A stretch of DNA of 64,000 bases from a virus (IMGVR_UViG_3300009183_005911:1-64000); one strand, 5' to 3'; numbered from the stretch's first letter, positions 1 to 64,000 are shown. A program made the numbers and translations. The notes: generated by a model not told the origin, from the sequence alone.

Positions 1-1
1 A

Positions 2-214
2 AAAGAGACTATAAAAAACCAAGGAGGATATAAACATTCAGAAGAGATTAAACTTAAAATGAGAAAGCCAAAATCTCAGGAACATCTTCAAAAAATGAAA
101 ATGCCTAGAAAACTTGTAGTATGTCCTTACTGCGGTAAAGTCGGAGGTAGTTGTGCAATGAAGAGGTGGCATTTTAGTAATTGTAAAAATATAGTATCTA
201 AAAAGGTTGGATAA
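2..214 (+). CDS. Homing endonuclease, C-terminal fragment (NUMOD3-like, cut by window start)
   Basis: An open frame runs from the window edge to a TAA at 212-214. It carries a NUMOD3-like DNA-binding repeat (GGYKHSEEIKLKM, then KPKSQEHLQKMK) followed by a CPYCG...MKRWHFSNC zinc-finger-like tail. This combination is typical of the C-terminus of phage GIY-YIG or HNH homing endonucleases. The catalytic domain lies upstream and cannot be seen, so the nuclease class is open. Its place directly before a helicase gene fits the habit of free-standing homing endonucleases of sitting beside replication genes. Confidence 0.7.
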   Translation, partial: KETIKNQGGYKHSEEIKLKMRKPKSQEHLQKMKMPRKLVVCPYCGKVGGSCAMKRWHFSNCKNIVSKKVG

Positions 215-253
215 TCAATAAAAAGGTTTTATATTTTAAAAAACAGAACAAAC

Positions 254-1627
254 ATGGTTTTAAATCAGTTGAATCAATACGGGGTAGGCTTTCAAGTAAA
301 AGTACTATCTAGTTTACTAAAACATAAAGAGTTCTTACAGAATATACACGATATATTAGAAGAAGATTATTTTGATAATCCAGCACATAAATGGATTGTA
401 GAAGAGATTTTAAAGTATCATTATAAGTACCACGCAACACCTACTTTAGATTCTTTAAGTGTTGAGACTAAAAAAATCGAGAACGAGGTACTAAAGGTAT
501 CTGTTATCGAACAATTAAAAGAAGCATACAAAGCCTCTAACGAAGATCAAGAGTTTATTGAGCAAGAGTTTGCTAATTTCTGTAAGAACCAGCAATTAAA
601 GAAAGCATTACTATCTTCTGTTGATTTGTTAGATAAGGGACAGTATGATGACATTAGATACTTAATCGATTCGGCTTTAAAAGCCGGTATGGATAAAAAC
701 CTAGGTCACGAATATGAAAAAGATACTGAAACTCGTTATAGAGCAGAAGAAAGAAACGCTATTCCAACACCTTGGCCTCATATTAATGATTTATTAATGG
801 GAGGATTAGGAGCAGGCGATTTAGGTATCATATTTGGTAGTCCAGGCGGAGGAAAAAGCTGGATGCTAACTGCTTTAGGTGCTTTACCTGTATCATTAGG
901 CTATACTGTAAATCATTATACTTTAGAACTATCAGAAGGGTATATGGGTAGAAGATATGACGCTACGTTTACAGGTGTTAAAGTACAGGAATTAGGATTA
1001 CATAGAAAAGAAGTAGATGAGATGGTCGGTAAACTTAAAGGTAAATTAGTTATTAAAGAATTTTCAATGGGTAAAGCATCTATATCAAGTATTGAATCTC
1101 ATATCCAAAAATGCACTGATCTCGGACAAAAGCCAGATTTAATTATTATTGACTATGTAGATTTATTAAAATCAAAGCGTAAATCAGTAGATAGAAAGGA
1201 CGAAATTGATGATATTTATATCTCCACAAAGGCTTTAGCCAGAGATTTAAAACTTCCAATATGGACTGTATCTCAGGTTAATAGAGCAGGTGCAAAAGAC
1301 GATGTAATTGAGGGAGATAAAGCAGCAGGTTCTTATAATAAGGTTATGATAGCTGATTTTGCGATGTCTTTATCAAGAAAGAGGCTAGATAAAGTGAATG
1401 GTACTGGTAGAAGTCATATTATGAAAAATCGATATGGTTCAGACGGTATGACCTATCCGATGAAAATTAATACCGAAAACGGTAATATAGAAATATTAGA
1501 AAGAGAAATGGAAGAGGGTGAATTTACAGTAGAGAATGGTAATCAAGGACCTAGAGTACCTACTACTAATTTTAACCAAGAAGAAAGAAATTATTTACAG
1601 CAAAGATACTTTGAATTAGGTAAATAG
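254..1627 (+). CDS. DnaB-like replicative helicase
   Basis: The 457-residue protein has the length and two-part organisation of DnaB/T4 gp41 helicases. An N-terminal helical region is followed by a RecA-like ATPase with Walker A GSPGGGKS at residues 195-202 and a Walker B segment ending LIIIDYVDLL near residue 300. It should unwind the replication fork as a hexamer on the lagging strand. No primase domain is seen in this protein. The short acidic C-terminal tail lies outside the conserved core. The family assignment is firm; the closeness to gp41 rather than bacterial DnaB is inferred. Confidence 0.88.
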   Translation: MVLNQLNQYGVGFQVKVLSSLLKHKEFLQNIHDILEEDYFDNPAHKWIVEEILKYHYKYHATPTLDSLSVETKKIENEVLKVSVIEQLKEAYKASNEDQEFIEQEFANFCKNQQLKKALLSSVDLLDKGQYDDIRYLIDSALKAGMDKNLGHEYEKDTETRYRAEERNAIPTPWPHINDLLMGGLGAGDLGIIFGSPGGGKSWMLTALGALPVSLGYTVNHYTLELSEGYMGRRYDATFTGVKVQELGLHRKEVDEMVGKLKGKLVIKEFSMGKASISSIESHIQKCTDLGQKPDLIIIDYVDLLKSKRKSVDRKDEIDDIYISTKALARDLKLPIWTVSQVNRAGAKDDVIEGDKAAGSYNKVMIADFAMSLSRKRLDKVNGTGRSHIMKNRYGSDGMTYPMKINTENGNIEILEREMEEGEFTVENGNQGPRVPTTNFNQEERNYLQQRYFELGK

Positions 1628-1656
1628 GATATTTATTATTACAAAAGTTATCAGAT

Positions 1657-1869
1657 ATGAGTTTAACTACACTATACGGCACAAAAAAGACAGCATTTGC
1701 ACCCCCTGCAAATCAGCAAACTTACAACGAGTTTGTATTCGATATGGAAATAAAAGGTACTAACGACTTAGTAGAGAGAGATATGGTAGATCCTACATTT
1801 AGACCTCCTGCAGCTGAAAGCTCATACCTTGAAACAGTCTTCCAAAACGGACTAAACAACAACCTGTAA
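1657..1869 (+). CDS. Hypothetical 70-aa protein
   Basis: A small soluble protein rich in Asn, Pro and Thr, with no recognised domain. It sits between the helicase and the ribonucleotide reductase, 29 nt after the helicase stop. The gap that follows (1870-1960) is non-coding and holds a GGCT-CAAA-AGCC hairpin at about 1902-1913 of unknown meaning. A function cannot be assigned. Confidence 0.55.
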   Translation: MSLTTLYGTKKTAFAPPANQQTYNEFVFDMEIKGTNDLVERDMVDPTFRPPAAESSYLETVFQNGLNNNL

Positions 1870-1960
1870 ATTTAATTTAAAGGTTACAGAACTTAACGAC
1901 GGCTCAAAAGCCCTTGAACGATATATCTATTTTTAAAACTATAAAAAAACAAGAAGAGAC

Positions 1961-4016
<2,056 letters not shown>

Positions 4017-4035
4017 ATTTATATAAATACCAGTT

Positions 4036-4608
4036 ATGAGTAAGACGCAATACATTAGTAGAAAGGGTAATTTTGATTCAGGCCATAGAGTCATGAACGA
4101 ATTCATGAAATGTTATAACATTCATGGACATACTTACCTATACGAGTTAACATTCTCGTTCGAAAATATGGAAGAAATTGGATATGCAATTGATTTTAAA
4201 GAAATTAAAAGAGTTGGATGTCAGTGGATTGACGATATTTTAGATCACGGCATGATTTTAAATCCAAAAGATGACCTGTTAATTAAAACTACGAGAGAGT
4301 ACGGTACTAAACTGTGGTTAATGTCTTTAGGCGGTGAAGGTGAATACTGTAACCCGTCTGTAGAGAATATTTCACGTGAGGTATTTCTTGCAATGGAGAT
4401 TTTATTTGATGAAGTCTATAAAAATGCTAAAACCGGTTTAAAGATTCATAGAGTTACCATTTATGAAACTCCTAATTGTTGGACAGAAGTTAAAGCAGCT
4501 AGTATCACAGATAGAGAAAGAGACAATTTTAGGGGAGCAAGATTTAATGAAATTAAAGCTTACGCTGATGCTAAGGGCGTATTAGAATATGACGACAGGA
4601 AAATTTAA
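4036..4608 (+). CDS. queD: 6-carboxy-tetrahydropterin synthase (QueD-like)
   Basis: The protein belongs to the PTPS/QueD family, which converts dihydroneopterin triphosphate to 6-carboxytetrahydropterin, the second step towards preQ0. The zinc histidines are visible as H17 (DSGHRV), H30 and H32 (NIHGHTY), with the catalytic cysteine at C26. At 190 residues it is longer than the usual 120, with an insertion in the second half. It is the first of the deazaguanine genes, followed by queE, queC, dpdA, queF and folE within 7 kb, which supports QueD over biopterin synthase. Confidence 0.87.
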   Translation: MSKTQYISRKGNFDSGHRVMNEFMKCYNIHGHTYLYELTFSFENMEEIGYAIDFKEIKRVGCQWIDDILDHGMILNPKDDLLIKTTREYGTKLWLMSLGGEGEYCNPSVENISREVFLAMEILFDEVYKNAKTGLKIHRVTIYETPNCWTEVKAASITDRERDNFRGARFNEIKAYADAKGVLEYDDRKI

Positions 4609-4876
4609 AAAAAATCAAGAGAAGTCTCGACGTAAAATACTTTTTGAAGAGTATAGAGAGAATAATCCTTATATTCCTACCGATGAGGAAATACAAGAGA
4701 ATAATAGCTATTGGGATATTGATTACTTAGAAGAAGCTAATGCTAAAACTAACAAAGCTATTAAGTATTGGCAAGAAAGGTATGCTAATGCATCTAGCAA
4801 TATGGGAAAATGGTATTGCCAAATACGAATTGATAGGTTAAGAAAGAAGCTACATCATTATGTAGATAAAAAATAA
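4589..4876 (+). CDS. Hypothetical 95-aa charged protein
   Basis: A highly charged, probably helical protein of 95 residues that overlaps the end of queD by 20 nt. No known domain is recognised. The overlap and the codon pattern of its neighbours support translation as part of the same operon. Confidence 0.55.
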   Translation: MTTGKFKKNQEKSRRKILFEEYRENNPYIPTDEEIQENNSYWDIDYLEEANAKTNKAIKYWQERYANASSNMGKWYCQIRIDRLRKKLHHYVDKK

Positions 4877-4906
4877 TTTAATTACAATAAAACATGGAGG
4901 TTAACT

Positions 4907-5101
4907 ATGAAATGTTTAAAGAGTACAAAAACAGGAGAAATCATTAGAGTATCTGATGAAAAAGCCTATACAGCTACTAGGGAGTGGCAATTTATTCCTA
5001 AATCAGAGTGGAAAGCTCAATTTAAAAGAGCAGTACCGGAAATAAAAGAAGAAGCGGTTGAAAAAACTATCTCAGAAAAGCAATTAAAACGTAAAAAATA
5101 A
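4907..5101 (+). CDS. Hypothetical 64-aa basic protein
   Basis: A short basic protein with no recognised domain. Its start is preceded by a GGAGG Shine-Dalgarno-like run, unusual in this window, and its TAA shares one base with the queE start codon, so it is probably translationally coupled to queE. Confidence 0.55.
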   Translation: MKCLKSTKTGEIIRVSDEKAYTATREWQFIPKSEWKAQFKRAVPEIKEEAVEKTISEKQLKRKK

Positions 5102-5940
5102 TGAGCAAGATAGATCCAAATAAGTTACTTATTAGTAGTGACTTTTATACAGTACAGGGGGAAGGTATTTCATCTGGTATTCCATCGTACTTCGTTCGTT
5201 TAGGTATTTGTAACCTAACGTGCGGTATGTCTCGTGCATTTACCAATCAACTAGAGAAAGAACAGAAGTTAGAAGACGGTGAAATCTTTGTAGGCGACTT
5301 GCATGCAGAGGGTAAAGCTACTTGGACTTGTGATTCAACAAGCCAATGGTTATGGAGAGGTGAAGATAAAGAATTCGATTATTTAATTAATCGTTGGAAA
5401 GAAGAAGGAGTATATGAAGATATTAAAAATGGTTTAGTTCATATTATTTGGACTGGTGGTGAACCAACAATTAAAGGACATCAAGAATCAATTATTAATT
5501 TTACTAACTATTGGATGTCAAGATATCTTGATAGAAATGATGTTCATCCATTCTATGAAATTGAAACTAATGGTACTATAGTAATAGATGTTAAGTTATT
5601 TAATATGCTAGATCAAATTAACTGCTCACCTAAATTATCTAATTCAGGTATGACAGCTAAACAACGTATTGTACCAGAGGCAATTGAGCGTATTAAACAA
5701 CATAAAAACTATCAATTTAAGTTTGTTATTAGTACTGAGGAAGATGTACAAGAGTTGTTTAGAGATTTCGTTGAACCATTTAATATACCGCTTAAAAACG
5801 TTGTTTGTATGCCAGGTTTAGATGATGCTTCTAACTTTGAAGAACGTACTCGTTTTGTAATGGAGATGGCTAAGAAGTATAGATTTAGAGGATTGACTAG
5901 ATTGCATATTGCAGCATGGAATAAAACATTAAACGTATAA
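5101..5940 (+). CDS. queE: 7-carboxy-7-deazaguanine synthase (radical SAM QueE)
   Basis: This radical-SAM enzyme rearranges 6-carboxytetrahydropterin to 7-carboxy-7-deazaguanine. The N-terminal FYTVQGEGISSG and the IWTGGEPT segment are QueE signatures. The cluster cysteines appear as C37 and C41 in GICNLTCG, but the third, in TWTCDS, is at C77, giving CX3CX35C instead of the usual CX3CX2C. A 35-residue insertion therefore splits the Fe-S loop. Product specificity is supported by the neighbouring queD and queC. Confidence 0.88.
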   Translation: MSKIDPNKLLISSDFYTVQGEGISSGIPSYFVRLGICNLTCGMSRAFTNQLEKEQKLEDGEIFVGDLHAEGKATWTCDSTSQWLWRGEDKEFDYLINRWKEEGVYEDIKNGLVHIIWTGGEPTIKGHQESIINFTNYWMSRYLDRNDVHPFYEIETNGTIVIDVKLFNMLDQINCSPKLSNSGMTAKQRIVPEAIERIKQHKNYQFKFVISTEEDVQELFRDFVEPFNIPLKNVVCMPGLDDASNFEERTRFVMEMAKKYRFRGLTRLHIAAWNKTLNV

Positions 5941-5943
5941 TAT

Positions 5944-6225
5944 ATGGAAGCTTATATTTGCAAGTATTGTGGTAAAGATACCTCAGAAGTAGATTACGAT
6001 TACTTAAGTAATTATGATCATTTATCTTGTGCTTTAGAGCAAGAACAAAAACAACAGTATGTTAAAATGGAATATGGTCCTGGTGATAATGTTATAGATA
6101 GGCCAATTTCTTTAGATTCTCATAGACATTCCTTTACAGTATCTGAATACACAGTTTTAAGTACTCCTAATGATCAAGAGTTGGGAGCTAAAGTAAGAGA
6201 GTTATATTATGAAAACAACAGCTAA
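5944..6225 (+). CDS. Hypothetical 93-aa protein with N-terminal zinc-finger-like Cys pair
   Basis: The N-terminus reads ICKYCGKD and has a further cysteine near residue 29 (LSCAL), suggesting a small metal-binding knuckle. The remainder is soluble and unassigned. It begins three bases after queE and overlaps the next gene by 17 nt, so it is co-translated with the deazaguanine genes without clear evidence of a role in them. Confidence 0.55.
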   Translation: MEAYICKYCGKDTSEVDYDYLSNYDHLSCALEQEQKQQYVKMEYGPGDNVIDRPISLDSHRHSFTVSEYTVLSTPNDQELGAKVRELYYENNS

Positions 6226-6460
6226 AGATTTTTACGAAGCAATCAAGCACGCAGGTGCTGGTAGTTTATATTTTCTTGTCCATAAAAAAGATAAGCCAGA
6301 TGAGTTTGTTTTTGAACCTCTCGTACTTGATACAAAAGACGAAAATTTAACTATCAAAATTTTACAAAGAACGATGGAACGTCCCGATTTTATAGCTTTC
6401 CCTGGTACGCCTGAAGCCTATGACTTTATGAATGAAGTTGTTGATACAAATAAAAAATAG
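6209..6460 (+). CDS. Hypothetical 83-aa protein
   Basis: A small soluble mixed-charge protein overlapping its upstream neighbour by 17 nt. No domain is recognised. The promoter for the next gene (TTG at 6438, box at 6461) lies across its 3' end. Confidence 0.5.
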   Translation: MKTTAKDFYEAIKHAGAGSLYFLVHKKDKPDEFVFEPLVLDTKDENLTIKILQRTMERPDFIAFPGTPEAYDFMNEVVDTNKK

Positions 6461-6468
6461 TATCTTTA
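6438..6468 (+). promoter_or_regulatory. Bacteroidota-type promoter before 6473
   Basis: TTG at 6438-6440 and TATCTTTA at 6461-6468 are separated by 20 nt. The start codon follows four bases after the box, so the transcript would be leaderless or nearly so. Confidence 0.6.
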
Positions 6469-6472
6469 TATT

Positions 6473-6679
6473 ATGACAATAACATTCACACAGGAGCATT
6501 TATACGTAGGTATTATAATAGTACTCGTAATAATTCAACTATACCAGCAAAAGATTATTAAAAAGTTAGAAAAAGAGTGTGATGATATTTGGTCGCAATT
6601 AGGAACTCTAGTAGGTAGCCTTACTACACAAATATTATCCTTGCAGAAAGATATTAATAGTAAGCAAGATAAAAAATAA
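6473..6679 (+). CDS. Small single-pass membrane protein
   Basis: The 68-residue protein has one strongly hydrophobic segment at about residues 11-24 (VGIIIVLVIIQLY) followed by a charged, coiled-coil-like tail. The topology suggests a short inner-membrane anchor with a cytoplasmic tail. No family is recognised. Confidence 0.55.
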   Translation: MTITFTQEHLYVGIIIVLVIIQLYQQKIIKKLEKECDDIWSQLGTLVGSLTTQILSLQKDINSKQDKK

Positions 6680-6741
6680 TTCGGTTATAGAGCTAATCGA
6701 TTCACAAAATAATACGCTCTAAATTTTAACAATTTTTAAAC

Positions 6742-7584
6742 ATGAAAAAACAAGCAGTTTTATCATTATCAGGCGGACTAGATAGTAGTTCGTTACTGTT
6801 ACACCTATTAGCTAACGGCTATGAAGTAACAGCATTAGGTTTTGATTATGGTCAAAAACACAAAGTAGAATTAGAGCGTGCTAAATCATTAGTACAGTAC
6901 ATTAACGATGGTTATGATTCTGAAGCAGAAAATATACCATATTACAAAGTAAAACATCAAATTATCAAATTAGATGGTTTATCTCAATTATTAAATTCAA
7001 CTCTAGTTGAAGGCGGTAAAGATGTACCTGAAGGACATTACGAACAAGACAACATGAAAGATACTGTGGTACCTAATCGTAATAAAATCTTCGCTTCATT
7101 AATTCAAGCAGTAGCTTTATCAATTGCCACTAGACCTATTAACGAAGATTGTTCTATTGGTCAAGAAGTAGTTATTGCAATGGGTATTCACGCAGGTGAT
7201 CATGCAATCTACCCTGACTGTCGTCAAGATTTTAGAGATGCTGACTTCGATGCATTTATTATTGGTAACTGGAATGCTGAATTAGTATCAGTATATACCC
7301 CTTATTTAGAAGTAAACAAATTCGAAATATTAGAGGATGGTTTGAAATGCTGCGAACAATTAGGTTTAGACTTTGACGAAGTATACAAACGTACAAATAC
7401 ATCTTATAAGCCATACCCTTCAGGTAACAGCGATTATAAATCAGCTGCTTCTGTAGAGCGTATTGAAGCATTTATCAAACTAGGTCGTCCTGATCCTGTA
7501 CAGTATGAAGACGAAACAGGTCCTGTAGACTATGAAACAGCAAGAATATATGTAGAACAAGTATTATCGGAATATAAAAAATAA
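6742..7584 (+). CDS. queC: 7-cyano-7-deazaguanine synthase-like PP-loop enzyme (QueC)
   Basis: QueC converts 7-carboxy-7-deazaguanine to preQ0 with ATP and ammonia. The ATP pyrophosphatase loop SGGLDSS is at residues 10-16, and FDYGQKH and the family's C-terminal TSY...RIEAF frame are present at 280 residues. The four zinc cysteines of typical QueC (an SCY, then CG-C--C pattern) are absent. The equivalent stretch reads TSYKPYPSGNSDYKSAAS, with serine or other residues in their place. The enzyme may use a zinc-free fold or produce an intermediate such as the amide; the context still supports a QueC role. Confidence 0.85.
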   Translation: MKKQAVLSLSGGLDSSSLLLHLLANGYEVTALGFDYGQKHKVELERAKSLVQYINDGYDSEAENIPYYKVKHQIIKLDGLSQLLNSTLVEGGKDVPEGHYEQDNMKDTVVPNRNKIFASLIQAVALSIATRPINEDCSIGQEVVIAMGIHAGDHAIYPDCRQDFRDADFDAFIIGNWNAELVSVYTPYLEVNKFEILEDGLKCCEQLGLDFDEVYKRTNTSYKPYPSGNSDYKSAASVERIEAFIKLGRPDPVQYEDETGPVDYETARIYVEQVLSEYKK

Positions 7585-7587
7585 ATT

Positions 7588-8367
7588 ATGCCTTTAATTT
7601 CACACGAAATACCGAAAACTCTATTTAACCGTCACGATGAGGTAAGTGATTACCCTTATGTATTAGGGCACTTATTAAGCTTAGATACAGAATATGCTGA
7701 CTTTTATAAAGAAAAGCTTAAAACAGCCGATTACTCTATATTAGATAATTCAGCATTTGAATTAGGTAAGTCTATACCGATGGGAGAACTTTATGGGTTG
7801 GGTAAGGAATATAAACCTACCCATCTCGTACTTCCTGATGTAGTTAATAACCACAAGCAAACTTTAGATAATGCAAAAGAGTATTTAACAAACTTTAAAG
7901 TAGAAGGTCAACAGTATATCGGAGTTTGTCAAGGAGATACCTTTGAAGAAATTGCTGATTGTATAGACTACTACTTAACTGAGAGGATAGATATTATTGC
8001 ATTACCTTTCGATTTAGTTAAAGAGTCAGATTACGTAACAGTAAGATTTAGATTCTTAAACTGGTGGTATGAGAATAGATTCAATATGGGGATTGGTAAA
8101 CCTAAATTTCACCTATTAGGATGTCAAAATCCAGTAGAGTTTATCTTAATTAATAATCTTAGTATCGCTCTTAGAGGACTTATCTACTCATTAGATACTA
8201 GTTCTCCAGTTATTAACGGGTGGGAAGGAAATAAACTAGGTCCTCATGGGTTGATAGAACCTAAACCAAAAGTAAAACTTGCAGATAATTTAGATATTAA
8301 ATTGTCAGAAAACCAAATAGACCTTATTTTTAGAAATATAAAAACATTCAGAAGCTATGTCAGTTAG
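7588..8367 (+). CDS. dpdA: DNA guanine transglycosylase, short DpdA-type (TGT-like)
   Basis: The protein follows the TGT barrel in short form (259 residues). It shows ILDNSAFELG (D53, matching the TGT DSGGFQ region), LVLPDVV (D84), IGVCQGD, FHLLGCQNP (matching TGT YLMGxGxP) and SLDTSSP, whose D203 is the likely nucleophile. DpdA enzymes exchange guanine in DNA for a 7-deazaguanine base. The RNA-binding zinc site of tRNA-type TGT is absent. Its position between queC and queF argues for DNA rather than tRNA modification. Assignment to the short DpdA2-like group is by length and is tentative. Confidence 0.8.
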   Translation: MPLISHEIPKTLFNRHDEVSDYPYVLGHLLSLDTEYADFYKEKLKTADYSILDNSAFELGKSIPMGELYGLGKEYKPTHLVLPDVVNNHKQTLDNAKEYLTNFKVEGQQYIGVCQGDTFEEIADCIDYYLTERIDIIALPFDLVKESDYVTVRFRFLNWWYENRFNMGIGKPKFHLLGCQNPVEFILINNLSIALRGLIYSLDTSSPVINGWEGNKLGPHGLIEPKPKVKLADNLDIKLSENQIDLIFRNIKTFRSYVS

Positions 8368-9274
8368 TAACATGTCAGAAGTAGCTGCAAAAACCTTAGG
8401 GTCAGCTAATTCCTACGCAGTATACACGGATCAGTTCGATCCAAGTCAATTAAACCCTATGCCAAGAGCATTAGCACGCGGTGATTGGGGTATTAAAGGA
8501 GATGAATTTGTAGGTTATGATACGTGGCATTGTCACGAAGCAACCTTTTTGCTAAACAACGGTTTACCTATTGCAGGTACGTTAAAAATTGTATGTCCTG
8601 CTAGTTCAGAGTTTATGGTAGAGTCTAAATCGTTTAAATTGTATCTAAACACGTTTGATATGTGTAAGATGGGCGATAAAATTCACGAAGCTATTGAAAA
8701 TTATGAAAATCAAGTAGCAAAGGATATTAGCGAGTGTATTCAAGCTGAAGCTAAAGTATCTTTCTTTAAAGAAGGAGATCAAAAACTATACGAAGAGAAT
8801 CCAGGTGAAGGATATTACGATTTGTTTCAATTAATCGGGTTTAAAACTTTACAAGAGATGCAGATTGGTGATTATGCCGGTAAAGAAAATCACTTTAAAA
8901 TTATACCTGCAGAAACATCTGATGATGTCTATGTAATGACAGGTATTTTAAGATCAAGATGCAGACACACTAAGCAAAAAGATACAGGTGCTGCTTACTT
9001 TCACATCACTACTAAAAAAGGACGTGTAGATTTAGAGGGATTACTAAAAGAAGTAATTGCATTACGCGAGGTAAATGAGTTTCATGAGTTTTGTAGTGAG
9101 AAGTTATTTAAAGCTATTACAGCAAAACCTGAAGTGGAAGATTGCGTAGTGATGTTGTTATATTCAAGAAGAGGTTCATTAGATATTAACCCTGTTCGTG
9201 CAACTAGAGAGGAATTAATTCCACGTGCTTTAATCGATACAGGCTACTATACCACAAAAGCAATGGGACAGTAA
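8357..9274 (+). CDS. queF: NADPH-dependent preQ0 reductase, bimodular QueF
   Basis: QueF reduces the nitrile of preQ0 to the aminomethyl group of preQ1. The protein has the two-module layout of the E. coli-type enzyme. The NADPH-binding QueF motif ESKSFKLYL is at residues 89-97, and in the second module are catalytic C202 (LRSRCRHT) and D209 seven residues later, then EFHEFC and SRRGSLDINP. All key residues are intact. It overlaps the transglycosylase gene by 11 nt and the formyltransferase by one base, forming a tight unit that implies preQ1-level modification. Confidence 0.92.
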   Translation: MSVSNMSEVAAKTLGSANSYAVYTDQFDPSQLNPMPRALARGDWGIKGDEFVGYDTWHCHEATFLLNNGLPIAGTLKIVCPASSEFMVESKSFKLYLNTFDMCKMGDKIHEAIENYENQVAKDISECIQAEAKVSFFKEGDQKLYEENPGEGYYDLFQLIGFKTLQEMQIGDYAGKENHFKIIPAETSDDVYVMTGILRSRCRHTKQKDTGAAYFHITTKKGRVDLEGLLKEVIALREVNEFHEFCSEKLFKAITAKPEVEDCVVMLLYSRRGSLDINPVRATREELIPRALIDTGYYTTKAMGQ

Positions 9275-9843
9275 TGAAAGTATTAGAGAATTGGGGAGTG
9301 CTTATATCTCAGACTGGTTCTGAAGTAGTAGCTATTAGTGAAAAGCTTGGGATTCTCCCTAGTTTAATTGTAACTAATAACATTACAAAGATATCACCGA
9401 GAAACATGGAGATCTTTGGGGAAAATAACGTAGAGATACGTAATATACCCTTTAAACCCTCGGTAGTAGATTACCTACGTACAAGGATTAATTTAAAGAA
9501 GTTAATTACCTTACACGGTTACTTAAGAATACTCCCTGAAAGCTTGTTTACGCACTTAGAATGTGAAATTTATAACGGACATCCAGGGTTAATTACTGTG
9601 TATCCGGAATTAAAAGGATTTAATAAGCAAGAAGACGTTGCCGGAAATCAAGAAAAGTATCCATACTGTGGATCTGTAGTTCATAAGGTGATTCCGGAAT
9701 TAGATGCTGGCGAGATTGTATCAGCTTATCAAGTTGTAAATAGAGCGAATACTATAGATGAGGCTTATGCCATACTCCGAGAGACCTCTCTAAATTCTTG
9801 GATACATTTCTTTACTAATATTTGGAAGTTTGATGAAAAGTAG
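9274..9843 (+). CDS. dpdN: PurN-like formyltransferase, probable dPreQ1 formyltransferase (DpdN)
   Basis: The fold is that of N10-formyl-tetrahydrofolate-dependent formyltransferases. The catalytic triad is visible as N101 and H103 in YNGHPG and D144 in PELDAGEIV. No other purine genes are nearby, and it begins on the last base of queF. Published work on phage deazaguanines describes a formyltransferase, DpdN, that makes formylated dPreQ1; gene order and motifs here fit that. The assignment to DpdN rather than PurN is inferred from context. Confidence 0.75.
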   Translation: MKVLENWGVLISQTGSEVVAISEKLGILPSLIVTNNITKISPRNMEIFGENNVEIRNIPFKPSVVDYLRTRINLKKLITLHGYLRILPESLFTHLECEIYNGHPGLITVYPELKGFNKQEDVAGNQEKYPYCGSVVHKVIPELDAGEIVSAYQVVNRANTIDEAYAILRETSLNSWIHFFTNIWKFDEK

Positions 9844-9865
9844 TTATTTTTACTAAAAGACACTT

Positions 9866-10375
9866 ATGAAGATATTGATAGGATCGCATGGAACTGGTAA
9901 AACTACCTTATTAAAAGAGGTATCTACCAGATTTCCTGATTATTACGTTACGGACGGGTTTTCTCGTCCTGTATTAAAGATTGGTAGAATGTTAGAGCTA
10001 TCTAACGACGAGAAGCAGTATGCAATTAATGAGTTATCCGCTTGGGCTTACCAAAACTACTTAACTCATAAGAATGTAATTAGTACTCGGAGCTTAGTTG
10101 ACTGTATTATCTACTCGAAAATACTTTCACCTGAAGTAAATATAGACGAGATTAAAGCTTTATTTGAAGCGACTAAAGATCAGGTAGAGTACTTTTTCTA
10201 TATTCCTATTGAATTTGATTTTGTAGACGATCCTGATAGATTGAGTCATGAATTACAGGTTAAGATTGACGGGATTATACAGAAATTTATAAAGAGTTAT
10301 ATACCTGAAGAAAAAGTCATAACTTTAACAGGTACAGTAGAAGAACGTTTAGAGCAGATTTCAAAATACTTATAA
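9866..10375 (+). CDS. P-loop ATPase/kinase (AAA_28 or nucleotide-kinase-like)
   Basis: The protein starts with a Walker A loop, IGSHGTGKTTL (residues 5-15), and has 169 residues with a VISTRSLVDCIIY segment, as in NadR- or thymidylate-kinase-like P-loop proteins. Such phage proteins often phosphorylate nucleotides or their precursors. The substrate cannot be read from the sequence. It lies between dpdN and folE, so a role in modified-nucleotide metabolism is possible but unproven. Confidence 0.65.
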   Translation: MKILIGSHGTGKTTLLKEVSTRFPDYYVTDGFSRPVLKIGRMLELSNDEKQYAINELSAWAYQNYLTHKNVISTRSLVDCIIYSKILSPEVNIDEIKALFEATKDQVEYFFYIPIEFDFVDDPDRLSHELQVKIDGIIQKFIKSYIPEEKVITLTGTVEERLEQISKYL

Positions 10376-10383
10376 TATACAAT

Positions 10384-11092
10384 ATGACAAGAAATAAAAA
10401 TATAGATATTGATAGTTTAACTTGCTAAAGCAGGTTGTGCTAACGGTATTAGTACTCAATTACAAGAAGCTATTAAAAAAGGTGCTCCTGGATTAAGTGA
10501 AGAAGATAAGCATGCTATTATTATAGAAGCAGCTGGACATTACGGTAGTTTTCTAACTGCACTTGGTGTAGATTGGGCAAATGATCCTAATAGCTCTAAT
10601 ACTCCAATGAGAGTAGCTAAAGCTTATGTAAACGACTTATGGAGAGGTAGATATGAGCATTTAAGCTCTGTTACTTCGTTTCCTTCTGACGGTTACGACG
10701 GGGTAGTATTCGAAGGAGGTATTCCTATTACGAGTATGTGTTCTCATCATCATCAGACTATTAACGGTCTATGCCATATTGCTTATGTACCTACTTTAGA
10801 AGGTAGAGTAGTAGGCTTAAGTAAGCTAAATCGTATCGTAGAACACTTTAGTAGAAGAGGTGCTATTCAAGAGCAATTAACTGTAGCTATTCACAATGCA
10901 GTAGATAAGATTTGCGAAGATAATATCGGTGTTGCAGTAATGATTGAAGCTACTCATAACTGTGTAAGTTGTAGAGGAGTTAAGCATCAAGGTGCTAGTA
11001 TGAAAACATCTAAACTATCAGGATGCTTCTTAAATGAAGATTCAGCTAGATTAGAATTTTATGAATTTGCTAAAGGATACCCACGTAGATAA
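10384..11092 (+). CDS. folE: GTP cyclohydrolase I, frame interrupted near the N-terminus
   Basis: FolE opens GTP to dihydroneopterin triphosphate, the entry step to deazaguanines. The zinc and catalytic regions SMCSHHHQTINGLCH and THNCVSCRGVKH are intact. The N-terminal part is out of frame: an ATG at 10384 reads MTRNKNIDIDSL and then meets TAA at 10426, while FolE-like sequence LAKAGCANGIS resumes in the +1 frame at 10421. Skipping A10420 restores a continuous 235-residue protein. The first in-frame ATG in the main frame is at 10607 and would drop about 70 residues. Sequencing error, mutation or recoding are all possible. Confidence 0.8.
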
Positions 11093-11259
11093 TGAAATCA
11101 CAAGGACTAGGCGATACTATCGCAAAGATAACGAAGTTTTTTTATATTGATAAATTAGCAGATAAGATTGCTCACTTATTAGGTTATGAAGATTGCGGTT
11201 GTACTAGAAGAAAGACAACTTTAAATAAGTTATTTCCATATACAAAGAAGAAAAAATGA
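11092..11259 (+). CDS. Small conserved phage-type protein (55 aa, DCGC motif)
   Basis: The frame opens on the last base of folE (TAATG). It encodes GLGDTIAKITKFFYIDKLAD, then EDCGCTRRK and LNKLFPY. Similar short proteins with a GDTIAK start and a DCGC-R pattern recur in phage genomes; their function is unknown to me. Start and stop overlaps with both neighbours support that it is a real gene. Confidence 0.6.
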   Translation: MKSQGLGDTIAKITKFFYIDKLADKIAHLLGYEDCGCTRRKTTLNKLFPYTKKKK

Positions 11260-11441
11260 TAATAGTAGATTTACAAAAATATAAGAGCATTGAACACGCC
11301 CTTAAGGTGTATAAACAAAAGCACAATAAGATAGGCACGGTAAAGGAATTAAGAGAGAGGCAAGCTTTTACTAAACCTTCTGTTAAAAGAAGAGAAGAAG
11401 TACTAAACGCAAAATATAAACAAAAAAAATACGGTAATTAG
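11256..11441 (+). CDS. Hypothetical 61-aa basic protein
   Basis: A Lys/Arg-rich small protein overlapping the previous gene by 4 nt (ATGA). No domain is recognised. Its compact placement between two coupled genes supports translation. Confidence 0.5.
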   Translation: MIIVDLQKYKSIEHALKVYKQKHNKIGTVKELRERQAFTKPSVKRREEVLNAKYKQKKYGN

Positions 11442-11443
11442 TT

Positions 11444-11950
11444 ATGTTAAACGCAGATCAAATAATAGAAAAAGGATTGCTTAAATTAGAGCAGTCTAAA
11501 GGTAAGAAAGCCCAAGTAGGTTACGATTTATCTCTACAGACTGTTAAACAAATTAGAGCTAATCCTCAAGATAAAATTGGAGTAGTGCTAAGGAATAGTA
11601 CTTCTTTAGCTGGTTACTCTGATATAGAGAAGGTACAGTTAGATGGCAATATGGGATGGCTATTATATCCTGGTACTTACGAAATTACTTTCTGGGAAGG
11701 ATGTAAAATACCTTCAGATTATGTAGGTTTAATTAGACAAAGATCTTCCCTATTAAGAAACGGTACCATTATTCATTCATCAGTATTCGATCCAGGATTT
11801 GAGACTGAGTTTATGGGATGTGTAATGAGAGTAAATGAGACTATCTTTATTGAAGAGGATGCTAGAGTTGCTCAAATATACTTTCACGGTTGCGTAGAAG
11901 TTAGTGAGTTATATAACGGTCAATTCCAAGGAGATAAACAGAGAGGTTAA
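11444..11950 (+). CDS. dcd: dCTP deaminase / dUTPase-family protein
   Basis: The 168-residue protein follows the dCTP deaminase/dUTPase trimeric fold: VGYDLSL near residue 25, IRQRSSLLRNG, then VFDPGFETEF and ARVAQIYF. The RSSLLRNG and DPGF motifs fit dCTP deaminase, which makes dUTP (or dUMP in bifunctional forms) from dCTP. It feeds thymidylate synthesis next to the reductase and polymerase. Whether it also hydrolyses dUTP cannot be decided here. Confidence 0.8.
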   Translation: MLNADQIIEKGLLKLEQSKGKKAQVGYDLSLQTVKQIRANPQDKIGVVLRNSTSLAGYSDIEKVQLDGNMGWLLYPGTYEITFWEGCKIPSDYVGLIRQRSSLLRNGTIIHSSVFDPGFETEFMGCVMRVNETIFIEEDARVAQIYFHGCVEVSELYNGQFQGDKQRG

Positions 11951-12111
11951 TGCAAGAAAAAGAATCACATACAAACTGGCATTTTAGAATTAGCATATTT
12001 AAATCAATATTGCGTATTTTAGCAGGTACTGCTTTAATATCAGAGTATGTAGCAACAGCAGGATGTTTTTTTATAGTAGCTGAAATATTAGGTATAATAG
12101 AAGAATTATAA
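11950..12111 (+). CDS. Small hydrophobic protein (53 aa)
   Basis: The start codon overlaps the dcd stop. A short polar N-terminus (HTNWHFRISIFKSILRI) leads into a hydrophobic stretch with AGTALISEYVATAGCFFIVA, followed by an acidic end. This looks like a small membrane-associated protein; similar sequences occur in other phages without known function. Confidence 0.55.
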   Translation: MQEKESHTNWHFRISIFKSILRILAGTALISEYVATAGCFFIVAEILGIIEEL

Positions 12112-12112
12112 T

Positions 12113-13132
12113 ATGAAACTAGAAAAATATAACAAATTAAAGCTTAGGCTAGAAGTTTTTAAGTTAGAGCAAAATTACTTGACTCTCGATAGAGTATTAT
12201 ATTACTTCTCTTTCTTAGGTAATATCTTTTTAATTTACTTTGGATATTTCTTTGTAAAGTCTATTACAAACACCATACCTCCTTTATTTCCTTTTCAAGA
12301 CATATTCTTTACATTCTTTGTAGCATTGTTCTTAACAGGATATGAATTAACAAAGAGATTTACATTAGAACAATTTTTTACAAGTATATTACAGGTTAAA
12401 AGACTTACTACTGGTATTTTCATAGGCGGAATGATTTGCTCTTTTTTAATAGCAGGTAGCTTTTACTTATCTATCAAAGGAGCACATAGACTTGTTGATA
12501 ATTCAGAAACAATAGCTATAGTAACAGACTCTACTATAGCTCTAAAACAAGATTCAATAGCAAAATATTATGATAAAGAAATTGCCTATTACCGTAGCCA
12601 ACCTGGAAGGAGAAAGGCTGACAGGATCTATAGAGATTCGGTTGTTAACTCTTTGCAGCAAACAAAGGATGCTAAAGTACAACAGCTTGAAGCGAAGACA
12701 GTTACCAAAGCGAGTACCGCTCTGGATAAGAATATGGAAAACTCAACTGCATTCCTCTTTATAACAATCTTCCTTGAGATGATTGTTTTAATAGGAGTTG
12801 GCTTTGATGCTTTTTATACGCTAGGAAGCTTTGAAGAGACTAAGAAGTTATTACAGACTCCTAAGTTTAAACAGTTGGAGCTTAATTTAAAATTACTTAA
12901 ATTGTATTATCAGAACGGTAAAAAGATAGTAGGAGATCAAACTTTATCTTTTAATAAATTCCAATCCCTTGTACAGAATCAAAAAGTAGATTGCTCACAG
13001 AAGGATTTAAGGTCTTTCATTATACTATGTCAGGAGTTAGATATTATTAAAGAGTTTAGAGGTAGGAAAAAGCAATTTATAATTTCTTATCAGGAAGCTA
13101 AAGATCTTTTAGAAAACCAGGAGGTAATATAA
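12113..13132 (+). CDS. Multi-pass membrane protein with helical C-terminal domain
   Basis: The 339-residue protein has four likely transmembrane segments near residues 28-50, 60-83, 97-120 and 205-230. A soluble, partly coiled segment lies between the third and fourth, and a charged C-terminal domain resembles a small winged-helix-like unit. It ends one base before the polymerase gene. A membrane anchor for the replication complex is conceivable but unsupported; no family is recognised. Confidence 0.6.
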   Translation: MKLEKYNKLKLRLEVFKLEQNYLTLDRVLYYFSFLGNIFLIYFGYFFVKSITNTIPPLFPFQDIFFTFFVALFLTGYELTKRFTLEQFFTSILQVKRLTTGIFIGGMICSFLIAGSFYLSIKGAHRLVDNSETIAIVTDSTIALKQDSIAKYYDKEIAYYRSQPGRRKADRIYRDSVVNSLQQTKDAKVQQLEAKTVTKASTALDKNMENSTAFLFITIFLEMIVLIGVGFDAFYTLGSFEETKKLLQTPKFKQLELNLKLLKLYYQNGKKIVGDQTLSFNKFQSLVQNQKVDCSQKDLRSFIILCQELDIIKEFRGRKKQFIISYQEAKDLLENQEVI

Positions 13133-13133
13133 A

Positions 13134-15443
13134 ATGCAAGAAAAAAGTTATGTAACGGTCAATAGTAAAGAAACTCTAAAAGAACTAATAGAGCATATTA
13201 GAACTAGCGAGTTTGTAGCCTTTGATACTGAAACCAATAGTTTGAATACCCGAAAAGGTAAGATTATTGGTTTTTCTGTGTCAGGTGAGATTGGCAAAGG
13301 CTTTTATATGCCTACTATGATTTGGAAAGATGAAAAATTACAAGAAGTAATGCTAGAGGGTAAGAGTGCACACGCACTTGCTACCTACGCAATATCAGAA
13401 CTAGTAGATAAGAAGGTTATTTGTCATAATGCTTCTTTTGACTTACGTTACGTTCATAACTTCTACGGTATTGATTTACTCCCTTCATTACACGCCGATA
13501 CTGCCCTACTCGTTCATACAGTAAGAGAGGAAGGTGCATTTGGATTTGGTAATCCATTTGGATTAAAGTCTATTGCTAAAATGGTTCAAGCCGATATTGG
13601 ACTTAATGTAGAAGAAGAAGCGAATGAAGAGCAATTAGAACTAAAAGCTAGTATTAAAGCTAATGGAGGCTCTACTTCAAAAGATAATTACGAAATTTAT
13701 AAAGCAGATATGGCTATATTAGCCAAGTATGCTGCAGCCGATACAGATTTAACCTTAAGAATTTATCATCACTTCCTAAAAATACTTCAAGATGAAGGAT
13801 TAGAAAAATTCTTCTTTGAAGAAGAGGTAATGCCTGTTTATAGAGAGGTAACTATACCCATGGAAAGACACGGTATTAGACTTAATGTAAAACTTATTCA
13901 AGAAACTCAAAGTAATATAACAAAAGATTTAGAGGAACAGTCCACCTTAGTTACTCAAGAGTTATTAAAAGAGCCTAAAATTAGGAATTGGATTATAGAT
14001 CAAGCTATAGGAGCCTATCCTCCTAAAAATAAAGGTACGTTTGCACAAAGGTTATTAGAACAAGCCGGTGTAGAGTTACCTAGATCAGAAAAGACAGGTA
14101 AATTTGCTATTAACAAATCAGCCGTATTAGGATTACCGGAATCAATTATCAAGGATTACTTAATAACTGGAGATCAAAGTTATTTAGCGAAAGACCAGGT
14201 AGTAAAAGTTAGTTTATCTCTATGGAAAAAAGATAACGATGGTCAATTCTTTAATATTCAATCTAAAGATCAATTAGGTAAGATTGCATTTAACGTATTA
14301 GGTGAAAAACCTCTTTCTACTACTGATAAAGGTAAACCTCAATTTGATGAGGATATGATTCAGTCAATTAGCAGTAAGTATTCTTGGGCTAAGCATTTAC
14401 GTTTATACAATAAACTTACTAAAATTAAAACTGCGTATGTGGATCGATTCTTAGATGCAGCAGAAGATGAAAGATTTTACCCTTACTTCAAGCAGAACGG
14501 TACTGTATCGGGAAGATACGGTTCTGATTTACAGCAATTACCTAAGCCCTTAGAAGAAGGTCAAGAAGAAGCTCTATTAACAGGGTATACTAACGTAGTA
14601 AGAGCTTTCTTTATCTGCGATGAAGGAACAAAGTTATTAGATACCGATTATGCATCATTAGAGCCTAGAGTATTTGCTACGGTAGCAGGCGATGAAGGAC
14701 TAAAGGAGATTTTTAATAACGATTTAGATTTCTATTCTCACATTGCTATTAAGACTGAAAAACTAGAAGGTGTTAGTGCACATACAAAAGCAGATAACTT
14801 CCTTAAGAAGGTAGATCCTGTTAAGAGACAAACTGCTAAAGGCTATGCCTTAGGCGTACCTTACGGCATGTCAGGTTATGCACTTGCAATGTCTTTAGGT
14901 ATAGATAAGAAAGAAGGTGAGAGACTTGTACAAGGTTATTTAGATGGATTTCCGCAATTAAGAGAATGGAGAGAAAGATCAAGAGCGTTTGTAAAAGAAC
15001 ATGGTTTTATTCAAAATAAGGTAGGACGTATAAGACATCTTCCTAAAGCAAAAGAGATTCATGCTATGTTTGGCGATAAGATATTAGATGATTGGCGATT
15101 TAGAAAAGGTATAGAAGCAGAATACGGAGTGGAAGTAGTTACTGCTTTATATCGAGACTATAAAAACGCTCTGAATAACGTTTTAAACTATCAAATTCAG
15201 AGTTATGCAGCAAGCATAGTAAACCGTGCTGCCTTACAAATTAATAGGAGATTCCATAAGGAAAACATAGTAGGACAGGTAATTGCACAGATACATGACC
15301 AATTGATTTGCCAAGTTAAGGAAGAGCATGTAAAAAGAGCTTGCGAGATTGTCCAAGACTGTATGGAAAATACTACTCGATTGGATGGCGTAGAGTTAAT
15401 TGCAATTCCCGAAATAGCAAATAATTTTAAGGAAGGTCATTAG
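13134..15443 (+). CDS. polA: DNA polymerase I (family A) with 3'-5' exonuclease
   Basis: The 769-residue replicative polymerase has an N-terminal proofreading domain, with exo I FDTETNSL (D31, E33), exo II CHNASFD (N99, D103) and exo III YAAADTD. The palm and fingers follow: motif A DTDYASLEPR, motif B KRQTAKGYALGVPYG and motif C QIHDQLI. Motif C has HDQ where most family A enzymes have HDE. No 5'-3' nuclease domain is present, as usual for phage enzymes. An AGGAGG sequence ahead of the start is one of the few clear Shine-Dalgarno sites here. Confidence 0.93.
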   Translation: MQEKSYVTVNSKETLKELIEHIRTSEFVAFDTETNSLNTRKGKIIGFSVSGEIGKGFYMPTMIWKDEKLQEVMLEGKSAHALATYAISELVDKKVICHNASFDLRYVHNFYGIDLLPSLHADTALLVHTVREEGAFGFGNPFGLKSIAKMVQADIGLNVEEEANEEQLELKASIKANGGSTSKDNYEIYKADMAILAKYAAADTDLTLRIYHHFLKILQDEGLEKFFFEEEVMPVYREVTIPMERHGIRLNVKLIQETQSNITKDLEEQSTLVTQELLKEPKIRNWIIDQAIGAYPPKNKGTFAQRLLEQAGVELPRSEKTGKFAINKSAVLGLPESIIKDYLITGDQSYLAKDQVVKVSLSLWKKDNDGQFFNIQSKDQLGKIAFNVLGEKPLSTTDKGKPQFDEDMIQSISSKYSWAKHLRLYNKLTKIKTAYVDRFLDAAEDERFYPYFKQNGTVSGRYGSDLQQLPKPLEEGQEEALLTGYTNVVRAFFICDEGTKLLDTDYASLEPRVFATVAGDEGLKEIFNNDLDFYSHIAIKTEKLEGVSAHTKADNFLKKVDPVKRQTAKGYALGVPYGMSGYALAMSLGIDKKEGERLVQGYLDGFPQLREWRERSRAFVKEHGFIQNKVGRIRHLPKAKEIHAMFGDKILDDWRFRKGIEAEYGVEVVTALYRDYKNALNNVLNYQIQSYAASIVNRAALQINRRFHKENIVGQVIAQIHDQLICQVKEEHVKRACEIVQDCMENTTRLDGVELIAIPEIANNFKEGH

Positions 15444-15466
15444 ATATTTATAATAAATACAGTTAT

Positions 15467-16060
15467 ATGATACATACATTCGTCTTCCCTCAGGAAGAAG
15501 TAGACCTTCAGAATTACTATTACTACAATGAAGGCTTTAACAAAACAGAGTTAGATAAAGTTTATAAAGGAGTCGATGCACTACCCTTTGTACAGGCAGG
15601 AGTAGCTCAAGAGAACTCGGTAGATAAAAAAATTCGATCGTCATCAATAAAGTGGGTACCCAAGGAAGATAACTGGGAGTGGCTTTATGAAAAAATGATG
15701 AATATGGCCTTAGAAGCTAATAAAGCATTATGGCATTTCGATTTAATTTCTATTATGGATAATATTCAATATACTGAATACTATGCCTCAGAAGGGGGAC
15801 ATTATGGCTGGCATCAAGACATAGGACCAGGTTGGCTATCTAATAGAAAAATTTCCATTACAGTACAGTTATCAGGTCCCGACGAATACGAAGGAGGTAA
15901 TTTAGATTATTGGCAAGGAGGAGAAGGACATACTACAGCACCTAAAGGAAAAGGAACAGTATTTATTTTTCCGTCTTATATGATGCATAGAGTAGCACCC
16001 GTTACTAAAGGTACAAGACGTTCTTTTGTATTATGGGTTGGCGGACAACATTACAGGTAA
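15467..16060 (+). CDS. 2-oxoglutarate/Fe(II)-dependent dioxygenase (PKHD/prolyl-4-hydroxylase-like)
   Basis: The iron ligands are visible as H116 and D118 (GWHQDIGPG) and H174 (YMMHRVAP), with R184 or R185 (KGTRRSF) binding 2-oxoglutarate and a terminal FVLWVGGQ strand. The enzyme should hydroxylate a protein or nucleic-acid substrate. Phages commonly carry such genes with unknown targets. An AT-rich box (ATATTTATA) precedes the start at about 15444. A second member of the family is at 62721. Confidence 0.82.
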   Translation: MIHTFVFPQEEVDLQNYYYYNEGFNKTELDKVYKGVDALPFVQAGVAQENSVDKKIRSSSIKWVPKEDNWEWLYEKMMNMALEANKALWHFDLISIMDNIQYTEYYASEGGHYGWHQDIGPGWLSNRKISITVQLSGPDEYEGGNLDYWQGGEGHTTAPKGKGTVFIFPSYMMHRVAPVTKGTRRSFVLWVGGQHYR

Positions 16061-16065
16061 AAGAG

Positions 16066-16096
16066 TTGGATGTTTTTATAAAGTAGTATATATTTA
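16066..16096 (+). promoter_or_regulatory. Bacteroidota-type promoter upstream of hsp20
   Basis: TTG at 16066-16068 and TATATTTA at 16089-16096 have the same 20-nt spacing as other promoters here. Unlike them it leaves a leader of about 80 nt before the hsp20 start, containing one arm of an inverted repeat. Confidence 0.55.
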
Positions 16097-16106
16097 TTAG
16101 AAATAA

Positions 16107-16123
16107 GGTACTCTGGTAGGCCT
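16107..16123. repeat. Inverted repeat, left arm (flanks hsp20)
   Basis: GGTACT-CT-GGTAGGCCT matches, as a reverse complement, AGGCCTACC-A-AGTACC at 16629-16644 on the other side of hsp20. The arms pair over 15 bp apart from a one-base length difference in the middle. Confidence 0.7.
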
Positions 16124-16179
16124 TAAGTTATGAATAATTATTAAACCGTTCACCGTAAGGGAACACAAAACTAAACACT

Positions 16180-16620
16180 ATGGGAATATTTAGACCCTTT
16201 GAGCTAGATCCATTCGACTTGCTCTGGAAAGATTTACTAGAAACACAATCACACTTTTCTGCAATCACGCAGAGAATCACTCACCCGGTAGATATTTTTG
16301 AAAACGAAGACGGCATTCGATTTGAAATAGCCGCAGTAGGACTTAATCAAGAAGATATTGAAATCTTGGTTGATAACGATAATCTACGTATTCGTTATGA
16401 AAAGCCTAGCGATCCACAAGAAACAGCAATTTATAAAGGCATTAAAAGAAGTAGCTTCGACTTAACTTGGAAAGTCTCCACTAAGTTCGACCTACCTGGT
16501 CTTACAGCTTCTCTAGATAAAGGTTTATTATACCTTAATATACCAGTAGCTGAAGGTAAAGCTGTACGCAAAATTGAAATTGCTACACCAAAAACAGTAG
16601 AAGATAAAAAGAAAAAATAA
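16180..16620 (+). CDS. Small heat shock protein (Hsp20/alpha-crystallin)
   Basis: The 146-residue protein carries an alpha-crystallin domain (HPVDIFENEDGIRFEIAAVG onward, ending KGLLYLNIPV) and a C-terminal IEI motif that in this family inserts into a neighbouring subunit. It should hold unfolding proteins for refolding. It sits just before groES and groEL, forming a phage chaperone block. It is bracketed by the inverted repeat and has its own promoter, so it may be regulated separately from the chaperonins. Confidence 0.9.
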   Translation: MGIFRPFELDPFDLLWKDLLETQSHFSAITQRITHPVDIFENEDGIRFEIAAVGLNQEDIEILVDNDNLRIRYEKPSDPQETAIYKGIKRSSFDLTWKVSTKFDLPGLTASLDKGLLYLNIPVAEGKAVRKIEIATPKTVEDKKKK

Positions 16621-16628
16621 AGGTTAAT

Positions 16629-16644
16629 AGGCCTACCAAGTACC
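16629..16644. repeat. Inverted repeat, right arm
   Basis: AGGCCTACC-A-AGTACC, the reverse complement of the arm at 16107-16123. It ends four bases before the start codon at 16649, so a stem with the left arm would enclose hsp20 and could mask the next start. Confidence 0.7.
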
Positions 16645-16648
16645 AGTT

Positions 16649-16864
16649 ATGATCCACTTTCTCAGAAAAGAACTTATTACCTTTAATGATACTCTCTACT
16701 ATATCGTAGAGATTATACGAATGGACGATAAAATCGTGTATAAAGACGGTAATACTAATGTAGAGAATATAAAAGAAAATCTACATGCAGATATTGTACT
16801 AAAAAAGGAAGATAAATTTTTTTTTCTGAGAAGTATTCCTGATATTGAAATTATAACAGAATAA
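16649..16864 (+). CDS. Hypothetical 71-aa protein
   Basis: A small soluble protein with alternating hydrophobic residues suggesting beta strands. It lies between hsp20 and groES. No domain is recognised, and nothing beyond its position links it to chaperone function. Confidence 0.5.
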   Translation: MIHFLRKELITFNDTLYYIVEIIRMDDKIVYKDGNTNVENIKENLHADIVLKKEDKFFFLRSIPDIEIITE

Positions 16865-16878
16865 AAAATAAATAAAAT

Positions 16879-17172
16879 ATGAGTTCTAAATTACACCCCT
16901 TAAACGGGTATTTGGTTTTGAGACCAATTGAAACAGAAGAAGAAACGTACGGTAATATCGTTATTCCTGATCTAGGAAAAGAAAGACCGGAATTAGGCGA
17001 AGTGGTAGCAGTATCAGGAACCTATAACTATAATTCAGATAAGTTAGTTCCTTCTAACCTAGAAGTAGGCGATAAAGTATTAATACCTAAATTAGGATCA
17101 TTAAGAATCACTGTAGAAGGTGATGAGTATTTCATTTGTAAAGAACAAGACGTTTACGCAAAAATTAATTAA
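16879..17172 (+). CDS. groES: GroES co-chaperonin
   Basis: The 97-residue protein matches the Cpn10 family in length. It opens with LHPLNGYLVLRPIETEEETYGNIVIPD, which covers the first strands and the mobile loop that docks on GroEL, and continues EVVAVSG and GDKVLIPK. It lies two bases before groEL, as in bacterial groESL operons. It probably forms the heptameric lid for the phage GroEL. Confidence 0.92.
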   Translation: MSSKLHPLNGYLVLRPIETEEETYGNIVIPDLGKERPELGEVVAVSGTYNYNSDKLVPSNLEVGDKVLIPKLGSLRITVEGDEYFICKEQDVYAKIN

Positions 17173-17174
17173 AA

Positions 17175-18815
17175 ATGGCAACACAGACAGTTTTCGGAAC
17201 AGAATTAAAAAACAAACTATTAGCTGGTATTAAGCAATTAAACCAGTCAGTATCTTCCACTTTAGGACCAGGTGGTAGAACAGTATTAATAAAGGATCAA
17301 TCAGGTGAAGTAAAAGTAACTAAAGATGGCGTTACGGTAGCTAGATCGTTTCATGAGTTAGAAGACCAAGTAGAAGACTTAGGTGCACAACTTGTAAAGC
17401 AAGTATCTATTAAATCTGCTAATGAAGCAGGTGATGGTACTACAAAATCTACTTTACTTGCAACTACTATGGTAGAAGAAGGATTAAAATTAATTAATCA
17501 AGGTTCTAACCCAGTAGAAGTAAAGAAAGGTATTGACAAGTACGTTAAAGAAGTAGTAGAGCAGTTAAAGAAGATCTCTAAGGATGTAAGTTCTCAAGAT
17601 CAAATCAGACAAGTAGCTACTATATCAGCTAATGGCGATACAGAGGTAGGAGAATTAATTTCTACAGCTATTGAAAAAGTAGGTAGAGAGGGTATTGTTA
17701 CTATTGAAGAATCTAAGACAGGCGAAACTAGTTTAGAGGTAGTAGAAGGTATGCAATTTGATAGAGGTTATAAATCTCCATACTTTGTCACTAACAATAC
17801 AACAATGAATGCTGTATTAAACGATCCTTACATTTTAATCTACGACGGACGTATTACTAAAGCAGCTGAATTATTAAATGCATTAAGTAAAGTAAATTCA
17901 GATAACAAGCCTTTATTAATTGTTGCAGAAGATATCGAAGATGAAGCATTAGCTACTTTGATTGTAAATAAAATGAGAGGTATTGTTTCAGTAGCTGCAG
18001 TTAAAGCACCAGATTTTGGTGAAAGAAGAACTTTAATCTTAGAAGACTTAGCTATCTTAACAGGAGGTACAGTTATTGCAAAAGATAAAGGGCATAAGTT
18101 AGATAAATTAACTCCCGTACAGCTTGTAGAAATGTTTGGTAAAGCTAGAACAATTACAGTATCAAAAGAAGCTACTACAGTAGTAGATGGTAATGGTACA
18201 GTAGAAGCTATTACAGCTAGAGCTCAAGAGATTAAAGATCAAATTGAGAAAGCTACTTCATTCTACGAGAAAGAAAAATTACAAGAGAGATTAGGTAAAC
18301 TAATTGGCGGTGTAGCAATTATTTCAGTAGGAGGTAATTCTGATATTGAAATTAAAGAAAGAAAAGATAGAGTAGAAGATGCTTTATTTGCTACTAAAGC
18401 AGCATTAGTAGAAGGAGTTGTTCCCGGTGGCGGTATTGCATTGATTGAAGCAATTAATGCTTTAAAGATGGATACAAATATTTCTCTTGATGAGATAAAA
18501 GGATTTGATATTGTTAAGAGAGCTTGCTACCAACCATTCAAGACAATTTTAGAGAATTGCGGTATTGAAGATTACTATTCTGTTTTAAGAGCAGTACAAG
18601 ATGCTAAGACTGAAAATAACTTAGCTACCTATAATGCTAAAACTCAAGAAGTAGTAGATGCAACAGAAGCAGGATTATTAGATCCAGCTAAAGTAACTCG
18701 TACTGCTTTAGAGAATGCCGCTTCAGTAGCAGGAACTATACTAACAACAGAATCAGTTATTTTCGAGAAGAAAGACGATAAGAAACAAGAAGACCCAGCA
18801 GCGGGCATGTACTAA
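17175..18815 (+). CDS. groEL: GroEL chaperonin (Hsp60)
   Basis: The 546-residue protein is a full-length chaperonin. It has the nucleotide loop [14 protein letters not shown] with catalytic D87, apical-domain sequence [11 protein letters not shown] and [12 protein letters not shown]. The C-terminal tail is short and charged, ending DPAAGMY, and lacks the long GGM repeat of most bacterial GroELs. A complete GroEL/ES pair in a phage suggests that a phage or host protein needed in bulk folds poorly in the host chaperonin. A strong terminator follows. Confidence 0.95.
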
Positions 18816-18837
18816 TAAGGGTTGTTTTAAAATAGGG

Positions 18838-18863
18838 AGCTCTTCTTAATTGAAGAGCTTTCT
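18838..18863 (+). terminator. Rho-independent terminator after groEL
   Basis: AGCTCTTC and GAAGAGCT form a perfect 8-bp stem around TTAATT, followed by a short T-rich run. Confidence 0.75.
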
Positions 18864-18872
18864 CTATTTATA
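18864..18872 (+). promoter_or_regulatory. CTATTTATA box (putative phage late promoter)
   Basis: CTATTTATA occurs 11 nt before the start at 18884, just after a terminator, so a new transcript should begin here. No TTG element is seen about 20 nt upstream. Confidence 0.45.
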
Positions 18873-18883
18873 TAAAAAGACAT

Positions 18884-19489
18884 ATGAAAAAAATACCAGT
18901 AACAGTACTAACCGTAATAAGCTTAATAGCTATTACAGTACTTATGACACAAAAATTAAAAAAATCAGAAGTTGCTCCTGAAAGAGCATTGGTAGTTGTT
19001 GAGGGTAAGTTTGCATTTTGCGGTGCATCAGCAGCAATACCAACAGGTGATACAATAACTGTAGAAGGTAAGAAATTCTTAGAAGGAGTAGCAGCTTGTC
19101 CAATAATGGACGGTCCTTCCATTGCTAATAATATACTAGTACCTAATCCTTCAGTAACTCCTGACAGTACAGATAAAACAGTATGGTCCTACTTTTGGTA
19201 TTATGATTCAGTTCCTCAAGCTCCAACTTGGGAAAACTTACCTACAGTTAATCGTACATTCACAATTGCAAATACACCAGATAGCAGCATGAGCAACATG
19301 TGGTGCATGCCCTGTAAGATATTACCTAAAAAGGTTAACGGTGTAACAATAGCAAATTGCTACGGTCCACTTAATGAATTAGCTTTCCCAATGCGTAGAG
19401 CACTTAGAGCACATCCTGGTCAAACATCTGTAACACAAGCACCAGTAGGAGCACCGTATCCAGTTGGAACAATCATACCAAAACAATAG
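18884..19489 (+). CDS. Exported or membrane-anchored protein with WCMPC motif
   Basis: The 201-residue protein starts with a signal anchor (VTVLTVISLIAITVLM) and continues as a soluble domain facing the periplasm. It contains cysteines at about 46, 72, 141, 144 and 159. W140-C141-M-P-C144-K resembles a thioredoxin active site, but the surrounding sequence does not follow that fold. It could be a small redox or disulfide-stabilised envelope protein. It has its own CTATTTATA box and precedes the Fe-S genes. Confidence 0.6.
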   Translation: MKKIPVTVLTVISLIAITVLMTQKLKKSEVAPERALVVVEGKFAFCGASAAIPTGDTITVEGKKFLEGVAACPIMDGPSIANNILVPNPSVTPDSTDKTVWSYFWYYDSVPQAPTWENLPTVNRTFTIANTPDSSMSNMWCMPCKILPKKVNGVTIANCYGPLNELAFPMRRALRAHPGQTSVTQAPVGAPYPVGTIIPKQ

Positions 19490-19495
19490 AACATT

Positions 19496-19906
19496 ATGGC
19501 ATATTCAGAAAAAGTCTTAGAACATTACTCTAATCCTAAAAATATAGGAACTCTAGATAAATCTAAGTTAAACGTAGGTACGGGATTAGTAGGTGCTCCA
19601 GAATGCGGTGATGTAATGAGATTACAAATAGAAGTAGAAGATAATATAATCGTTAACGCTAAATTCAAAACATTTGGATGCGGTTCAGCAATAGCTTCTT
19701 CTTCAGTAGCTACAGAATGGTTGAAAGGAAAAACATTAGATGAAGCTGTTACTATAGATAACATGGATTTAGTAGAGGAATTAAATTTACCTCCTGTTAA
19801 AATTCACTGTTCAGTATTAGCAGAAGATGCTATTAAAGCAGCTATTAATGATTATAGAGTAAAACAAGGTTTAGAAGCAATTATATTTGAAGAATCACAT
19901 ATATGA
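19496..19906 (+). CDS. iscU: Iron-sulfur cluster scaffold protein IscU
   Basis: IscU assembles [2Fe-2S] clusters from iron and cysteine-desulfurase sulfur and hands them on. The three ligand cysteines are in place: C37 (GAPECGD), C62 (FGCGSA) and C105 (KIHCS). The LPPVK chaperone-recognition motif is at residues 98-102. Length (136) is normal. Downstream ferredoxin and IscA genes complete a mini-ISC set. No cysteine desulfurase is seen in the window, so sulfur probably comes from host IscS or SufS. Confidence 0.93.
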   Translation: MAYSEKVLEHYSNPKNIGTLDKSKLNVGTGLVGAPECGDVMRLQIEVEDNIIVNAKFKTFGCGSAIASSSVATEWLKGKTLDEAVTIDNMDLVEELNLPPVKIHCSVLAEDAIKAAINDYRVKQGLEAIIFEESHI

Positions 19907-20004
19907 TAATATTATTACTTTTGGTTACTACATTCATTCTTTCCTACTATTTAGCAAAGTGGCATGTTAAATTATTTGATGAAACAAACCTTACAAATTT
20001 ATAA
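19903..20004 (+). CDS. Very short single-span membrane peptide (33 aa)
   Basis: An ATG overlapping the iscU stop by 4 nt opens a 33-residue frame. A hydrophobic N-terminal segment (MIILLLLVTTFILSYYLA) is followed by a short polar tail. It fills the gap between iscU and ferredoxin with coupled starts, which supports translation. Function unknown. Confidence 0.5.
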   Translation: MIILLLLVTTFILSYYLAKWHVKLFDETNLTNL

Positions 20005-20007
20005 ATT

Positions 20008-20316
20008 ATGAGTTTTATTATTGGAAAAAGTTGTGTTGATTGTATGGATACAGCTTGCGCTAATGCTTGTCCTGTTGACTGTATTCACGGACCTATAACC
20101 GTTGGAGGCTCAGGTGCAGAAGTAGCAGCACAAGGCAAAGAAGCATTCCCAGGTGGACAATTATACATAGACCCTGATACTTGTATTAACTGTGGTGCTT
20201 GTGTTCCAGAATGTCCTGTTAGTGCAATCTATGAAGATGAAGATATTGCAATTAAAGCAGGTGATGAAGAATCAGTTCATAAAAATTATGAGTTTTTCGG
20301 ATTAAAGTATGCATAA
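20008..20316 (+). CDS. fdx: Ferredoxin with two Fe-S cluster motifs
   Basis: The 102-residue protein is a 2x[4Fe-4S] or [3Fe-4S]/[4Fe-4S] ferredoxin. The first cluster set is C9, C12, C17, C21-P and the second is C59, C62, C65, C69-P. The region between the sets is expanded, and there is an acidic C-terminal extension. It probably donates electrons for cluster assembly or to radical-SAM or reductive enzymes. The isc-type [2Fe-2S] ferredoxin is usual beside iscU, so this bacterial-type ferredoxin is an unusual partner. Confidence 0.9.
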   Translation: MSFIIGKSCVDCMDTACANACPVDCIHGPITVGGSGAEVAAQGKEAFPGGQLYIDPDTCINCGACVPECPVSAIYEDEDIAIKAGDEESVHKNYEFFGLKYA

Positions 20317-20639
20317 TGGTAACAGTATCAGAAACAGCAGCAATAAAATTAGCTTCATTAATTGAAGAAAGTGGATTCAAAACTCCATTTGTTAGAGTAG
20401 CAGTTAAAGGAGGTGGATGTAGTGGATTATCTTATGATTTATCCTTTGATACTGAACAACACCCATCTGATACATTAGCAGAAGATAAAGGTGTAAAAAT
20501 ACTTGTAGATATGAAATCTCTATTATACCTTTATGGCACAGAATTAGAGTTTAGTGGCGGCCTAAACGGCAAAGGATTTCAGTTTATAAATCCAAATGCA
20601 TCCCGTACTTGTGGATGCGGAGAGAGCTTTGCATTATAG
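20316..20639 (+). CDS. iscA: A-type iron-sulfur carrier (IscA/ErpA/HesB family)
   Basis: The 107-residue protein has the HesB/IscA signature: GGGCSGLSY with C35 and TCGCGESF with C99 and C101 at the C-terminus. These cysteines pass clusters to target apoproteins. It shares one base with the ferredoxin stop. Together with IscU this would let the phage mature its own Fe-S proteins such as QueE. Confidence 0.92.
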   Translation: MVTVSETAAIKLASLIEESGFKTPFVRVAVKGGGCSGLSYDLSFDTEQHPSDTLAEDKGVKILVDMKSLLYLYGTELEFSGGLNGKGFQFINPNASRTCGCGESFAL

Positions 20640-20648
20640 CTATTTATA
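20640..20648 (+). promoter_or_regulatory. CTATTTATA box
   Basis: CTATTTATA ends three bases before the start codon at 20652. If it acts as a -10-like element the message would be leaderless. Confidence 0.45.
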
Positions 20649-20651
20649 ATA

Positions 20652-21308
20652 ATGAAACGAAAAATAGTATTAATACTAACACTTATTGCTTTTTTGAGCA
20701 TATTTGTAAGCCTTGCACTTAACGCACAAGATACGATTCGTATCAAACATACTAACTATACTACAGTATTTAGCAAATCAAAACACTACCCAGTCTTAGT
20801 AGAATGGTATGCAACTAAAGCTAAAATAGGATGTGAAAAACCTTTAACACGTAAAGATAATTTTCAGCCAGATCCTCAATTACCTATAGAAACTGATTTA
20901 AAAGCTGATTATGTAGGATCAGGAACAGATAGAGGACATATGATGCCTGCAGCCGACAATTTATGTCAAACACCTGAAGTACAGAATGAATGTTTCTACT
21001 TCTCTAATATGTCTGCACAGTATCATAGTCTAAACGCAGGTGATTGGAAATCATTAGAAGTACTAAGCAGACAACTAGCCCTTGTAAATGACTCAGTTCA
21101 CATTTGGTGCGGTAATATAGGAGAGGCTAAAAAAATAGGAAAAGTAACAGTTCCTAAGCAATGTTGGAAAGTAATATACATTATTAGAAGTAAAGAGTAT
21201 CAAGCATATATATTCGATAATACTACAAATAAGCCAACCGGCTTACATTCTCATCAAGTAACAGTTGATGACATCACTAAATTAACAGGTTTTAAGTTCA
21301 AAAAGTAG
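20652..21308 (+). CDS. Secreted DNA/RNA non-specific endonuclease
   Basis: The protein has a signal peptide ending SLALNA, with cleavage before Gln, then a NUC1/EndoG-like domain. The catalytic motif is DRGH at residues 93-96 with MMPAADN after it, and the magnesium-binding Asn lies in FYFSNMSAQ. It should cut DNA or RNA in the periplasm or outside the cell, for example degrading competitor phage or host DNA. It is the first gene of the exported-protein locus. Confidence 0.88.
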   Translation: MKRKIVLILTLIAFLSIFVSLALNAQDTIRIKHTNYTTVFSKSKHYPVLVEWYATKAKIGCEKPLTRKDNFQPDPQLPIETDLKADYVGSGTDRGHMMPAADNLCQTPEVQNECFYFSNMSAQYHSLNAGDWKSLEVLSRQLALVNDSVHIWCGNIGEAKKIGKVTVPKQCWKVIYIIRSKEYQAYIFDNTTNKPTGLHSHQVTVDDITKLTGFKFKK

Positions 21309-21318
21309 GTTATATATT

Positions 21319-21327
21319 CTATTTATA
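21319..21327 (+). promoter_or_regulatory. CTATTTATA box
   Basis: CTATTTATA lies 11 nt before the GTG start at 21339. Confidence 0.4.
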
Positions 21328-21338
21328 TCCAAACCGTA

Positions 21339-21821
21339 GTGAAAGCATTTTACTTAATTATGGTTATGATTATACTGAGTATTTCTGGATTAGCTCAAAA
21401 AAAAGCCGCTCTTGGTACTATAGTAAACAATATTAAAGCAGGCCCCCTAACAGGTAATAAAAATCTTGCTTTTGGCGTTAAAAACGTACTACAGGAGGCC
21501 CTTCAAGATAAGGGCTTTAGTTTAGTAGACAGATTTGATGCTGATTATGTTATAGATGTAGAAATTTCTTTCTTCGATGTAGAACAGACCAAGCAAGGTA
21601 TTTCTGTTTTCCATGAAGATAAGAATGAAGTTGTAATAAGGATGAGAGGTACTTTATCAGATGGATTTGGTAAAGCTTTAAAGACTATAAACACTGAAGA
21701 TAGATCTTCAGAAATAAGTACATCCACGTTGTTGATAAATGAAGGAGGTCAGTTTAATTCTGCCGTACAAAGAAATGCAATTAAAAAAGCGTGTGTTTCG
21801 GTTGTGACAAAATTATTCTAA
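21339..21821 (+). CDS. Exported CsgG-like small protein
   Basis: A GTG start gives a 160-residue protein with a signal peptide ending SGLA, cut before Gln. The mature part follows the pattern of CsgG/LpoB-like domains: a strand (AALGTIVNNI), a helix (GVKNVLQEALQDKGF), then SLVDRFDADYVIDVEI and a second helix near the C-terminus (AVQRNAIKKACVSVV). A longer relative is at 24765. The assignment is structural and tentative. Confidence 0.55.
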   Translation: MKAFYLIMVMIILSISGLAQKKAALGTIVNNIKAGPLTGNKNLAFGVKNVLQEALQDKGFSLVDRFDADYVIDVEISFFDVEQTKQGISVFHEDKNEVVIRMRGTLSDGFGKALKTINTEDRSSEISTSTLLINEGGQFNSAVQRNAIKKACVSVVTKLF

Positions 21822-21824
21822 ATT

Positions 21825-23567
21825 ATGAAACATTTATTGACAACAATCTTACTATGTGTAGGATTTTTTGGATTCGGACAAAATTTACAGTTAACTAATG
21901 GAAGTCCTGCAACAGGCATACCTACTTGGTTTATGTCTCCGAGTACTATTAACAAGAATATAAGGGGTAATAATATTCAAAAAGGAGATACTGTTGCTCT
22001 TTATTTTAACTTAGTAGAAAACGGATCTCACATTAGAGGTTTCTTTTTTGATATGCAATATCAGTATAAGCAGATTACCTATATAAGTGCATCTCTAGAT
22101 ACAGCAGTAGGAGGATCAGCGCACGGTATAGTTCCAGTAGCAAACTACTTCTATACATACGACTATCCCGGGTATATCTGGAATGGACCTAATGGTACAG
22201 ATGCATCTTGGAATTATAATCGTATGAGTTATAATTACAATAACGGTAATAATGCTATCTTACGTTTATATAGTAACTATGCAACCAATACGGATTTCGC
22301 AGACGGTAGATTTTTAAAAGTATTATTTAAATATAATTCTAATATACCTGCAGGATTTGCATATGATAGTCTGTACTTTAACTGGGCCTATACCTACAAT
22401 ACAGCAGGGCAAATGATTAATTCATATATGCCTTATCCTCAATCAGTATGGACTACCTTAGAGCCAGGAGCTAACGACTTAGTTAACGGAGAAGTAAGAT
22501 TAAACTTCTCAGGCGGTTCAGATATTAAAGCTTCAGCAGCACCTGTATTTAATATTATAGATTCAATAACTAATATAACTGTTGCTAAACTAAGTATCGG
22601 TAACAGCGGCGTTTATCATTTAACAACTGAAGTTAAACCTAATACGGTATACAAAGTTAATCTAGCAATAGATAGCATGGCTTATTACTTAAACAAAGCT
22701 GTAACTGTATCAGACTATACTAAAGCAGCTTATGAATTTGCACAGCAGAATATAGACGGCACTTTTAAATGGAGTACTAACATTACTACTGGAGCAGGAG
22801 CTTGGGCAGCTGATGTAAATAATAACGGTAAGTTTGATGGTGGCGATCCTATTGTAATTCTAAACCAAGTAATGGGATTAGATAGTATTTCAAAATATAA
22901 GTCATATCCTTTAGTTCTAAGACAAACTGCCTTAGACTCATTAACACCGGCAGATGTATTTACTTCTGGGTTTAGTTCTAAGTTTAACGACACTATCAGA
23001 TATAAAACAACAGACACTACTTCCACTTTTAACTTAGGATTTGTAGTTCCAGGTGACATTAACCACTCACATTCATCAGCACCAATTGCTACTAACGGTA
23101 CTATTAAGTCAAATAGCATTAAAGGATTTGCAGTTAACACAATTCAAACCTTACCCGAAATTGATGTAAGTTTAAATAACGTAGTTGTATCAGGAGACAC
23201 ATTATCGATTCCATTCGATGTTGATACGAAAGGCAATAAGATGGATGCACTACAATTTGAAATTGTATACGATCAGTCTAAGTTACAATTTACTAATCTA
23301 GCCGTTAATATAGGTGAATGGTTAAATTTTGCTACAATTGTAGACGGTAAGTTAAGGTTTGGCGGTATCGATAAAACATTAAAATTTCCGATTACCGGCA
23401 AAACAACACCATTCAGATTAAATTTCAAAACACTACAGCCAGGAGTTAATATCAATACGGTTATTAGAGTATCTCCAGTAATGGATGCAGCAGATAACAT
23501 TGGTAATCAATTAGGTATAAATTTAAACACAAACATTTTAAAAATCATCGGATCAAATAACTTCTAA
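21825..23567 (+). CDS. Large secreted protein with cohesin-like and dockerin-like segments
   Basis: The 580-residue protein has a signal peptide (FFGFG, cut before Gln). The first 200 residues and the last 130 are beta-rich and resemble cohesin-type domains (for example GDTVALYFNLVE; SIPFDVDTKGNKMDALQFEI). Between them are dockerin-like calcium loops, DVNNNGKFDGGDPIVILNQV near residue 335 and a weaker VPGDINHSHS near 410. It could be a cell-surface adhesin or scaffold. There are no catalytic motifs. Domain naming is from sequence pattern only. Confidence 0.6.
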   Translation: MKHLLTTILLCVGFFGFGQNLQLTNGSPATGIPTWFMSPSTINKNIRGNNIQKGDTVALYFNLVENGSHIRGFFFDMQYQYKQITYISASLDTAVGGSAHGIVPVANYFYTYDYPGYIWNGPNGTDASWNYNRMSYNYNNGNNAILRLYSNYATNTDFADGRFLKVLFKYNSNIPAGFAYDSLYFNWAYTYNTAGQMINSYMPYPQSVWTTLEPGANDLVNGEVRLNFSGGSDIKASAAPVFNIIDSITNITVAKLSIGNSGVYHLTTEVKPNTVYKVNLAIDSMAYYLNKAVTVSDYTKAAYEFAQQNIDGTFKWSTNITTGAGAWAADVNNNGKFDGGDPIVILNQVMGLDSISKYKSYPLVLRQTALDSLTPADVFTSGFSSKFNDTIRYKTTDTTSTFNLGFVVPGDINHSHSSAPIATNGTIKSNSIKGFAVNTIQTLPEIDVSLNNVVVSGDTLSIPFDVDTKGNKMDALQFEIVYDQSKLQFTNLAVNIGEWLNFATIVDGKLRFGGIDKTLKFPITGKTTPFRLNFKTLQPGVNINTVIRVSPVMDAADNIGNQLGINLNTNILKIIGSNNF

Positions 23568-23568
23568 T

Positions 23569-23937
23569 ATGAAAAAATTAACATATATTTTAATAGCAAG
23601 TTCAGTAATATTTATTACTAGCTGTACAAAGATAGTATCTCCTCCAGTTCCCGGAATAGAAGTAACTAAAACTGATATAGGTACATTGAGTATCAGTAAG
23701 GTTGTGAACGACGGAAACTTTGAAGCTACAGTAACAGGTTTAACTATTGGAAGTAAGTATAGCTTACAGATAGTAGATATAAACCAAGACGTTTTTAAGA
23801 ATGTAAAGGTAGAAACCATAAGCGATGCTTTTACAACTAGTTTTGCAGTTAAGTTAAAAGATGGAGCCTACGATATTATATTTGTTGATAGTAAAGCAAA
23901 TACGATAGGTAGAACTCCATTAATTATTAAAAATTAG
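23569..23937 (+). CDS. Small lipoprotein
   Basis: The N-terminus MKKLTYILIASSVIFITSCTK has a lipobox with Cys at residue 19, so the protein should be lipidated. The mature 100 residues are beta-rich without a known domain. It follows the cohesin-like protein by one base and could anchor it at the outer membrane. Confidence 0.65.
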   Translation: MKKLTYILIASSVIFITSCTKIVSPPVPGIEVTKTDIGTLSISKVVNDGNFEATVTGLTIGSKYSLQIVDINQDVFKNVKVETISDAFTTSFAVKLKDGAYDIIFVDSKANTIGRTPLIIKN

Positions 23938-23940
23938 TAT

Positions 23941-24285
23941 ATGGCAAAAGCAACAAAAACAACAAAAACAGCTGAAGATGCTGCAATGGCTAAGAATGAA
24001 AAGCATAACGACGGTACAATGACTGGTTTAAAGAAAACTATTATTGGTACAGTTGGTACACTAATAACTGCAGGAGGTGCGTTTTTACTGACCTACTTAC
24101 AGAAACCAAAAGAAAGTGATAAGCAAGTTCAACCGCAAAGTATTAATATCAACGTTCCAGCACAACAGCAATCAACAGGCGGAACTAAGACAGTGGTTAT
24201 AAAAGAAAAAGCAGCTGAAAAAACAGCAACTCCAGTTAAGAAAAAAGAAGGAGACGAGTTTAAAGAGGAAGCTCCTAAATGGTAA
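23941..24285 (+). CDS. Single-span membrane protein with charged tails
   Basis: The 114-residue protein has a Thr/Lys-rich N-terminal tail, one hydrophobic segment at about residues 33-50 (TIIGTVGTLITAGGAFLLTYL), and a Gln/Lys-rich C-terminal tail. In phages such proteins often lie in lysis regions. It directly precedes a holin-like gene. Confidence 0.55.
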   Translation: MAKATKTTKTAEDAAMAKNEKHNDGTMTGLKKTIIGTVGTLITAGGAFLLTYLQKPKESDKQVQPQSININVPAQQQSTGGTKTVVIKEKAAEKTATPVKKKEGDEFKEEAPKW

Positions 24286-24313
24286 TTTACAATCACAATT
24301 AAAATTCACAATC

Positions 24314-24556
24314 ATGACTTTTAAAGAATGGATTATTTCTCTTTTTAAAGATGAAAGAGGTGCTATTTCAGTTAAACCTGTAATTGCATTTATCGGTGCA
24401 TTATTCCTTTGCGGAACAATGTTAGCAAATAGCTTTTCAGAAGACCATTTTAAACCGGCAGCTGAATTAGTAAACGCAGTAATGGTAATAACAGTAATTG
24501 GAATGGGTGCTGATACCTTAGATAAGTTTACTTCCAAGAAAAAAGAAGAAGCGTAA
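24314..24556 (+). CDS. Holin-like small membrane protein
   Basis: The 80-residue protein has two hydrophobic spans (VKPVIAFIGALFLCGTMLA and ELVNAVMVITVIGMGA) and a short Lys-rich C-terminus, the size and layout of many phage holins. It would form lesions in the inner membrane at lysis. A strong terminator follows. No canonical endolysin is adjacent, so the role is inferred from topology. Confidence 0.55.
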   Translation: MTFKEWIISLFKDERGAISVKPVIAFIGALFLCGTMLANSFSEDHFKPAAELVNAVMVITVIGMGADTLDKFTSKKKEEA

Positions 24557-24561
24557 CCAAG

Positions 24562-24586
24562 AGGGGACCTTCGGGTCCCTTTTTTT
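24562..24586 (+). terminator. Rho-independent terminator
   Basis: GGGACC-TTCG-GGTCCC forms a stem closed by a stable UUCG tetraloop and is followed by seven T residues. Confidence 0.9.
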
Positions 24587-24597
24587 AAATAAAATAT

Positions 24598-24762
24598 ATG
24601 AATAAGTTTTTTAATGTTTTTGTAAGAGTTTGTTTAGCATGGGCTATAATTGCCTTAACGTTTCAAGTTACAATGTTAACTTTAAGTTATACAAACCCTA
24701 AGTTAGCAACGAAAGTCGGTAATGAATTAAGTTGGAAATTAGATGGTCGATTTAAAAAATAA
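24598..24762 (+). CDS. Small membrane protein (54 aa)
   Basis: A frame from ATG 24598 encodes a hydrophobic first half (FVRVCLAWAIIALTFQVTML) and a basic C-terminus. It lies right after the terminator and ends two bases before the CsgG-like gene. Confidence 0.55.
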   Translation: MNKFFNVFVRVCLAWAIIALTFQVTMLTLSYTNPKLATKVGNELSWKLDGRFKK

Positions 24763-24764
24763 GT

Positions 24765-25493
24765 ATGAGAGTTTTTATAATTATTTTAGGATTTATACTA
24801 GCATGCTTAATAACGGATAAAGCATTTGGACAAACTATAGGTTCAACAAAAACAGAGCAATATAAAGCTTCTTTTGAAACAAAAATAGACATTAGTCAAT
24901 TTTTAAATTATGAAGGACCAACAATACCAATTCAAATTCTTAAATGTGGTATTGGTGATGATGTTTATGAGCAATATCCTGAACTCAAAGAAAAGAAAGT
25001 GGGTTTGGGTGTGGCTAACATCTCGTTGGAATATCTTGAAAATCTTAACCGATTTACATTTACAGAAGATAAGACAGAGATTAAAAACAGAATGGTTAAG
25101 CAGTTTCAAGCTTCCCAAGCTGGAATAAGTCAAGATAAGTTAGACGGTAGAGGTAAGATAAGATTAGCACACTACTTTGTAGAGATAGAAGTTTACGACT
25201 GGTCTGTATCAGATGATGAAGAAATAAATTTAAAAGACGGAGTTAAGAATACTATGGTAACTCGTCTAGGTTTACAAGTTCGTTTTACAGATGCAGAGAC
25301 AGGAGAAATTATAGCTGCATCAGGCTTAGGAGAAGCTAAGACAACTAGAGAGTTAACTCTACTATCAGACGCTACAGTAGATCCAGTTAAGTTTAATCAA
25401 TCAACAGTTAGTATAGCTACTAAGAAAGCTTTAGATATTGCTTGTAGTAGAATACTTGCTCGTATGGTTAAGAAAAATATATTTAAAAATTAA
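24765..25493 (+). CDS. CsgG-like exported protein (curli-transport-type family)
   Basis: The 242-residue protein has a signal peptide ending DKAFG, cut before Gln, and follows the CsgG fold in order: VGLGVANISLEYLENLNRFT (strand and tyrosine/asparagine segment), helix EIKNRMVKQFQ, RLAHYFVEIEVYDWSVSD, LGLQVRFTDAETGEII and a C-terminal helix. CsgG forms nonameric outer-membrane secretion pores; many relatives are not curli channels. The lipobox of canonical CsgG is absent, so pore formation is not assured. Confidence 0.65.
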   Translation: MRVFIIILGFILACLITDKAFGQTIGSTKTEQYKASFETKIDISQFLNYEGPTIPIQILKCGIGDDVYEQYPELKEKKVGLGVANISLEYLENLNRFTFTEDKTEIKNRMVKQFQASQAGISQDKLDGRGKIRLAHYFVEIEVYDWSVSDDEEINLKDGVKNTMVTRLGLQVRFTDAETGEIIAASGLGEAKTTRELTLLSDATVDPVKFNQSTVSIATKKALDIACSRILARMVKKNIFKN

Positions 25494-25496
25494 TTT

Positions 25497-25604
25497 ATGG
25501 GAACAGCAGCACCAAAGAAAAGAGCAATGCGCAGTAGACGCTCTGGAGTTAAAAAATTAACTTTAGTAAAAAAGAATTTAGAAATATTAAATAAAGTAAA
25601 ATGA
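25497..25604 (+). CDS. Very short basic protein (35 aa)
   Basis: The frame encodes a strongly basic peptide (PKKRAMRSRRSGVKKLTLVKK). Its stop overlaps the next start by 3 nt. Nucleic-acid binding is possible; function unknown. Confidence 0.45.
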   Translation: MGTAAPKKRAMRSRRSGVKKLTLVKKNLEILNKVK

Positions 25605-25942
25605 TAAAGTTATCAGATTTAATTTTAGAGACTACTAATCAAAGCGAAGCATTTGAAGAGTTTGCTGAGAAGAGATTTAAAGGAGCTAAAAAAATAGCAG
25701 ATAATGCTAAAGAAAAAGGCGGACCTTCTATGTTAACCTACCATCACTTTGTAGTGAAGCTTCCTTACTATACTAAAGCTGAAAATGGTAAGATGGATAT
25801 GGAAGCAGCACAAAAAGAATATACACAGTTTGTAGAACAGTTAGCTTCTCAAAAGAAAAATATTAAAATGTCTATGATTGAGTTTCAAAAATTAGTTGGT
25901 AAAATTGAGGTATTGGGTGAATTGATTTTAAAAAATAAGTAA
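25601..25942 (+). CDS. Hypothetical 113-aa protein
   Basis: The protein begins MIKLSDLILETT, a start often seen in small proteins of large phages, and continues as a charged helical sequence. No domain or signal peptide is recognised although the neighbours on both sides are exported. Confidence 0.5.
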   Translation: MIKLSDLILETTNQSEAFEEFAEKRFKGAKKIADNAKEKGGPSMLTYHHFVVKLPYYTKAENGKMDMEAAQKEYTQFVEQLASQKKNIKMSMIEFQKLVGKIEVLGELILKNK

Positions 25943-25943
25943 T

Positions 25944-26762
25944 ATGAAAAAAACTCTATTCTTTTTATTAATATTTCCAGCAATAGCTTTCTCACAAGTG
26001 TCGAGTTGGAGAACTGCCTCATCTCAGCAATCGCAAACATCACAACCAAGAGTTCAACAATCAACTTCACAACAACAAAATAATGTAAGTCAATGGAGAA
26101 CCCAAACTGCACCTATTAGACCTGGTGATAACTTTGAAGGACAGTCATTAGTAAGAAAATATAGACCTACAACATACAATCCTTATGGTTTACAGTACGG
26201 TGTATGGGGATGGTATCAACCCTATCCTTATATTTGGTATGACAATTACGGATGGAGACAGAGAAGTGTAGTTCGCATCTATGAAAACGGAAAAAGAGAT
26301 ACAGTTGCTTCAACACCAACATTATTTTCAGCAGGTATAGGACATACAACTAATAAACAAACAGCTTATTGGGGATTAATTGGCAGTAATAAAGGATATT
26401 TCATTATGGATTATGTAATGACTTATGCTATAGACCAAAACAGCTATTTCCCATATGGTCAAATTAACAATGTAGACTTTCCACTTAGCAAAAATGATTG
26501 GAAAAAAGAATCAACGTTCTATGTAGGTGGGGGTAAAAGAATTGGTAAAATAGGAATACATGGTATGATAGGATTCGGTAATGAAGTTATTAGATGGCAA
26601 GGTAAAGATGCAATAGGCGGTATATCATTTCCAAAATCAAATTCATCATTCACTACATTCAAAGTCGGGTTAATAAGAGACTTTAAATTTTTTACATTAA
26701 AATTAGATACCGACCCAATTAGAGGATATTCACAAATCGGAATTGGACTTAATAACAAATAA
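25944..26762 (+). CDS. Predicted outer-membrane or secreted protein (272 aa)
   Basis: The signal peptide ends AIAFS before Gln. A Gln/Ser-rich linker follows, with SSWRT and SQWRT repeats, then an aromatic segment (WGWYQPYPYIWYDNYGW) and glycine-spaced amphipathic strands ending QIGIGLNNK, as in small beta-barrels. It shares its last base with the next gene. An outer-membrane location is inferred from the strand pattern. Confidence 0.55.
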   Translation: MKKTLFFLLIFPAIAFSQVSSWRTASSQQSQTSQPRVQQSTSQQQNNVSQWRTQTAPIRPGDNFEGQSLVRKYRPTTYNPYGLQYGVWGWYQPYPYIWYDNYGWRQRSVVRIYENGKRDTVASTPTLFSAGIGHTTNKQTAYWGLIGSNKGYFIMDYVMTYAIDQNSYFPYGQINNVDFPLSKNDWKKESTFYVGGGKRIGKIGIHGMIGFGNEVIRWQGKDAIGGISFPKSNSSFTTFKVGLIRDFKFFTLKLDTDPIRGYSQIGIGLNNK

Positions 26763-28135
26763 TGAAAAGATGGATATTAAACTTTTCAATATTAGTTTTG
26801 TTTTTATTCGCTTCTAAAGCGAACGGTCAGACTATTACTACCACTTACACTGATCCCTGTACAAACGAAATCAAGACGCTAGTCATACCTGCAATAGGTC
26901 CTGGCGTTGTTGTTATGTATAGAGGTTCATACAAACTAGTAACTGCAGCTGATGTTAAAAGCGGTGCTTTTCAAGCATGGATAACATCAGTTACAGCTTC
27001 AATGCCATGTCCAACAACAGTAACCACAACTATAGCACAACAAGCCGCAACAGCAGCTTCAAACGCAGCCTCACAAGCCGCATCAGCAGCAGCCAGCGCA
27101 GCAGCTTCTTCCGCAGCATCGTCGGCAAGTTCAAGCGCTTCTTCCTCAGCTTCATCAGCAGCTTCATCAGCCGCAGCAAGCGCTTCCTCTTCCGCTGTGA
27201 GTGCACCACCGGCAGCGTCTTCTTCTCCTGCATCAACTTCATCGGGATCATCCTCACAATCCCAATCGTCATCATCTTCTGGGGAATCGTCTTCATCCAG
27301 TTCTTCATCGGCAAGCAGCGGAGGAGAGCAAAAGAGTTCAGAAGGAGGTTCAAGTAGTAGCTCTTCAGAGGGTAAATCTGAAAGCAGTTCTTCTGAATCT
27401 AAATCAGAAAGTAAATCAGAATCTAAATCAGAAAAAAAATCTGAAGAGAAGAAGAAACAAGAAGAAGAAAAGAAAAAGAAACAGGAAGAACGAAAAGCAA
27501 ATCCTCCTGTAGTAAAGGCAGACTTATCTGTTATACAGATGGGTAGTGTCGTTATTCCTACTTTCAATGTTAATATGTCCAAGTCTCTAAACGAAGGAAT
27601 GTTTAGCTACGGATTAAATACTTCAGTTAGAGCAGATTTAAAGCAAGTAGTGATTGGAGGAAGTACTTCTGATATAATAATGAGAAAAGGTAAGTTATTG
27701 GGAGTAACTTCTACTAGTGTAACTTATGTAACAGATTGGAATAATAAATTTATATTCTATGGATGGAGCTTTGTCAAACCTTTACAGAAAGGTGCAGTAG
27801 CAGGTCTAGCTCTAAGTGGAAATACTCTATTACTAACTGGAAGCCAAACCTTAATATCCCCTTCTATCATAGCCTTCTATACCAGACCTTATCAGATTAG
27901 TAAGAAACAGGTGATATCCCCGGAGATTTACATTATCTCCTCACCCGTGATGTTTGGTCAACAAGATAAAAAAGCTACGTATGACCCCAATCTCTCCTTC
28001 TTTACGGGAGCTGGTACGGATATTAAATTTAGTAAGAAGTTTAAACTAAATATTAATTTTAAAGTTAATATAAGTACTAATTCAAACGTTCCGGTTATGT
28101 CTGTATTTGCCATTGGCTCAAAAATAAACATATAA
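26762..28135 (+). CDS. Secreted protein with long Ser/Ala linker and predicted beta-barrel end
   Basis: The 457-residue protein has a signal peptide ending KANG before Gln, a short globular part to about residue 85, then about 150 residues of almost pure Ser/Ala shifting to Ser/Glu/Lys. The last 200 residues alternate hydrophobic strands with turns and finish on Ile, resembling an outer-membrane barrel. The linker could span the periplasm or cell surface. No known family is recognised. Confidence 0.6.
   Translation: MKRWILNFSILVLFLFASKANGQTITTTYTDPCTNEIKTLVIPAIGPGVVVMYRGSYKLVTAADVKSGAFQAWITSVTASMPCPTTVTTTIAQQAATAASNAASQAASAAASAAASSAASSASSSASSSASSAASSAAASASSSAVSAPPAASSSPASTSSGSSSQSQSSSSSGESSSSSSSSASSGGEQKSSEGGSSSSSSEGKSESSSSESKSESKSESKSEKKSEEKKKQEEEKKKKQEERKANPPVVKADLSVIQMGSVVIPTFNVNMSKSLNEGMFSYGLNTSVRADLKQVVIGGSTSDIIMRKGKLLGVTSTSVTYVTDWNNKFIFYGWSFVKPLQKGAVAGLALSGNTLLLTGSQTLISPSIIAFYTRPYQISKKQVISPEIYIISSPVMFGQQDKKATYDPNLSFFTGAGTDIKFSKKFKLNINFKVNISTNSNVPVMSVFAIGSKINI
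27010..27490. repeat. Low-complexity Ser/Ala then Ser/Glu/Lys coding tract
   Basis: Short imperfect repeats of GCA/TCA/TCT-type codons encode alternating Ala and Ser, followed by Ser-Glu-Ser-Lys units. The tract produces long spurious open frames on both strands. Confidence 0.8.
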
Positions 28136-28139
28136 AAAG

Positions 28140-28170
28140 TTGGTAGATTAAGGTAAAGTTCCTATATTTA
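28140..28170 (+). promoter_or_regulatory. Bacteroidota-type promoter before 28176
   Basis: TTG at 28140-28142 followed by GTAGATT, then TATATTTA at 28163-28170 after 20 nt. The start codon is five bases beyond the box. Confidence 0.65.
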
Positions 28171-28175
28171 TATAT

Positions 28176-28610
28176 ATGAAAGTAACTTATAAAAACCGCT
28201 ATAGAGACGAAATTACTTTCGAGCATAAAGGGAATACCGTTGAGATGCTCGGGGGGCAATACTTTAGATACGGATGGCCTAATGTCTATGATAGAGCTTA
28301 TGAAAAGTATGTAGAAAGTGCATTAATAGATGCAGGGCTTGAAGGTAGTCAAATACTGACGCAAGAGGAGTTTGAGAAGGTACTGTTTGTTACTAAAGAC
28401 GAAGATAAGTACGAAAGTAATGCCCTTTATAGACTATTTGGAAGGTACATCTATTCAGATACAGATACTATCGATATGGTTGATCCATCAGGAGGCCCTT
28501 ATATTTCTTTAGGAGACAATTTAAAAATGTTTTTTGAGAAAGACTACCGGGATTTAATTATAACGGAAATTAAACTAGATAAAGATAAAGTAACATTTAC
28601 AATTAAATAA
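28176..28610 (+). CDS. Hypothetical 144-aa protein
   Basis: A soluble acidic protein without recognised motifs. It has its own host-like promoter and would be made from a leaderless message. It begins a new transcription unit after the exported-protein locus. Confidence 0.55.
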   Translation: MKVTYKNRYRDEITFEHKGNTVEMLGGQYFRYGWPNVYDRAYEKYVESALIDAGLEGSQILTQEEFEKVLFVTKDEDKYESNALYRLFGRYIYSDTDTIDMVDPSGGPYISLGDNLKMFFEKDYRDLIITEIKLDKDKVTFTIK

Positions 28611-28611
28611 T

Positions 28612-28899
28612 ATGAGTATAGATTTTGCAAAGTATGCTGGAGTTACTATAAGGTTAACCAAGCTAAAAGATAATAAGTTTAATAATGATCATCCAAACGG
28701 TATTAACGAAGGATATGTTAAAGAAGGAGTAATTAATGTAGATAAGTCTAACGAACATCAATGCTTCCTAATAATACAAGGAGATAGATTTTGGAACACT
28801 TCTCATGTAGCAGATATAGAAGAGAAGGAAGGCTATGACATAGCAACTACTTTAAACTCTACCTATAAGGTAGAGGTATTAGTTGCAGATTTAAAATAA
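28612..28899 (+). CDS. Hypothetical 95-aa protein
   Basis: A small soluble protein one base after its upstream neighbour. No domain is recognised. The thioredoxin promoter overlaps its 3' end. Confidence 0.5.
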   Translation: MSIDFAKYAGVTIRLTKLKDNKFNNDHPNGINEGYVKEGVINVDKSNEHQCFLIIQGDRFWNTSHVADIEEKEGYDIATTLNSTYKVEVLVADLK

Positions 28900-28913
28900 A
28901 GTTCGTACATTTA
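28883..28913 (+). promoter_or_regulatory. Bacteroidota-type promoter for thioredoxin
   Basis: TTG at 28883-28885 and TACATTTA at 28906-28913, again 20 nt apart. Confidence 0.55.
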
Positions 28914-28926
28914 AAAAAAGATAAAA

Positions 28927-29178
28927 ATGGTATTATATTTTACAGCAACATGGTGCGGTCCATGTAAAATGTTTAAACCTACAGTTCAAGCAGTAAGTGC
29001 AGAAGTAGGCGTAGGTATTAATTATGTTGACGTAGATCAACAACCGGATATGGCACAAAAATATAACATATCAAGCGTTCCTACTATTATTGTAGAGAAT
29101 AACAGTAATGTATTATATAGAAACTCTGGGGTAATGTCAAAACCTCAGTTAACTCAAGTTTTGACACAATTCAGGTAA
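28927..29178 (+). CDS. trxA: Thioredoxin
   Basis: The 83-residue protein carries the active site TWCGPCK (C10, C13) and the cis-proline segment SVPTI. It lacks the first strand and helix of full-length thioredoxin (about 105 residues), giving a glutaredoxin-sized form common in phages. It could reduce the class II ribonucleotide reductase. It has its own promoter. Confidence 0.9.
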   Translation: MVLYFTATWCGPCKMFKPTVQAVSAEVGVGINYVDVDQQPDMAQKYNISSVPTIIVENNSNVLYRNSGVMSKPQLTQVLTQFR

Positions 29179-29207
29179 TATTATTTAACCAAAAAAAGAA
29201 AAGAAGA

Positions 29208-29384
29208 ATGAAAAAAGTATTCGCAATTTTCGCTATCGCTGCATTAGCTGCATGTGGTAGTGCTTCTACAGAAGTTAAAGCTGATTCAGCTGCAACTACA
29301 GTAGATACAGCTACAGCTACTACAGATTCAACTGTAGCTCCTATCGAAGCAAAGAAGGACGTAGCAGTAGAAGAAGTTAAGTAA
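29208..29384 (+). CDS. Small Ala/Thr-rich lipoprotein (58 aa)
   Basis: The frame begins MKKVFAIFAIAALAACGSA, with a clear lipobox (LAAC). The mature part is low-complexity Ala/Thr/Val/Glu, with no domain. It resembles short entericidin-like or spanin-type outer-membrane lipoproteins. Its size leaves it open whether it acts in lysis. Confidence 0.6.
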   Translation: MKKVFAIFAIAALAACGSASTEVKADSAATTVDTATATTDSTVAPIEAKKDVAVEEVK

Positions 29385-29414
29385 TTAACAAAGACGTCAG
29401 GGTGTCGGGCCTGC

Positions 29415-29445
29415 AAAGACTACGTAGTTAGAAAGGTCTTTTATT
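29415..29445 (+). terminator. Possible terminator before tmRNA
   Basis: AAAGAC at 29415 and GTCTTT at 29436 pair around a 15-nt loop and are followed by a T-rich run. The stem is weak. Confidence 0.35.
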
Positions 29446-29475
29446 ATATATTTATAATACAGTTCTTTAGAATAT

Positions 29476-29884
29476 GGGGCATCCTTGGAATTGATCCGTA
29501 ATTCGGAGGTAATACCACACGCGGACAAAGTAAGATAAGTCCTTAAAACCTTACGAAACAATAACTGTAGAATTATCTACTATGACCTTCGAAGACTTAA
29601 TGTCTTTCGTAGGTGCTGATGAGTACGCTTACGCTGCTTAATCACATCCCGTATCACTCATGGGACTTTAAAAAGAAGTGACAACCCCGCTATAGTCTCA
29701 GTATTATAGCTCTGCTCCTTCTGGGAGTTTCTTGGTAGTCATAAAACCAAGTGGTGGTAGTCGTAAGAACCAAAAATCATATACGACCCTCTACTGATCA
29801 GGATAAAAACAGATCTAAGCGTGTGAGACGTTGGTATTATTGTTCATTACGGAGACATGGGTTCGACTCCCATATGCTCCACCA
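29476..29884 (+). ncRNA. ssrA: Transfer-messenger RNA (tmRNA)
   Basis: The 409-nt RNA has a tRNA-like frame: 5' GGGGCAT pairs with 3' ATGCTCC, and the 3' end reads CGGAGACATGGGTTCGACTCCCAT with encoded ACCA, closely matching bacterial tmRNA ends, after the conserved TCTAAGCGTG. An internal tag frame ends GAGTACGCTTACGCTGCTTAA. With the resume codon at GCT 29615, preceded by TAG as usual, the tag is ADEYAYAA. tmRNA rescues stalled ribosomes and marks products for proteolysis. SmpB was not seen in the window, so host SmpB is presumably used. Confidence 0.88.
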
Positions 29885-29896
29885 AAAATAAAGGTT

Positions 29897-30316
29897 ATGA
29901 AATGGATAGCTTCGTTTATCTTAGCAGTGCTATTTACCCTTCCATCGAAGAGTACAATATCATTCTTTAAAGCAAAGGAATCAGTACCTGTAATTACAGA
30001 CACAGTAACGGTGACGACTTATACCACTGATCCAGGCGAAACTGATGAAGAGCCTCTTATTACTGCAAGCGGTTTTAAACTTGATTCTTTAAATCCAAGA
30101 AGACACAAGATAATCGCTATAAGCAGGGACTTAAAAAAGCGGTATCCATTTGGTTCTAAAGTAAGAGTAACTGGTCTTGGAAAAAAGTACGACGGAGTAT
30201 ATAGAGTAGAAGATGTAATGCACTCAAGGTGGAGAAAAAAAATAGATCTACTTCTAAATCCTAAAGACAAACACTTTAAAAAGAGAAGAGTCGTAATAAC
30301 TCCTATCGAAAAGTAA
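29897..30316 (+). CDS. Exported 3D/RlpA-like double-psi beta-barrel protein
   Basis: The start at 29897, after the tmRNA, gives 139 residues with a signal peptide (WIASFILAVLFTLPS). The C-terminal domain has TASGFKLDS, IAISRDLKKRYPFGSKVRV and YDGVYRVEDVM...KIDLLL, the spacing of Asp residues expected of 3D or RlpA-like domains, which act on peptidoglycan. It may help open the cell wall. An upstream in-frame ATG lies inside the tmRNA and is not used here. Confidence 0.65.
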   Translation: MKWIASFILAVLFTLPSKSTISFFKAKESVPVITDTVTVTTYTTDPGETDEEPLITASGFKLDSLNPRRHKIIAISRDLKKRYPFGSKVRVTGLGKKYDGVYRVEDVMHSRWRKKIDLLLNPKDKHFKKRRVVITPIEK

Positions 30317-30319
30317 TAT

Positions 30320-30391
30320 CGCGAGATAGAGCAGAGGTAGCTCACTAGGCTCATAACCTAGGGGTCGGAGGTTCGAATCCTTCTCTCGCAA
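30320..30391 (+). tRNA. tRNA-Met (CAT), initiator type
   Basis: The cloverleaf has anticodon CAT in GGCTCATAACC and a T arm GGAGG-TTCGAAT-CCTTC. The first acceptor base C30320 faces A, the C1-A72 mismatch that marks bacterial initiator tRNA. The remaining acceptor pairs GCGAGA with TCTCGC. The sequence follows bacterial tRNA-fMet through GAGCAG and GGTAGCTC. CCA is not encoded. The anticodon stem has AGG/CCT instead of three G-C pairs. Confidence 0.88.
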
Positions 30392-30400
30392 CAAATAACA

Positions 30401-30462
30401 CTACCTGCCGCTGGTATAACCAGAGCATGACTTGGATGGCGACTTTGAAAAATAGTAGGTAG
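30401..30462 (+). ncRNA. Unassigned structured RNA segment 1
   Basis: CTACCTG at 30401 pairs with TAGGTAG at 30456 over seven bases. Inside is a CTGG-TATAA-CCAG hairpin. It has an acceptor-like end stem but no T arm and no obvious anticodon arm, so it is not a normal tRNA. Confidence 0.35.
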
Positions 30463-30509
30463 TTGTTACAATATTAAAGGTTGATTGGGAAATCTTATAC
30501 TTTTTAACT

Positions 30510-30594
30510 GTAGAAAGGGCTAGTATAGGGTGAGGGGGCGCAAGCCAAAGTAAAGCTAATCGTAAAAGTAGATGTCCACGCACCCATCTTCTAC
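30510..30594 (+). ncRNA. Unassigned structured RNA segment 2
   Basis: A nested fold is visible: GTAGAA/TTCTAC (30510, 30589), GGGTG/CACCC (30528, 30581) and a GGC-GCAA-GCC tetraloop hairpin at 30537-30546. An alternative AAAGTAGATG/CATCT-CTACTTT hairpin overlaps the 3' half, so two exclusive folds are possible. No family is recognised. Confidence 0.35.
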
Positions 30595-30609
30595 TTTCCT
30601 AATTTTACA

Positions 30610-30737
30610 TGCCAGAGTGGCGGAATAAACAATGTATTGCTGAACCTCGAGCCGTAATGCATTGAGACGTACCTAATCCGGAGTGGTGCAGTAACCGAAA
30701 AGGACTGCGTGAAGTTAAACAGTACTTCCTCTGGTAC
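30610..30737 (+). ncRNA. tRNA-like RNA, 128 nt
   Basis: TGCCAGA at 30610 pairs with TCTGGTA at 30730 as a 7-bp acceptor-like stem. GTGGCGGAAT after the 5' strand matches the D-arm start of class II tRNAs. A 9-bp stem (CAATGTATT/AATGCATTG), a variable-arm-like hairpin (GCAGT...ACTGC) and a GAAGT/ACTTC hairpin where a T arm should be follow in tRNA order. The T loop lacks TTCGA and the anticodon loop is about 17 nt, so a functional tRNA is unlikely as read. Confidence 0.4.
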
Positions 30738-30742
30738 CTTAA

Positions 30743-30765
30743 AGACGTTGGCTGTCAAAACGTCT
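30743..30765 (+). other. RNA hairpin
   Basis: AGACGTT and AACGTCT form a perfect 7-bp stem with a 9-nt loop. CTTAAAGACGT (from 30738) can alternatively pair with ACGTCTTAAG near 30793-30802, giving two exclusive folds. No T run follows, so it is not a terminator. Confidence 0.4.
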
Positions 30766-30811
30766 CTAAAATAAGCAGGACCATTAGCATTGACGTCTTA
30801 AGCTGGTGGTT

Positions 30812-30874
30812 GGTGGTTAGAAAAGGAACGTAATGCCAAGGGTCTGCAGCCCTCGTCTAAGTATTACCTCCACC
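30812..30874 (+). ncRNA. Unassigned structured RNA segment 3
   Basis: Three stems are nested: GGTGG/CCACC (30812, 30870), GTAAT/ATTAC (30830, 30863) and AGGG/CCCT (30839, 30850) closing a 7-nt loop TCTGCAG. It resembles an acceptor plus anticodon arm without D and T arms. The next tRNA starts five bases after it. Confidence 0.35.
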
Positions 30875-30879
30875 GTAAC

Positions 30880-30964
30880 GGAAAGATGGCAGAGTGGTTG
30901 AATGCACCAGTCTTGAAAACTGGCAACTGTAATAGGTTCTGGGGTTCGAATCCCTGTCTTTCCG
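30880..30964 (+). tRNA. tRNA-Ser (TGA)
   Basis: GGAAAGA pairs with TCTTTCC. The anticodon loop CTTGAAA gives TGA within ACCAGT/ACTGG-type flanks, a long variable arm follows, and the T arm is GGGTTCGAATCCC-like with discriminator G. CCA is not encoded. Length 85 nt is typical of tRNA-Ser. Confidence 0.95.
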
Positions 30965-30967
30965 CAT

Positions 30968-31038
30968 TGCCCTTTAGTATAACGGTAGTACGACTGTTTT
31001 TGGTGCAGTTTGTTGAGGTTCAAATCCTTGAGGGGCAA
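30968..31038 (+). tRNA. tRNA-Gln (TTG)
   Basis: TGCCCTT pairs with AGGGGCA, the anticodon stem ACTGT/GCAGT closes loop TTTTGGT with anticodon TTG, and the T arm is TGAGG-TTCAAAT-CCTTG. It follows tRNA-Ser by three bases. Stems contain several G-U pairs. Confidence 0.9.
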
Positions 31039-31052
31039 CTAAAATTAAACAT

Positions 31053-31298
31053 ATGCTTTTTATTTATTACATTATTTGTGTTATCTATTGTTTCTACCAG
31101 TTAAACAACAGATATAAAAAAACAGGAACTGAATATAATTCTCCTGAAATGGATGCTATTATGGTTGTAGTAATGGCTTGGGTATTAGCTCCAGTCGATG
31201 TATCTTTAACCTGGATACGTAAGTACAAGGAAGCTGAACAAGCTAGAATCAATCAAATGAAGTTTGATATTAGTCTTAAAGAAGATGATATTGATTAA
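31053..31298 (+). CDS. Small membrane protein (81 aa)
   Basis: The protein has an N-terminal hydrophobic segment (MLFIYYIICVIYCFY), a second one around residues 35-52 (AIMVVVMAWVLAPVDVSL) and a charged C-terminal helix. It lies inside the RNA island between tRNA-Gln and a tRNA-like RNA. No family is recognised. Confidence 0.55.
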   Translation: MLFIYYIICVIYCFYQLNNRYKKTGTEYNSPEMDAIMVVVMAWVLAPVDVSLTWIRKYKEAEQARINQMKFDISLKEDDID

Positions 31299-31301
31299 AA
31301 T

Positions 31302-31458
31302 TGTAGGGTGGTGAAAGCGGCCAGCATGGCATACACACCCTCTCGTCTCGAGGGCGCAGAGAACGAAATAGAAAAGTAGTATGGGGTTGACCACCAGCTT
31401 GCAAGCATTGTGCTACTTTTTAAATCGCTGCGTGGAGGTTCGAATCCTCCCCCTACAG
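31302..31458 (+). ncRNA. 157-nt tRNA-like RNA with giant variable arm
   Basis: A 7-bp acceptor stem (TGTAGGG/CCCTACA), a D-like arm (GTG/CAC), a 5-bp stem CCCTC/GAGGG with 7-nt loop TCGTCTC, and a perfect T arm GGAGG-TTCGAAT-CCTCC appear in tRNA order, with discriminator G and CA. Between the anticodon-like arm and T arm is an insert of about 75 nt closed by CGCAG/CTGCG and AAAAGTAG/CTACTTTT. Position 33 is C and 37 is T, which argues against a normal anticodon. It may be an interrupted tRNA or a tRNA mimic. Confidence 0.55.
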
Positions 31459-31465
31459 CAAAATT

Positions 31466-31499
31466 AAACCAGTCTAAAAGTTGTTAGATTGGTTTTTTT
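31466..31499 (+). terminator. Rho-independent terminator ending the RNA island
   Basis: AACCAGTCTAA pairs with TTAGATTGGTT (one G-T pair) around a 6-nt loop and is followed by a run of T. Confidence 0.85.
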
Positions 31500-31529
31500 A
31501 TTTTACATTTAAATAATAAAACAAATAAT

Positions 31530-31748
31530 ATGGCACAGCAGAATTTAAACATTACAATGGACAAGACTACTCCTATCGTATGTGAAGAATGTCAAAATGA
31601 GACATTTAATCAAGTAACCTTTTTACGTGAAGTAAGTAAGTTTATTGCAGGTACTGACCAAGATGCTTTAGTTCCTATCCCAAGCTTTGCATGTACTAAG
31701 TGTGGGCATGTAAACGAAAAGTTTCAACCTAAAAACTTAGGAGTATAA
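31530..31748 (+). CDS. Small zinc-ribbon protein (72 aa)
   Basis: Two Cys pairs (CEEC near residue 18 and CTKC near 55) flank a middle segment with REVSKFIAGTDQDALVPIP. Proteins of this shape are widespread in T4-like and marine phages with unknown function. It begins the unit after the RNA-island terminator. Confidence 0.65.
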   Translation: MAQQNLNITMDKTTPIVCEECQNETFNQVTFLREVSKFIAGTDQDALVPIPSFACTKCGHVNEKFQPKNLGV

Positions 31749-31996
31749 TGGAAATAAACGTTAAAGAGTCTAGTAATCTAAACCCTATAGAATTTGAAGA
31801 TGGTTACGTGACTGATACAGTAGTTACTTCTATTATTAACCAGTTCGTAAAAAGAGCTCAGTTTGGCAAAGAGAAGTACGGTACTGATTTAGACCGTAAA
31901 GACTTAACTACTCTAGATTGGATTGAGCATGCTAAACAAGAATTAATGGACGGTATTTTGTATTTAGAAAAACTTAAACAAACCCTAAGTGAGTAA
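31748..31996 (+). CDS. Small conserved phage protein, possibly MazG/NTP-pyrophosphohydrolase-related
   Basis: The 82-residue helical protein contains RAQFGKEKYGTDLDRKDLTT, then DWIEHAKQELMDGILYLEKL. This KYG-LDR-DL-WI-H-E-D pattern recurs in phage proteins, and the final E-x2-x-D helix resembles all-alpha NTP pyrophosphatases. Catalytic activity is not certain because the full set of acidic motifs is not seen. It shares one base with its upstream neighbour. Confidence 0.6.
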   Translation: MEINVKESSNLNPIEFEDGYVTDTVVTSIINQFVKRAQFGKEKYGTDLDRKDLTTLDWIEHAKQELMDGILYLEKLKQTLSE

Positions 31997-32852
31997 AACC
32001 GTTTCGTTTTCTCAGTATCAAATTTATAAGAACTGCCCCCACCAATGGTATTTGAATTATGTTAAGAAGCTACAACCTTTTAAACCTAGTATTCATTTAA
32101 TCTTTGGAACAGCCTTTCATGAGACTCTACAGAATTATCTTCAAGTAATGTTTGATACATCTGCTACTGAAGCAGATAAGATTCACCTACCTACCTACTT
32201 TAAGGCTAGATTGATGGAACTATATAAACAAAATATAGGCCAAGGTCATTTCTCTACTCCTCAAGAACTATCAGAGTTTTACGAAGATGCTGTTGCTATT
32301 CTAGATTTCTTTAAACGAAAAAGAAACCTATTCTTTAGTAAAAAGAATACTAAGCTAGTTGGTATAGAGATACCTATCGCAGGACCTATTGTAGAAGGTA
32401 TAGAGAACGTCAAGATGAAGGGCTTTATTGATTTAGTACTCTACGATAAGGTCTTAGATAAGTATACGATTTACGATATTAAAACCTCAACAAGAGGATG
32501 GTCTGATTATGAGAAGAAAGATCAAACCAAAGTAAATCAAATACTACTCTATAAGAAGTTCTTCTCAAGAGAGAGGGGAATTCCTGAAGATAAGGTAGAT
32601 GTACAGTTCTTTATAGTTCGTAGAAGAATCAATGAGAATTTAGAGTATGCACCTAAGAGAGTACAAGAATTTGTACCTGCACATGGTACTAAGAAAGTAA
32701 ATGATGCTTTCGAAGATATTCAGAATTTTGTTAAGGATGTATTTACTTTAGAGGGAGAGTATCAGGAGAAGAAATACCCGAAAAACGTTGATAAATGTAA
32801 GTTCTGTCCTTATATTGATAAACCTGATCTTTGTAATAAAAAAAATGATTAG
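31989..32852 (+). CDS. PD-(D/E)XK exonuclease, Cas4/RecB-type with four-Cys Fe-S site
   Basis: The 287-residue nuclease has the catalytic core KGFIDLVLYD followed by YDIKTS. Four cysteines are placed as in Cas4/AddB iron-sulfur nucleases: C16 (KNCPHQW) and C270, C273, C282 at the C-terminus. It probably processes DNA ends in recombination or degrades host DNA. Its cluster could be supplied by the phage IscU/IscA set. Confidence 0.85.
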   Translation: MSKTVSFSQYQIYKNCPHQWYLNYVKKLQPFKPSIHLIFGTAFHETLQNYLQVMFDTSATEADKIHLPTYFKARLMELYKQNIGQGHFSTPQELSEFYEDAVAILDFFKRKRNLFFSKKNTKLVGIEIPIAGPIVEGIENVKMKGFIDLVLYDKVLDKYTIYDIKTSTRGWSDYEKKDQTKVNQILLYKKFFSRERGIPEDKVDVQFFIVRRRINENLEYAPKRVQEFVPAHGTKKVNDAFEDIQNFVKDVFTLEGEYQEKKYPKNVDKCKFCPYIDKPDLCNKKND

Positions 32853-32878
32853 ATATATAGTTCTATATATAGGCCATG

Positions 32879-32887
32879 CTATTTATT
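32879..32887 (+). promoter_or_regulatory. CTATTTATT box
   Basis: A one-base variant of the CTATTTATA box, 14 nt before the start at 32902. Confidence 0.3.
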
Positions 32888-32901
32888 AACAAACAAATAT
32901 T

Positions 32902-33111
32902 ATGCACATAGGTAAAAAAGGAGATATTCTTACTACAGTAAGGCTTCAAGACGAACTATTTAATACTTTTAAGTCAGAGGCTGTAAAGAATAAGATTACA
33001 ATGAGAAATTTATTAGAGAGAGCAATGTTCCTCTATTTAACAGACGAGTCTTTTAAGAAGACTATTAACAATCAATTAAACGCACGTTATACATCAACAA
33101 CAAACGAATAG
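32902..33111 (+). CDS. Small protein, ribbon-helix-helix-like
   Basis: The 69-residue protein has a strand (ILTTVRLQDEL) followed by two helices (FNTFKSEAVKNK, TMRNLLERAMFLYL), the arrangement of ribbon-helix-helix DNA-binding proteins. It sits at the head of the glycan locus and could be its regulator; this is inference. Confidence 0.5.
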   Translation: MHIGKKGDILTTVRLQDELFNTFKSEAVKNKITMRNLLERAMFLYLTDESFKKTINNQLNARYTSTTNE

Positions 33112-33117
33112 ATAGTT

Positions 33118-34551
33118 ATGCTAAAAGAAGGTTATATTCTACAAGCAGATAGAAAGAAAATTCTACTACTCTGCGACGATATCAGATTTACATCTGGTAT
33201 TTCAACAATGGCTAAAGAGATTGTCATTGGAACAGCACATCGTTTTAACTGGGTAAACTTAGGAGCTGCAATCAATCACCCTGATCAAGGTAAGAGATTT
33301 GATATTTGTCAAGACACAGGCACTTTAGCAAATATTCCAGATGCCTCGGTGTTCATTATTCCATCTTCAGGTTATGGATCCCCTGAATTATTACGTCAAG
33401 TAATCGATCTAGAGAAACCAGATGCAATTATGTTTTTCACTGATCCACGTTATTGGATATGGTTGTTTCAAATGGAGAGTGAGATTAGAAAAAAGATGCC
33501 AATGATCTATTTGAATATTTGGGACGACTTACCTGCACCAATTTATAATAAACCTTACTATGAATCTTGTGATACATTATTAGCTATTTCAAAACAAACT
33601 GCTAATATTAATAGACTGGTGTTAGGCAGTAAAATGAAAGATAGAATAGTAAAGTATGTACCTCATGGAATTAATGAAAATGTATTCTTTCCTCAAACTA
33701 AAGATGCTCCTGAAGTAGTAGAAATGAGAAAGCAGTATTTTGGAGATAATCAACCAGAGTTTGTAATATTATATAACGCTAGAAATATTAGACGTAAATG
33801 TACTTCTGATTTAATCCTAGCTTGGGCTCAATTCTGTGATAAGATTGGAAAAGAGAAAGCTAAAAAATGTACTTTGTTATTACATACACAACCAGTAGAT
33901 GAAAACGGTACAGATTTAATTGCTATAACAGATCTATTCTGTGATTCAGAATACCAACGAGTAGTATTTTGTAACAATAGATACTCTCCCTATCAAATGA
34001 ATACCATGTATAATTGTGCAGATGCTGTAGCCTTAGTTTCTTCTAATGAAGGCTGGGGCTTATCTCTAACAGAGGGTATGATGTGCGGTAAGATGATTAT
34101 AGGAACTGTTACAGGCGGTATGCAAGATCAAATGAGATTTGAAAATGAAAAAGGAGACTGGATAGACTTTGATGAAACCTTCTGTAGTAATCACTTTGGT
34201 ACTTATAAGAAACACGGAGAGTGGGTAGTACCTGTATTTCCTTCTAATATGTCAATTGTAGGTTCTATTCCAACCCCGTACATATTTGACGATAGAGCTG
34301 ACTTTAGAGAAATTGCAACAGCTATAGAAAAAATATACAATCTAACTCCAGAAGAAAGAACTGAGAAAGGTTTAAAAGCTCGTGAATGGGTTACTTCAGA
34401 CGAATCAATGCAATCGGCTAGAATGATGGCTAAGAATGTAATTGATGGTGTTGAGGAAACGTTTACTAAGTGGAAGCCAAGAAAGAAATACGAGTTAATT
34501 AAAGTTGAAAAATTAGAAAAGAAAAAAGCATTACATCCTATTGTATATTAA
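33118..34551 (+). CDS. Glycosyltransferase, GT-B fold (GT4-like)
   Basis: The 477-residue protein has an N-terminal Rossmann-like half beginning KKILLLCDDIRFTSGIS and a C-terminal half with VPHGINENVFFP, ILYNARNIRRKC and SSNEGWGLSLTEGMMCGK, the sugar-nucleotide-binding E-x7-E type motif of GT4 enzymes. It should transfer a sugar from a nucleotide donor. The acceptor is unknown. It starts the 17-kb glycan locus. Confidence 0.8.
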   Translation: MLKEGYILQADRKKILLLCDDIRFTSGISTMAKEIVIGTAHRFNWVNLGAAINHPDQGKRFDICQDTGTLANIPDASVFIIPSSGYGSPELLRQVIDLEKPDAIMFFTDPRYWIWLFQMESEIRKKMPMIYLNIWDDLPAPIYNKPYYESCDTLLAISKQTANINRLVLGSKMKDRIVKYVPHGINENVFFPQTKDAPEVVEMRKQYFGDNQPEFVILYNARNIRRKCTSDLILAWAQFCDKIGKEKAKKCTLLLHTQPVDENGTDLIAITDLFCDSEYQRVVFCNNRYSPYQMNTMYNCADAVALVSSNEGWGLSLTEGMMCGKMIIGTVTGGMQDQMRFENEKGDWIDFDETFCSNHFGTYKKHGEWVVPVFPSNMSIVGSIPTPYIFDDRADFREIATAIEKIYNLTPEERTEKGLKAREWVTSDESMQSARMMAKNVIDGVEETFTKWKPRKKYELIKVEKLEKKKALHPIVY

Positions 34552-34570
34552 AAAATAAAGTTTATATTTA
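34541..34570 (+). promoter_or_regulatory. Bacteroidota-type promoter before 34575
   Basis: TTG at 34541-34543 and TATATTTA at 34563-34570, spacing 19 nt; the start codon follows four bases later. Confidence 0.5.
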
Positions 34571-34574
34571 AAGC

Positions 34575-35858
34575 ATGAAACAATACTGCGTTATATCAGC
34601 ACCTCCAGATACCTATTCAGGGTACGGTGCAAGATCAAGAGATTTTATCAAAGCTATCTACGAGTTAAAAAAAGACGAGTGGGATATTAAAATAATGCCT
34701 CAGAGATGGGGAAATACTTCTTGGGGTTTTTTAGAAGACTTTAAAGAAGAGTGGGGATGGATGATACCTTTACTAGTAAAAGGCCCTCTAACTAAACAAC
34801 CAGATATTTGGTTTCAAGTAACAATTCCTAATGAATTTCAACATGTAGGTAAAGTTAGTATAGGCGTTACAGCTGGTATTGAAACAACTGTATGTGATTA
34901 CGGTTGGATTGAAGGTTGTAATAGAATGGACTTAACTTTAGTTTCTTCTGTTCATGCTAAGACAGTCTTACAATCTACCTCGTATGCTAAGAATGATGCT
35001 CCATCAGTACAACTTAAAATTGAAAAACCAATAGAGGTTTTATTTGAAGGAGTAGATCTTAACAAATACTTCTACATGCCTGATGAAAAGATACCAGAAA
35101 CAGACTTAGTATTAGAATTAGATGAAATCAAAGAAGAATTTTGCTTCTTATACGTAGGTCACTGGTTACAGGGTGATCATGGAGAGGATAGAAAGAATAC
35201 AGGTAAGATGATTGAAACGTTTTTACAGACATTTAAAGGAAAGAAAAAGCAACCTGCTTTAGTGTTAAAGACCTCTCACGCAACGTCTTGTATTATGGAT
35301 AGAGAGGATACTTTAAAGAAAATAGATACTGTTAGAAAGATAGTTGGCGAAGAGGGTTTACCGAACATCTACTTACTACATGGTGATTTAGATGATGAAG
35401 ATATTAACTCTCTCTATAACCATCCTAAAATGAAAGCGATGATATCGTTCACAAAAGGAGAAGGTTATGGTAGACCGTTAGCAGAATTTTGTTTATCTAA
35501 AAAACCGGTAATTGCTTCTGCCTGGTCCGGTCAATTGGATTTCTTAGATAAAGAATTTGCTATACTACTTCCAGGTACCCTAACCCCCGTACACCCTTCT
35601 GCTCAATCTGCTAACTTAATTTTACCTAATTCGAATTGGTTTACTCCGGATTATAATGTTGCATCTAAAGTATTAGAGGATGTATATCAGAACTATAAGA
35701 AATATGAAGATAGAGGTAAACGTCAAGGACATAAAGTAAAGACTGAATTTAGCTATGATAGTATGGTATTATTCTTGTCTACCTATTTAAGTAAGTATAT
35801 AAATATACCTAAACAAGTAGAATTAAAATTACCTCAGTTAAAGAAAATATCAATATAA
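34575..35858 (+). CDS. Glycosyltransferase, GT-B fold
   Basis: The 427-residue protein starts CVISAPPDTYSGYGARSRDF and has the donor-site motif FTKGEGYGRPLAEFCLSKKP near residue 300. Middle segments YVGHWLQGDHGEDRKN and YLLHGDLDDED fit a GT4-type C-terminal domain. It carries its own promoter and may be transcribed apart from the first glycosyltransferase. Substrates unknown. Confidence 0.78.
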   Translation: MKQYCVISAPPDTYSGYGARSRDFIKAIYELKKDEWDIKIMPQRWGNTSWGFLEDFKEEWGWMIPLLVKGPLTKQPDIWFQVTIPNEFQHVGKVSIGVTAGIETTVCDYGWIEGCNRMDLTLVSSVHAKTVLQSTSYAKNDAPSVQLKIEKPIEVLFEGVDLNKYFYMPDEKIPETDLVLELDEIKEEFCFLYVGHWLQGDHGEDRKNTGKMIETFLQTFKGKKKQPALVLKTSHATSCIMDREDTLKKIDTVRKIVGEEGLPNIYLLHGDLDDEDINSLYNHPKMKAMISFTKGEGYGRPLAEFCLSKKPVIASAWSGQLDFLDKEFAILLPGTLTPVHPSAQSANLILPNSNWFTPDYNVASKVLEDVYQNYKKYEDRGKRQGHKVKTEFSYDSMVLFLSTYLSKYINIPKQVELKLPQLKKISI

Positions 35859-36163
35859 TGACTAGCAAAGAATATGTAATCTGGTTAAAAGGATTCACAA
35901 AAGGAGTTCACGAATTTAACATCACTCCTAAGCAATGGAGTAATCTAAAGGATACATTAAATGAAGTAAGTGATGAACCTGCTAGGACATCAAGTTACGG
36001 TTCAATAACTCTTACTTCAGGATCTAACGGAACAGCAACAAGTACTAATTCCTTCCCTTCCTTTACAATTACAAGTACTAATCAAGAATTACTATTAGAT
36101 AGTAAAGTAATTAAAGAAAAAAGAAGCGTTGAAGAAGATTACGACCTAGGAGGTTCAGAATAA
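35858..36163 (+). CDS. Hypothetical 101-aa protein
   Basis: The N-terminal half (SKEYVIWLKGFTKGVHEFNITPKQWSNL as two helices) is followed by a Ser/Thr-rich linker and a charged tail. This N-terminal pattern is seen in small phage proteins of unknown role. It shares one base with the glycosyltransferase stop. Confidence 0.55.
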   Translation: MTSKEYVIWLKGFTKGVHEFNITPKQWSNLKDTLNEVSDEPARTSSYGSITLTSGSNGTATSTNSFPSFTITSTNQELLLDSKVIKEKRSVEEDYDLGGSE

Positions 36164-36174
36164 AATAAAATTAT

Positions 36175-36615
36175 ATGAAAGACGAATTAGTAATATGCCC
36201 TTTATGCGAATGTGATGGATGTTATAAAACTCCAATCAATGAAACTAAGTTTAACTACTTCTGTTGGGGATGTGGATTTCAGACAAACGACCTAATGAAA
36301 GAAGGTGAGTTTGATTTTGAAGCTTACGAAGAAACTCTACCTGAACTTTATAAAGATATTAAAGGTAAAGATGATGAAGGTAAAGTATGGTATCCTATTA
36401 GTATTAATATACCTGATAAAGGAACTGTATTTTTAAATGGAACAGATGTAAAAGATGTACGCTGGTCTGCAATAAAAGTCGTATCTTTAACAGAAGAAGA
36501 AAAACAAGAACCTAAGTATAAGAATTTAACTTATAAGTCAGATGCTAAATCTCTAAAAAATTTCGGCGAAGACTTTATAGAAGCTTGTGATTATATTGGA
36601 TTATTTGAAAATTAA
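36175..36615 (+). CDS. Zinc-ribbon-containing protein (146 aa)
   Basis: The N-terminus has CPLCECDGC and then CWGCG, enough cysteines for one zinc ribbon. The rest is soluble and acidic with no recognised domain. It lies among glycosyltransferases but shows no sugar-enzyme motifs. Confidence 0.55.
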   Translation: MKDELVICPLCECDGCYKTPINETKFNYFCWGCGFQTNDLMKEGEFDFEAYEETLPELYKDIKGKDDEGKVWYPISINIPDKGTVFLNGTDVKDVRWSAIKVVSLTEEEKQEPKYKNLTYKSDAKSLKNFGEDFIEACDYIGLFEN

Positions 36616-36618
36616 GTT

Positions 36619-37245
36619 ATGGTATCAATTAGTTATGCAATTACTGCCTGCAATGAGCATGTTGAATTAGAGAAGTTATTAGATATTTTAAATGAGCATA
36701 TTAATCCTAGAGATGAAATAGTAGTTCAAATGGATAATAATGTTACTAAGGAAGTAAAAGAAGTAGCTCTAAAGTATAATGTAGGTACAGAATACGATTA
36801 CCATAGAATATGGTATCCTTTAAACAACGATTTTGCAGCTTTTAAAAATCACTTATCAAGCATCTGTAGCCGTGATGCTATCTTTCAAATAGATGCAGAC
36901 GAATATCCTCATCCAGAGTTATTAGCAAACCTGCCCTCTATCTTAGAAGCTAACCAAGAGGTAGATGTATTTTTAGTTCCTAGAATTAATACAGTAGAAG
37001 GCTTAACTGAAGATCATATTAAAAAATGGGGCTGGAAAGTAGAGCAGGGTAGAGTTAATTTCCCTGACTATCAATGGCGTATTTGGCGAAATCATAGAGG
37101 GGTAAAGTGGGTGAATAAAGTACACGAACGTTTAGATGGATTTAAAATGTATACTAATCTACCTCCTATAGAGGAATGTTGTCTTTATCATCCTAAAGAC
37201 ATTGTTAGACAAGAAAAACAGAACGCCTACTATGACACAATCTAA
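36619..37245 (+). CDS. Glycosyltransferase family 2-like protein
   Basis: The 208-residue protein opens ISYAITACNEHVELEKLLDI, a GT-A start, and has the metal-binding DADEY at about residue 92. GWKVEQGRVNFPDYQWRIWRN follows, as in GT2 enzymes of the TPR/glycan type. It should add a sugar from an NDP donor. Its end overlaps the next gene by 14 nt. Confidence 0.78.
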   Translation: MVSISYAITACNEHVELEKLLDILNEHINPRDEIVVQMDNNVTKEVKEVALKYNVGTEYDYHRIWYPLNNDFAAFKNHLSSICSRDAIFQIDADEYPHPELLANLPSILEANQEVDVFLVPRINTVEGLTEDHIKKWGWKVEQGRVNFPDYQWRIWRNHRGVKWVNKVHERLDGFKMYTNLPPIEECCLYHPKDIVRQEKQNAYYDTI

Positions 37246-38239
37246 GATAGCTTTTTTAACTGAGATGGGTTTTAAAGGTAAGATTACTGCTAATTATGAA
37301 AATATGCGGACAGAGTTTGCGTGGATGCATGCTTTAGACGCAGATCATTATAATCTTTACTTTGATATTACCGACGGACGTATAACTGATTACGACCACG
37401 TATTTATAGTTTTTCCAAAAGGTAAAACTTTTTTAAGTGCTGAAGGAAGTAGGTTAGTAGAAGAAGAAAATCCTAATAGCGAGTTACTACGTTTAGATGT
37501 AGTAAAGATGTTAAAAGATAGAGGTAATAAAAAAGTATATTACGTACAGGAAGGACCTCATTGGTGGTGGAATGATTACGAAGTAGTAGATCAAGTTAAC
37601 TTTTATAATTTCCTATTATCGGTAGATGCTATTTTTGCACATAATACTGAAGATCAAAAATACTATCTAGGTTTAATACCAGGTAAAGTAGTAACAACCA
37701 TACCCACACTAATGATTGAAAACTCAGTCAAAAATGTAAAATGGCAACCGGAAGATAAGGCTATTATAGGAGGTAACTTTGCTAGATGGTACGGAGGGTT
37801 TGAAAGCTTTATAGTAGCACAAGAGTTTCAAGTTCCTATTTGGGGACAGACCTCTCATGCTTTGAGAGAGAATGAAAATCAATTAATAAAACATTTACCT
37901 AGAGTGAGTTGGGTTAATTGGATTAAACAATTGAGTACGTTTAAATACGCTATTCATTTAATGCCTACAGTAGCTGCAGGTACATTTGCTTTAAATTGTG
38001 CTTACTTAGGAATACCTTGCATAGGGAATAATAAAGTCGATACACAGAAGATATGTCATCCAATGCTATCGGTAGATGTAGAAGACGTTAACACTGCTAG
38101 ACAATTAGCTAGTCAGCTAAGAAAAGATAAAAGCTTTTATGAAGAGTGTAGTAGAGTGGCAAGAGCAGGATATGAAGTAGCTTACTCTTTAGACGGATGG
38201 AAAGATAATATGAAGAGAAAATTAGATACATTAATATGA
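37232..38239 (+). CDS. Putative GT-B glycosyltransferase (335 aa)
   Basis: The start at 37232 (MTQSKIAFLTEMGF) overlaps the previous stop and is preferred to an in-frame ATG 30 nt upstream. The sequence has YDHVFIVFPKG, a central AIIGGNFARWYGG and a C-terminal ALNCAYLGIPCIG segment resembling the donor-binding region of GT-B enzymes. A DxD motif is absent. Its family is uncertain. Confidence 0.6.
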   Translation: MTQSKIAFLTEMGFKGKITANYENMRTEFAWMHALDADHYNLYFDITDGRITDYDHVFIVFPKGKTFLSAEGSRLVEEENPNSELLRLDVVKMLKDRGNKKVYYVQEGPHWWWNDYEVVDQVNFYNFLLSVDAIFAHNTEDQKYYLGLIPGKVVTTIPTLMIENSVKNVKWQPEDKAIIGGNFARWYGGFESFIVAQEFQVPIWGQTSHALRENENQLIKHLPRVSWVNWIKQLSTFKYAIHLMPTVAAGTFALNCAYLGIPCIGNNKVDTQKICHPMLSVDVEDVNTARQLASQLRKDKSFYEECSRVARAGYEVAYSLDGWKDNMKRKLDTLI

Positions 38240-38652
38240 AATTAGAAAAGAATTGTAATATAGATCCGACAGCTAGGATTAGTGAATTTACTAATCTATA
38301 CGGTTGTGAAATTAAAGAAAATGTTTTTGTAGGTCCGTTTGTTGAAATACAAAGCAATGTAACTATAGGAGCTCGTTCTAGAGTATCCTCACATTCCTTT
38401 ATATGCTCAGGAGTAAGTATAGGCGAGGATTGCTTTATTGCACATGGTGTAATGTTTACAAACGATAAATTTACAGAAGGAAGAGAGAAGTGGTTAGAAA
38501 GAGGTACTCAAATAGGAAATAGAGTAAGAATAGGCTCTAATGCAACTATACTACCCGTTATAATTGGAGATGATGTAATAATAGGAGCAGGAGCAGTAGT
38601 AACTAAAAATATACCGTCAGGTACAACAGTAAAAGGAAATCCGGCAAAATAA
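38236..38652 (+). CDS. Hexapeptide-repeat acyltransferase (WbbJ/WlbB-like)
   Basis: The 138-residue protein consists of left-handed beta-helix hexapeptides (for example VFVGPFVEIQSNVTIGARSR and IGEDCFIAHGVMFTND) and ends with the GAGAVVTKNIPSGTTVKGNPAK cap seen in sugar N-acetyltransferases. It probably acetylates an amino-sugar nucleotide, working with the PLP aminotransferase at 43500 and the oxidoreductase at 42575. Confidence 0.85.
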   Translation: MKLEKNCNIDPTARISEFTNLYGCEIKENVFVGPFVEIQSNVTIGARSRVSSHSFICSGVSIGEDCFIAHGVMFTNDKFTEGREKWLERGTQIGNRVRIGSNATILPVIIGDDVIIGAGAVVTKNIPSGTTVKGNPAK

Positions 38653-38657
38653 AATAT

Positions 38658-39317
38658 ATGAATGATAGCATAGTGAGGGGTAATAATACTTCAGACCATT
38701 GGGATAGTAAGCATAGTACGGATTATGGAGATGTTGTAAATCCCTATAAAGAGGTTTACGGTAGACTAGGTTACGGGAACTGGGAGGATCTAACTGAAGC
38801 AGATCAAGGCTGTGCTATTAGAATTATTAAAGAAAATTATGAAGCTATTAGACGTAAGTCTTATTTGAATATAGGATGTGCACACGGAACAATGGACTGG
38901 TACCTTAAAGAAAGAATTATACCGGAATGGGAAGTAACAGCTTTAGACTTTAGTGGATTAGTAATTGAAGCTAATAAAAAGCGTTACGATAAAATAAACT
39001 GGGAAGTTAGGGACGTTCTATTAAATCCAATAGAAAAAGATTACGGGGTTATAACCTGCCTTCAAACGATAGAGCATTTTGCTGAAGGGGATAACTATAA
39101 GTTTTTGGATAATACTCTAGAACATTGCGAGTATCTTATTTTAGCTACAGTAGATACTAAGGACGATTGTTTTGGAGAACATATTTCACACTATACCATA
39201 GATATATTCGAAGAAAAAGGGTATGATGTTAAGTGGAAAGCTAAGTTACAGGAAATACAAATGCCCGATGGAATTTATAATTACATTATCTTCTTAATTA
39301 AAGGAAAGTTAGACTGA
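38658..39317 (+). CDS. SAM-dependent methyltransferase
   Basis: The class I methyltransferase motif I appears as YLNIGCAHGTMDWYL near residue 75, with motif II ALDFSGLVIEANK and a later YGVITCLQTIEHF. The 219-residue enzyme probably methylates a sugar or glycan, as its neighbours are all glycan genes. The substrate cannot be read from the sequence. Confidence 0.78.
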   Translation: MNDSIVRGNNTSDHWDSKHSTDYGDVVNPYKEVYGRLGYGNWEDLTEADQGCAIRIIKENYEAIRRKSYLNIGCAHGTMDWYLKERIIPEWEVTALDFSGLVIEANKKRYDKINWEVRDVLLNPIEKDYGVITCLQTIEHFAEGDNYKFLDNTLEHCEYLILATVDTKDDCFGEHISHYTIDIFEEKGYDVKWKAKLQEIQMPDGIYNYIIFLIKGKLD

Positions 39318-40117
39318 TGATAAACATCATACATAATACATACGAGAAGAATAAATACCTTAGGGAATCTGTAATATCTAATGTTAAGGCAATAAAAGAT
39401 ACTACATTAGATTTTAACTACATTATCTTCAATGATCATGGAGATAAATCGATATACGAAGATGTGAAGGACTTGGTAGGAGGAAGCGTATCTTATGTTT
39501 ATTCCGATATAAATTACGGACTGAAAGTATGTAGCGGAGGTTGGGTAGGAGCTATTCCTTTTACTAAACCTGGTTTAATTCACAATATAGGCCAAGACGA
39601 TGTCTATACTTCTCTATTTTATCTCTCCTTAGTAGAACGACTTCAAGACCCGGAGATAATGCTAGCATATGCTAATGGCTTTAAAGTTAATACCAATCTA
39701 ACCTTACAAGGTCAAACCTTAGGTCCTTTACAAAATTTAGATTATAGTAAGCCTACCGAAATATTTAATAACTGGTTTGGAGTTCAAAACGGTATTATAA
39801 CTAGAGCAAATAATTTCATTCCAGCACCGGGAGTAATTTATAAAAGAGAGCTTCACGATTTAATTGGCCTACCTAATATAGAAGCATTTAAAGGTTCAAT
39901 TGATTTTGAATATTGGGCTAGAGTCTTATTTACTGGGCATAAAGTCTCTTATGAATATAGACCTTTATGGTTATATAGAATGTCAGAATACAGTTTAGGT
40001 TCTAGACCATTAGCAGAAAGAGAAACACCTAATTGGAATAATTTAATAGTAAAACAATATCAAGAATGGCTAACGCAATCATTACAGGGGGTGCAGGATT
40101 TATTGCATCACATTTAG
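39317..40117 (+). CDS. Glycosyltransferase family 2-like protein
   Basis: The 266-residue protein opens INIIHNTYEKNKYLRESVIS and carries a Rossmann-like core with YIIFNDHGD, DINYGLKVCSG and HNIGQDDVYT, consistent with a GT-A glycosyltransferase. It overlaps the next gene by 52 nt, one of the longest overlaps in the window, and both frames carry conserved sequence. Confidence 0.65.
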   Translation: MINIIHNTYEKNKYLRESVISNVKAIKDTTLDFNYIIFNDHGDKSIYEDVKDLVGGSVSYVYSDINYGLKVCSGGWVGAIPFTKPGLIHNIGQDDVYTSLFYLSLVERLQDPEIMLAYANGFKVNTNLTLQGQTLGPLQNLDYSKPTEIFNNWFGVQNGIITRANNFIPAPGVIYKRELHDLIGLPNIEAFKGSIDFEYWARVLFTGHKVSYEYRPLWLYRMSEYSLGSRPLAERETPNWNNLIVKQYQEWLTQSLQGVQDLLHHI

Positions 40118-41028
40118 CTGAAGCAATAGCTAAAGACTACGATAAAATATTTTTAGTAGATAATTTAGTTAGAACAGGCAATACTAGAAACATAGACCAC
40201 TTAATACAACGTTCTAAGTATGAGTTTCTTAATTTAGATATTTCAAATGTAAGAGATATAGCTAAGTTATCTAATATTAATGAAGAAGAGAGTATTGACG
40301 TAGTATACCATTTAGCTGCAACACGTATTAATCGTTGTGCTAAAAACCCTTATGAAGGACATAGATTCTTAGCTGATGGAGGTTATTATATGGTTGAATT
40401 CTGTGCTGCAAATAAAATTAAAATGTTCTTTGCATCTACTGCATCTGTTTATAATAACCCGAAAAGATTTCCAATTGAAGAGACTGATGCATGCGAACCG
40501 CATACAATATATGGTGCTGCGAAATATTACACAGAAGGATTAATGAGATCATTTGCTAAGAGTTATGGATTACAGTATTCTATATGTAGATTTTTTTCCG
40601 TATACGGAGTTAGAATGGACTGCGAAGGTGCTTATACTGAAATTATTTTTAATTGGTTGAATAATATTAACAAAGGAAAAAATAAAGTAACAGTTTTTGG
40701 TAATCCTGATGAAAAAGTATTAGATTTAGTATATGTTAAAGATGTTGTAGGAGCTATTCTTAAAGCAACTGAAGAATGGAAAAACGAAGTTTATAATGTA
40801 TCTACTGAATCAGGAGTTACTATTACTGAATTAATTGAGACTATTTCTAAGACCTTAAATATAGAATTAGAAGTAGAGGTTAGAGCAGAAAATAGAACTG
40901 ATATAGAAAAGAAAAGAGTTGGTTCAGTTGCTAAATTAAAAGCAATAGGATGGGAGCCTAAATACGATTTAGCAAAAGGAGTAAAAGAAACATATGAGTG
41001 GATTAGTAGTTTAAATAGTATAAGATGA
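40066..41028 (+). CDS. NAD-dependent sugar epimerase/dehydratase (SDR)
   Basis: The 320-residue extended SDR has the NAD loop ITGGAGFIAS at residues 6-15, catalytic Ser in FFASTASVY, and the YxxxK pair in YGAAKYY. It most resembles UDP-glucose 4-epimerase-type enzymes acting on nucleotide sugars. The start must be at or before 40066 because the NAD loop follows at once, so the overlap with the upstream glycosyltransferase is real. Confidence 0.87.
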   Translation: MANAIITGGAGFIASHLAEAIAKDYDKIFLVDNLVRTGNTRNIDHLIQRSKYEFLNLDISNVRDIAKLSNINEEESIDVVYHLAATRINRCAKNPYEGHRFLADGGYYMVEFCAANKIKMFFASTASVYNNPKRFPIEETDACEPHTIYGAAKYYTEGLMRSFAKSYGLQYSICRFFSVYGVRMDCEGAYTEIIFNWLNNINKGKNKVTVFGNPDEKVLDLVYVKDVVGAILKATEEWKNEVYNVSTESGVTITELIETISKTLNIELEVEVRAENRTDIEKKRVGSVAKLKAIGWEPKYDLAKGVKETYEWISSLNSIR

Positions 41029-41699
41029 TAATTAAGATAGATAAGGGTATTAAAGAGCTAAAAATAGCTTTATTAGGGTTTAGACATCAGCTCCTTGTCG
41101 ACGTGTTAGAAAGAAACAACCTTACCAACTATAAGATACTAAGTACATATGAAGAGATAGATGAAACGTCTGATATAGTATTCTTATCTGGCGTACATTA
41201 TATAGTACCAGAAGTATACTTAAACAAACCAAAATACGGTGTCTACTGTTTTCACGAATCACCGCTACCAGAAGGTAGAGGTTCAGCACCAATACATTGG
41301 GCAGTATCAAATAATAGACCTAATTTAACAGTATCTTTATTTCAAGCTAATGCTAAAATAGATAAAGGGTTTATAGTAACTCAAGTTAATGTTCCTATAA
41401 CTATAACAGATGTATATGAGGATTTAGAGAAAAAAAGACTAGAAGGAATTAAACTAGCCTTTGAAGTTCTTTTAGAGGAACTCAGTGAAGGGTGCATTGT
41501 CTTAAGAAGACAGACAGGTTCATCGAGCTATAATAAGAAACGTTCAATAACAAATTCAGAATTAGATGTAAATAAGACGTTAGCTGAGCTTTGGAATCAT
41601 ATTAGAGTATGTGATAACGATAAGTTTCCTGCTTATTTTAAAGTAGGAGGTAAAAAGATAACAATTAATTATAAAGTAGAAGATGATTCAAGTAACTAG
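41025..41699 (+). CDS. Sugar N-formyltransferase-like protein
   Basis: The 224-residue protein has the formyltransferase signature FHESPLPEGRGSAPI (H77) and D113 in KIDKGFIV, as in methionyl-tRNA and nucleotide-sugar formyltransferases. The Asn normally two residues before His is C75. Its location between an epimerase and a sugar kinase suggests it formylates an amino sugar. It is the second folate-type formyltransferase in the window. Confidence 0.75.
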   Translation: MIIKIDKGIKELKIALLGFRHQLLVDVLERNNLTNYKILSTYEEIDETSDIVFLSGVHYIVPEVYLNKPKYGVYCFHESPLPEGRGSAPIHWAVSNNRPNLTVSLFQANAKIDKGFIVTQVNVPITITDVYEDLEKKRLEGIKLAFEVLLEELSEGCIVLRRQTGSSSYNKKRSITNSELDVNKTLAELWNHIRVCDNDKFPAYFKVGGKKITINYKVEDDSSN

Positions 41700-42582
41700 A
41701 TGTCCCTTAAGAATATCATTAGCAGGCGGCTCGACTGATTTACAGGAGTATTTAAAGCAGTACAAGGAAGGAGCAGTTATATCCTTTACTCCTAATTTGT
41801 TTACTTATATTATAATGAATAGATCATCTGATGATCATTACAAAGTAATATACTCAAACGTTGAAAGAGTAGTTGATACAAAAGATATAAAGAATGATAT
41901 TGCTAGAGAAGTACTAACCTACTTTAATATGCCTCCTATAGAGGTTATATTTACAGCAGATATTCCATCATCGGGATCAGGCCTAGCTTCTTCGTCTTCC
42001 TATATGGTTAACTTAATTAAAGCCTGCCTTCAATTCCATAAAGAAGAAATGACTGAAGCAGCAATAGGTAAAATAGCTATTATGCTAGAACGTAGATTTA
42101 ATCCTCTAACCGGATATCAGGACATATGGGGATGTCTATTAGACGGACTTAAAGTACTTAAATTCAATGAGAATGGATTATTATCTTATAAGAAATTAAC
42201 AACAGGTATTTTTGATGAATACGATTTTTACTTAGTGTCTACAAATACTACCCGTTCATCGACTAGTATCTTAGAGACTATAGATTATAGTAAGGTACAT
42301 GATATGTCTTTAAATACTATGTTAATGTGGGATGCAATTAACGATAATGACCCTAGTAGGGTGAAGCATTTAATTAATTCCGGATGGGAGCAAAAAAAAT
42401 TAACTTCTCCTTCTATTATTAATGAACAAGTAAGTAGAATTGAAGAAACATTAAGTAAGATTCCTTCTGTAGCTGCTTGGAGATTAATAGGAGCAGGTAA
42501 TGGAGGATATTTTCTTGTTTTAACCGAAAAAAATAGCTATCTTCCTCTTAAGAATATAAAAATAAGTTTATACAATGAATAA
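41683..42582 (+). CDS. hddA: GHMP-family sugar kinase, heptose-7-phosphate kinase-like (HddA-like)
   Basis: The 299-residue protein begins RCPLRISLAGGSTDLQEYL and has the ATP-binding glycine-serine motif IPSSGSGLASSSSYMVNL, typical of D-glycero-D-manno-heptose 7-phosphate kinases and L-fucose kinases. The nearby GmhA-like isomerase (44649) and nucleotidyltransferase (45140) favour a heptose pathway. It overlaps its neighbours on both sides. Confidence 0.82.
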   Translation: MIQVTRCPLRISLAGGSTDLQEYLKQYKEGAVISFTPNLFTYIIMNRSSDDHYKVIYSNVERVVDTKDIKNDIAREVLTYFNMPPIEVIFTADIPSSGSGLASSSSYMVNLIKACLQFHKEEMTEAAIGKIAIMLERRFNPLTGYQDIWGCLLDGLKVLKFNENGLLSYKKLTTGIFDEYDFYLVSTNTTRSSTSILETIDYSKVHDMSLNTMLMWDAINDNDPSRVKHLINSGWEQKKLTSPSIINEQVSRIEETLSKIPSVAAWRLIGAGNGGYFLVLTEKNSYLPLKNIKISLYNE

Positions 42583-43498
42583 AGTAGTATTAGTTGGATG
42601 CGGATACTGGGGTAAGAATTGGTATAATACCTTAACTAAAATGCAAGATGTAAGACTAGTAGCAGTGATTGACCCTAATCCTGTTATTCCTGTATTAGGA
42701 CAAGTAGATACCTTAGAAGAATTTCATCAAAGAGATTATGATTATGATTATGTTATTATAGCTACTCAAGCTGAATACCACAAAAGCTACTTTAATTACT
42801 TCAAAGATAAAATACCACAAGAGAATATCTTAATTGAAAAACCATGTGGTGTGTTGGAAGAAAGAAAAGACCTCCTAGGATGTTTCCCAGGATACCTCTT
42901 TCTCTCATCTCCTCAGTACAAGATAATCAAGTCAATGCTTAAAAATAAGACTTTAGGTGATAAGATTCTATATTCTACCTTTAAACGAGCATCAATGGGA
43001 CCTAGAATTAGAACAGATGTAAGTATTATTGAAGACTATATGATACACGACCTCTACCTTTATTGTGCTCTATTTGAACATAACGAGAATGAAGTAAGCG
43101 GAGCATTAATGAGTAACTTCGATAAACCTGTATTAGAAGATACGGCATTTCTTACTGTAAAAGCTTCTGAACAAGTAACAACATTTTTTAGTTCTTGGAA
43201 CTACCCACATAAAGAGCGTTTAATTGAGATAGTGGGAAATGAAGGAAGCGTAATATGGAAAGACGATAAAGTAACATTTACTCGTTCTTATTATAATAAA
43301 ATAGAAGGTTTTGACAAGCACCGTAATCCCGGATATGAATTAATTGAAGGCTCTGAAGCAGATGTAACGCCCGTAATTATTAAATCAAATCTGGAATTAC
43401 AATTCGAAGACTTTATTAATAGAGTAGATCGTTCGAAAATACATGCTAATACCAATAACTTAATTTGGAATATTAAACAAAATTTCTTAAATTCATAA
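42575..43498 (+). CDS. Gfo/Idh/MocA-family oxidoreductase
   Basis: The NAD-binding motif VVLVGCGYWGKNW is at residues 4-16, and the EKP element typical of this family is seen in ILIEKPCGVLE. The 307-residue enzyme would oxidise or reduce a nucleotide sugar. In many bacteria such a gene pairs with a DegT aminotransferase and a hexapeptide acetyltransferase to make 3-acetamido sugars, and both partners are here. Confidence 0.83.
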   Translation: MNKVVLVGCGYWGKNWYNTLTKMQDVRLVAVIDPNPVIPVLGQVDTLEEFHQRDYDYDYVIIATQAEYHKSYFNYFKDKIPQENILIEKPCGVLEERKDLLGCFPGYLFLSSPQYKIIKSMLKNKTLGDKILYSTFKRASMGPRIRTDVSIIEDYMIHDLYLYCALFEHNENEVSGALMSNFDKPVLEDTAFLTVKASEQVTTFFSSWNYPHKERLIEIVGNEGSVIWKDDKVTFTRSYYNKIEGFDKHRNPGYELIEGSEADVTPVIIKSNLELQFEDFINRVDRSKIHANTNNLIWNIKQNFLNS

Positions 43499-43499
43499 T

Positions 43500-44680
43500 A
43501 TGAGTAGAAAAATACCCTTAGGTAAACCTTACCTTAATACTGAGAACATCTTAAGTGAGATAAGAACTGTATTAGATGCAAAATGGATAAGCGGTGGTCC
43601 AACCATTGCTAAGTTTGAAGAAGCAATTCAAGCCTATAACCAAGGCGGCTTTCCAGTAGCAGTAGCGAATGGAACAATTGCAATTGATATGGCTTTATTA
43701 AAGCTAAATAACGGTAACCGATATACAGAGCAAGATGAAATTATCGTTCCATCTTGGAGCTGGGTTGCATAGGCTTTTCACCTATTAATGTAGGAGCTTC
43801 TCCTGTATGGTGTGATGTTAATTCTTACGGAGTACCTGATGTTGAGTCGATTGAGCCGTTAATTACTAAAAACACTAAAGCAATTATAGTAGTACATCAA
43901 ATGGGAGTACCGTGTGATATGGATGCTATCAATAGCCTATCAGATAAGTATAGCATTCCAGTAGTAGAAGACGCAGCCTGTGCATTTGGTTCAGAGTATA
44001 AAGAAATAAGAATTGGTAATAGTAAAAACTTAGTTACATATTCTTTACAAGCAAGAAAATGCTTAACGACAGGAGAGGGTGGTTTTGTAATTGCTAGAGA
44101 TGAAAAAGAAGCTGAGTGGTTTAAGTCTTATAGAGCTTTCGGTACAAGTGTATCACCTCTCGAAAGAGATAAAGCAACTTTCTTATTAAAAGAGCAATTT
44201 GCTATGTTAGGTACTAATCATAAGATTAGTGATATAACAGCTGCAGTTGGATTAGCTCAGCTTAGAACGTTTGACGAAGAAGTTATTTTAAGAGATCATG
44301 CAGGTAAAACTTATAATAAGTTAGTCGAAGAGCGTTTAAAAGGTTATGCAGAGATAGCCAATAAGGTACCAGATTACTGTACTAGGTACAACTGGCAGAA
44401 TTATCATATTATGCTTACTCAAGATATTAATAGAGATGCAGTTGTCGATGCGTTAAGAAAAAAAGGTATTGGATGTAAGTGGGATATTCAATGTATTCAT
44501 TTAGAACCTTTATTTAGAAATAAGCATAATGACTTAGATTTATACTACTCACAACGTTTTCATAATAACGGTTTATGGTTGCCGTTTTTTGCTGAAATTA
44601 CATTAGATGATCAAGAGTATGTTATTAATACATTAAAAGAAATATTAGATGGATTTAAAGGAATTGATACAATCGCTTAG
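43500..44680 (+). CDS. DegT/DnrJ/EryC1 sugar aminotransferase, split by a frameshift
   Basis: Two adjacent frames make one PLP aminotransferase. The first (43500-43772) reads MSRKIPLGKPYLNTENILSE to IIVPSWSWVA and stops at TAG; the second takes up at about 43772 with GFSPINVGASPVWCDV and continues to the catalytic Lys in LQARKCLTTGEGG and the C-terminus. A single missing base near 43768-43772 would restore a protein of about 393 residues, the family's normal size. As it stands the gene is inactive unless recoded. Confidence 0.8.
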
Positions 44681-45143
44681 TGAAGTTAATCATCATGAGT
44701 TAAGTCATTTAAAACGTTTAATTGACAGTCATAAAGAAATTATAATCATAGGTAATGGTGGTTCAAATGCTATTGCTTCTCATATGGCTGTTGATTATAC
44801 TAAGTTTTTAGGTAAACGTTGTTTTGTACCTAATGCATCTGATATGATGACTATGATAGTAAATGATTACGGAGCTGAGAATATGTACTCAAAATTTATT
44901 GAATACAACTATACTAAAGACTCACTAGTTATTTTAATTTCATCATCAGGTAATAGCCAAAATATTGTTAACGCTAATTTCACAGCTAGTGATTTAGGTT
45001 TAGATATTATAACATTAACAGGTTTTGATCGTAATAATAAACTAAGCTCTTTCTCAAGAGGAATTTTAGACATTTGGGTTGACAGTAAATCATATGGTGT
45101 AGTTGAAATGGCTCATCATTCAATTTTACATTCTGCTGTATGA
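44649..45143 (+). CDS. gmhA: Phosphoheptose isomerase-like SIS-domain protein (GmhA-like)
   Basis: The SIS fold is seen in IIIIGNGGSNAIASHMAVDY and VILISSSGNSQN, and the C-terminal EMAHHSILH resembles the zinc-ligand helix of GmhA, which converts sedoheptulose 7-phosphate to D-glycero-D-manno-heptose 7-phosphate. At 164 residues it is slightly shorter than the usual 190. It overlaps the aminotransferase by 32 nt. Confidence 0.82.
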   Translation: MDLKELIQSLSEVNHHELSHLKRLIDSHKEIIIIGNGGSNAIASHMAVDYTKFLGKRCFVPNASDMMTMIVNDYGAENMYSKFIEYNYTKDSLVILISSSGNSQNIVNANFTASDLGLDIITLTGFDRNNKLSSFSRGILDIWVDSKSYGVVEMAHHSILHSAV

Positions 45144-45550
45144 TAAGAGGATTTTTAGCAGGAGCATTTGATGTAATACACCCAGGTTATATTGCATTGT
45201 TTAAAGAAGCAAAAGAGCATTGCGATTATTTAATTATAGGACTTAATAAAAATCCTGAAGTAGGCGGTAAATTAAAACCTATCTTAACTGCTGAAGAAAG
45301 ACTTGAAATTCTTTCTAGCATTAAGTACGTCGATTTAGTGTTAATGTATTCAGGAGAAGATCGGCTGTACGATTTATTAGAAGGCTCTAAAATAGATATT
45401 AGGTTTCTAGGAGACGACTATAAACAAAAACAAATAACTGGATCAGATTTAAAAATACCTATACACTACTTAAATAGGTCTCACGGATGGTCAACGACTA
45501 AATTTAAAACTTTAATATACGAACAAATCAATGCAAAAAATCTACTCTAA
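45140..45550 (+). CDS. Cytidylyltransferase-like nucleotidyltransferase (HldE C-terminal type)
   Basis: The 136-residue protein opens RGFLAGAFDVIHPGYIALF and contains LKPILTAEERLEILSSIKYVD and a late GWSTTKFK, as in the heptose-1-phosphate adenylyltransferase half of HldE. The canonical HxGH reads HPGY here. It should activate a sugar phosphate with ATP or CTP and completes the GmhA/HddA/nucleotidyltransferase set. No GmhB phosphatase was seen. Confidence 0.8.
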   Translation: MIRGFLAGAFDVIHPGYIALFKEAKEHCDYLIIGLNKNPEVGGKLKPILTAEERLEILSSIKYVDLVLMYSGEDRLYDLLEGSKIDIRFLGDDYKQKQITGSDLKIPIHYLNRSHGWSTTKFKTLIYEQINAKNLL

Positions 45551-45944
45551 AATCGAACCAGAAACTCTCTTACATATTATTGTAAGAAAGGAGGATATAA
45601 CTCCTGGAAGGCAGGATATAGTATCTGAAGAAAATTTTATTCAATGCTCTATTCTTAATATGGAAAAAGGTAAGACTTTTAGACCTCATAGACATATTTG
45701 GAAGCAAAGAGATAGATTGGTAATAGCTCAAGAAAGTTGGATAGTAATCCAAGGTAGAGTACAATGTACTTTCTATGATTTAGATAACACGATCATAGCT
45801 ACCCCAGTATTAGAAGTAGGCGATGCTAGCTTTACTTTACAAGGGGGTCATAACTATACTATTTTAGAAGATGATACTTTAGTATACGAATATAAGACAG
45901 GACCTTACGAAGGCCAAGCTCTCGATAAAACATTTATAGATTAA
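45531..45944 (+). CDS. Cupin-fold protein (WbuC/sugar-isomerase-like)
   Basis: A beta-rich 137-residue protein with FRPHRHIWK and a later GGHNYTIL, giving three or four histidines in cupin spacing, and ESWIVIQGRVQCTFYD as the central strand pair. Cupins of this size occur in O-antigen loci, for example beside aminosugar enzymes. The reaction is unknown. Confidence 0.65.
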   Translation: MQKIYSKIEPETLLHIIVRKEDITPGRQDIVSEENFIQCSILNMEKGKTFRPHRHIWKQRDRLVIAQESWIVIQGRVQCTFYDLDNTIIATPVLEVGDASFTLQGGHNYTILEDDTLVYEYKTGPYEGQALDKTFID

Positions 45945-46888
45945 TGAAAAAAGTATTTTTTGTTTTAGATCATAAGCATTCTGAAATACAGGATTATAGC
46001 GCAGCTATTATATACTGGTACGGCGTATTAGATAGAATGGGCTACGAAGTAGTATACGAAGACTACGCTAAATATAATCCTGATGAGTTCTATAAGAAAG
46101 TTAGAGAGGAAAAACCTTATATGGTTATTTTAGTTAACTACTTTAGAACTATTCATACAGAGTTTTCTCGTTTTAGAGACATTACTAAAGTTTATTTATT
46201 GCAGACTGACATGCATAGGTTTTACGATGAGCATGTTAAATTATGGATACCTTATGTAGATGGAATTATTAATTACGAAGGAACCAAAGAGTGGTGCTTA
46301 AGAGACGGCTTGTCTGAAGAAGGTTTTTTGAGGATGAGATGGGGTTTTAATCCTAATATGATGTGTCACGGTCAAAATGATAAAACAAAAAGTATAAGCT
46401 TTTACGGAGGTATGCATGGCGATAGAGCGCAAATACTAAGCAATTTATCTAGACAGATACCTATAGACGTTATTCCGCAATCAGCTACCTATGAACAAGT
46501 TAAGCAAGTTCTATCTGAATCTAACTTTAGTTTAAACTTAAGTATGAATGCACCAGCTAATAGGAGAGAACTTAAAGGCAGAGTAATTGAAATACCTGCT
46601 CACTGTATTTTATTATCTGAACCAGCTCCTGAACTAGAGACATACTACAACGAAGATGAATTTATATTATTTAATTCAGTAGAGGAAGCAATAGAAAAAG
46701 TAAAGAGCTTAAACGATAAACAAATAGTAGAGTTATTTAAACGAGGTAACAAAGCATTATGGGAACGTAATACAGCCTATCACGAGTGGAATAAAATACT
46801 TCCTTTAATGGATCCTGACTTTAAAGAGGTAGACGTAAATAAATTAATTTATCAATATCATTCTGAATTTATACATTATGAACATTAA
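45944..46888 (+). CDS. Glycosyltransferase group 1-like protein
   Basis: The 314-residue protein has an N-terminal half with YAAIIYWYGVLDR-like helices and a C-terminal half containing ANRRELKGRVIEIPAHCILL followed by ELETYYNEDEFILFNSVEEA. This is the R-x-E-I-PA...L-E pattern of CgeB/GT1-type domains. It probably uses a nucleotide-sugar donor. It overlaps the hexapeptide transferase by 11 nt. Confidence 0.7.
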   Translation: MKKVFFVLDHKHSEIQDYSAAIIYWYGVLDRMGYEVVYEDYAKYNPDEFYKKVREEKPYMVILVNYFRTIHTEFSRFRDITKVYLLQTDMHRFYDEHVKLWIPYVDGIINYEGTKEWCLRDGLSEEGFLRMRWGFNPNMMCHGQNDKTKSISFYGGMHGDRAQILSNLSRQIPIDVIPQSATYEQVKQVLSESNFSLNLSMNAPANRRELKGRVIEIPAHCILLSEPAPELETYYNEDEFILFNSVEEAIEKVKSLNDKQIVELFKRGNKALWERNTAYHEWNKILPLMDPDFKEVDVNKLIYQYHSEFIHYEH

Positions 46889-47408
46889 AATAGATAGTGA
46901 AGATGTTTACATACATAGTGATGTAGAGATCAAACGAGAGTACTTAATAGGAAATCATGTTGCTATAGATAAAGGAGTTTACTGTAGTACTAATATAGAG
47001 ATTGGGGATTATGTTCATATAAGCCCTTACGTAACTATTATAGGAGGTAAGCATGGACAGTTTATAGCTAAAGGATTTAACAATATAATGGCCGGTGCTA
47101 GAATTATATGTGGTTCAGATAGATTTGACGATAGCGGTCTATTTGGTGCAATGATTCCAGAATGGGTAGGAAAAGGTAGACAAATTATTAAACCTGTTAC
47201 TATGGAAGAATTCTCTAATATAGGAACAAACGCAATAGTAATGCCAGGTTCTACTTTAAGACAAGGAGTATTACTTGCGGCAGGAAGTTTATTGATTGGC
47301 GATACGATACCTTGGGGAGTCTATAAAGGAAACCCGGCAGTACTAACTAAAGTAGTAGATAAGACAAAAGCATTAGAAACAGTAAAACTATTAGGGTATG
47401 AATTTTAA
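46878..47408 (+). CDS. Hexapeptide-repeat acyltransferase
   Basis: A left-handed beta-helix protein of 176 residues with GNHVAIDKGVYCSTNIEIGD and a cap GVLLAAGSLLIGDTIPWGVYKG, ending in the KGNPA segment common to sugar O- and N-acetyltransferases. A second member in this locus (38236) suggests two different acylation steps. It overlaps both neighbours by about 11 nt. Confidence 0.8.
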   Translation: MNIKIDSEDVYIHSDVEIKREYLIGNHVAIDKGVYCSTNIEIGDYVHISPYVTIIGGKHGQFIAKGFNNIMAGARIICGSDRFDDSGLFGAMIPEWVGKGRQIIKPVTMEEFSNIGTNAIVMPGSTLRQGVLLAAGSLLIGDTIPWGVYKGNPAVLTKVVDKTKALETVKLLGYEF

Positions 47409-47988
47409 TGTAGTAACAGAATTTGAAAAGAAGATAGCAGAGTTCTTTGGAGCTCCTTATGCTATTGCAGTAGACAGCTGTACACACGGTATTGAATTAG
47501 CTCTACGCTATACAGATGCTAAACTAATTAGTGTACCGAGAAATACTTACCTCTCTATTCCTTTCTTAGCTAAAAAATTAAACATAGAATTATGCTGGAA
47601 GGAAGAAGATTGGAAAGATTATTATTACTTAGCTGCAGGCGTTATTGATGCAGCTGTATTATGGAAGCCTAAAAGTTATGTACCAAATACCTTTATGGGA
47701 ATTAGTTTTCAATACCAAAAACACTTATCTTTGGGTAGAGGCGGTATTTTACTTGTAGATAATTCTCATGCTGCAGAGCAGATTAAGAAGATGTCTTACG
47801 ATGGTAGATTACCTAACATACCTTGGAGAGATCAAAATATTGATACTGTAGGTTATCATTACTATATGACACCTGAAACAGCTCAATTAGGATTAGATAA
47901 ATTACCGAAGGCTATTGAAACAGAACCAAGACAATGGACTGTAAATGATTGGCCTGATTTAACACAAATGGAAATATTTAAAAAATGA
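47398..47988 (+). CDS. Short DegT-like PLP aminotransferase (196 aa)
   Basis: The protein starts NFNVVTEFEKKIAEFFGAPY and IAVDSCTHGIELAL, matching DegT N-termini, and keeps the PLP lysine region SFQYQKHLSLGRGGI. It is about half the normal 370 residues, lacking much of the large-domain core and the C-terminal domain. Both ends are overlapped by neighbouring genes, so it is not a simple truncation at an edge. It may be a miniaturised or inactive sensor form. Confidence 0.7.
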   Translation: MNFNVVTEFEKKIAEFFGAPYAIAVDSCTHGIELALRYTDAKLISVPRNTYLSIPFLAKKLNIELCWKEEDWKDYYYLAAGVIDAAVLWKPKSYVPNTFMGISFQYQKHLSLGRGGILLVDNSHAAEQIKKMSYDGRLPNIPWRDQNIDTVGYHYYMTPETAQLGLDKLPKAIETEPRQWTVNDWPDLTQMEIFKK

Positions 47989-48959
47989 AGAAAGCCTTTA
48001 TTACCGGTATAGCCGGTCAGGATGGAAGTTATTTAGCAGAGTACTTGTTAGAGTTAGGCTACGAAGTACATGGAATTATTAGACGTAATTCAGTACCAGA
48101 GAACCAGCAAAGCCGTCTAGAGAACGTTAGAGGTAATTTGCACGTTTCTTATGGCGATCTATTAGACCAATCTAGTATCGAACATTTACTAGATAGAGTA
48201 CAGCCAGATGAAATCTATAACATAGCAGCACAAAGCCATGTTCGTATTAGCTACGACATACCTCAATTTACAACACAGACAAACGCATTAGGGGTCTTGA
48301 ATGTATTAGAAGCTTATAGACGTTCTTGCCCTACAGCTAAGTTCTATCAAGCTAGTAGTTCAGAGATGTTTGGTAGTTCAGTAGATGCAGATGGATATCA
48401 AAGAGAGTCTACTCCAATGACTCCAGTATCACCTTACGGCTGTACAAAAGTATTTGGATATAACATTGTGAGGAACTATCGTAATGCTTATAAGTTACAT
48501 GCATCGAATGGTATTTTATTTAACCATGAATCACCTAGAAGAGGTTCTAACTTTGTAACTAATAAGGTAGTTAAGTCTGCTGTAGAGATCTACTTAGGTC
48601 AGAGAGAGGATTTAACATTAGGAAACTTAGATGCTTATAGAGATTGGGGTCATTCAAAAGACTATGTAAGAGCAATGCATTTAATATTACAGCAACCTCA
48701 AGCAGGTGATTGGGTAGTAGCTACAGGAGAGACTAGATCGGTAAGAGATATGTGTGAGTATGTATTTAGCAAATTGAATATGGATTATAATACTTTTGTT
48801 AAGCAGGATAATAAGTTCTTAAGACCAGAAGAGCTTCCGTACTTAAAAGGAGATCCATCTAGAATTAAAGCTTTAGGATGGACACCAGAGTATACTTTTG
48901 AAAGTATGATGGACGAGATGATCGAATATTGGATGGTACAGTTACGTAAAGCAATTTAA
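47985..48959 (+). CDS. gmd: GDP-mannose 4,6-dehydratase
   Basis: The 324-residue SDR begins KKAFITGIAGQDGSYLAEYL, the Gmd signature, followed by RRNS, LDQSSIEHLLDRVQPDEIYN, AAQSHV, SSEMFG and YGCTK catalytic residues and FNHESPRRG. It makes GDP-4-keto-6-deoxymannose, precursor of fucose, rhamnose and perosamine sugars. It is one of the clearest functional calls in the glycan locus. Confidence 0.93.
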   Translation: MKKAFITGIAGQDGSYLAEYLLELGYEVHGIIRRNSVPENQQSRLENVRGNLHVSYGDLLDQSSIEHLLDRVQPDEIYNIAAQSHVRISYDIPQFTTQTNALGVLNVLEAYRRSCPTAKFYQASSSEMFGSSVDADGYQRESTPMTPVSPYGCTKVFGYNIVRNYRNAYKLHASNGILFNHESPRRGSNFVTNKVVKSAVEIYLGQREDLTLGNLDAYRDWGHSKDYVRAMHLILQQPQAGDWVVATGETRSVRDMCEYVFSKLNMDYNTFVKQDNKFLRPEELPYLKGDPSRIKALGWTPEYTFESMMDEMIEYWMVQLRKAI

Positions 48960-48960
48960 T

Positions 48961-50208
48961 ATGTTTCAAGAAATAACATTTATTATACCGGTTAGAAATA
49001 ACCAGAAGTATGCCTTACAGGCTTATAAGTCTATTAGAAAGTATCACCCTGAAGAACATTACATAGTTCTTTTAGATGATGCTTCAACAGATAAGACTTG
49101 GGATTGGATTCAACAAACAGCTAAGTGGGATGAAAAAGTAATAGCTTATCGAAACGAAAGTAAAGAGAGAGTAGGACATACTGTACTGTATGACAAGGGT
49201 GTAGAATTAGCTCCTACAGAGATTATTTCGATCTTACATAGCGATATGGTTATAACAGAAAACTATGTTCATAATATATTAAAGCATTTAAAACCTGGAG
49301 TAGTTATAAGTGCAACTAGAATAGAACCTCCTTTGCATCCTCCAGGACCTGAAAAGTTTGTAATGAACTTCGGAATGGAACCAGAGGAGTTTACAGCTAA
49401 ACAAAAAGAGTTTAAAGACTTTGTTGAAGTAAAAGAGAAAGAGTATAGTGATATAACCTCAGAAGGTATCTTTGCTCCATGGACTATGAATAAGAGCGAC
49501 TTTATAGCAATAGGCGGACATGATTTATTATTTGCACCGATGGAGTTAGAAGATTCTGATATCTTTAATAGAATGCAACTAGCAGGTTATGAATTTATTC
49601 AATCAAGAGATGCTTTTGTTTATCATATGACCTGTAGAGGTAGTAGGTTTAAAGATGGTATTGAAATTGAAAGAGAGATACCTTTACCTGACGGAACGAT
49701 TTGGTATAAGCCAAAAGACTCTGAAGAGTATTTAAAGTTAAGGCATAATAAGTTTAAAGAGTGGTGGAGAAAATGGCATACAGATGTACTTCATGATGTT
49801 AATATGAAACCAATCGTACCTAGTAGATATGAAACAGCTTTTGTAATTCATAACTGTAACTTAGGTTTAATTAAAGTCTTAGAGCCTTGGTGTGATGTCT
49901 TATACACAGATGATGAATTAGGTATAATAGAGGCTGCTTACTATGAAACTGAACATAAGGAAACTATGTTTGATTTAAAATCTAAGTTTAAGGTAGCAAA
50001 ATATAATGCTCCTAAAGAGGATATAGTAGTAGAGTTTGATGCAACAAGCTTAACTGAAGAGCATTATAATAACTTCATTAAGCAACTTCCTTTAATTCTA
50101 GATACGACTACTGAGGTAGGTACCTATAAGTTTGATATATTTACATTGACTATCAATAGCTTACAGAAAAAAGACATGATCAAACCTTGGTTTAAAAATA
50201 TATTTTAG
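48961..50208 (+). CDS. Glycosyltransferase family 2
   Basis: The 415-residue protein starts ITFIIPVRNNQKYALQAYKSI and contains VLLDDASTDKTWDWI and SILHSDMVIT as the metal-binding acidic region, then GGHDLLFAPMELEDSDIFNR (acceptor/ED motif). A C-terminal extension of about 140 residues has no recognised domain. It ends the contiguous glycan locus. Confidence 0.85.
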   Translation: MFQEITFIIPVRNNQKYALQAYKSIRKYHPEEHYIVLLDDASTDKTWDWIQQTAKWDEKVIAYRNESKERVGHTVLYDKGVELAPTEIISILHSDMVITENYVHNILKHLKPGVVISATRIEPPLHPPGPEKFVMNFGMEPEEFTAKQKEFKDFVEVKEKEYSDITSEGIFAPWTMNKSDFIAIGGHDLLFAPMELEDSDIFNRMQLAGYEFIQSRDAFVYHMTCRGSRFKDGIEIEREIPLPDGTIWYKPKDSEEYLKLRHNKFKEWWRKWHTDVLHDVNMKPIVPSRYETAFVIHNCNLGLIKVLEPWCDVLYTDDELGIIEAAYYETEHKETMFDLKSKFKVAKYNAPKEDIVVEFDATSLTEEHYNNFIKQLPLILDTTTEVGTYKFDIFTLTINSLQKKDMIKPWFKNIF

Positions 50209-50217
50209 CTATTTATT
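50209..50217 (+). promoter_or_regulatory. CTATTTATT box
   Basis: Variant of the CTATTTATA element, ending three bases before the start at 50221. Confidence 0.35.
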
Positions 50218-50220
50218 TGT

Positions 50221-50985
50221 ATGCGAAGTTTATCAATTTTATTAGAAGAAGCCAATATTGTTCCAGATACTAAGTTTAAAAAGCAGCTCGAAAAAGCAGT
50301 TAAGTATTTGAATACGAAGGGTAAGGTATTACTCATAACTACTTCTAATAGAGGAGAATATGCAACAAAAGACTTACACGATAGTCCTAAATCTACTCGT
50401 ATTGCAGAAGTAATTCAAAGGTCTTTAGGTGCACACAGATGCACTCTAGTAGATGTTTCTAAGTTAAAAATATACGAGTGTGAAGGAAATGTATCTAATA
50501 GCGATGGTAATAGCTGCGGAACTAGAGACTGTAAAGAAAAAAATCCTGCTAAAAATCCTTCAGGACATTTAAGATGCTGGGCTTCTTTTCATAACGAAGA
50601 CGATGAACTTTGGAAAGTAGTAACACCTTTATTAGAGTCACACGTAGTAGTATTTATGGGCTCTATTAGATGGGGACAAGCCAATGCTTATTATCAAAAG
50701 CTAATTGAGAGATTAGATTGGATTGAGAATAGACATACTACTTTAGGAGAAAAAAACATTATAAAGGATATCGAATCAGGCTTTATCTTTATAGGTCAGA
50801 ACTGGAATGGAAGTAATGTAGTAAAGACACAAAAGCAGGTTCATGAATTCTACGGTTTTAAGCCGGTGAATGAACTATACTTTAATTGGCAATACACGGA
50901 AGACGTAAACGAAGAGTCTAAGGATAGTTACAAAGATGCAGCAAAGGTATTAGATAATATTATTAATACAAGAGCCTTATTATGA
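50221..50985 (+). CDS. Flavodoxin-fold NAD(P)H-dependent reductase-like protein
   Basis: The 254-residue protein has KVLLITTSNRGEYATKDL near residue 35 as a flavodoxin-type phosphate-binding start, and VVVFMGSIRWGQANAYYQKLIERLDW resembling FMN-reductase folds. It also has a cysteine-rich segment (YECEGN...SCGTRDC) of unusual type. It may be a flavin-dependent reductase; the electron acceptor is unknown. Confidence 0.6.
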   Translation: MRSLSILLEEANIVPDTKFKKQLEKAVKYLNTKGKVLLITTSNRGEYATKDLHDSPKSTRIAEVIQRSLGAHRCTLVDVSKLKIYECEGNVSNSDGNSCGTRDCKEKNPAKNPSGHLRCWASFHNEDDELWKVVTPLLESHVVVFMGSIRWGQANAYYQKLIERLDWIENRHTTLGEKNIIKDIESGFIFIGQNWNGSNVVKTQKQVHEFYGFKPVNELYFNWQYTEDVNEESKDSYKDAAKVLDNIINTRALL

Positions 50986-51620
50986 TTACATTAACAGAGA
51001 GTCAATTTCATACAAATAAAACTTGGAATGTACCTTTAGAATATAACATTCCGATTTCTATTCAACATCCAGAATGGTTAGAGCTATTTGATCAAGATGG
51101 GTATAGGCTTACAAAGCTTGAATCTCATTATGCAGGAGCTAATAATCATGCACCAGTAAAACATGGTCACGAAATATGTCTAAGACAGGAATGGTTTACA
51201 GGGGAGAAAATATTAACAGGACCGCATTTAAATCATGCATTTCTATTTGAAAGAAAAGGATATTCTGGAGAAGCTTTAGAGCAGTTAAAAGAGTACGCTA
51301 AGCAAAATAACTTAGTTTATAAGCTTACCAAGTACGTAGGTAAATGGGGCTTAGATTTTAATGTAGATTATGTAGATAGCTTAGGGAATTCAATAGAACT
51401 TCTTCATTATGAATCAGACTCTTTCAACTTACAAGAGATGCAAGACATAAAGGGAGTTTTAGAAGAAAGAATACTCAAAATAGATTGGGAAGCAGCAGCT
51501 AGGTACCTACAAATACGAAAGTATGAATGGATTGACTTAGATTTTTTAGAGCAATCAACATACAGAACAAATTATTTCCAACTACCGGCAGAGAGGTTTA
51601 GAATCAATGCCTGGGAGTAA
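50982..51620 (+). CDS. Hypothetical 212-aa protein
   Basis: A soluble protein with LTESQFHTNKTWNVPLEYN at the start and an internal HAPVKHGHEICLRQEWFTG segment. No catalytic pattern is recognised. It overlaps the flavodoxin-like gene by 4 nt. Confidence 0.5.
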   Translation: MITLTESQFHTNKTWNVPLEYNIPISIQHPEWLELFDQDGYRLTKLESHYAGANNHAPVKHGHEICLRQEWFTGEKILTGPHLNHAFLFERKGYSGEALEQLKEYAKQNNLVYKLTKYVGKWGLDFNVDYVDSLGNSIELLHYESDSFNLQEMQDIKGVLEERILKIDWEAAARYLQIRKYEWIDLDFLEQSTYRTNYFQLPAERFRINAWE

Positions 51621-51629
51621 CTATTTATA
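51621..51629 (+). promoter_or_regulatory. CTATTTATA box
   Basis: CTATTTATA ends three bases before the ATG at 51633, with no TTG element in the usual place upstream. Confidence 0.45.
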
Positions 51630-51632
51630 ACT

Positions 51633-52115
51633 ATGAGAACAACACTAGCAGAAGCATTGCCGTCATTAATTCCGGAGTTTCCAGTAGAGATAGCTGGACA
51701 TCATCTTACTTTAAGATTTGATGTAAACATTAATAAGACAAAGAAAGGCGTTAAGCTTCAATTTGTTATGCAGGATACTCCGCAAGATCCTCGCCAGGCA
51801 CAGCAAATGGCTAACGAGATTGGAACAGAGCTTCAACAAAAGTTTGGTCAAGCAGACATGCAAGTAATTTACGATGTTGAAAATCCATATAAGAATGTAA
51901 TTGGTTTCTTACTACCACTACCTTCTCTTGCTGATTATATTATTAAGCATATCTTACAAGGTGAAGGAGAAGGTCAAATGGTACAAAAGACTCCAGCAGC
52001 AAAAGAACCTGAAGCTGATGAAGAGACTCCTGAAGCACTTCCTGCAACTGAACAGCCTCCATCAGAAGAAGATCAAGTAAGAGAGATTATGATGAATAGA
52101 GCTGGTTTAAGATAA
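51633..52115 (+). CDS. Hypothetical phage protein (160 aa)
   Basis: The protein begins MRTTLAEALPSLIPEFPVEIAGHH, has a beta-rich middle (FDVNINKTKKGVKLQFVM) and ends in an acidic proline/glutamate tail. Such layouts are common in small structural or assembly-related phage proteins. No named family is recognised. It is under the putative late box. Confidence 0.55.
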   Translation: MRTTLAEALPSLIPEFPVEIAGHHLTLRFDVNINKTKKGVKLQFVMQDTPQDPRQAQQMANEIGTELQQKFGQADMQVIYDVENPYKNVIGFLLPLPSLADYIIKHILQGEGEGQMVQKTPAAKEPEADEETPEALPATEQPPSEEDQVREIMMNRAGLR

Positions 52116-52132
52116 AAAAATGAATATTAGTT

Positions 52133-52495
52133 ATGAAGAGAAAGATACCACTGGCTTTTTTTGAGCCATTAGAAAGCATAAAGGCTTCCGATCTTATAGA
52201 AAGCAACGACTTACTTAATATGGTTAAGAAAGAAACTTTTCTAGCTATCGAGGAAGCTTTTCAAAATAAGAAAACCTTTGCCACTTTATTTGAAATAAAT
52301 GGAACAGGTCTTTACTTAGATATCCCAAAACAATCATGGCTTTCTGCTCTTGAACAATGCATTAATTTTATGCTAGAAGAAGAGAGGTTCGAAGAATGTA
52401 TTCCAATTAAAAATCTTATTGAAAAAATAAGGAAGCCTATCAGTATTGTTCCTAAGAAACCTATTAAAAAGAAAGAAAATGACTCAGCATCTTAA
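52133..52495 (+). CDS. Hypothetical 120-aa protein
   Basis: A helical, charged protein without recognised motifs. Its 3' end overlaps the next gene by 17 nt, suggesting a coupled unit. Confidence 0.5.
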   Translation: MKRKIPLAFFEPLESIKASDLIESNDLLNMVKKETFLAIEEAFQNKKTFATLFEINGTGLYLDIPKQSWLSALEQCINFMLEEERFEECIPIKNLIEKIRKPISIVPKKPIKKKENDSAS

Positions 52496-52886
52496 TGAGA
52501 TTCAAGTAGCAATCAATCAAATACTAAATGTAAGAAGTCTAATAAGACATAAGAAAAAGACTCAAGTAGAAAAAAAGAGAGAGCTTTTTGTTTCTATTAT
52601 TACTTCAATAGAGCGAATAATTAATAGACAGGATTTAATGTACGCTGAGTTAAATTTAGACTTAGCTAATTACGATGAAGCTTTTTTAGATACTATTGAT
52701 GCATTAATTATCTTATACTTTGGCAAAGAGGGAGCAGAGCTTATTGCCTATTACTTGTGGGATAGAGTAGCTCCTGATGGAAGTATTACCTCTCTTGTAG
52801 GGCCAGATGATAAAGAAGTTGTACTAGAGACTGCTCAAGATTTATGGAACTTACTTCTTACTATCAATCCATTATATGGCGACTAA
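52479..52886 (+). CDS. Hypothetical 135-aa protein
   Basis: The start MTQHLNEIQVAINQIL at 52479 is preferred over an in-frame ATG 33 nt upstream inside the previous gene. The sequence is helical in its first half with a compact acidic C-terminal region (DRVAPDGSITSLVGPDDKEV). No family is assigned; it overlaps the HNH gene by 11 nt. Confidence 0.5.
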   Translation: MTQHLNEIQVAINQILNVRSLIRHKKKTQVEKKRELFVSIITSIERIINRQDLMYAELNLDLANYDEAFLDTIDALIILYFGKEGAELIAYYLWDRVAPDGSITSLVGPDDKEVVLETAQDLWNLLLTINPLYGD

Positions 52887-53535
52887 AGGAAAAGCAGGAA
52901 GACCAAGAAGAAGTCTAACTGAAGATGTGATTAGAAATGCAATGAAGCATACTCAATCTAACTTTCAAGCTGCTAGGTATTTAAATCTAACTATCGAGAC
53001 TTACCGTAAGTATGCTAAGATGTACGTAGATAGAGAATCAGGTAAGAACTTATACGAATTTCATAAGAATAATTCCGGCAAAGGAATAAAAAGGATTAAA
53101 TGGAATCATGAAATCTCAATTGAGAAGATTAATGATATAATGTCTAGTGAGAGCTATAGAGCGATCAATCAACAAAAACTTAAGAACAGATTAATATACG
53201 AAGGCATTCTTAGAATGGAATGTTACAGTTGCGGACATCATGAAAAGAGAGTTGTAGACTTCAAACAGCCTCTAATGCTTAGCTTTATAGATGGAAATAA
53301 ACACAACTGGCAAATAGATAACTTAAGAATGCTATGCTATAATTGCCATTTCCTATATGTAGGAGACTTATTCTCAGAGAAACAAATACGTAGTAAAGAA
53401 GATGCTAATGCACCTTTAATAAAAGAAGAGATAGATTGGGAGGTAGATGATAACTTCTTAGCTCATTTCCAAGATTTAGGATTAGAAAAGAAAGATAATT
53501 ATCAAGAAGGAGATGAATTTATAAGCCGTCTTTAG
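52876..53535 (+). CDS. HNH endonuclease with N-terminal helix-turn-helix
   Basis: The 219-residue protein has an N-terminal helix-turn-helix (EDVIRNAMKHTQSNFQAARYLN) followed by a zinc-stabilised HNH domain: CYSCGHHE, then DGNKHNWQIDNLRMLCYNCH, matching the D-G-N-N-L-x2-LC-NCH pattern. It may be a homing endonuclease or a host-DNA nuclease. It stands among unrelated small genes. Confidence 0.8.
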   Translation: MATKGKAGRPRRSLTEDVIRNAMKHTQSNFQAARYLNLTIETYRKYAKMYVDRESGKNLYEFHKNNSGKGIKRIKWNHEISIEKINDIMSSESYRAINQQKLKNRLIYEGILRMECYSCGHHEKRVVDFKQPLMLSFIDGNKHNWQIDNLRMLCYNCHFLYVGDLFSEKQIRSKEDANAPLIKEEIDWEVDDNFLAHFQDLGLEKKDNYQEGDEFISRL

Positions 53536-53566
53536 TTGTCTATTTAAATAAAAGTACGTATCTTTA
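53536..53566 (+). promoter_or_regulatory. Bacteroidota-type promoter before 53571
   Basis: TTG at 53536-53538 and TATCTTTA at 53559-53566 are 20 nt apart; the start codon is four bases further on. Confidence 0.6.
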
Positions 53567-53570
53567 CATC

Positions 53571-53750
53571 ATGAATACAGAATCAGATATTAAAAAACAG
53601 TTAGAATTTATAGGTGCCGGTCTAGATGCAGCACTTGAGCATGGATTAGAGCTAGAGGTAATATACTTCGCTTTAAAGTATATGAGAGAAAATCCTAATG
53701 TAACTCCTGCAGAAGCTTTTGCTTTAGGTATAACTGAATGGATTAAGTAG
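53571..53750 (+). CDS. Small acidic protein (59 aa)
   Basis: The frame MNTESDIKKQLEFIGAG is soluble and helical, with a C-terminal segment PAEAFALGITEWIK. Similar short proteins occur in other large phages without known function. The promoter directly ahead supports the gene. Confidence 0.55.
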   Translation: MNTESDIKKQLEFIGAGLDAALEHGLELEVIYFALKYMRENPNVTPAEAFALGITEWIK

Positions 53751-53760
53751 AATATATAAC

Positions 53761-53769
53761 CTATTTATT
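53761..53769 (+). promoter_or_regulatory. CTATTTATT box
   Basis: Variant of the CTATTTATA element, six bases before the start at 53776. Confidence 0.3.
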
Positions 53770-53775
53770 ACCGAA

Positions 53776-53997
53776 ATGCAAAATCAAGTCATACACGAAG
53801 TCTTAGATAACTTAGCTGAGAAGTTTATTCCAGAAGGCATTCACGAGTCTCTACACGTAGATAGTAGAGAGATGTGGATAGATCTAATGGTAACTTTAAT
53901 TGAAGCTAGAGCAATTACAGTAAAACCATCTATTTTAACTAGATGTGCTATTAGCTGGGAGACTTTACTTGTACAGAAGTTAAGCATTCAAAATTAA
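53776..53997 (+). CDS. Hypothetical 73-aa protein
   Basis: A small soluble protein (EVLDNLAEKFIPEGIHESLH) with no recognised domain, two bases before the next gene. Confidence 0.5.
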   Translation: MQNQVIHEVLDNLAEKFIPEGIHESLHVDSREMWIDLMVTLIEARAITVKPSILTRCAISWETLLVQKLSIQN

Positions 53998-53999
53998 AT

Positions 54000-54197
54000 A
54001 TGAAAACAATAACATCTGAAAGTCTTGCAGTTGGTGCATGGGGATTACATTTAACTAGCTTTATAGTAGCTAGTATTCCTTACCTCCAAGCTTTTTCTTT
54101 AATTTTAGCAATCGCAGTATCTCTATTTACATTACGTAAACTTGTTAGAGACTCAAAAAATAAAAGAAATAAAAGTTCCGATGAAAAAATCCTTTAA
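54000..54197 (+). CDS. Small membrane protein (65 aa)
   Basis: Two hydrophobic stretches (WGLHLTSFIVASIPYL and AFSLILAIAVSLFTL) are followed by a basic tail. The two-span layout resembles small holins or antiholins, but the family is not recognised. It overlaps the next gene by 17 nt. Confidence 0.5.
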   Translation: MKTITSESLAVGAWGLHLTSFIVASIPYLQAFSLILAIAVSLFTLRKLVRDSKNKRNKSSDEKIL

Positions 54198-54471
54198 GCA
54201 ATTCGGCTTAGCAAAAATAACCAATAAGTTTGTTGATCGTCTAGATCAAATGGAAAAGCTAAAAGAAATAGCTAATCAAAGTAACTACTCCCACAAAGTA
54301 AAGCAGCTTAATGTTAAGATTCAAGAAGAATACGACTTCTGGACTTTAAAAAATCCTTCACGAAAGTTGGAAGATATTACAAAAGACCTTATCTTTATCA
54401 AATCAATTAGAGAGCCTATCCTAGATAAGGAAAGGATTAATGAGTTGATAGAAAAATATGGCCTCAAGTAA
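54181..54471 (+). CDS. Hypothetical 96-aa helical protein
   Basis: The start at 54181 (MKKSFKQFGLAKITNK) is preferred over an upstream in-frame ATG inside the membrane-protein gene. The protein is charged and helical. No motif is recognised. Confidence 0.45.
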   Translation: MKKSFKQFGLAKITNKFVDRLDQMEKLKEIANQSNYSHKVKQLNVKIQEEYDFWTLKNPSRKLEDITKDLIFIKSIREPILDKERINELIEKYGLK

Positions 54472-54640
54472 ACCGGTAGAACCCCAGACTAAATTTACAG
54501 TTGAATATAAGGACAGAGATGGTAACATAACTGATCGTTGGCACTATGATCTAAATAAATTTAGGAACGGTCCTATCATGACTGAAAACTTTGAACTGCC
54601 CCCTAAAGAAAAAGTTGCTAAGAAGAAAAAGTTAAGTTAA
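54458..54640 (+). CDS. Hypothetical 60-aa protein
   Basis: A small protein with a beta-hairpin-like middle (TKFTVEYKDRDGNITDRW) and a basic C-terminus. It overlaps its upstream neighbour by 14 nt. Function unknown. Confidence 0.45.
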   Translation: MASSKPVEPQTKFTVEYKDRDGNITDRWHYDLNKFRNGPIMTENFELPPKEKVAKKKKLS

Positions 54641-54665
54641 CTTTAGAAAAAATAAATAATAAGTT

Positions 54666-54875
54666 ATGAAGTATTGTAAAGTGTGTAGTAATGTAATTCC
54701 AGAGAAGAGAGTTCAATTAGGCTACTCTGATACCTGCGTCGATCATTCAAATGTATTTAAGTATGTAGGATTTGTATCAGGAACTAATAAAGTTGACTAC
54801 GAAATATCTATAGTAAGAGATAGAGAAACTGCGAATCATATGCAGCATTTATCTGAAATGAGAGGAGCGTTTTAA
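54666..54875 (+). CDS. Small zinc-finger-like protein (69 aa)
   Basis: The N-terminus has CKVCSNVIPEKR and a later DTCVDH, a C-x2-C...C-x2-H pattern like a treble-clef/DksA-type metal site. It is otherwise unassigned and ends two bases before the next gene. Confidence 0.55.
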   Translation: MKYCKVCSNVIPEKRVQLGYSDTCVDHSNVFKYVGFVSGTNKVDYEISIVRDRETANHMQHLSEMRGAF

Positions 54876-54877
54876 TT

Positions 54878-55243
54878 ATGTGGAAAATTAAAGAGTATAT
54901 TAGAAAAATTAAAAACCTAATTAGATGGACTCCGATTATATGGAGAGATCATGATTGGGATTATTATTTCATTTACGAAATGCTTAAGCATAAGCTCATA
55001 TTTACAGAGAAGTTTATTCGTGAGAAAGGTATTCATATGTTTAACACTGAAGATGCTGATAGTATTTTAAAGACAATTGATCTAATAAATAAAGTACAGA
55101 CCGAATATCATCTTGATAAGTACCTATCAGAAGCTACAGAATGGACTAGCGAAGGAATAGACAGAGCAGTGGAAGAGCATGATGAAGTAAAGCAAGAACT
55201 ATTTCAACACCTAAACGACAACATTGAAAAATGGTGGGATTAA
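54878..55243 (+). CDS. Hypothetical 121-aa protein
   Basis: The sequence begins MWKIKEYIRKIKNLIRWTPIIWRDHDWDYYF, an aromatic amphipathic start seen in small phage proteins of this type, then a helical acidic C-terminus. No domain is recognised. Confidence 0.5.
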   Translation: MWKIKEYIRKIKNLIRWTPIIWRDHDWDYYFIYEMLKHKLIFTEKFIREKGIHMFNTEDADSILKTIDLINKVQTEYHLDKYLSEATEWTSEGIDRAVEEHDEVKQELFQHLNDNIEKWWD

Positions 55244-55267
55244 TATTCATAAATAAAGGTTATAGAA

Positions 55268-55439
55268 ATGGAAATAACAAAAAAAGAGATCGAGACTCTC
55301 CTAGGTCAGAAGGTAGAGGACTATAAAGTAGTCAGTCTACGATAAGAACGGAGTATTACATTTAAATATAGTAGTACAACCTAAGAAAGCAGCAGATAAA
55401 GTTAAGATTACAATAAAGCGAGTTAAAAGTAAGTCATAG
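55268..55439 (+). pseudogene. Small gene broken by a +1 frameshift
   Basis: ATG 55268 reads MEITKKEIETLLGQKVEDYKVVS and then stops at TAA 55343. The +1 frame from 55338 continues YDKNGVLHLNIVVQPKKA and VKITIKRVKSK to TAG 55439 with protein-like composition. Skipping C55337 joins them into a 56-residue protein. It may be a real mutation or a sequencing error; function unknown. Confidence 0.5.
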
Positions 55440-55453
55440 CTTTCATATTCAAA

Positions 55454-55462
55454 CTATTTATA
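55454..55462 (+). promoter_or_regulatory. CTATTTATA box
   Basis: CTATTTATA ends five bases before the ATG at 55468. Confidence 0.4.
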
Positions 55463-55467
55463 TAGGA

Positions 55468-56166
55468 ATGAATAAGCAGCTTACCATAGTAATCCCGTGT
55501 AAAAACGAAGGAAGAGGTGTTATTGACATCCTTAAGTTAATTCGTAAGCAGCAACTAGACTGCCAAGTCATAATAGCAGATTCATCCGACGATAAGAATA
55601 CTTTACTTTTACTAAAACAATATCAAGCATCTACTCCGATGGTTATCCGAATAGTTCAAGGAGGCCTTCCTTCTATAGCTCGTAATAACGGAGCAGCACT
55701 CGTAAAGACCCCCTACATTTTATTCTTAGATGCAGACATATACTTACAAGAACCTGATATGATTAGCAAATGCCTAGCAACTGCAATTGGCGGAGATTAT
55801 GATCTAGTAACTTGTAAATTTAAGACACTAGACGGTAAGTATGATTGGATCTTTCAAGTATTTAATATTGTTCAGCGAATAAGCTCTATGTTTACTCCGT
55901 TTGCTGTAGGAGGTTTTATGCTATTCAAAACAAAAACTTTTAAAACTATAGGAGGATTCGATGAAGAAGCTAAAGTAGCAGAAGATTACTTGCTGAGTTC
56001 TAAGGTTAGTCCTAAGAAATTTAAAATAGTAGACAGAGTAGCTTGTACCCTAAGCAGGCGCTTTGAGAAAAAGGGAATAGGCTACATGATAAAGATAATG
56101 CTAGCAAGCTGGTGGAATAGGAATAATCCTGAATGGTTTAAACACGATCATAACTACTGGAAATGA
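55468..56166 (+). CDS. Glycosyltransferase family 2
   Basis: The 232-residue protein starts LTIVIPCKNEGRGVIDILKLI, has IIADSSDDKNT, the DADIY metal site near residue 90, and GGFDEEAKVAEDYLLSSKV (ED motif). A hydrophobic segment near GYMIKIMLAS may touch the membrane. It overlaps the LpxH-like gene by 4 nt, so the two may act on the same lipid-linked sugar. Confidence 0.85.
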   Translation: MNKQLTIVIPCKNEGRGVIDILKLIRKQQLDCQVIIADSSDDKNTLLLLKQYQASTPMVIRIVQGGLPSIARNNGAALVKTPYILFLDADIYLQEPDMISKCLATAIGGDYDLVTCKFKTLDGKYDWIFQVFNIVQRISSMFTPFAVGGFMLFKTKTFKTIGGFDEEAKVAEDYLLSSKVSPKKFKIVDRVACTLSRRFEKKGIGYMIKIMLASWWNRNNPEWFKHDHNYWK

Positions 56167-56867
56167 AATACAAAGCAATTATAGTATCAGATCTACACTT
56201 AGGTACGAAAGACTCTAAAGCAAAAGAGTTTATAGAGTTTCTAGAAAAGCATCCTACAGATCTTTTAATCCTTAATGGAGACATAATAGACGGATGGGCT
56301 CTTAATAGAGGAGCTAAATGGAAAAAGCAACATACAAATGCTATTTCTAAAATTCTTAAATTATCAAATAAGACTAAAGTAATTTGGATTAGAGGCAATC
56401 ACGATGAATTCCTAGCGGAGTTTATTGGAATGCATTTTGGTAATATTGAAATTAGAGAAGATTATATTATTAACGACTACTATGTTTTTCACGGAGATGT
56501 GATAGATGTATTCATTACCAAGTATAAATGGCTTGCTAAGATAGGATCAGTAGGGTATGACTTTGCTCTATGGTTAAATAGGTGGTATAATAGATATAGA
56601 GTATGGAGAGGATTACCTTACCAATCTATCTCTCAAGAAATTAAAGCAGGAGTAAAAACAGCTACTAATTATATAAATGACTTTGAAATAACAGCTGTTA
56701 AGATGGCTAGTAAGAATGGATGCAAAGGAGTTATATGCGGGCACATACATCAACCTGCTGACTTAGTCATTAATGGAGCTAGGTACTTAAATTCCGGCGA
56801 TTGGGTTGAAAATAGAACAGCTATTTTGTTGGATCAGAATGATAATTTTACTATCTTTAAACTATAA
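56163..56867 (+). CDS. LpxH-like metallophosphoesterase (UDP-diacylglucosamine diphosphatase-like)
   Basis: The calcineurin-type metal motifs are complete: VSDLHLG (D10, H12), LNGDIIDGW, RGNHDE, FHGDVID and CGHIHQPAD. The layout and 234-residue length resemble LpxH-family enzymes, which hydrolyse UDP-2,3-diacylglucosamine in lipid A synthesis. Related proteins act on other diphosphate substrates. Its pairing with a GT2 gene suggests a role in lipid or envelope sugar chemistry. Confidence 0.8.
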   Translation: MKYKAIIVSDLHLGTKDSKAKEFIEFLEKHPTDLLILNGDIIDGWALNRGAKWKKQHTNAISKILKLSNKTKVIWIRGNHDEFLAEFIGMHFGNIEIREDYIINDYYVFHGDVIDVFITKYKWLAKIGSVGYDFALWLNRWYNRYRVWRGLPYQSISQEIKAGVKTATNYINDFEITAVKMASKNGCKGVICGHIHQPADLVINGARYLNSGDWVENRTAILLDQNDNFTIFKL

Positions 56868-56878
56868 AACTATAAGTT

Positions 56879-57031
56879 ATGTTAATTATTTCAATTATCG
56901 CTTTAACCTCTTTATTTATAATGGGAGTTATTATGTTTATAGACTGTAAGATAATAGAAGACTTACCGGAAAGTAATGAGTTTAGAAAGTGGTGGAAAAA
57001 ACATCTAATTGATGTTGAACCTAAGGATTAA
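56879..57031 (+). CDS. Small membrane protein (50 aa)
   Basis: The frame encodes a hydrophobic N-terminal span ([20 protein letters not shown]) and a charged C-terminus with FRKWWKKHL. Unassigned. Confidence 0.5.
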
Positions 57032-57045
57032 GACCAGTATTACAA

Positions 57046-57054
57046 CTATTTATA
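57046..57054 (+). promoter_or_regulatory. CTATTTATA box
   Basis: CTATTTATA lies 14 nt before the ATG at 57069. Confidence 0.4.
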
Positions 57055-57068
57055 ACAAATACATACAG

Positions 57069-58604
57069 ATGGAAGAATATATATCTCATGAAGATTATAA
57101 GCAAATGATGGATGCTTTCAAGCAAGGTACTTCTAAAGGTCTTTTAAAAGAGTCTTTAGATCCTGTGGGTAAAGAAGATGGTGATATCGATAATGATGGC
57201 GATACTGATAAGACAGATAAGTATTTAGCAAATCGCCGTAAGACTGTAGGAAAAGCTATCGGTAAAGGAAGAGCAATGAAAGAAAGTCATCTCGGTAACG
57301 ATCAATGGCATGAAGAGTTTCAAACTGCTATTTCAGCAATGGGATTAGCAGGACAGGCAGAAGCTAGAGTAATGAAAGCTTTAGATCATACAGATCCAAT
57401 GGCTCAATACGGAAGCATGCAAGCACCAGAAGCAGCTAGAGAATTTGTAAACGATTTAGGTATCGTTAGTGCTGATGATTATGACGATTATGATGCTGAC
57501 TACGAAGAGCCAAGAGATGATTTTGATATGGCTGGAGGAGATTTTAACGACGGTGAATTCTGGGAAGCAGAAGTTAAGAAGTTTCAAGAGATAGCTGGAG
57601 TAGGTCCTCAAGACGATGGTCCAGAAGATGACGATGATGAAGCAAGACAAAAAAGAGCAGATAAAGAAGAAGAAGAAGATACTGAAGCAGAGAATGCTGA
57701 AAGAGAAATAGACGAAGAAGAGACCGGTGAAAATACTAATCTACGTATGCCAGACAAATATGCTAAATTAGTTGCACAAAAGCATAGTGCTGATTTAAAG
57801 CCATTATACGATAAGTACCAGGCAGCTAGAAAAGATCCTGACCATAAAGTAGGAAATGCAGCTTGGAAGGAATATGAAAATATAGCTATTAGCTGGTGCG
57901 GACATGAGATGTTAGAGCAAGGAAGGAAAAGAATAGAAGTAAGTAATATACTTTCTGGACGTGGCTACCATGAAGACTTTAATTGGGAGTTTATGACAGC
58001 TTTAGGTGAAGAATTAAAAGGAGTAGCAGAAGGTTTACATATGCCTCCATTACAAGCAACAGGACCAACTGTAGATACAAACGAAGGTATGCATATGCCA
58101 CCACTTCAAGCAACAGGTAACTCTGCTGTTAAAGAAGAAGAGGCTCCATTTGGAATGTCAGTATTATCTCCAGATGAAAGAAAGCAATTAAAAGAATATA
58201 TTAATTCTTATAGAACTATTAAGAAAGAGATTGCTGGTTTATTAGAAAAAGCAGGTAAGACTGGACAGATAATGGAAGCTACAGCAGCAGAAGACGAAAG
58301 AGTTCCTGCAGCAAGACCAGCTCATTACAACGAACCAACTAAGACTCCAAAGCATAATCCTTCTAACCTAGGTGGCAATAGAACAAACTTAGTAATGACT
58401 AAAGCTGAAATGTGGGAAGGAGCCGATAAGATGGAAACTTCACTAGGAGAAAAACTACACAGTGCTTTTAATAAAGTTACTGACATGGCTATTAAGCAAT
58501 TAGTAGCAGATGGATGGGACGAAAGTCAAGCTGCAAGTTTTCTTAAAGTAGAAATTGAGGAGAGAGCAAAAGAGGCTATAAACGCTCAATACGATATAAA
58601 CTAG
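57069..58604 (+). CDS. Large acidic protein with EF-hand-like site (possible virion or scaffold protein)
   Basis: The start at 57069 ([14 protein letters not shown]) follows a CTATTTATA box; an upstream in-frame ATG would place the box inside the gene. The 511-residue protein is very acidic, with [16 protein letters not shown] like a calcium loop near residue 40, long Asp/Glu runs around 190-230, and a repeated HMPPLQATG (about residues 325 and 343). Calcium loops of this type occur in internal phage head or tail proteins. A strong terminator follows. Function is inferred only. Confidence 0.55.
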
Positions 58605-58617
58605 ATTAAAACATTAG

Positions 58618-58643
58618 AAGCCTCCATTAGGAGGCTTTTTTTT
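58618..58643 (+). terminator. Rho-independent terminator
   Basis: GCCTCC-ATTA-GGAGGC forms a perfect stem followed by eight T residues. Confidence 0.92.
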
Positions 58644-58672
58644 GGTAGACTGAGATTTTATACTTATATTTA
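58642..58672 (+). promoter_or_regulatory. Bacteroidota-type promoter before 58678
   Basis: TTG at 58642-58644 followed by GTAGACTGAG, then TATATTTA at 58665-58672 after 20 nt. It starts at the end of the terminator's T run. Confidence 0.65.
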
Positions 58673-58677
58673 AAGCT

Positions 58678-59268
58678 ATGGGTTACGTACAAAACTTTGT
58701 TAAGCATGTTAGAGCTGAGTGTAAGACACACGGCATTAAGTTTGTACTTAAGAGATCGAAGAATGTAGTAACTCCTGATAAGATTAAATGCGCTGGTTAT
58801 TTTGATACAGAAGATAGAAGGGAATTAGTTGTAGCTGGTGGAGATAGAAACTGGCTTCTTACTTTAGTTCATGAATACGGGCACCTTACTCAATGGGTAG
58901 AAGGATGTAAGGAATGGAAAGATGCAGAGAATATAGATAACATAGACGATTGGATAAATGGAATAGATGTTCCTAATCCAAAGAAAGCTCTCGCTAAGAC
59001 TAGAGACTTAGAATTAGATAATGAAAAGAGAACCGTCAAGTTAATTAAGGAATGGAAGCTACCTATCAATACCAAGATCTATACTCAAAAAGCAAACTCT
59101 TATATTCAGTTCTATAATTATATCTACTATACTAGACGCTGGTACCCATCTAACAACTCTCCCTCTAGAAATCCTAAGATCTATAAGCAAATGCCTACTA
59201 CCTTTAGTATGAATTATAAAAGACTTTCAAAAAAGTATAAAGAATTGTTTGAAGATGCAGGTATTTAA
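58678..59268 (+). CDS. HEYGH zinc metalloprotein (metallopeptidase-like)
   Basis: The 196-residue protein has H65-E-Y-G-H69 in LTLVHEYGHLTQW, the HExxH zinc motif of gluzincin/metzincin-like peptidases, with a long helical C-terminus rich in Lys and Tyr. The third zinc ligand is not obvious. Phages carry such small peptidase-like proteins with unknown substrates. It begins a new transcription unit. Confidence 0.7.
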   Translation: MGYVQNFVKHVRAECKTHGIKFVLKRSKNVVTPDKIKCAGYFDTEDRRELVVAGGDRNWLLTLVHEYGHLTQWVEGCKEWKDAENIDNIDDWINGIDVPNPKKALAKTRDLELDNEKRTVKLIKEWKLPINTKIYTQKANSYIQFYNYIYYTRRWYPSNNSPSRNPKIYKQMPTTFSMNYKRLSKKYKELFEDAGI

Positions 59269-59303
59269 CCTATCTTTAGTGTACAATAAAACCAATAATA
59301 GTT

Positions 59304-59621
59304 ATGAGACATGAAATTTTATTCTTAAGACCAAACAGAGCTTACGTATTAATCGATAATGTATGGTATGATACTCCTAGAGATTCTAATCCTCAAATAG
59401 GTCAATCATTCCTTATAGGAAAGATAGAAAAGGTTCTAGATTACGAAAAGTATACAGAGAAGTATCCAGAATCAAAAGATCCGATGTTCGATTACGTATC
59501 AGATAAGACCATTTCAGGCGGCTATATAAGGAGAGTAGTAGACAATTTAGTTAAGTATGCTGTCAATCCTGCTACACCTACAGTAGGTAGTAGCTCTAAG
59601 AAAGAGTTAGTAGAAGACTAA
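59304..59621 (+). CDS. Hypothetical 105-aa protein
   Basis: A soluble protein (MRHEILFLRPNRAYVLIDNVWYDTP) with beta strands at the start and a basic C-terminus. No family is recognised. Confidence 0.5.
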   Translation: MRHEILFLRPNRAYVLIDNVWYDTPRDSNPQIGQSFLIGKIEKVLDYEKYTEKYPESKDPMFDYVSDKTISGGYIRRVVDNLVKYAVNPATPTVGSSSKKELVED

Positions 59622-59627
59622 ATCCAA

Positions 59628-59636
59628 CTATTTATA
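59628..59636 (+). promoter_or_regulatory. CTATTTATA box
   Basis: CTATTTATA ends five bases before the ATG at 59642. Confidence 0.4.
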
Positions 59637-59641
59637 ACTAT

Positions 59642-59956
59642 ATGAGTAACGCCTTAGTAGTTAGAAAAATAGTAGAGAAGTTAGCCGAGAAGCTTAAAAG
59701 CTCCAATATTCATCCATCAGATGCAGATTGGTATATAGGCTTTGGCGACGATGTTAATACAGCTAATGAAACTGCTAACGAGTATGATCCTAAAACAGGA
59801 AAGGTTATAAAGAATAACACTGTAGGAGATCATACTACTTACTTACAGCAGTGGGATGCTGATAGTACAGGATACCTTGAGAGTGAAGATGTTAGAAGAG
59901 ATAATGGAGTTGGTTATCAAAAACTAGCTGCCGATCAAATCACACCAATTAAATAG
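59642..59956 (+). CDS. Hypothetical 104-aa protein
   Basis: A soluble, acidic protein (VVRKIVEKLAEKLKSSNIHP at the start, then GFGDDVNTANE). No recognised domain. It is under the putative late box. Confidence 0.5.
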   Translation: MSNALVVRKIVEKLAEKLKSSNIHPSDADWYIGFGDDVNTANETANEYDPKTGKVIKNNTVGDHTTYLQQWDADSTGYLESEDVRRDNGVGYQKLAADQITPIK

Positions 59957-59960
59957 ACAT

Positions 59961-60629
59961 ATGAAGAAAATTGTACTTGTTATAGCTTTAGCCCTTGTAG
60001 GTTATAGCTTATTCACATTAGGAGGCATTAAAGTAGATAGTTCTTTTAAAGCTAAATTAGATAGCTTAAATAAAGTAAACGATTCTTTAATAGCAGTTAA
60101 CTTATTAGATAATAAAAAAATAGATGAGTTAAAGGTTCGTGATAGTATTCTAGAATATAAGATAGAGCATCAAAAGGTTAGGGTAATAAAAATAAGAGAA
60201 GAGGTAGCTGCTAAGCATAACGAAATAGATACTTACAACGAACAAGAAATTGTAAGCTTCTTTAACAACCGCTATCCTTCTGATACAGTAACTAATCCTC
60301 TTCCTATTGCACAGCCGGTATTAACTCTTACAGCTAAAGATCTAACTTCTTTTGATGGTACAAAGAAGGAGATAGTTATAAAGGACAGTATCATAGCTAT
60401 TCAAGACAATAGGATCTCTTTAAAAGACAGTACTATTACTTTATTTAAAAACAAAGAAGGAAGATATCAATCTATTATAGGGAATAAAGATCAAGCTATT
60501 TCCGAATGGAGTAAACAATATGATGTTTTAAATCTTAATTATAAAAAATTACAGGTAAAATCTAAATTCCAACGAATAGCATCCTATGTTATTATCGGTG
60601 GATTAACTTACACCTTGCTTGCGAAGTAA
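59961..60629 (+). CDS. Coiled-coil membrane protein, spanin-like
   Basis: The 222-residue protein has an N-terminal hydrophobic span (IVLVIALALVGYSLFTLGG), a long coiled-coil region with Lys/Asp/Ser heptads, and a C-terminal span (IASYVIIGGLTYTLLAK). The layout is like phage spanins, which bridge inner and outer membranes at lysis, but both ends are membrane-like and no lipobox is present. A terminator follows within 50 nt. Confidence 0.5.
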   Translation: MKKIVLVIALALVGYSLFTLGGIKVDSSFKAKLDSLNKVNDSLIAVNLLDNKKIDELKVRDSILEYKIEHQKVRVIKIREEVAAKHNEIDTYNEQEIVSFFNNRYPSDTVTNPLPIAQPVLTLTAKDLTSFDGTKKEIVIKDSIIAIQDNRISLKDSTITLFKNKEGRYQSIIGNKDQAISEWSKQYDVLNLNYKKLQVKSKFQRIASYVIIGGLTYTLLAK

Positions 60630-60656
60630 GGATTTTCGCTACCCCGACTAGGAAAT

Positions 60657-60678
60657 AGCCTACGAAAGTAGGCTTTTT
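60657..60678 (+). terminator. Rho-independent terminator
   Basis: AGCCTAC-GAAA-GTAGGCT stem-loop followed by a T run. Confidence 0.88.
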
Positions 60679-60691
60679 CTATCTAAGAGAG

Positions 60692-60722
60692 TTGGCCGAT
60701 TGAGATATAGTCCTTATATTTA
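60692..60722 (+). promoter_or_regulatory. Bacteroidota-type promoter before 60726
   Basis: TTG at 60692-60694 and TATATTTA at 60715-60722, 20 nt apart. The start codon begins three bases after the box. Confidence 0.65.
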
Positions 60723-60725
60723 GAT

Positions 60726-61145
60726 ATGTTTAAGAAGAGTCCAGAAGTATTATGTAAGTTTGGTAAGACGATGTCAAGCGATATACTTGAAAGGTATAGC
60801 ATAGAGCAGCATGAGAAATTTGGTTGGAGAGGTATTCCATTAGGTAGAGACTATAAGATAAAGCCGATCTGGTCTATGTGGGTAACTAAAGAGAGAGCTG
60901 ATAAAGCAGAGAAGTGGTTTAAAGATAATTACCGTAAGGAGTTTTACTGCACTACTAAGTATAACGGTATAACTGAATGTAGAGACTTTACACTAGAACA
61001 GTATGAAGAGTTTAGAGATTTCCTTTACACTAAGTACCCAGCAACAAAGCAATATAAAGCTGAGATACTAAAATTAATGATGCAGGGTAATATAACAAAA
61101 ACGCACGTAAAAATATATTTTATAATGTTAACTAAAAAACAATAA
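60726..61145 (+). CDS. Hypothetical 139-aa protein
   Basis: A basic, aromatic soluble protein (SPEVLCKFGKTMSSDILERY; WSMWVTKERADKAEKWFKD). No domain is recognised. It has its own promoter. Confidence 0.5.
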   Translation: MFKKSPEVLCKFGKTMSSDILERYSIEQHEKFGWRGIPLGRDYKIKPIWSMWVTKERADKAEKWFKDNYRKEFYCTTKYNGITECRDFTLEQYEEFRDFLYTKYPATKQYKAEILKLMMQGNITKTHVKIYFIMLTKKQ

Positions 61146-61146
61146 C

Positions 61147-61314
61147 ATGTCAGATCAACAATTCACTCAATACGCAGTGATTATTTTCCCAGATTTAGCC
61201 CAAGTGGTAAGTGAAGTAAATGCCTTATTATCTAGAGGATGGAAACTAGTAGGCGGTATTACAGTATCAGCTCAAGGTAGTAATGTCTACCATTTACAAG
61301 CTATGGCTAAGTAA
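61147..61314 (+). CDS. DUF1737-like small protein (55 aa)
   Basis: The frame QYAVIIFPDLAQVVSEVNALL followed by RGWKLVGGI fits the small DUF1737 pattern of a strand, a helix and a GW(K/x)x-GG turn. The family has no known function. A terminator follows. Confidence 0.55.
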   Translation: MSDQQFTQYAVIIFPDLAQVVSEVNALLSRGWKLVGGITVSAQGSNVYHLQAMAK

Positions 61315-61323
61315 AGAACAAAT

Positions 61324-61353
61324 AAGATCCGGTTTAATCGCCGGATCTTTTAT
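61324..61353 (+). terminator. Rho-independent terminator
   Basis: AAGATCCGG and CCGGATCTT form a 9-bp stem around an 8-nt loop and are followed by TTATT. Confidence 0.85.
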
Positions 61354-61359
61354 TAGACT

Positions 61360-61572
61360 ATGAAGGAACAATTAGATAGAATAGAAGCAAAGCTTGATAA
61401 AGTTATTAAAGCATTGCAGGAGTATGATGGAGTAGATGAGGACTTTAAAGAACCAGAAGATGAGTATGCTTGGAAAGGTATAGAGTTTAAAGAGAAGGAA
61501 GAGATTATTCTTCCTGAACCTACTCCACCTAAACCCAAGAAGAAGTATTATCATAATAAAAAGAAAAAGTAA
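61360..61572 (+). CDS. Small coiled-coil protein (70 aa)
   Basis: An N-terminal heptad pattern (LDRIEAKLDKVIKALQEY) is followed by an acidic middle and a Pro/Lys-rich tail. Unassigned. Confidence 0.5.
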   Translation: MKEQLDRIEAKLDKVIKALQEYDGVDEDFKEPEDEYAWKGIEFKEKEEIILPEPTPPKPKKKYYHNKKKK

Positions 61573-61574
61573 AT

Positions 61575-61796
61575 ATGAATTTATACAGAGTAATTGTCTT
61601 AAGAGAAGACAAAGAGAATTTAGAAAGAGGCGTATGGGCCGATAAGATGGAGTTTAAAGGTGAGAGTATTTTATTCTTAACCTTTGATACAGATAGTATG
61701 CAAGATAGAATGGTAGGACTATACCCAGCTCGTTATACAGTTGTAACTAGCGTAGAGACTAAAGAAGAGTTTGATAAAAGAAAAGGAACTATCTAG
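61575..61796 (+). CDS. Hypothetical 73-aa protein
   Basis: A small mixed alpha/beta protein (LYRVIVLREDKENLERGVWA). Its stop overlaps the GTG start of the next gene. Confidence 0.5.
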   Translation: MNLYRVIVLREDKENLERGVWADKMEFKGESILFLTFDTDSMQDRMVGLYPARYTVVTSVETKEEFDKRKGTI

Positions 61797-62134
61797 TGAA
61801 TCTATTTTACGGTGTACTATGGGGGTTACTTGGACAGATAGGATCCTTTATGCAATTTCAAGGAGCTATTAAGTATAATTGGAATCAAAAATACTTCTGG
61901 CTACTTCTCTTTACAAGCGTACCTATAGGGTACTTCTATATGAAATCAGTAGAGAGGTTTGTAGTAGCATTTAATGGAGAGATATGGCCTAGTAGACTTA
62001 TTGGCTTTGGATTAGGCATTACTGTTTTTACAGCTTTAAGTTACTTTTTATTTAAAGAACCATTTACAATAAAGACGCTTGTATGCCTTATGCTAGGAGT
62101 TGCTATTATAGCAATACAAGTACTTTGGAAATAA
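61796..62134 (+). CDS. Four-span membrane protein (SMR/DMT-like)
   Basis: A GTG start overlapping the previous stop gives 112 residues with four hydrophobic spans (for example LFYGVLWGLLGQIGSFMQF and TLVCLMLGVAIIAIQVLW), the size of small multidrug-resistance-type proteins. Conserved SMR residues cannot be confirmed, so transport is only a possibility. Confidence 0.55.
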   Translation: MNLFYGVLWGLLGQIGSFMQFQGAIKYNWNQKYFWLLLFTSVPIGYFYMKSVERFVVAFNGEIWPSRLIGFGLGITVFTALSYFLFKEPFTIKTLVCLMLGVAIIAIQVLWK

Positions 62135-62135
62135 G

Positions 62136-62166
62136 TTGGTAGATTGAAATAGTATACCTATCTTTA
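62136..62166 (+). promoter_or_regulatory. Bacteroidota-type promoter
   Basis: TTG at 62136-62138 followed by GTAGATTGA, then TATCTTTA at 62159-62166 after 20 nt. The next start is at 62185. Confidence 0.65.
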
Positions 62167-62184
62167 TGATCTAATAATAAGAGT

Positions 62185-62385
62185 ATGAATAAACTTAAAC
62201 AAAATAAGTCTCGCGAGTTTGTTATCTTTAGTGAAGATGGATTCTTTACCGGATTTAAAAAAGGTGGACAAGCTCAATGGTCAATGGAGATAGAAAAGGG
62301 TAAGCCGTTTGATAGAGAGAGTAAGTTAAGAGCATTACAATATAACGTGGGTAATAAAGAATTATTAATTGAATACTTAAATTAA
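62185..62385 (+). CDS. Hypothetical 66-aa protein
   Basis: A small soluble protein (EFVIFSEDGFFTGFKKGGQA) with no recognised domain, expressed from the promoter just upstream. Confidence 0.5.
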   Translation: MNKLKQNKSREFVIFSEDGFFTGFKKGGQAQWSMEIEKGKPFDRESKLRALQYNVGNKELLIEYLN

Positions 62386-62391
62386 AAAACT

Positions 62392-62622
62392 ATGTTAAAT
62401 AAAATTGAAATTAGATTGATAGACGATCAAGGCAATATGTCTAAGTCCTTTATCGATTATAGAGGTTATACTAAGATGTTAGTTGAACATAAGATTGATA
62501 TGATCAACGATGCACTTGTAGAAATGGTAGCTCACTATAACTATAAGAAGGAGTTGGAGATAAAAGTAAAAAAAGATCCGATAGTAGAGCACGAGGCAAA
62601 GGGTGCGCCGCATAAGCATTAA
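62392..62622 (+). CDS. Hypothetical 76-aa protein
   Basis: A small protein with an N-terminal strand (LNKIEIRLIDDQGNMS) and a helical middle, ending in a charged histidine-containing tail. Unassigned. The 98 nt after it hold no gene; a TCAAGAC/GTCTTGA pair there is the only feature seen. Confidence 0.5.
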   Translation: MLNKIEIRLIDDQGNMSKSFIDYRGYTKMLVEHKIDMINDALVEMVAHYNYKKELEIKVKKDPIVEHEAKGAPHKH

Positions 62623-62720
62623 GGGTCGTCGCGATCACACATATATATATTTTATTAAATACCTCTTCAAGACCCTCCGGAATCTGGATGTATATGTCTT
62701 GAGTACTAAAACCATTTGCG

Positions 62721-63308
62721 ATGAACATAAAGACTATCGAGAATTTTATCACTATACCGGAGTGTGATTTATTGGTAAGTTGGTTTAGGGAGAATATAAA
62801 CAATAAGGGGCGGGAGAATATCTCCTCTCAATTCAACTACAAACAAATCGATCATACCTCTATAGATAATAAGAGGGTGTGGGGTGTGATGGAGAAGTAT
62901 AGGTGGAAGGTAGCTATCGCAGCCTCAAAGCATTACAATTATGATTTACTCTACCCCGAGTACTCGGATTTAGTAATATGGAGACAGGGGGAGGAGATGG
63001 CATTACATGCCGATAACTGGGATTATATCAACAACAAACCATTTAATGTGGATTTATATTTCAGAGAGGTGAGCTGCCTGGTTTATTTAAATGATGATTT
63101 TAAAGGGGGTGAGACGTTTTTCGAGGATGGTTCAATGATCACACCAAAGAAGGGGATGCTTAGTATGTTTCCATCCGATCTCACCCACAAGCATGGGGTT
63201 AAGAAGGTAGCGGAAGGTGTTCGATATACATTTCCATCGTGGTTGACTAGTCATGAGAATATAATTCATCAAAGAGTTGGTAGTTATTTTAAAAATAGCT
63301 ATCTTTAG
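62721..63308 (+). CDS. 2-oxoglutarate/Fe(II)-dependent dioxygenase
   Basis: The 195-residue protein has H96 and D98 (LHADNW) as the first iron ligands, FKGGETFFEDG, a distal His in the THKHGV segment near residue 158, and R168 in GVRYTFPSW for 2-oxoglutarate. The sequence is richer in G than its neighbours, with codons such as GGG and AGG that are rare elsewhere in the window, suggesting recent acquisition. The substrate is unknown; the family includes protein and nucleic-acid hydroxylases. Confidence 0.8.
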   Translation: MNIKTIENFITIPECDLLVSWFRENINNKGRENISSQFNYKQIDHTSIDNKRVWGVMEKYRWKVAIAASKHYNYDLLYPEYSDLVIWRQGEEMALHADNWDYINNKPFNVDLYFREVSCLVYLNDDFKGGETFFEDGSMITPKKGMLSMFPSDLTHKHGVKKVAEGVRYTFPSWLTSHENIIHQRVGSYFKNSYL

Positions 63309-63324
63309 TTAAATAATAAAAGGT

Positions 63325-63531
63325 ATGAAAACGTTCTTACTTATCTATTGGATCGCGACAACTATCATTGGAGTTATATGGATTGCAAAGCACCCCTCAA
63401 GTAGGCGCGGTGATGATGTGGAGTACATTACTCTATTTGAAATAATTGCAATGGTATTTCCAGCCGCTATCGTATCGTGGGTAATGGTACCTATGATGTT
63501 ATTAAATGAAATTAAGTTTAAGCGTAAGTAA
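63325..63531 (+). CDS. Small membrane protein (68 aa)
   Basis: Two hydrophobic spans (LLIYWIATTIIGVIWIA and LFEIIAMVFPAAIVSWVM) are separated by a basic loop. Unassigned. Confidence 0.5.
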   Translation: MKTFLLIYWIATTIIGVIWIAKHPSSRRGDDVEYITLFEIIAMVFPAAIVSWVMVPMMLLNEIKFKRK

Positions 63532-63583
63532 TACGGATAACGATAAAGGAGAAGAATTATTTAAACAACTAAGATTAATTGAT

Positions 63584-63922
63584 ATGGCAAATGCTAAACA
63601 AGAACTACTAGGTATGCTCGAAAGAGTAGGCGGTGTAATTAAATGTGCGACCATTCGTCGTGGACAGCATTATTGGCATGATGAAGAGACGCAGAATATG
63701 CTTGATAGAGATTTAAAAGAAGGGTATACTCCTGCGGAGTATGAAGAGTTTTTAGATCGATTAGACTTCGAATACGATAACGGATACGGAGGACAGGAGT
63801 TATTTGGTACGATATGGCTTACAAAAGAGAATACATGGTTAGAGAGAGGGGAATATGATGGATCAGAGTGGTGGGCATATAGAGTATGTCCTCAGATTCT
63901 AGATACCTTAAAAGCGGATTAA
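63584..63922 (+). CDS. Hypothetical phage protein (112 aa)
   Basis: The start MANAKQELLGMLERVGG at 63584 is preferred; an in-frame ATG at 63506 lies inside the preceding gene. The C-terminal part FEYDNGYGGQELFGTIWLT and ERGEYDGSEWWAYRVCP is a pattern seen in small conserved proteins of large phages, function unknown. Confidence 0.6.
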   Translation: MANAKQELLGMLERVGGVIKCATIRRGQHYWHDEETQNMLDRDLKEGYTPAEYEEFLDRLDFEYDNGYGGQELFGTIWLTKENTWLERGEYDGSEWWAYRVCPQILDTLKAD

Positions 63923-63923
63923 T

Positions 63924-64000
63924 ATGAAGATTTTACACATAAGCGATACCCATGGTATGCATGATCTATTTCCTAAAGAGAGATTTGAAGGAATAGATAT
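63924..64000 (+). CDS. Metallophosphoesterase, N-terminal fragment (cut by window end)
   Basis: The frame begins MKILHISDTHGMHDLF, the first metal-binding motif (D8, H10) of calcineurin-type phosphoesterases. The rest lies beyond the window. It starts two bases after the previous stop. Confidence 0.65.
   Translation, partial: MKILHISDTHGMHDLFPKERFEGID

Follow-up and report, generated by a model that had tools for sequence, protein, structure and literature searches.

A conserved phage locus of exported proteins that may display variable cohesin/dockerin proteins on infected Bacteroidota cells

Introduction

Phage T9SS cargo and phage CsgG/CsgF proteins are already known, each separately. Cryophage, a Bacteroidetes phage, encodes variable proteins, one of them with PA14, that bear T9SS type A sorting domains; its authors described three separate T9SS cargo genes, called this a unique occurrence, and suggested that the cargo serves secretion or superinfection exclusion (PMC7468147). 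The pelagimyophages and the methylophage Melnitz are lytic myophages that encode an exported protein with the CsgG fold, and both have recognizable CsgG and CsgF (PMC7029224, PMC9004378). Capture of sibling cells has been proposed for the pelagimyophage CsgG (PMC7029224) and lysis timing for that of Melnitz, a phage that also has tmRNA (PMC9004378).

Here, we describe a locus that shares features with both, in a 64-kb stretch (the window) of a 68.3-kb IMG/VR virus record. In contrast to the Cryophage cargo as described, the sorting label in this group of phages is tied to a conserved module of CsgG-like proteins, an inner-membrane protein (TM1) and a barrel, and in one lineage it is split onto a lipoprotein. 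Unlike the pelagimyophages and Melnitz, the locus encodes two diverged CsgG-like proteins with a charged first hairpin, has no CsgF among its proteins, and has a cohesin, a lipoprotein (LP) and a barrel in addition. The same module is found at gp12-gp19 of Flavobacterium phage immuto (Immutovirus, NC_055915), in which gp15 is a cohesin with a T9SS domain, gp16 is TM1, gp17 is CSGB, gp18 is BAR2 and gp19 is of the CsgA1 type; the record annotates these proteins as hypothetical, cohesin or lectin, and gives neither a function nor the module. We found no conserved module with a sorting domain that is either fused or split in the open PMC papers searched. The reading that we favor, at slightly better than even odds (roughly 0.55), is that this phage-encoded envelope module displays variable cohesin/dockerin proteins at the surface of Bacteroidota cells that the phage has infected.

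Results

Locus layout and export signals

Ten genes, all on the plus strand and mostly separated by gaps of less than 30 bp, occupy positions 20652-28135, and seven of the ten products are exported by signal. Gln follows a small residue at the signal end of those starting at 20652, 21339, 21825, 24765, 25944 and 26762, and the product at 23569 carries the lipobox ITSC. A first-pass annotation of this DNA had listed at least seven consecutive signal-peptide products, six of them cut before Gln. All seven are indeed exported, and the Gln motif is seen and is conserved in relatives, but the run is not strictly consecutive, as the genes at 23941 (one TM), 24314 (two TM) and 25601 (soluble) are interspersed. 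When signal peptides were scored with a rough rule over the 98 candidate genes of the window, 13 were positive and 7 of these fell inside the ten-gene block, a clustering beyond chance given this rough predictor (hypergeometric P = 1.2e-5).

A lenient pattern for Gln at the signal was matched by 129/132 CSGB, 115/115 BAR2, 198/200 COH and 36/36 NUC sequences, compared with 1/6 GroEL and 8/79 TM2 sequences used as controls. Gln23 of BAR2 is conserved in 59/59 aligned sequences, and Gln19 of COH is kept in more than 90% of aligned relatives. Bacteroidetes signal peptidase I as a rule cuts its substrates before Gln (PMC5837995), and therefore the exported proteins look adapted to such a host. Judged from these sequence patterns, Sec export with a cut before Gln is well supported for the locus proteins. 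The Bacteroidota promoter pattern TTTG-N17-21-TANNTTTG had no match, a scan for sigma-70-like promoters stayed near chance level, and phage records gave no direct DNA match to the window.

A conserved core and its variable neighbors

In viral contigs, a scan with CSGB (24765) gave 477 related stretches, whereas matches in bacterial genome contigs were limited to two MAG contigs, at least one of which (L163) is phage-like and has an endolysin. Relatives of the window are metagenome contigs of large phages; the Flavobacterium phages immuto are the only cultured ones. We took a census of 61 non-redundant related phage loci with long flanks, in which COH, TM1, CSGB and BAR2 were each present in 61/61 loci, on the same strand and close together, on counts that come from metagenome contigs, depend on ORF calling and weight clades unevenly. 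Less constant were CsgA1 (60/61), TM2 (47/61), NUC (22/61) and BAR1 (9/61). A second search seeded with TM1 found CSGB in 63/63 and BAR2 in 62/63 loci that had enough downstream DNA; the two sets share some contigs, so that the second tests whether the choice of query matters and is only partly independent.

The nuclease NUC (20652-21308) had been recognized in the first-pass annotation, and it is an exported protein of the NucA/EndoG type that matches PF01223 (E = 6.4e-38) with the DRGH motif, has Gln after the signal peptide, and contains TDRGHMMPAADN. Relatives in jumbo phages are annotated as periplasmic nuclease. However, NUC lies within about 10 kb in no more than 22 of the 61 loci and at variable positions, and the census rejects it as a core part; it is a loosely associated neighbor. 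The suggestion that the apparatus secretes the nuclease is not supported by the same counts, given the constancy of the four core genes. The soluble product at 25601 (S113) was likewise rejected as a core part by the census.

TM1 (23941-24285) is an inner-membrane protein with one TM, a Pro/Gln/Lys-rich tail and a final Trp, W114, that is invariant in the alignment. In the window, TM1 and CSGB flank TM2 (24314-24556), a small protein with two TM segments that resembles a holin in size and in its two hydrophobic segments; one relative matches the holin family phrog_35473, weakly (E = 0.018). In several loci (L059, L075, L096, L102, L110 and L154) TM2 adjoins a GH19 endolysin, and such an endolysin lies no farther than about 10 kb away in 32/61. 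Given a holin-like protein in the module and an endolysin so often nearby, the main rival to surface display is a lysis module for the Bacteroidota envelope, in which TM2 would be the holin, TM1, LP, CSGB and BAR2 would act on the outer membrane in the manner of a spanin or disruptin, and the nuclease would thin the lysate. Such a role has already been proposed for the Melnitz CsgG/CsgF (PMC9004378). Nevertheless, no endolysin was recognized in or beside the window locus, the core is invariant whereas the endolysin and TM2 come and go, and the T9SS-labeled lectin, PA14 and cohesin proteins have no evident role in lysis. We consider lysis unlikely, while still deserving serious weight.

COH, LP and the T9SS sorting domain

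COH (21825-23567) is an exported protein of 580 aa and the putative surface-displayed, hypervariable cargo. Profiles from PDB match it in the order scaffoldin cohesin, dockerin, scaffoldin cohesin (E = 0.003-0.03 each), which bears out its first description as a cohesin/dockerin protein. The dockerin-like stretch lies at 22695-22877 (residues ~291-351) and includes the Ca-loop-like DVNNNGKFDGGD, and the C-terminal cohesin-like domain (23154-23567) is the better conserved end. COH of the window alone has no Pfam match, whereas among 45 homologues Cohesin was found in 26 (E down to 1.4e-12), the T9SS C-terminal domain (CTD) in 13, and Lectin_C and PA14 in 5 each. Compared with the syntenic phage L012, COH is 40% and LP 38% identical, against 63-96% for neighboring genes, and the two are thus the most diverged genes between these phages. 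Within COH, the N-terminal half is the most variable and the C-terminal end the most conserved. This pattern agrees with COH being an exposed cargo that is anchored by its conserved end, although it does not prove this.

LP (23569-23937) is a lipoprotein, as first described. An earlier view of it as a plain lipoprotein or fn3 domain was replaced by its relation to the T9SS sorting domain: hhalign aligns the LP family with the CTD at 95% (E = 3.9e-8), compared with less than 2% for LP against four other module families. The LP of L059 matches the Pfam sorting domain at E = 1e-5, just under the cut-off, and outside COH the sorting-domain profile matches only LP among 11,657 ORFs, with matches listed to E = 0.06. 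The sorting-domain profile matches the family of the window's LP but not that LP itself, and no T9SS sorting domain (PF18962) is recognizable in the window record, COH included; LP and COH of the window are diverged members that are assigned via their families. At the family level, LP is related to the T9SS sorting domain as a diverged form of it.

The COH that adjoins TM1 has a T9SS sorting domain in 29/61 loci and LP instead in 30, and both occur together in 0 (P = 2e-15), where LP was counted with a length limit, as the iterated LP profile also matches fused CTDs. In L062, one of the two exceptions, insertion of a barrel gene has displaced LP; in the other, L100, the COH frame stops before the sorting domain. 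The number of LP genes equals that of COH genes in 31/31 LP-type loci, and in 51/52 in the TM1-seeded set. In addition, 13 sister phage records each have one T9SS sorting domain per genome above the Pfam cut-off, and that of immuto lies at 13186-13410, within gp15 and directly before TM1. A tree of CSGB has two deep clades, one for each form of COH (fused CTD or LP). On the window side the phages L025, L031 and L027 have the fused form, and the tree contains three changes of form in total, of which strongly supported branches force only one. Given the mutual exclusion with the fused CTD, the 1:1 numbers and the relation between LP and CTD, COH and LP are most simply read as one functional unit that was split or fused.

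Phage lipoproteins that block receptors are a means of superinfection exclusion. By analogy, the CTD-like LP or the CTD-bearing COH could be a decoy that occupies the host T9SS and stops display of phage receptors. A CTD-like domain is always there in one of two forms, and the single CTD per sister genome is also compatible with a decoy. However, the large variable adhesin domains on the CTD proteins would be superfluous for that purpose, and the 1:1 pairing with COH suggests an anchor or chaperone, which leaves a decoy improbable.

CsgG-like proteins and barrels

The first-pass annotation named two CsgG-like proteins, and both stand, one by fold and the other by homology to it. The AlphaFold2 (AF2) model of the exported CSGB (24765-25493; pLDDT 77) has CsgG for all of its top Foldseek matches (4uv2: E = 3e-7, prob 1.0, TM-score 0.40-0.50). 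A Pfam search found no PF03783 in the window's own CSGB and found it in only 2/30 relatives, with a best E of 1.9e-4; among window-type phages, CSGB is ~76-94% identical. CsgA1 (21339-21821) is a small CsgG-like periplasmic protein that hhalign relates to CSGB (95.7%, E = 8.6e-9), and in many relatives it is anchored in the membrane via an N-terminal TM.

The hairpins of CSGB are, by eye in a sequence comparison, similar in length to those of E. coli CsgG. Nevertheless, the first hairpin carries a D151-E152 pair that is invariant in 30/30 relatives and places one acid on each face, residues 150-152 are acidic in 30/30, and the up-strand has no charge-free face of 10 residues. The same test finds an uncharged face in each E. 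coli CsgG hairpin and in all 12 BAR2 strands. The test argues against hairpin 1 only, and hairpin 2 could still be a membrane hairpin. The earlier proposal of a CsgG-type membrane pore is therefore rejected: the CsgG fold is present, but its first hairpin has no lipid-facing side and so does not look like a membrane segment. For this hairpin, the outcome is the one that the first-pass annotation itself had named as refuting its view, a CsgG-like fold that lacks a membrane segment. With hairpin 1 charged on both faces, CSGB, if CsgG-like at all, would be a periplasmic ring or adaptor and is not obviously a pore. Its signal ends in AFG-Q, with no lipidation Cys, and several CSGB relatives in clade B have a lipobox in the signal.

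In the AF2 model of BAR2 (26762-28135), the signal peptide is followed by a small domain, then by a helix rich in Ala and Ser and a Glu/Lys linker that is disordered, and finally by a C-terminal 12-stranded beta-barrel (27509-28129; residues 250-456), for which block means are mostly 81-94 pLDDT. Cys33 and Cys83 of the N-terminal domain are invariant in the alignment. Its best solved match in Foldseek is FapF (5o65/5o68; E = 3.5e-8), followed by KdgM, NanC and autotransporter barrels. Similar to FapF, BAR2 has a 12-stranded barrel preceded by a helical part and a linker; helices at 84-130 and 225-244, at most candidate counterparts of the FapF plug helix and trimeric coiled coil, are predicted with low confidence around them. 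This likeness is one of predicted fold; KdgM and NanC come close to FapF as matches, and KdgM has a higher TM-score to the target. As other 12-stranded barrels fit about equally, the safe reading of the model is an outer-membrane barrel, and we leave membership in FapF, and FapF-like secretion with it, undecided. BAR1 (25944-26762), an exported Trp/Tyr/Gln-rich protein, is a possible barrel; it has no detectable relation to BAR2, and its candidacy as a BAR2 relative was dropped. The first description of two barrel-like proteins thus holds for BAR2 and is not confirmed for BAR1.

These folds raise the possibility of secretion of the Curli or Fap type, in which CSGB (as CsgG) or BAR2 (as FapF) would form the pore for COH or for a different substrate. 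The CsgG fold of CSGB and the rank of FapF among the BAR2 matches speak for it, but the CsgE, CsgF, CsgA and CsgB families are absent from the ten locus proteins, as are Fap partners, and the charged hairpin, the missing lipidation Cys at the window cleavage site and the near-equal fit of KdgM and NanC all count against it. We regard such secretion as doubtful at best. That the products are virion proteins is highly improbable, as nothing beyond their being phage genes favors it, whereas Sec signals, a lipobox and T9SS domains in relatives, and no convincing structural PHROG among the locus proteins, oppose it.

Discussion

The first-pass view of an envelope apparatus rather than virion genes agrees with the Gln-rule Sec signals, the lipoprotein, the outer-membrane barrel and the T9SS domains of sister phages, and of the functions it offered, surface modification during infection is the one that the T9SS labels and the variability of COH and LP favor. 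In the surface-display reading, the cargo brought to the host-cell surface would be the variable COH, which has cohesin/dockerin domains and, in sister phages, lectin and PA14 as well. Its sorting partner would be LP in the window phage and the fused T9SS C-terminal domain in sister phages. TM1 and TM2 would sit in the inner membrane and BAR2, with its 12-stranded barrel and long periplasmic linker, in the outer membrane, with CSGB and CsgA1, both of the CsgG fold, between them in the periplasm; the conserved parts may form one trans-envelope complex. The phage could benefit by keeping competing phages out or by making infected cells adhere. Relatives carry the T9SS label in the gene at this position, and by analogy the window COH would be at the cell surface; its route across the outer membrane is not explained by such a label, as the window's own COH has no recognizable T9SS domain and its own LP no match to the sorting-domain profile.

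More tentatively, and with the odds against it, TM1, CSGB, CsgA1 and BAR2 could be a self-contained trans-envelope machine for moving or anchoring a variable surface protein, helped by a sorting domain that has been detached from the cargo and now forms a lipoprotein. If so, a lytic phage would re-clothe the infected host either without the host T9SS or in parallel with it.

If the surface-display reading is correct, it would join two puzzles, the T9SS-labeled cargo of Bacteroidetes phages and the CsgG-like proteins of aquatic myophages, and the fused-or-split sorting domain would be a natural experiment on the function of the T9SS signal. The module can be tested because it is present in a cultured pair, immuto on Flavobacterium sp. 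LMO8. Lytic phages of Bacteroidota would then have a conserved module dedicated to remodeling the infected-cell surface, rather than single moron genes.

Immediately upstream of the gene for the nuclease NUC (20652..21308), the window carries GroES/GroEL genes and, after them, genes for IscU-like, ferredoxin and IscA-like proteins (16879-20639). The protein encoded at 18884-19489, 5' of the Fe-S genes, has a hydrophobic N-terminal segment and several cysteines, and no relatives of it were found among the fetched loci. Within the exported-protein module, the 208-bp gap between the small two-TM protein TM2 and the CsgG-fold protein CSGB (24556-24765) contains a GGGACC-CGAA-GGTCCC hairpin. Immediately 3' of the module lie a phage tmRNA gene, with tag VELSTMTFEDLMSFVGADEYAYAA, and genes for tRNA-Met, -Ser and -Gln (29476-29884, 30320-31039), an arrangement reminiscent of the methylophage Melnitz, in which CsgG and tmRNA are both present (PMC9004378).

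Stand-alone barrels of the type seen in BAR2, the predicted 12-stranded outer-membrane barrel protein, are located between the cohesin/dockerin protein and the lipoprotein in three related loci (L050:4088-4993, L057:4923-5822 and L077:4916-5809), and match the BAR2 barrel at 97% (hhalign). Weak relatives of a protein with an N-terminal TM segment and a coiled coil (59961-60629) adjoin BAR2 in L041, L047, L057 and L071; could this protein be spanin-like?

By appearance, roughly 20 genes at 33118-50208 resemble those for glycosyltransferases and nucleotide-sugar enzymes, with one sugar isomerase-like, one GHMP kinase-like and one nucleotidyltransferase-like gene, possibly forming a glycosylation cluster directed at surface or DNA. 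Genes likewise resembling QueD, QueE, QueC and FolE (4036-11092) suggest 7-deazaguanine DNA modification; Flavobacterium phage immuto, which shares the module, has DpdA as well.
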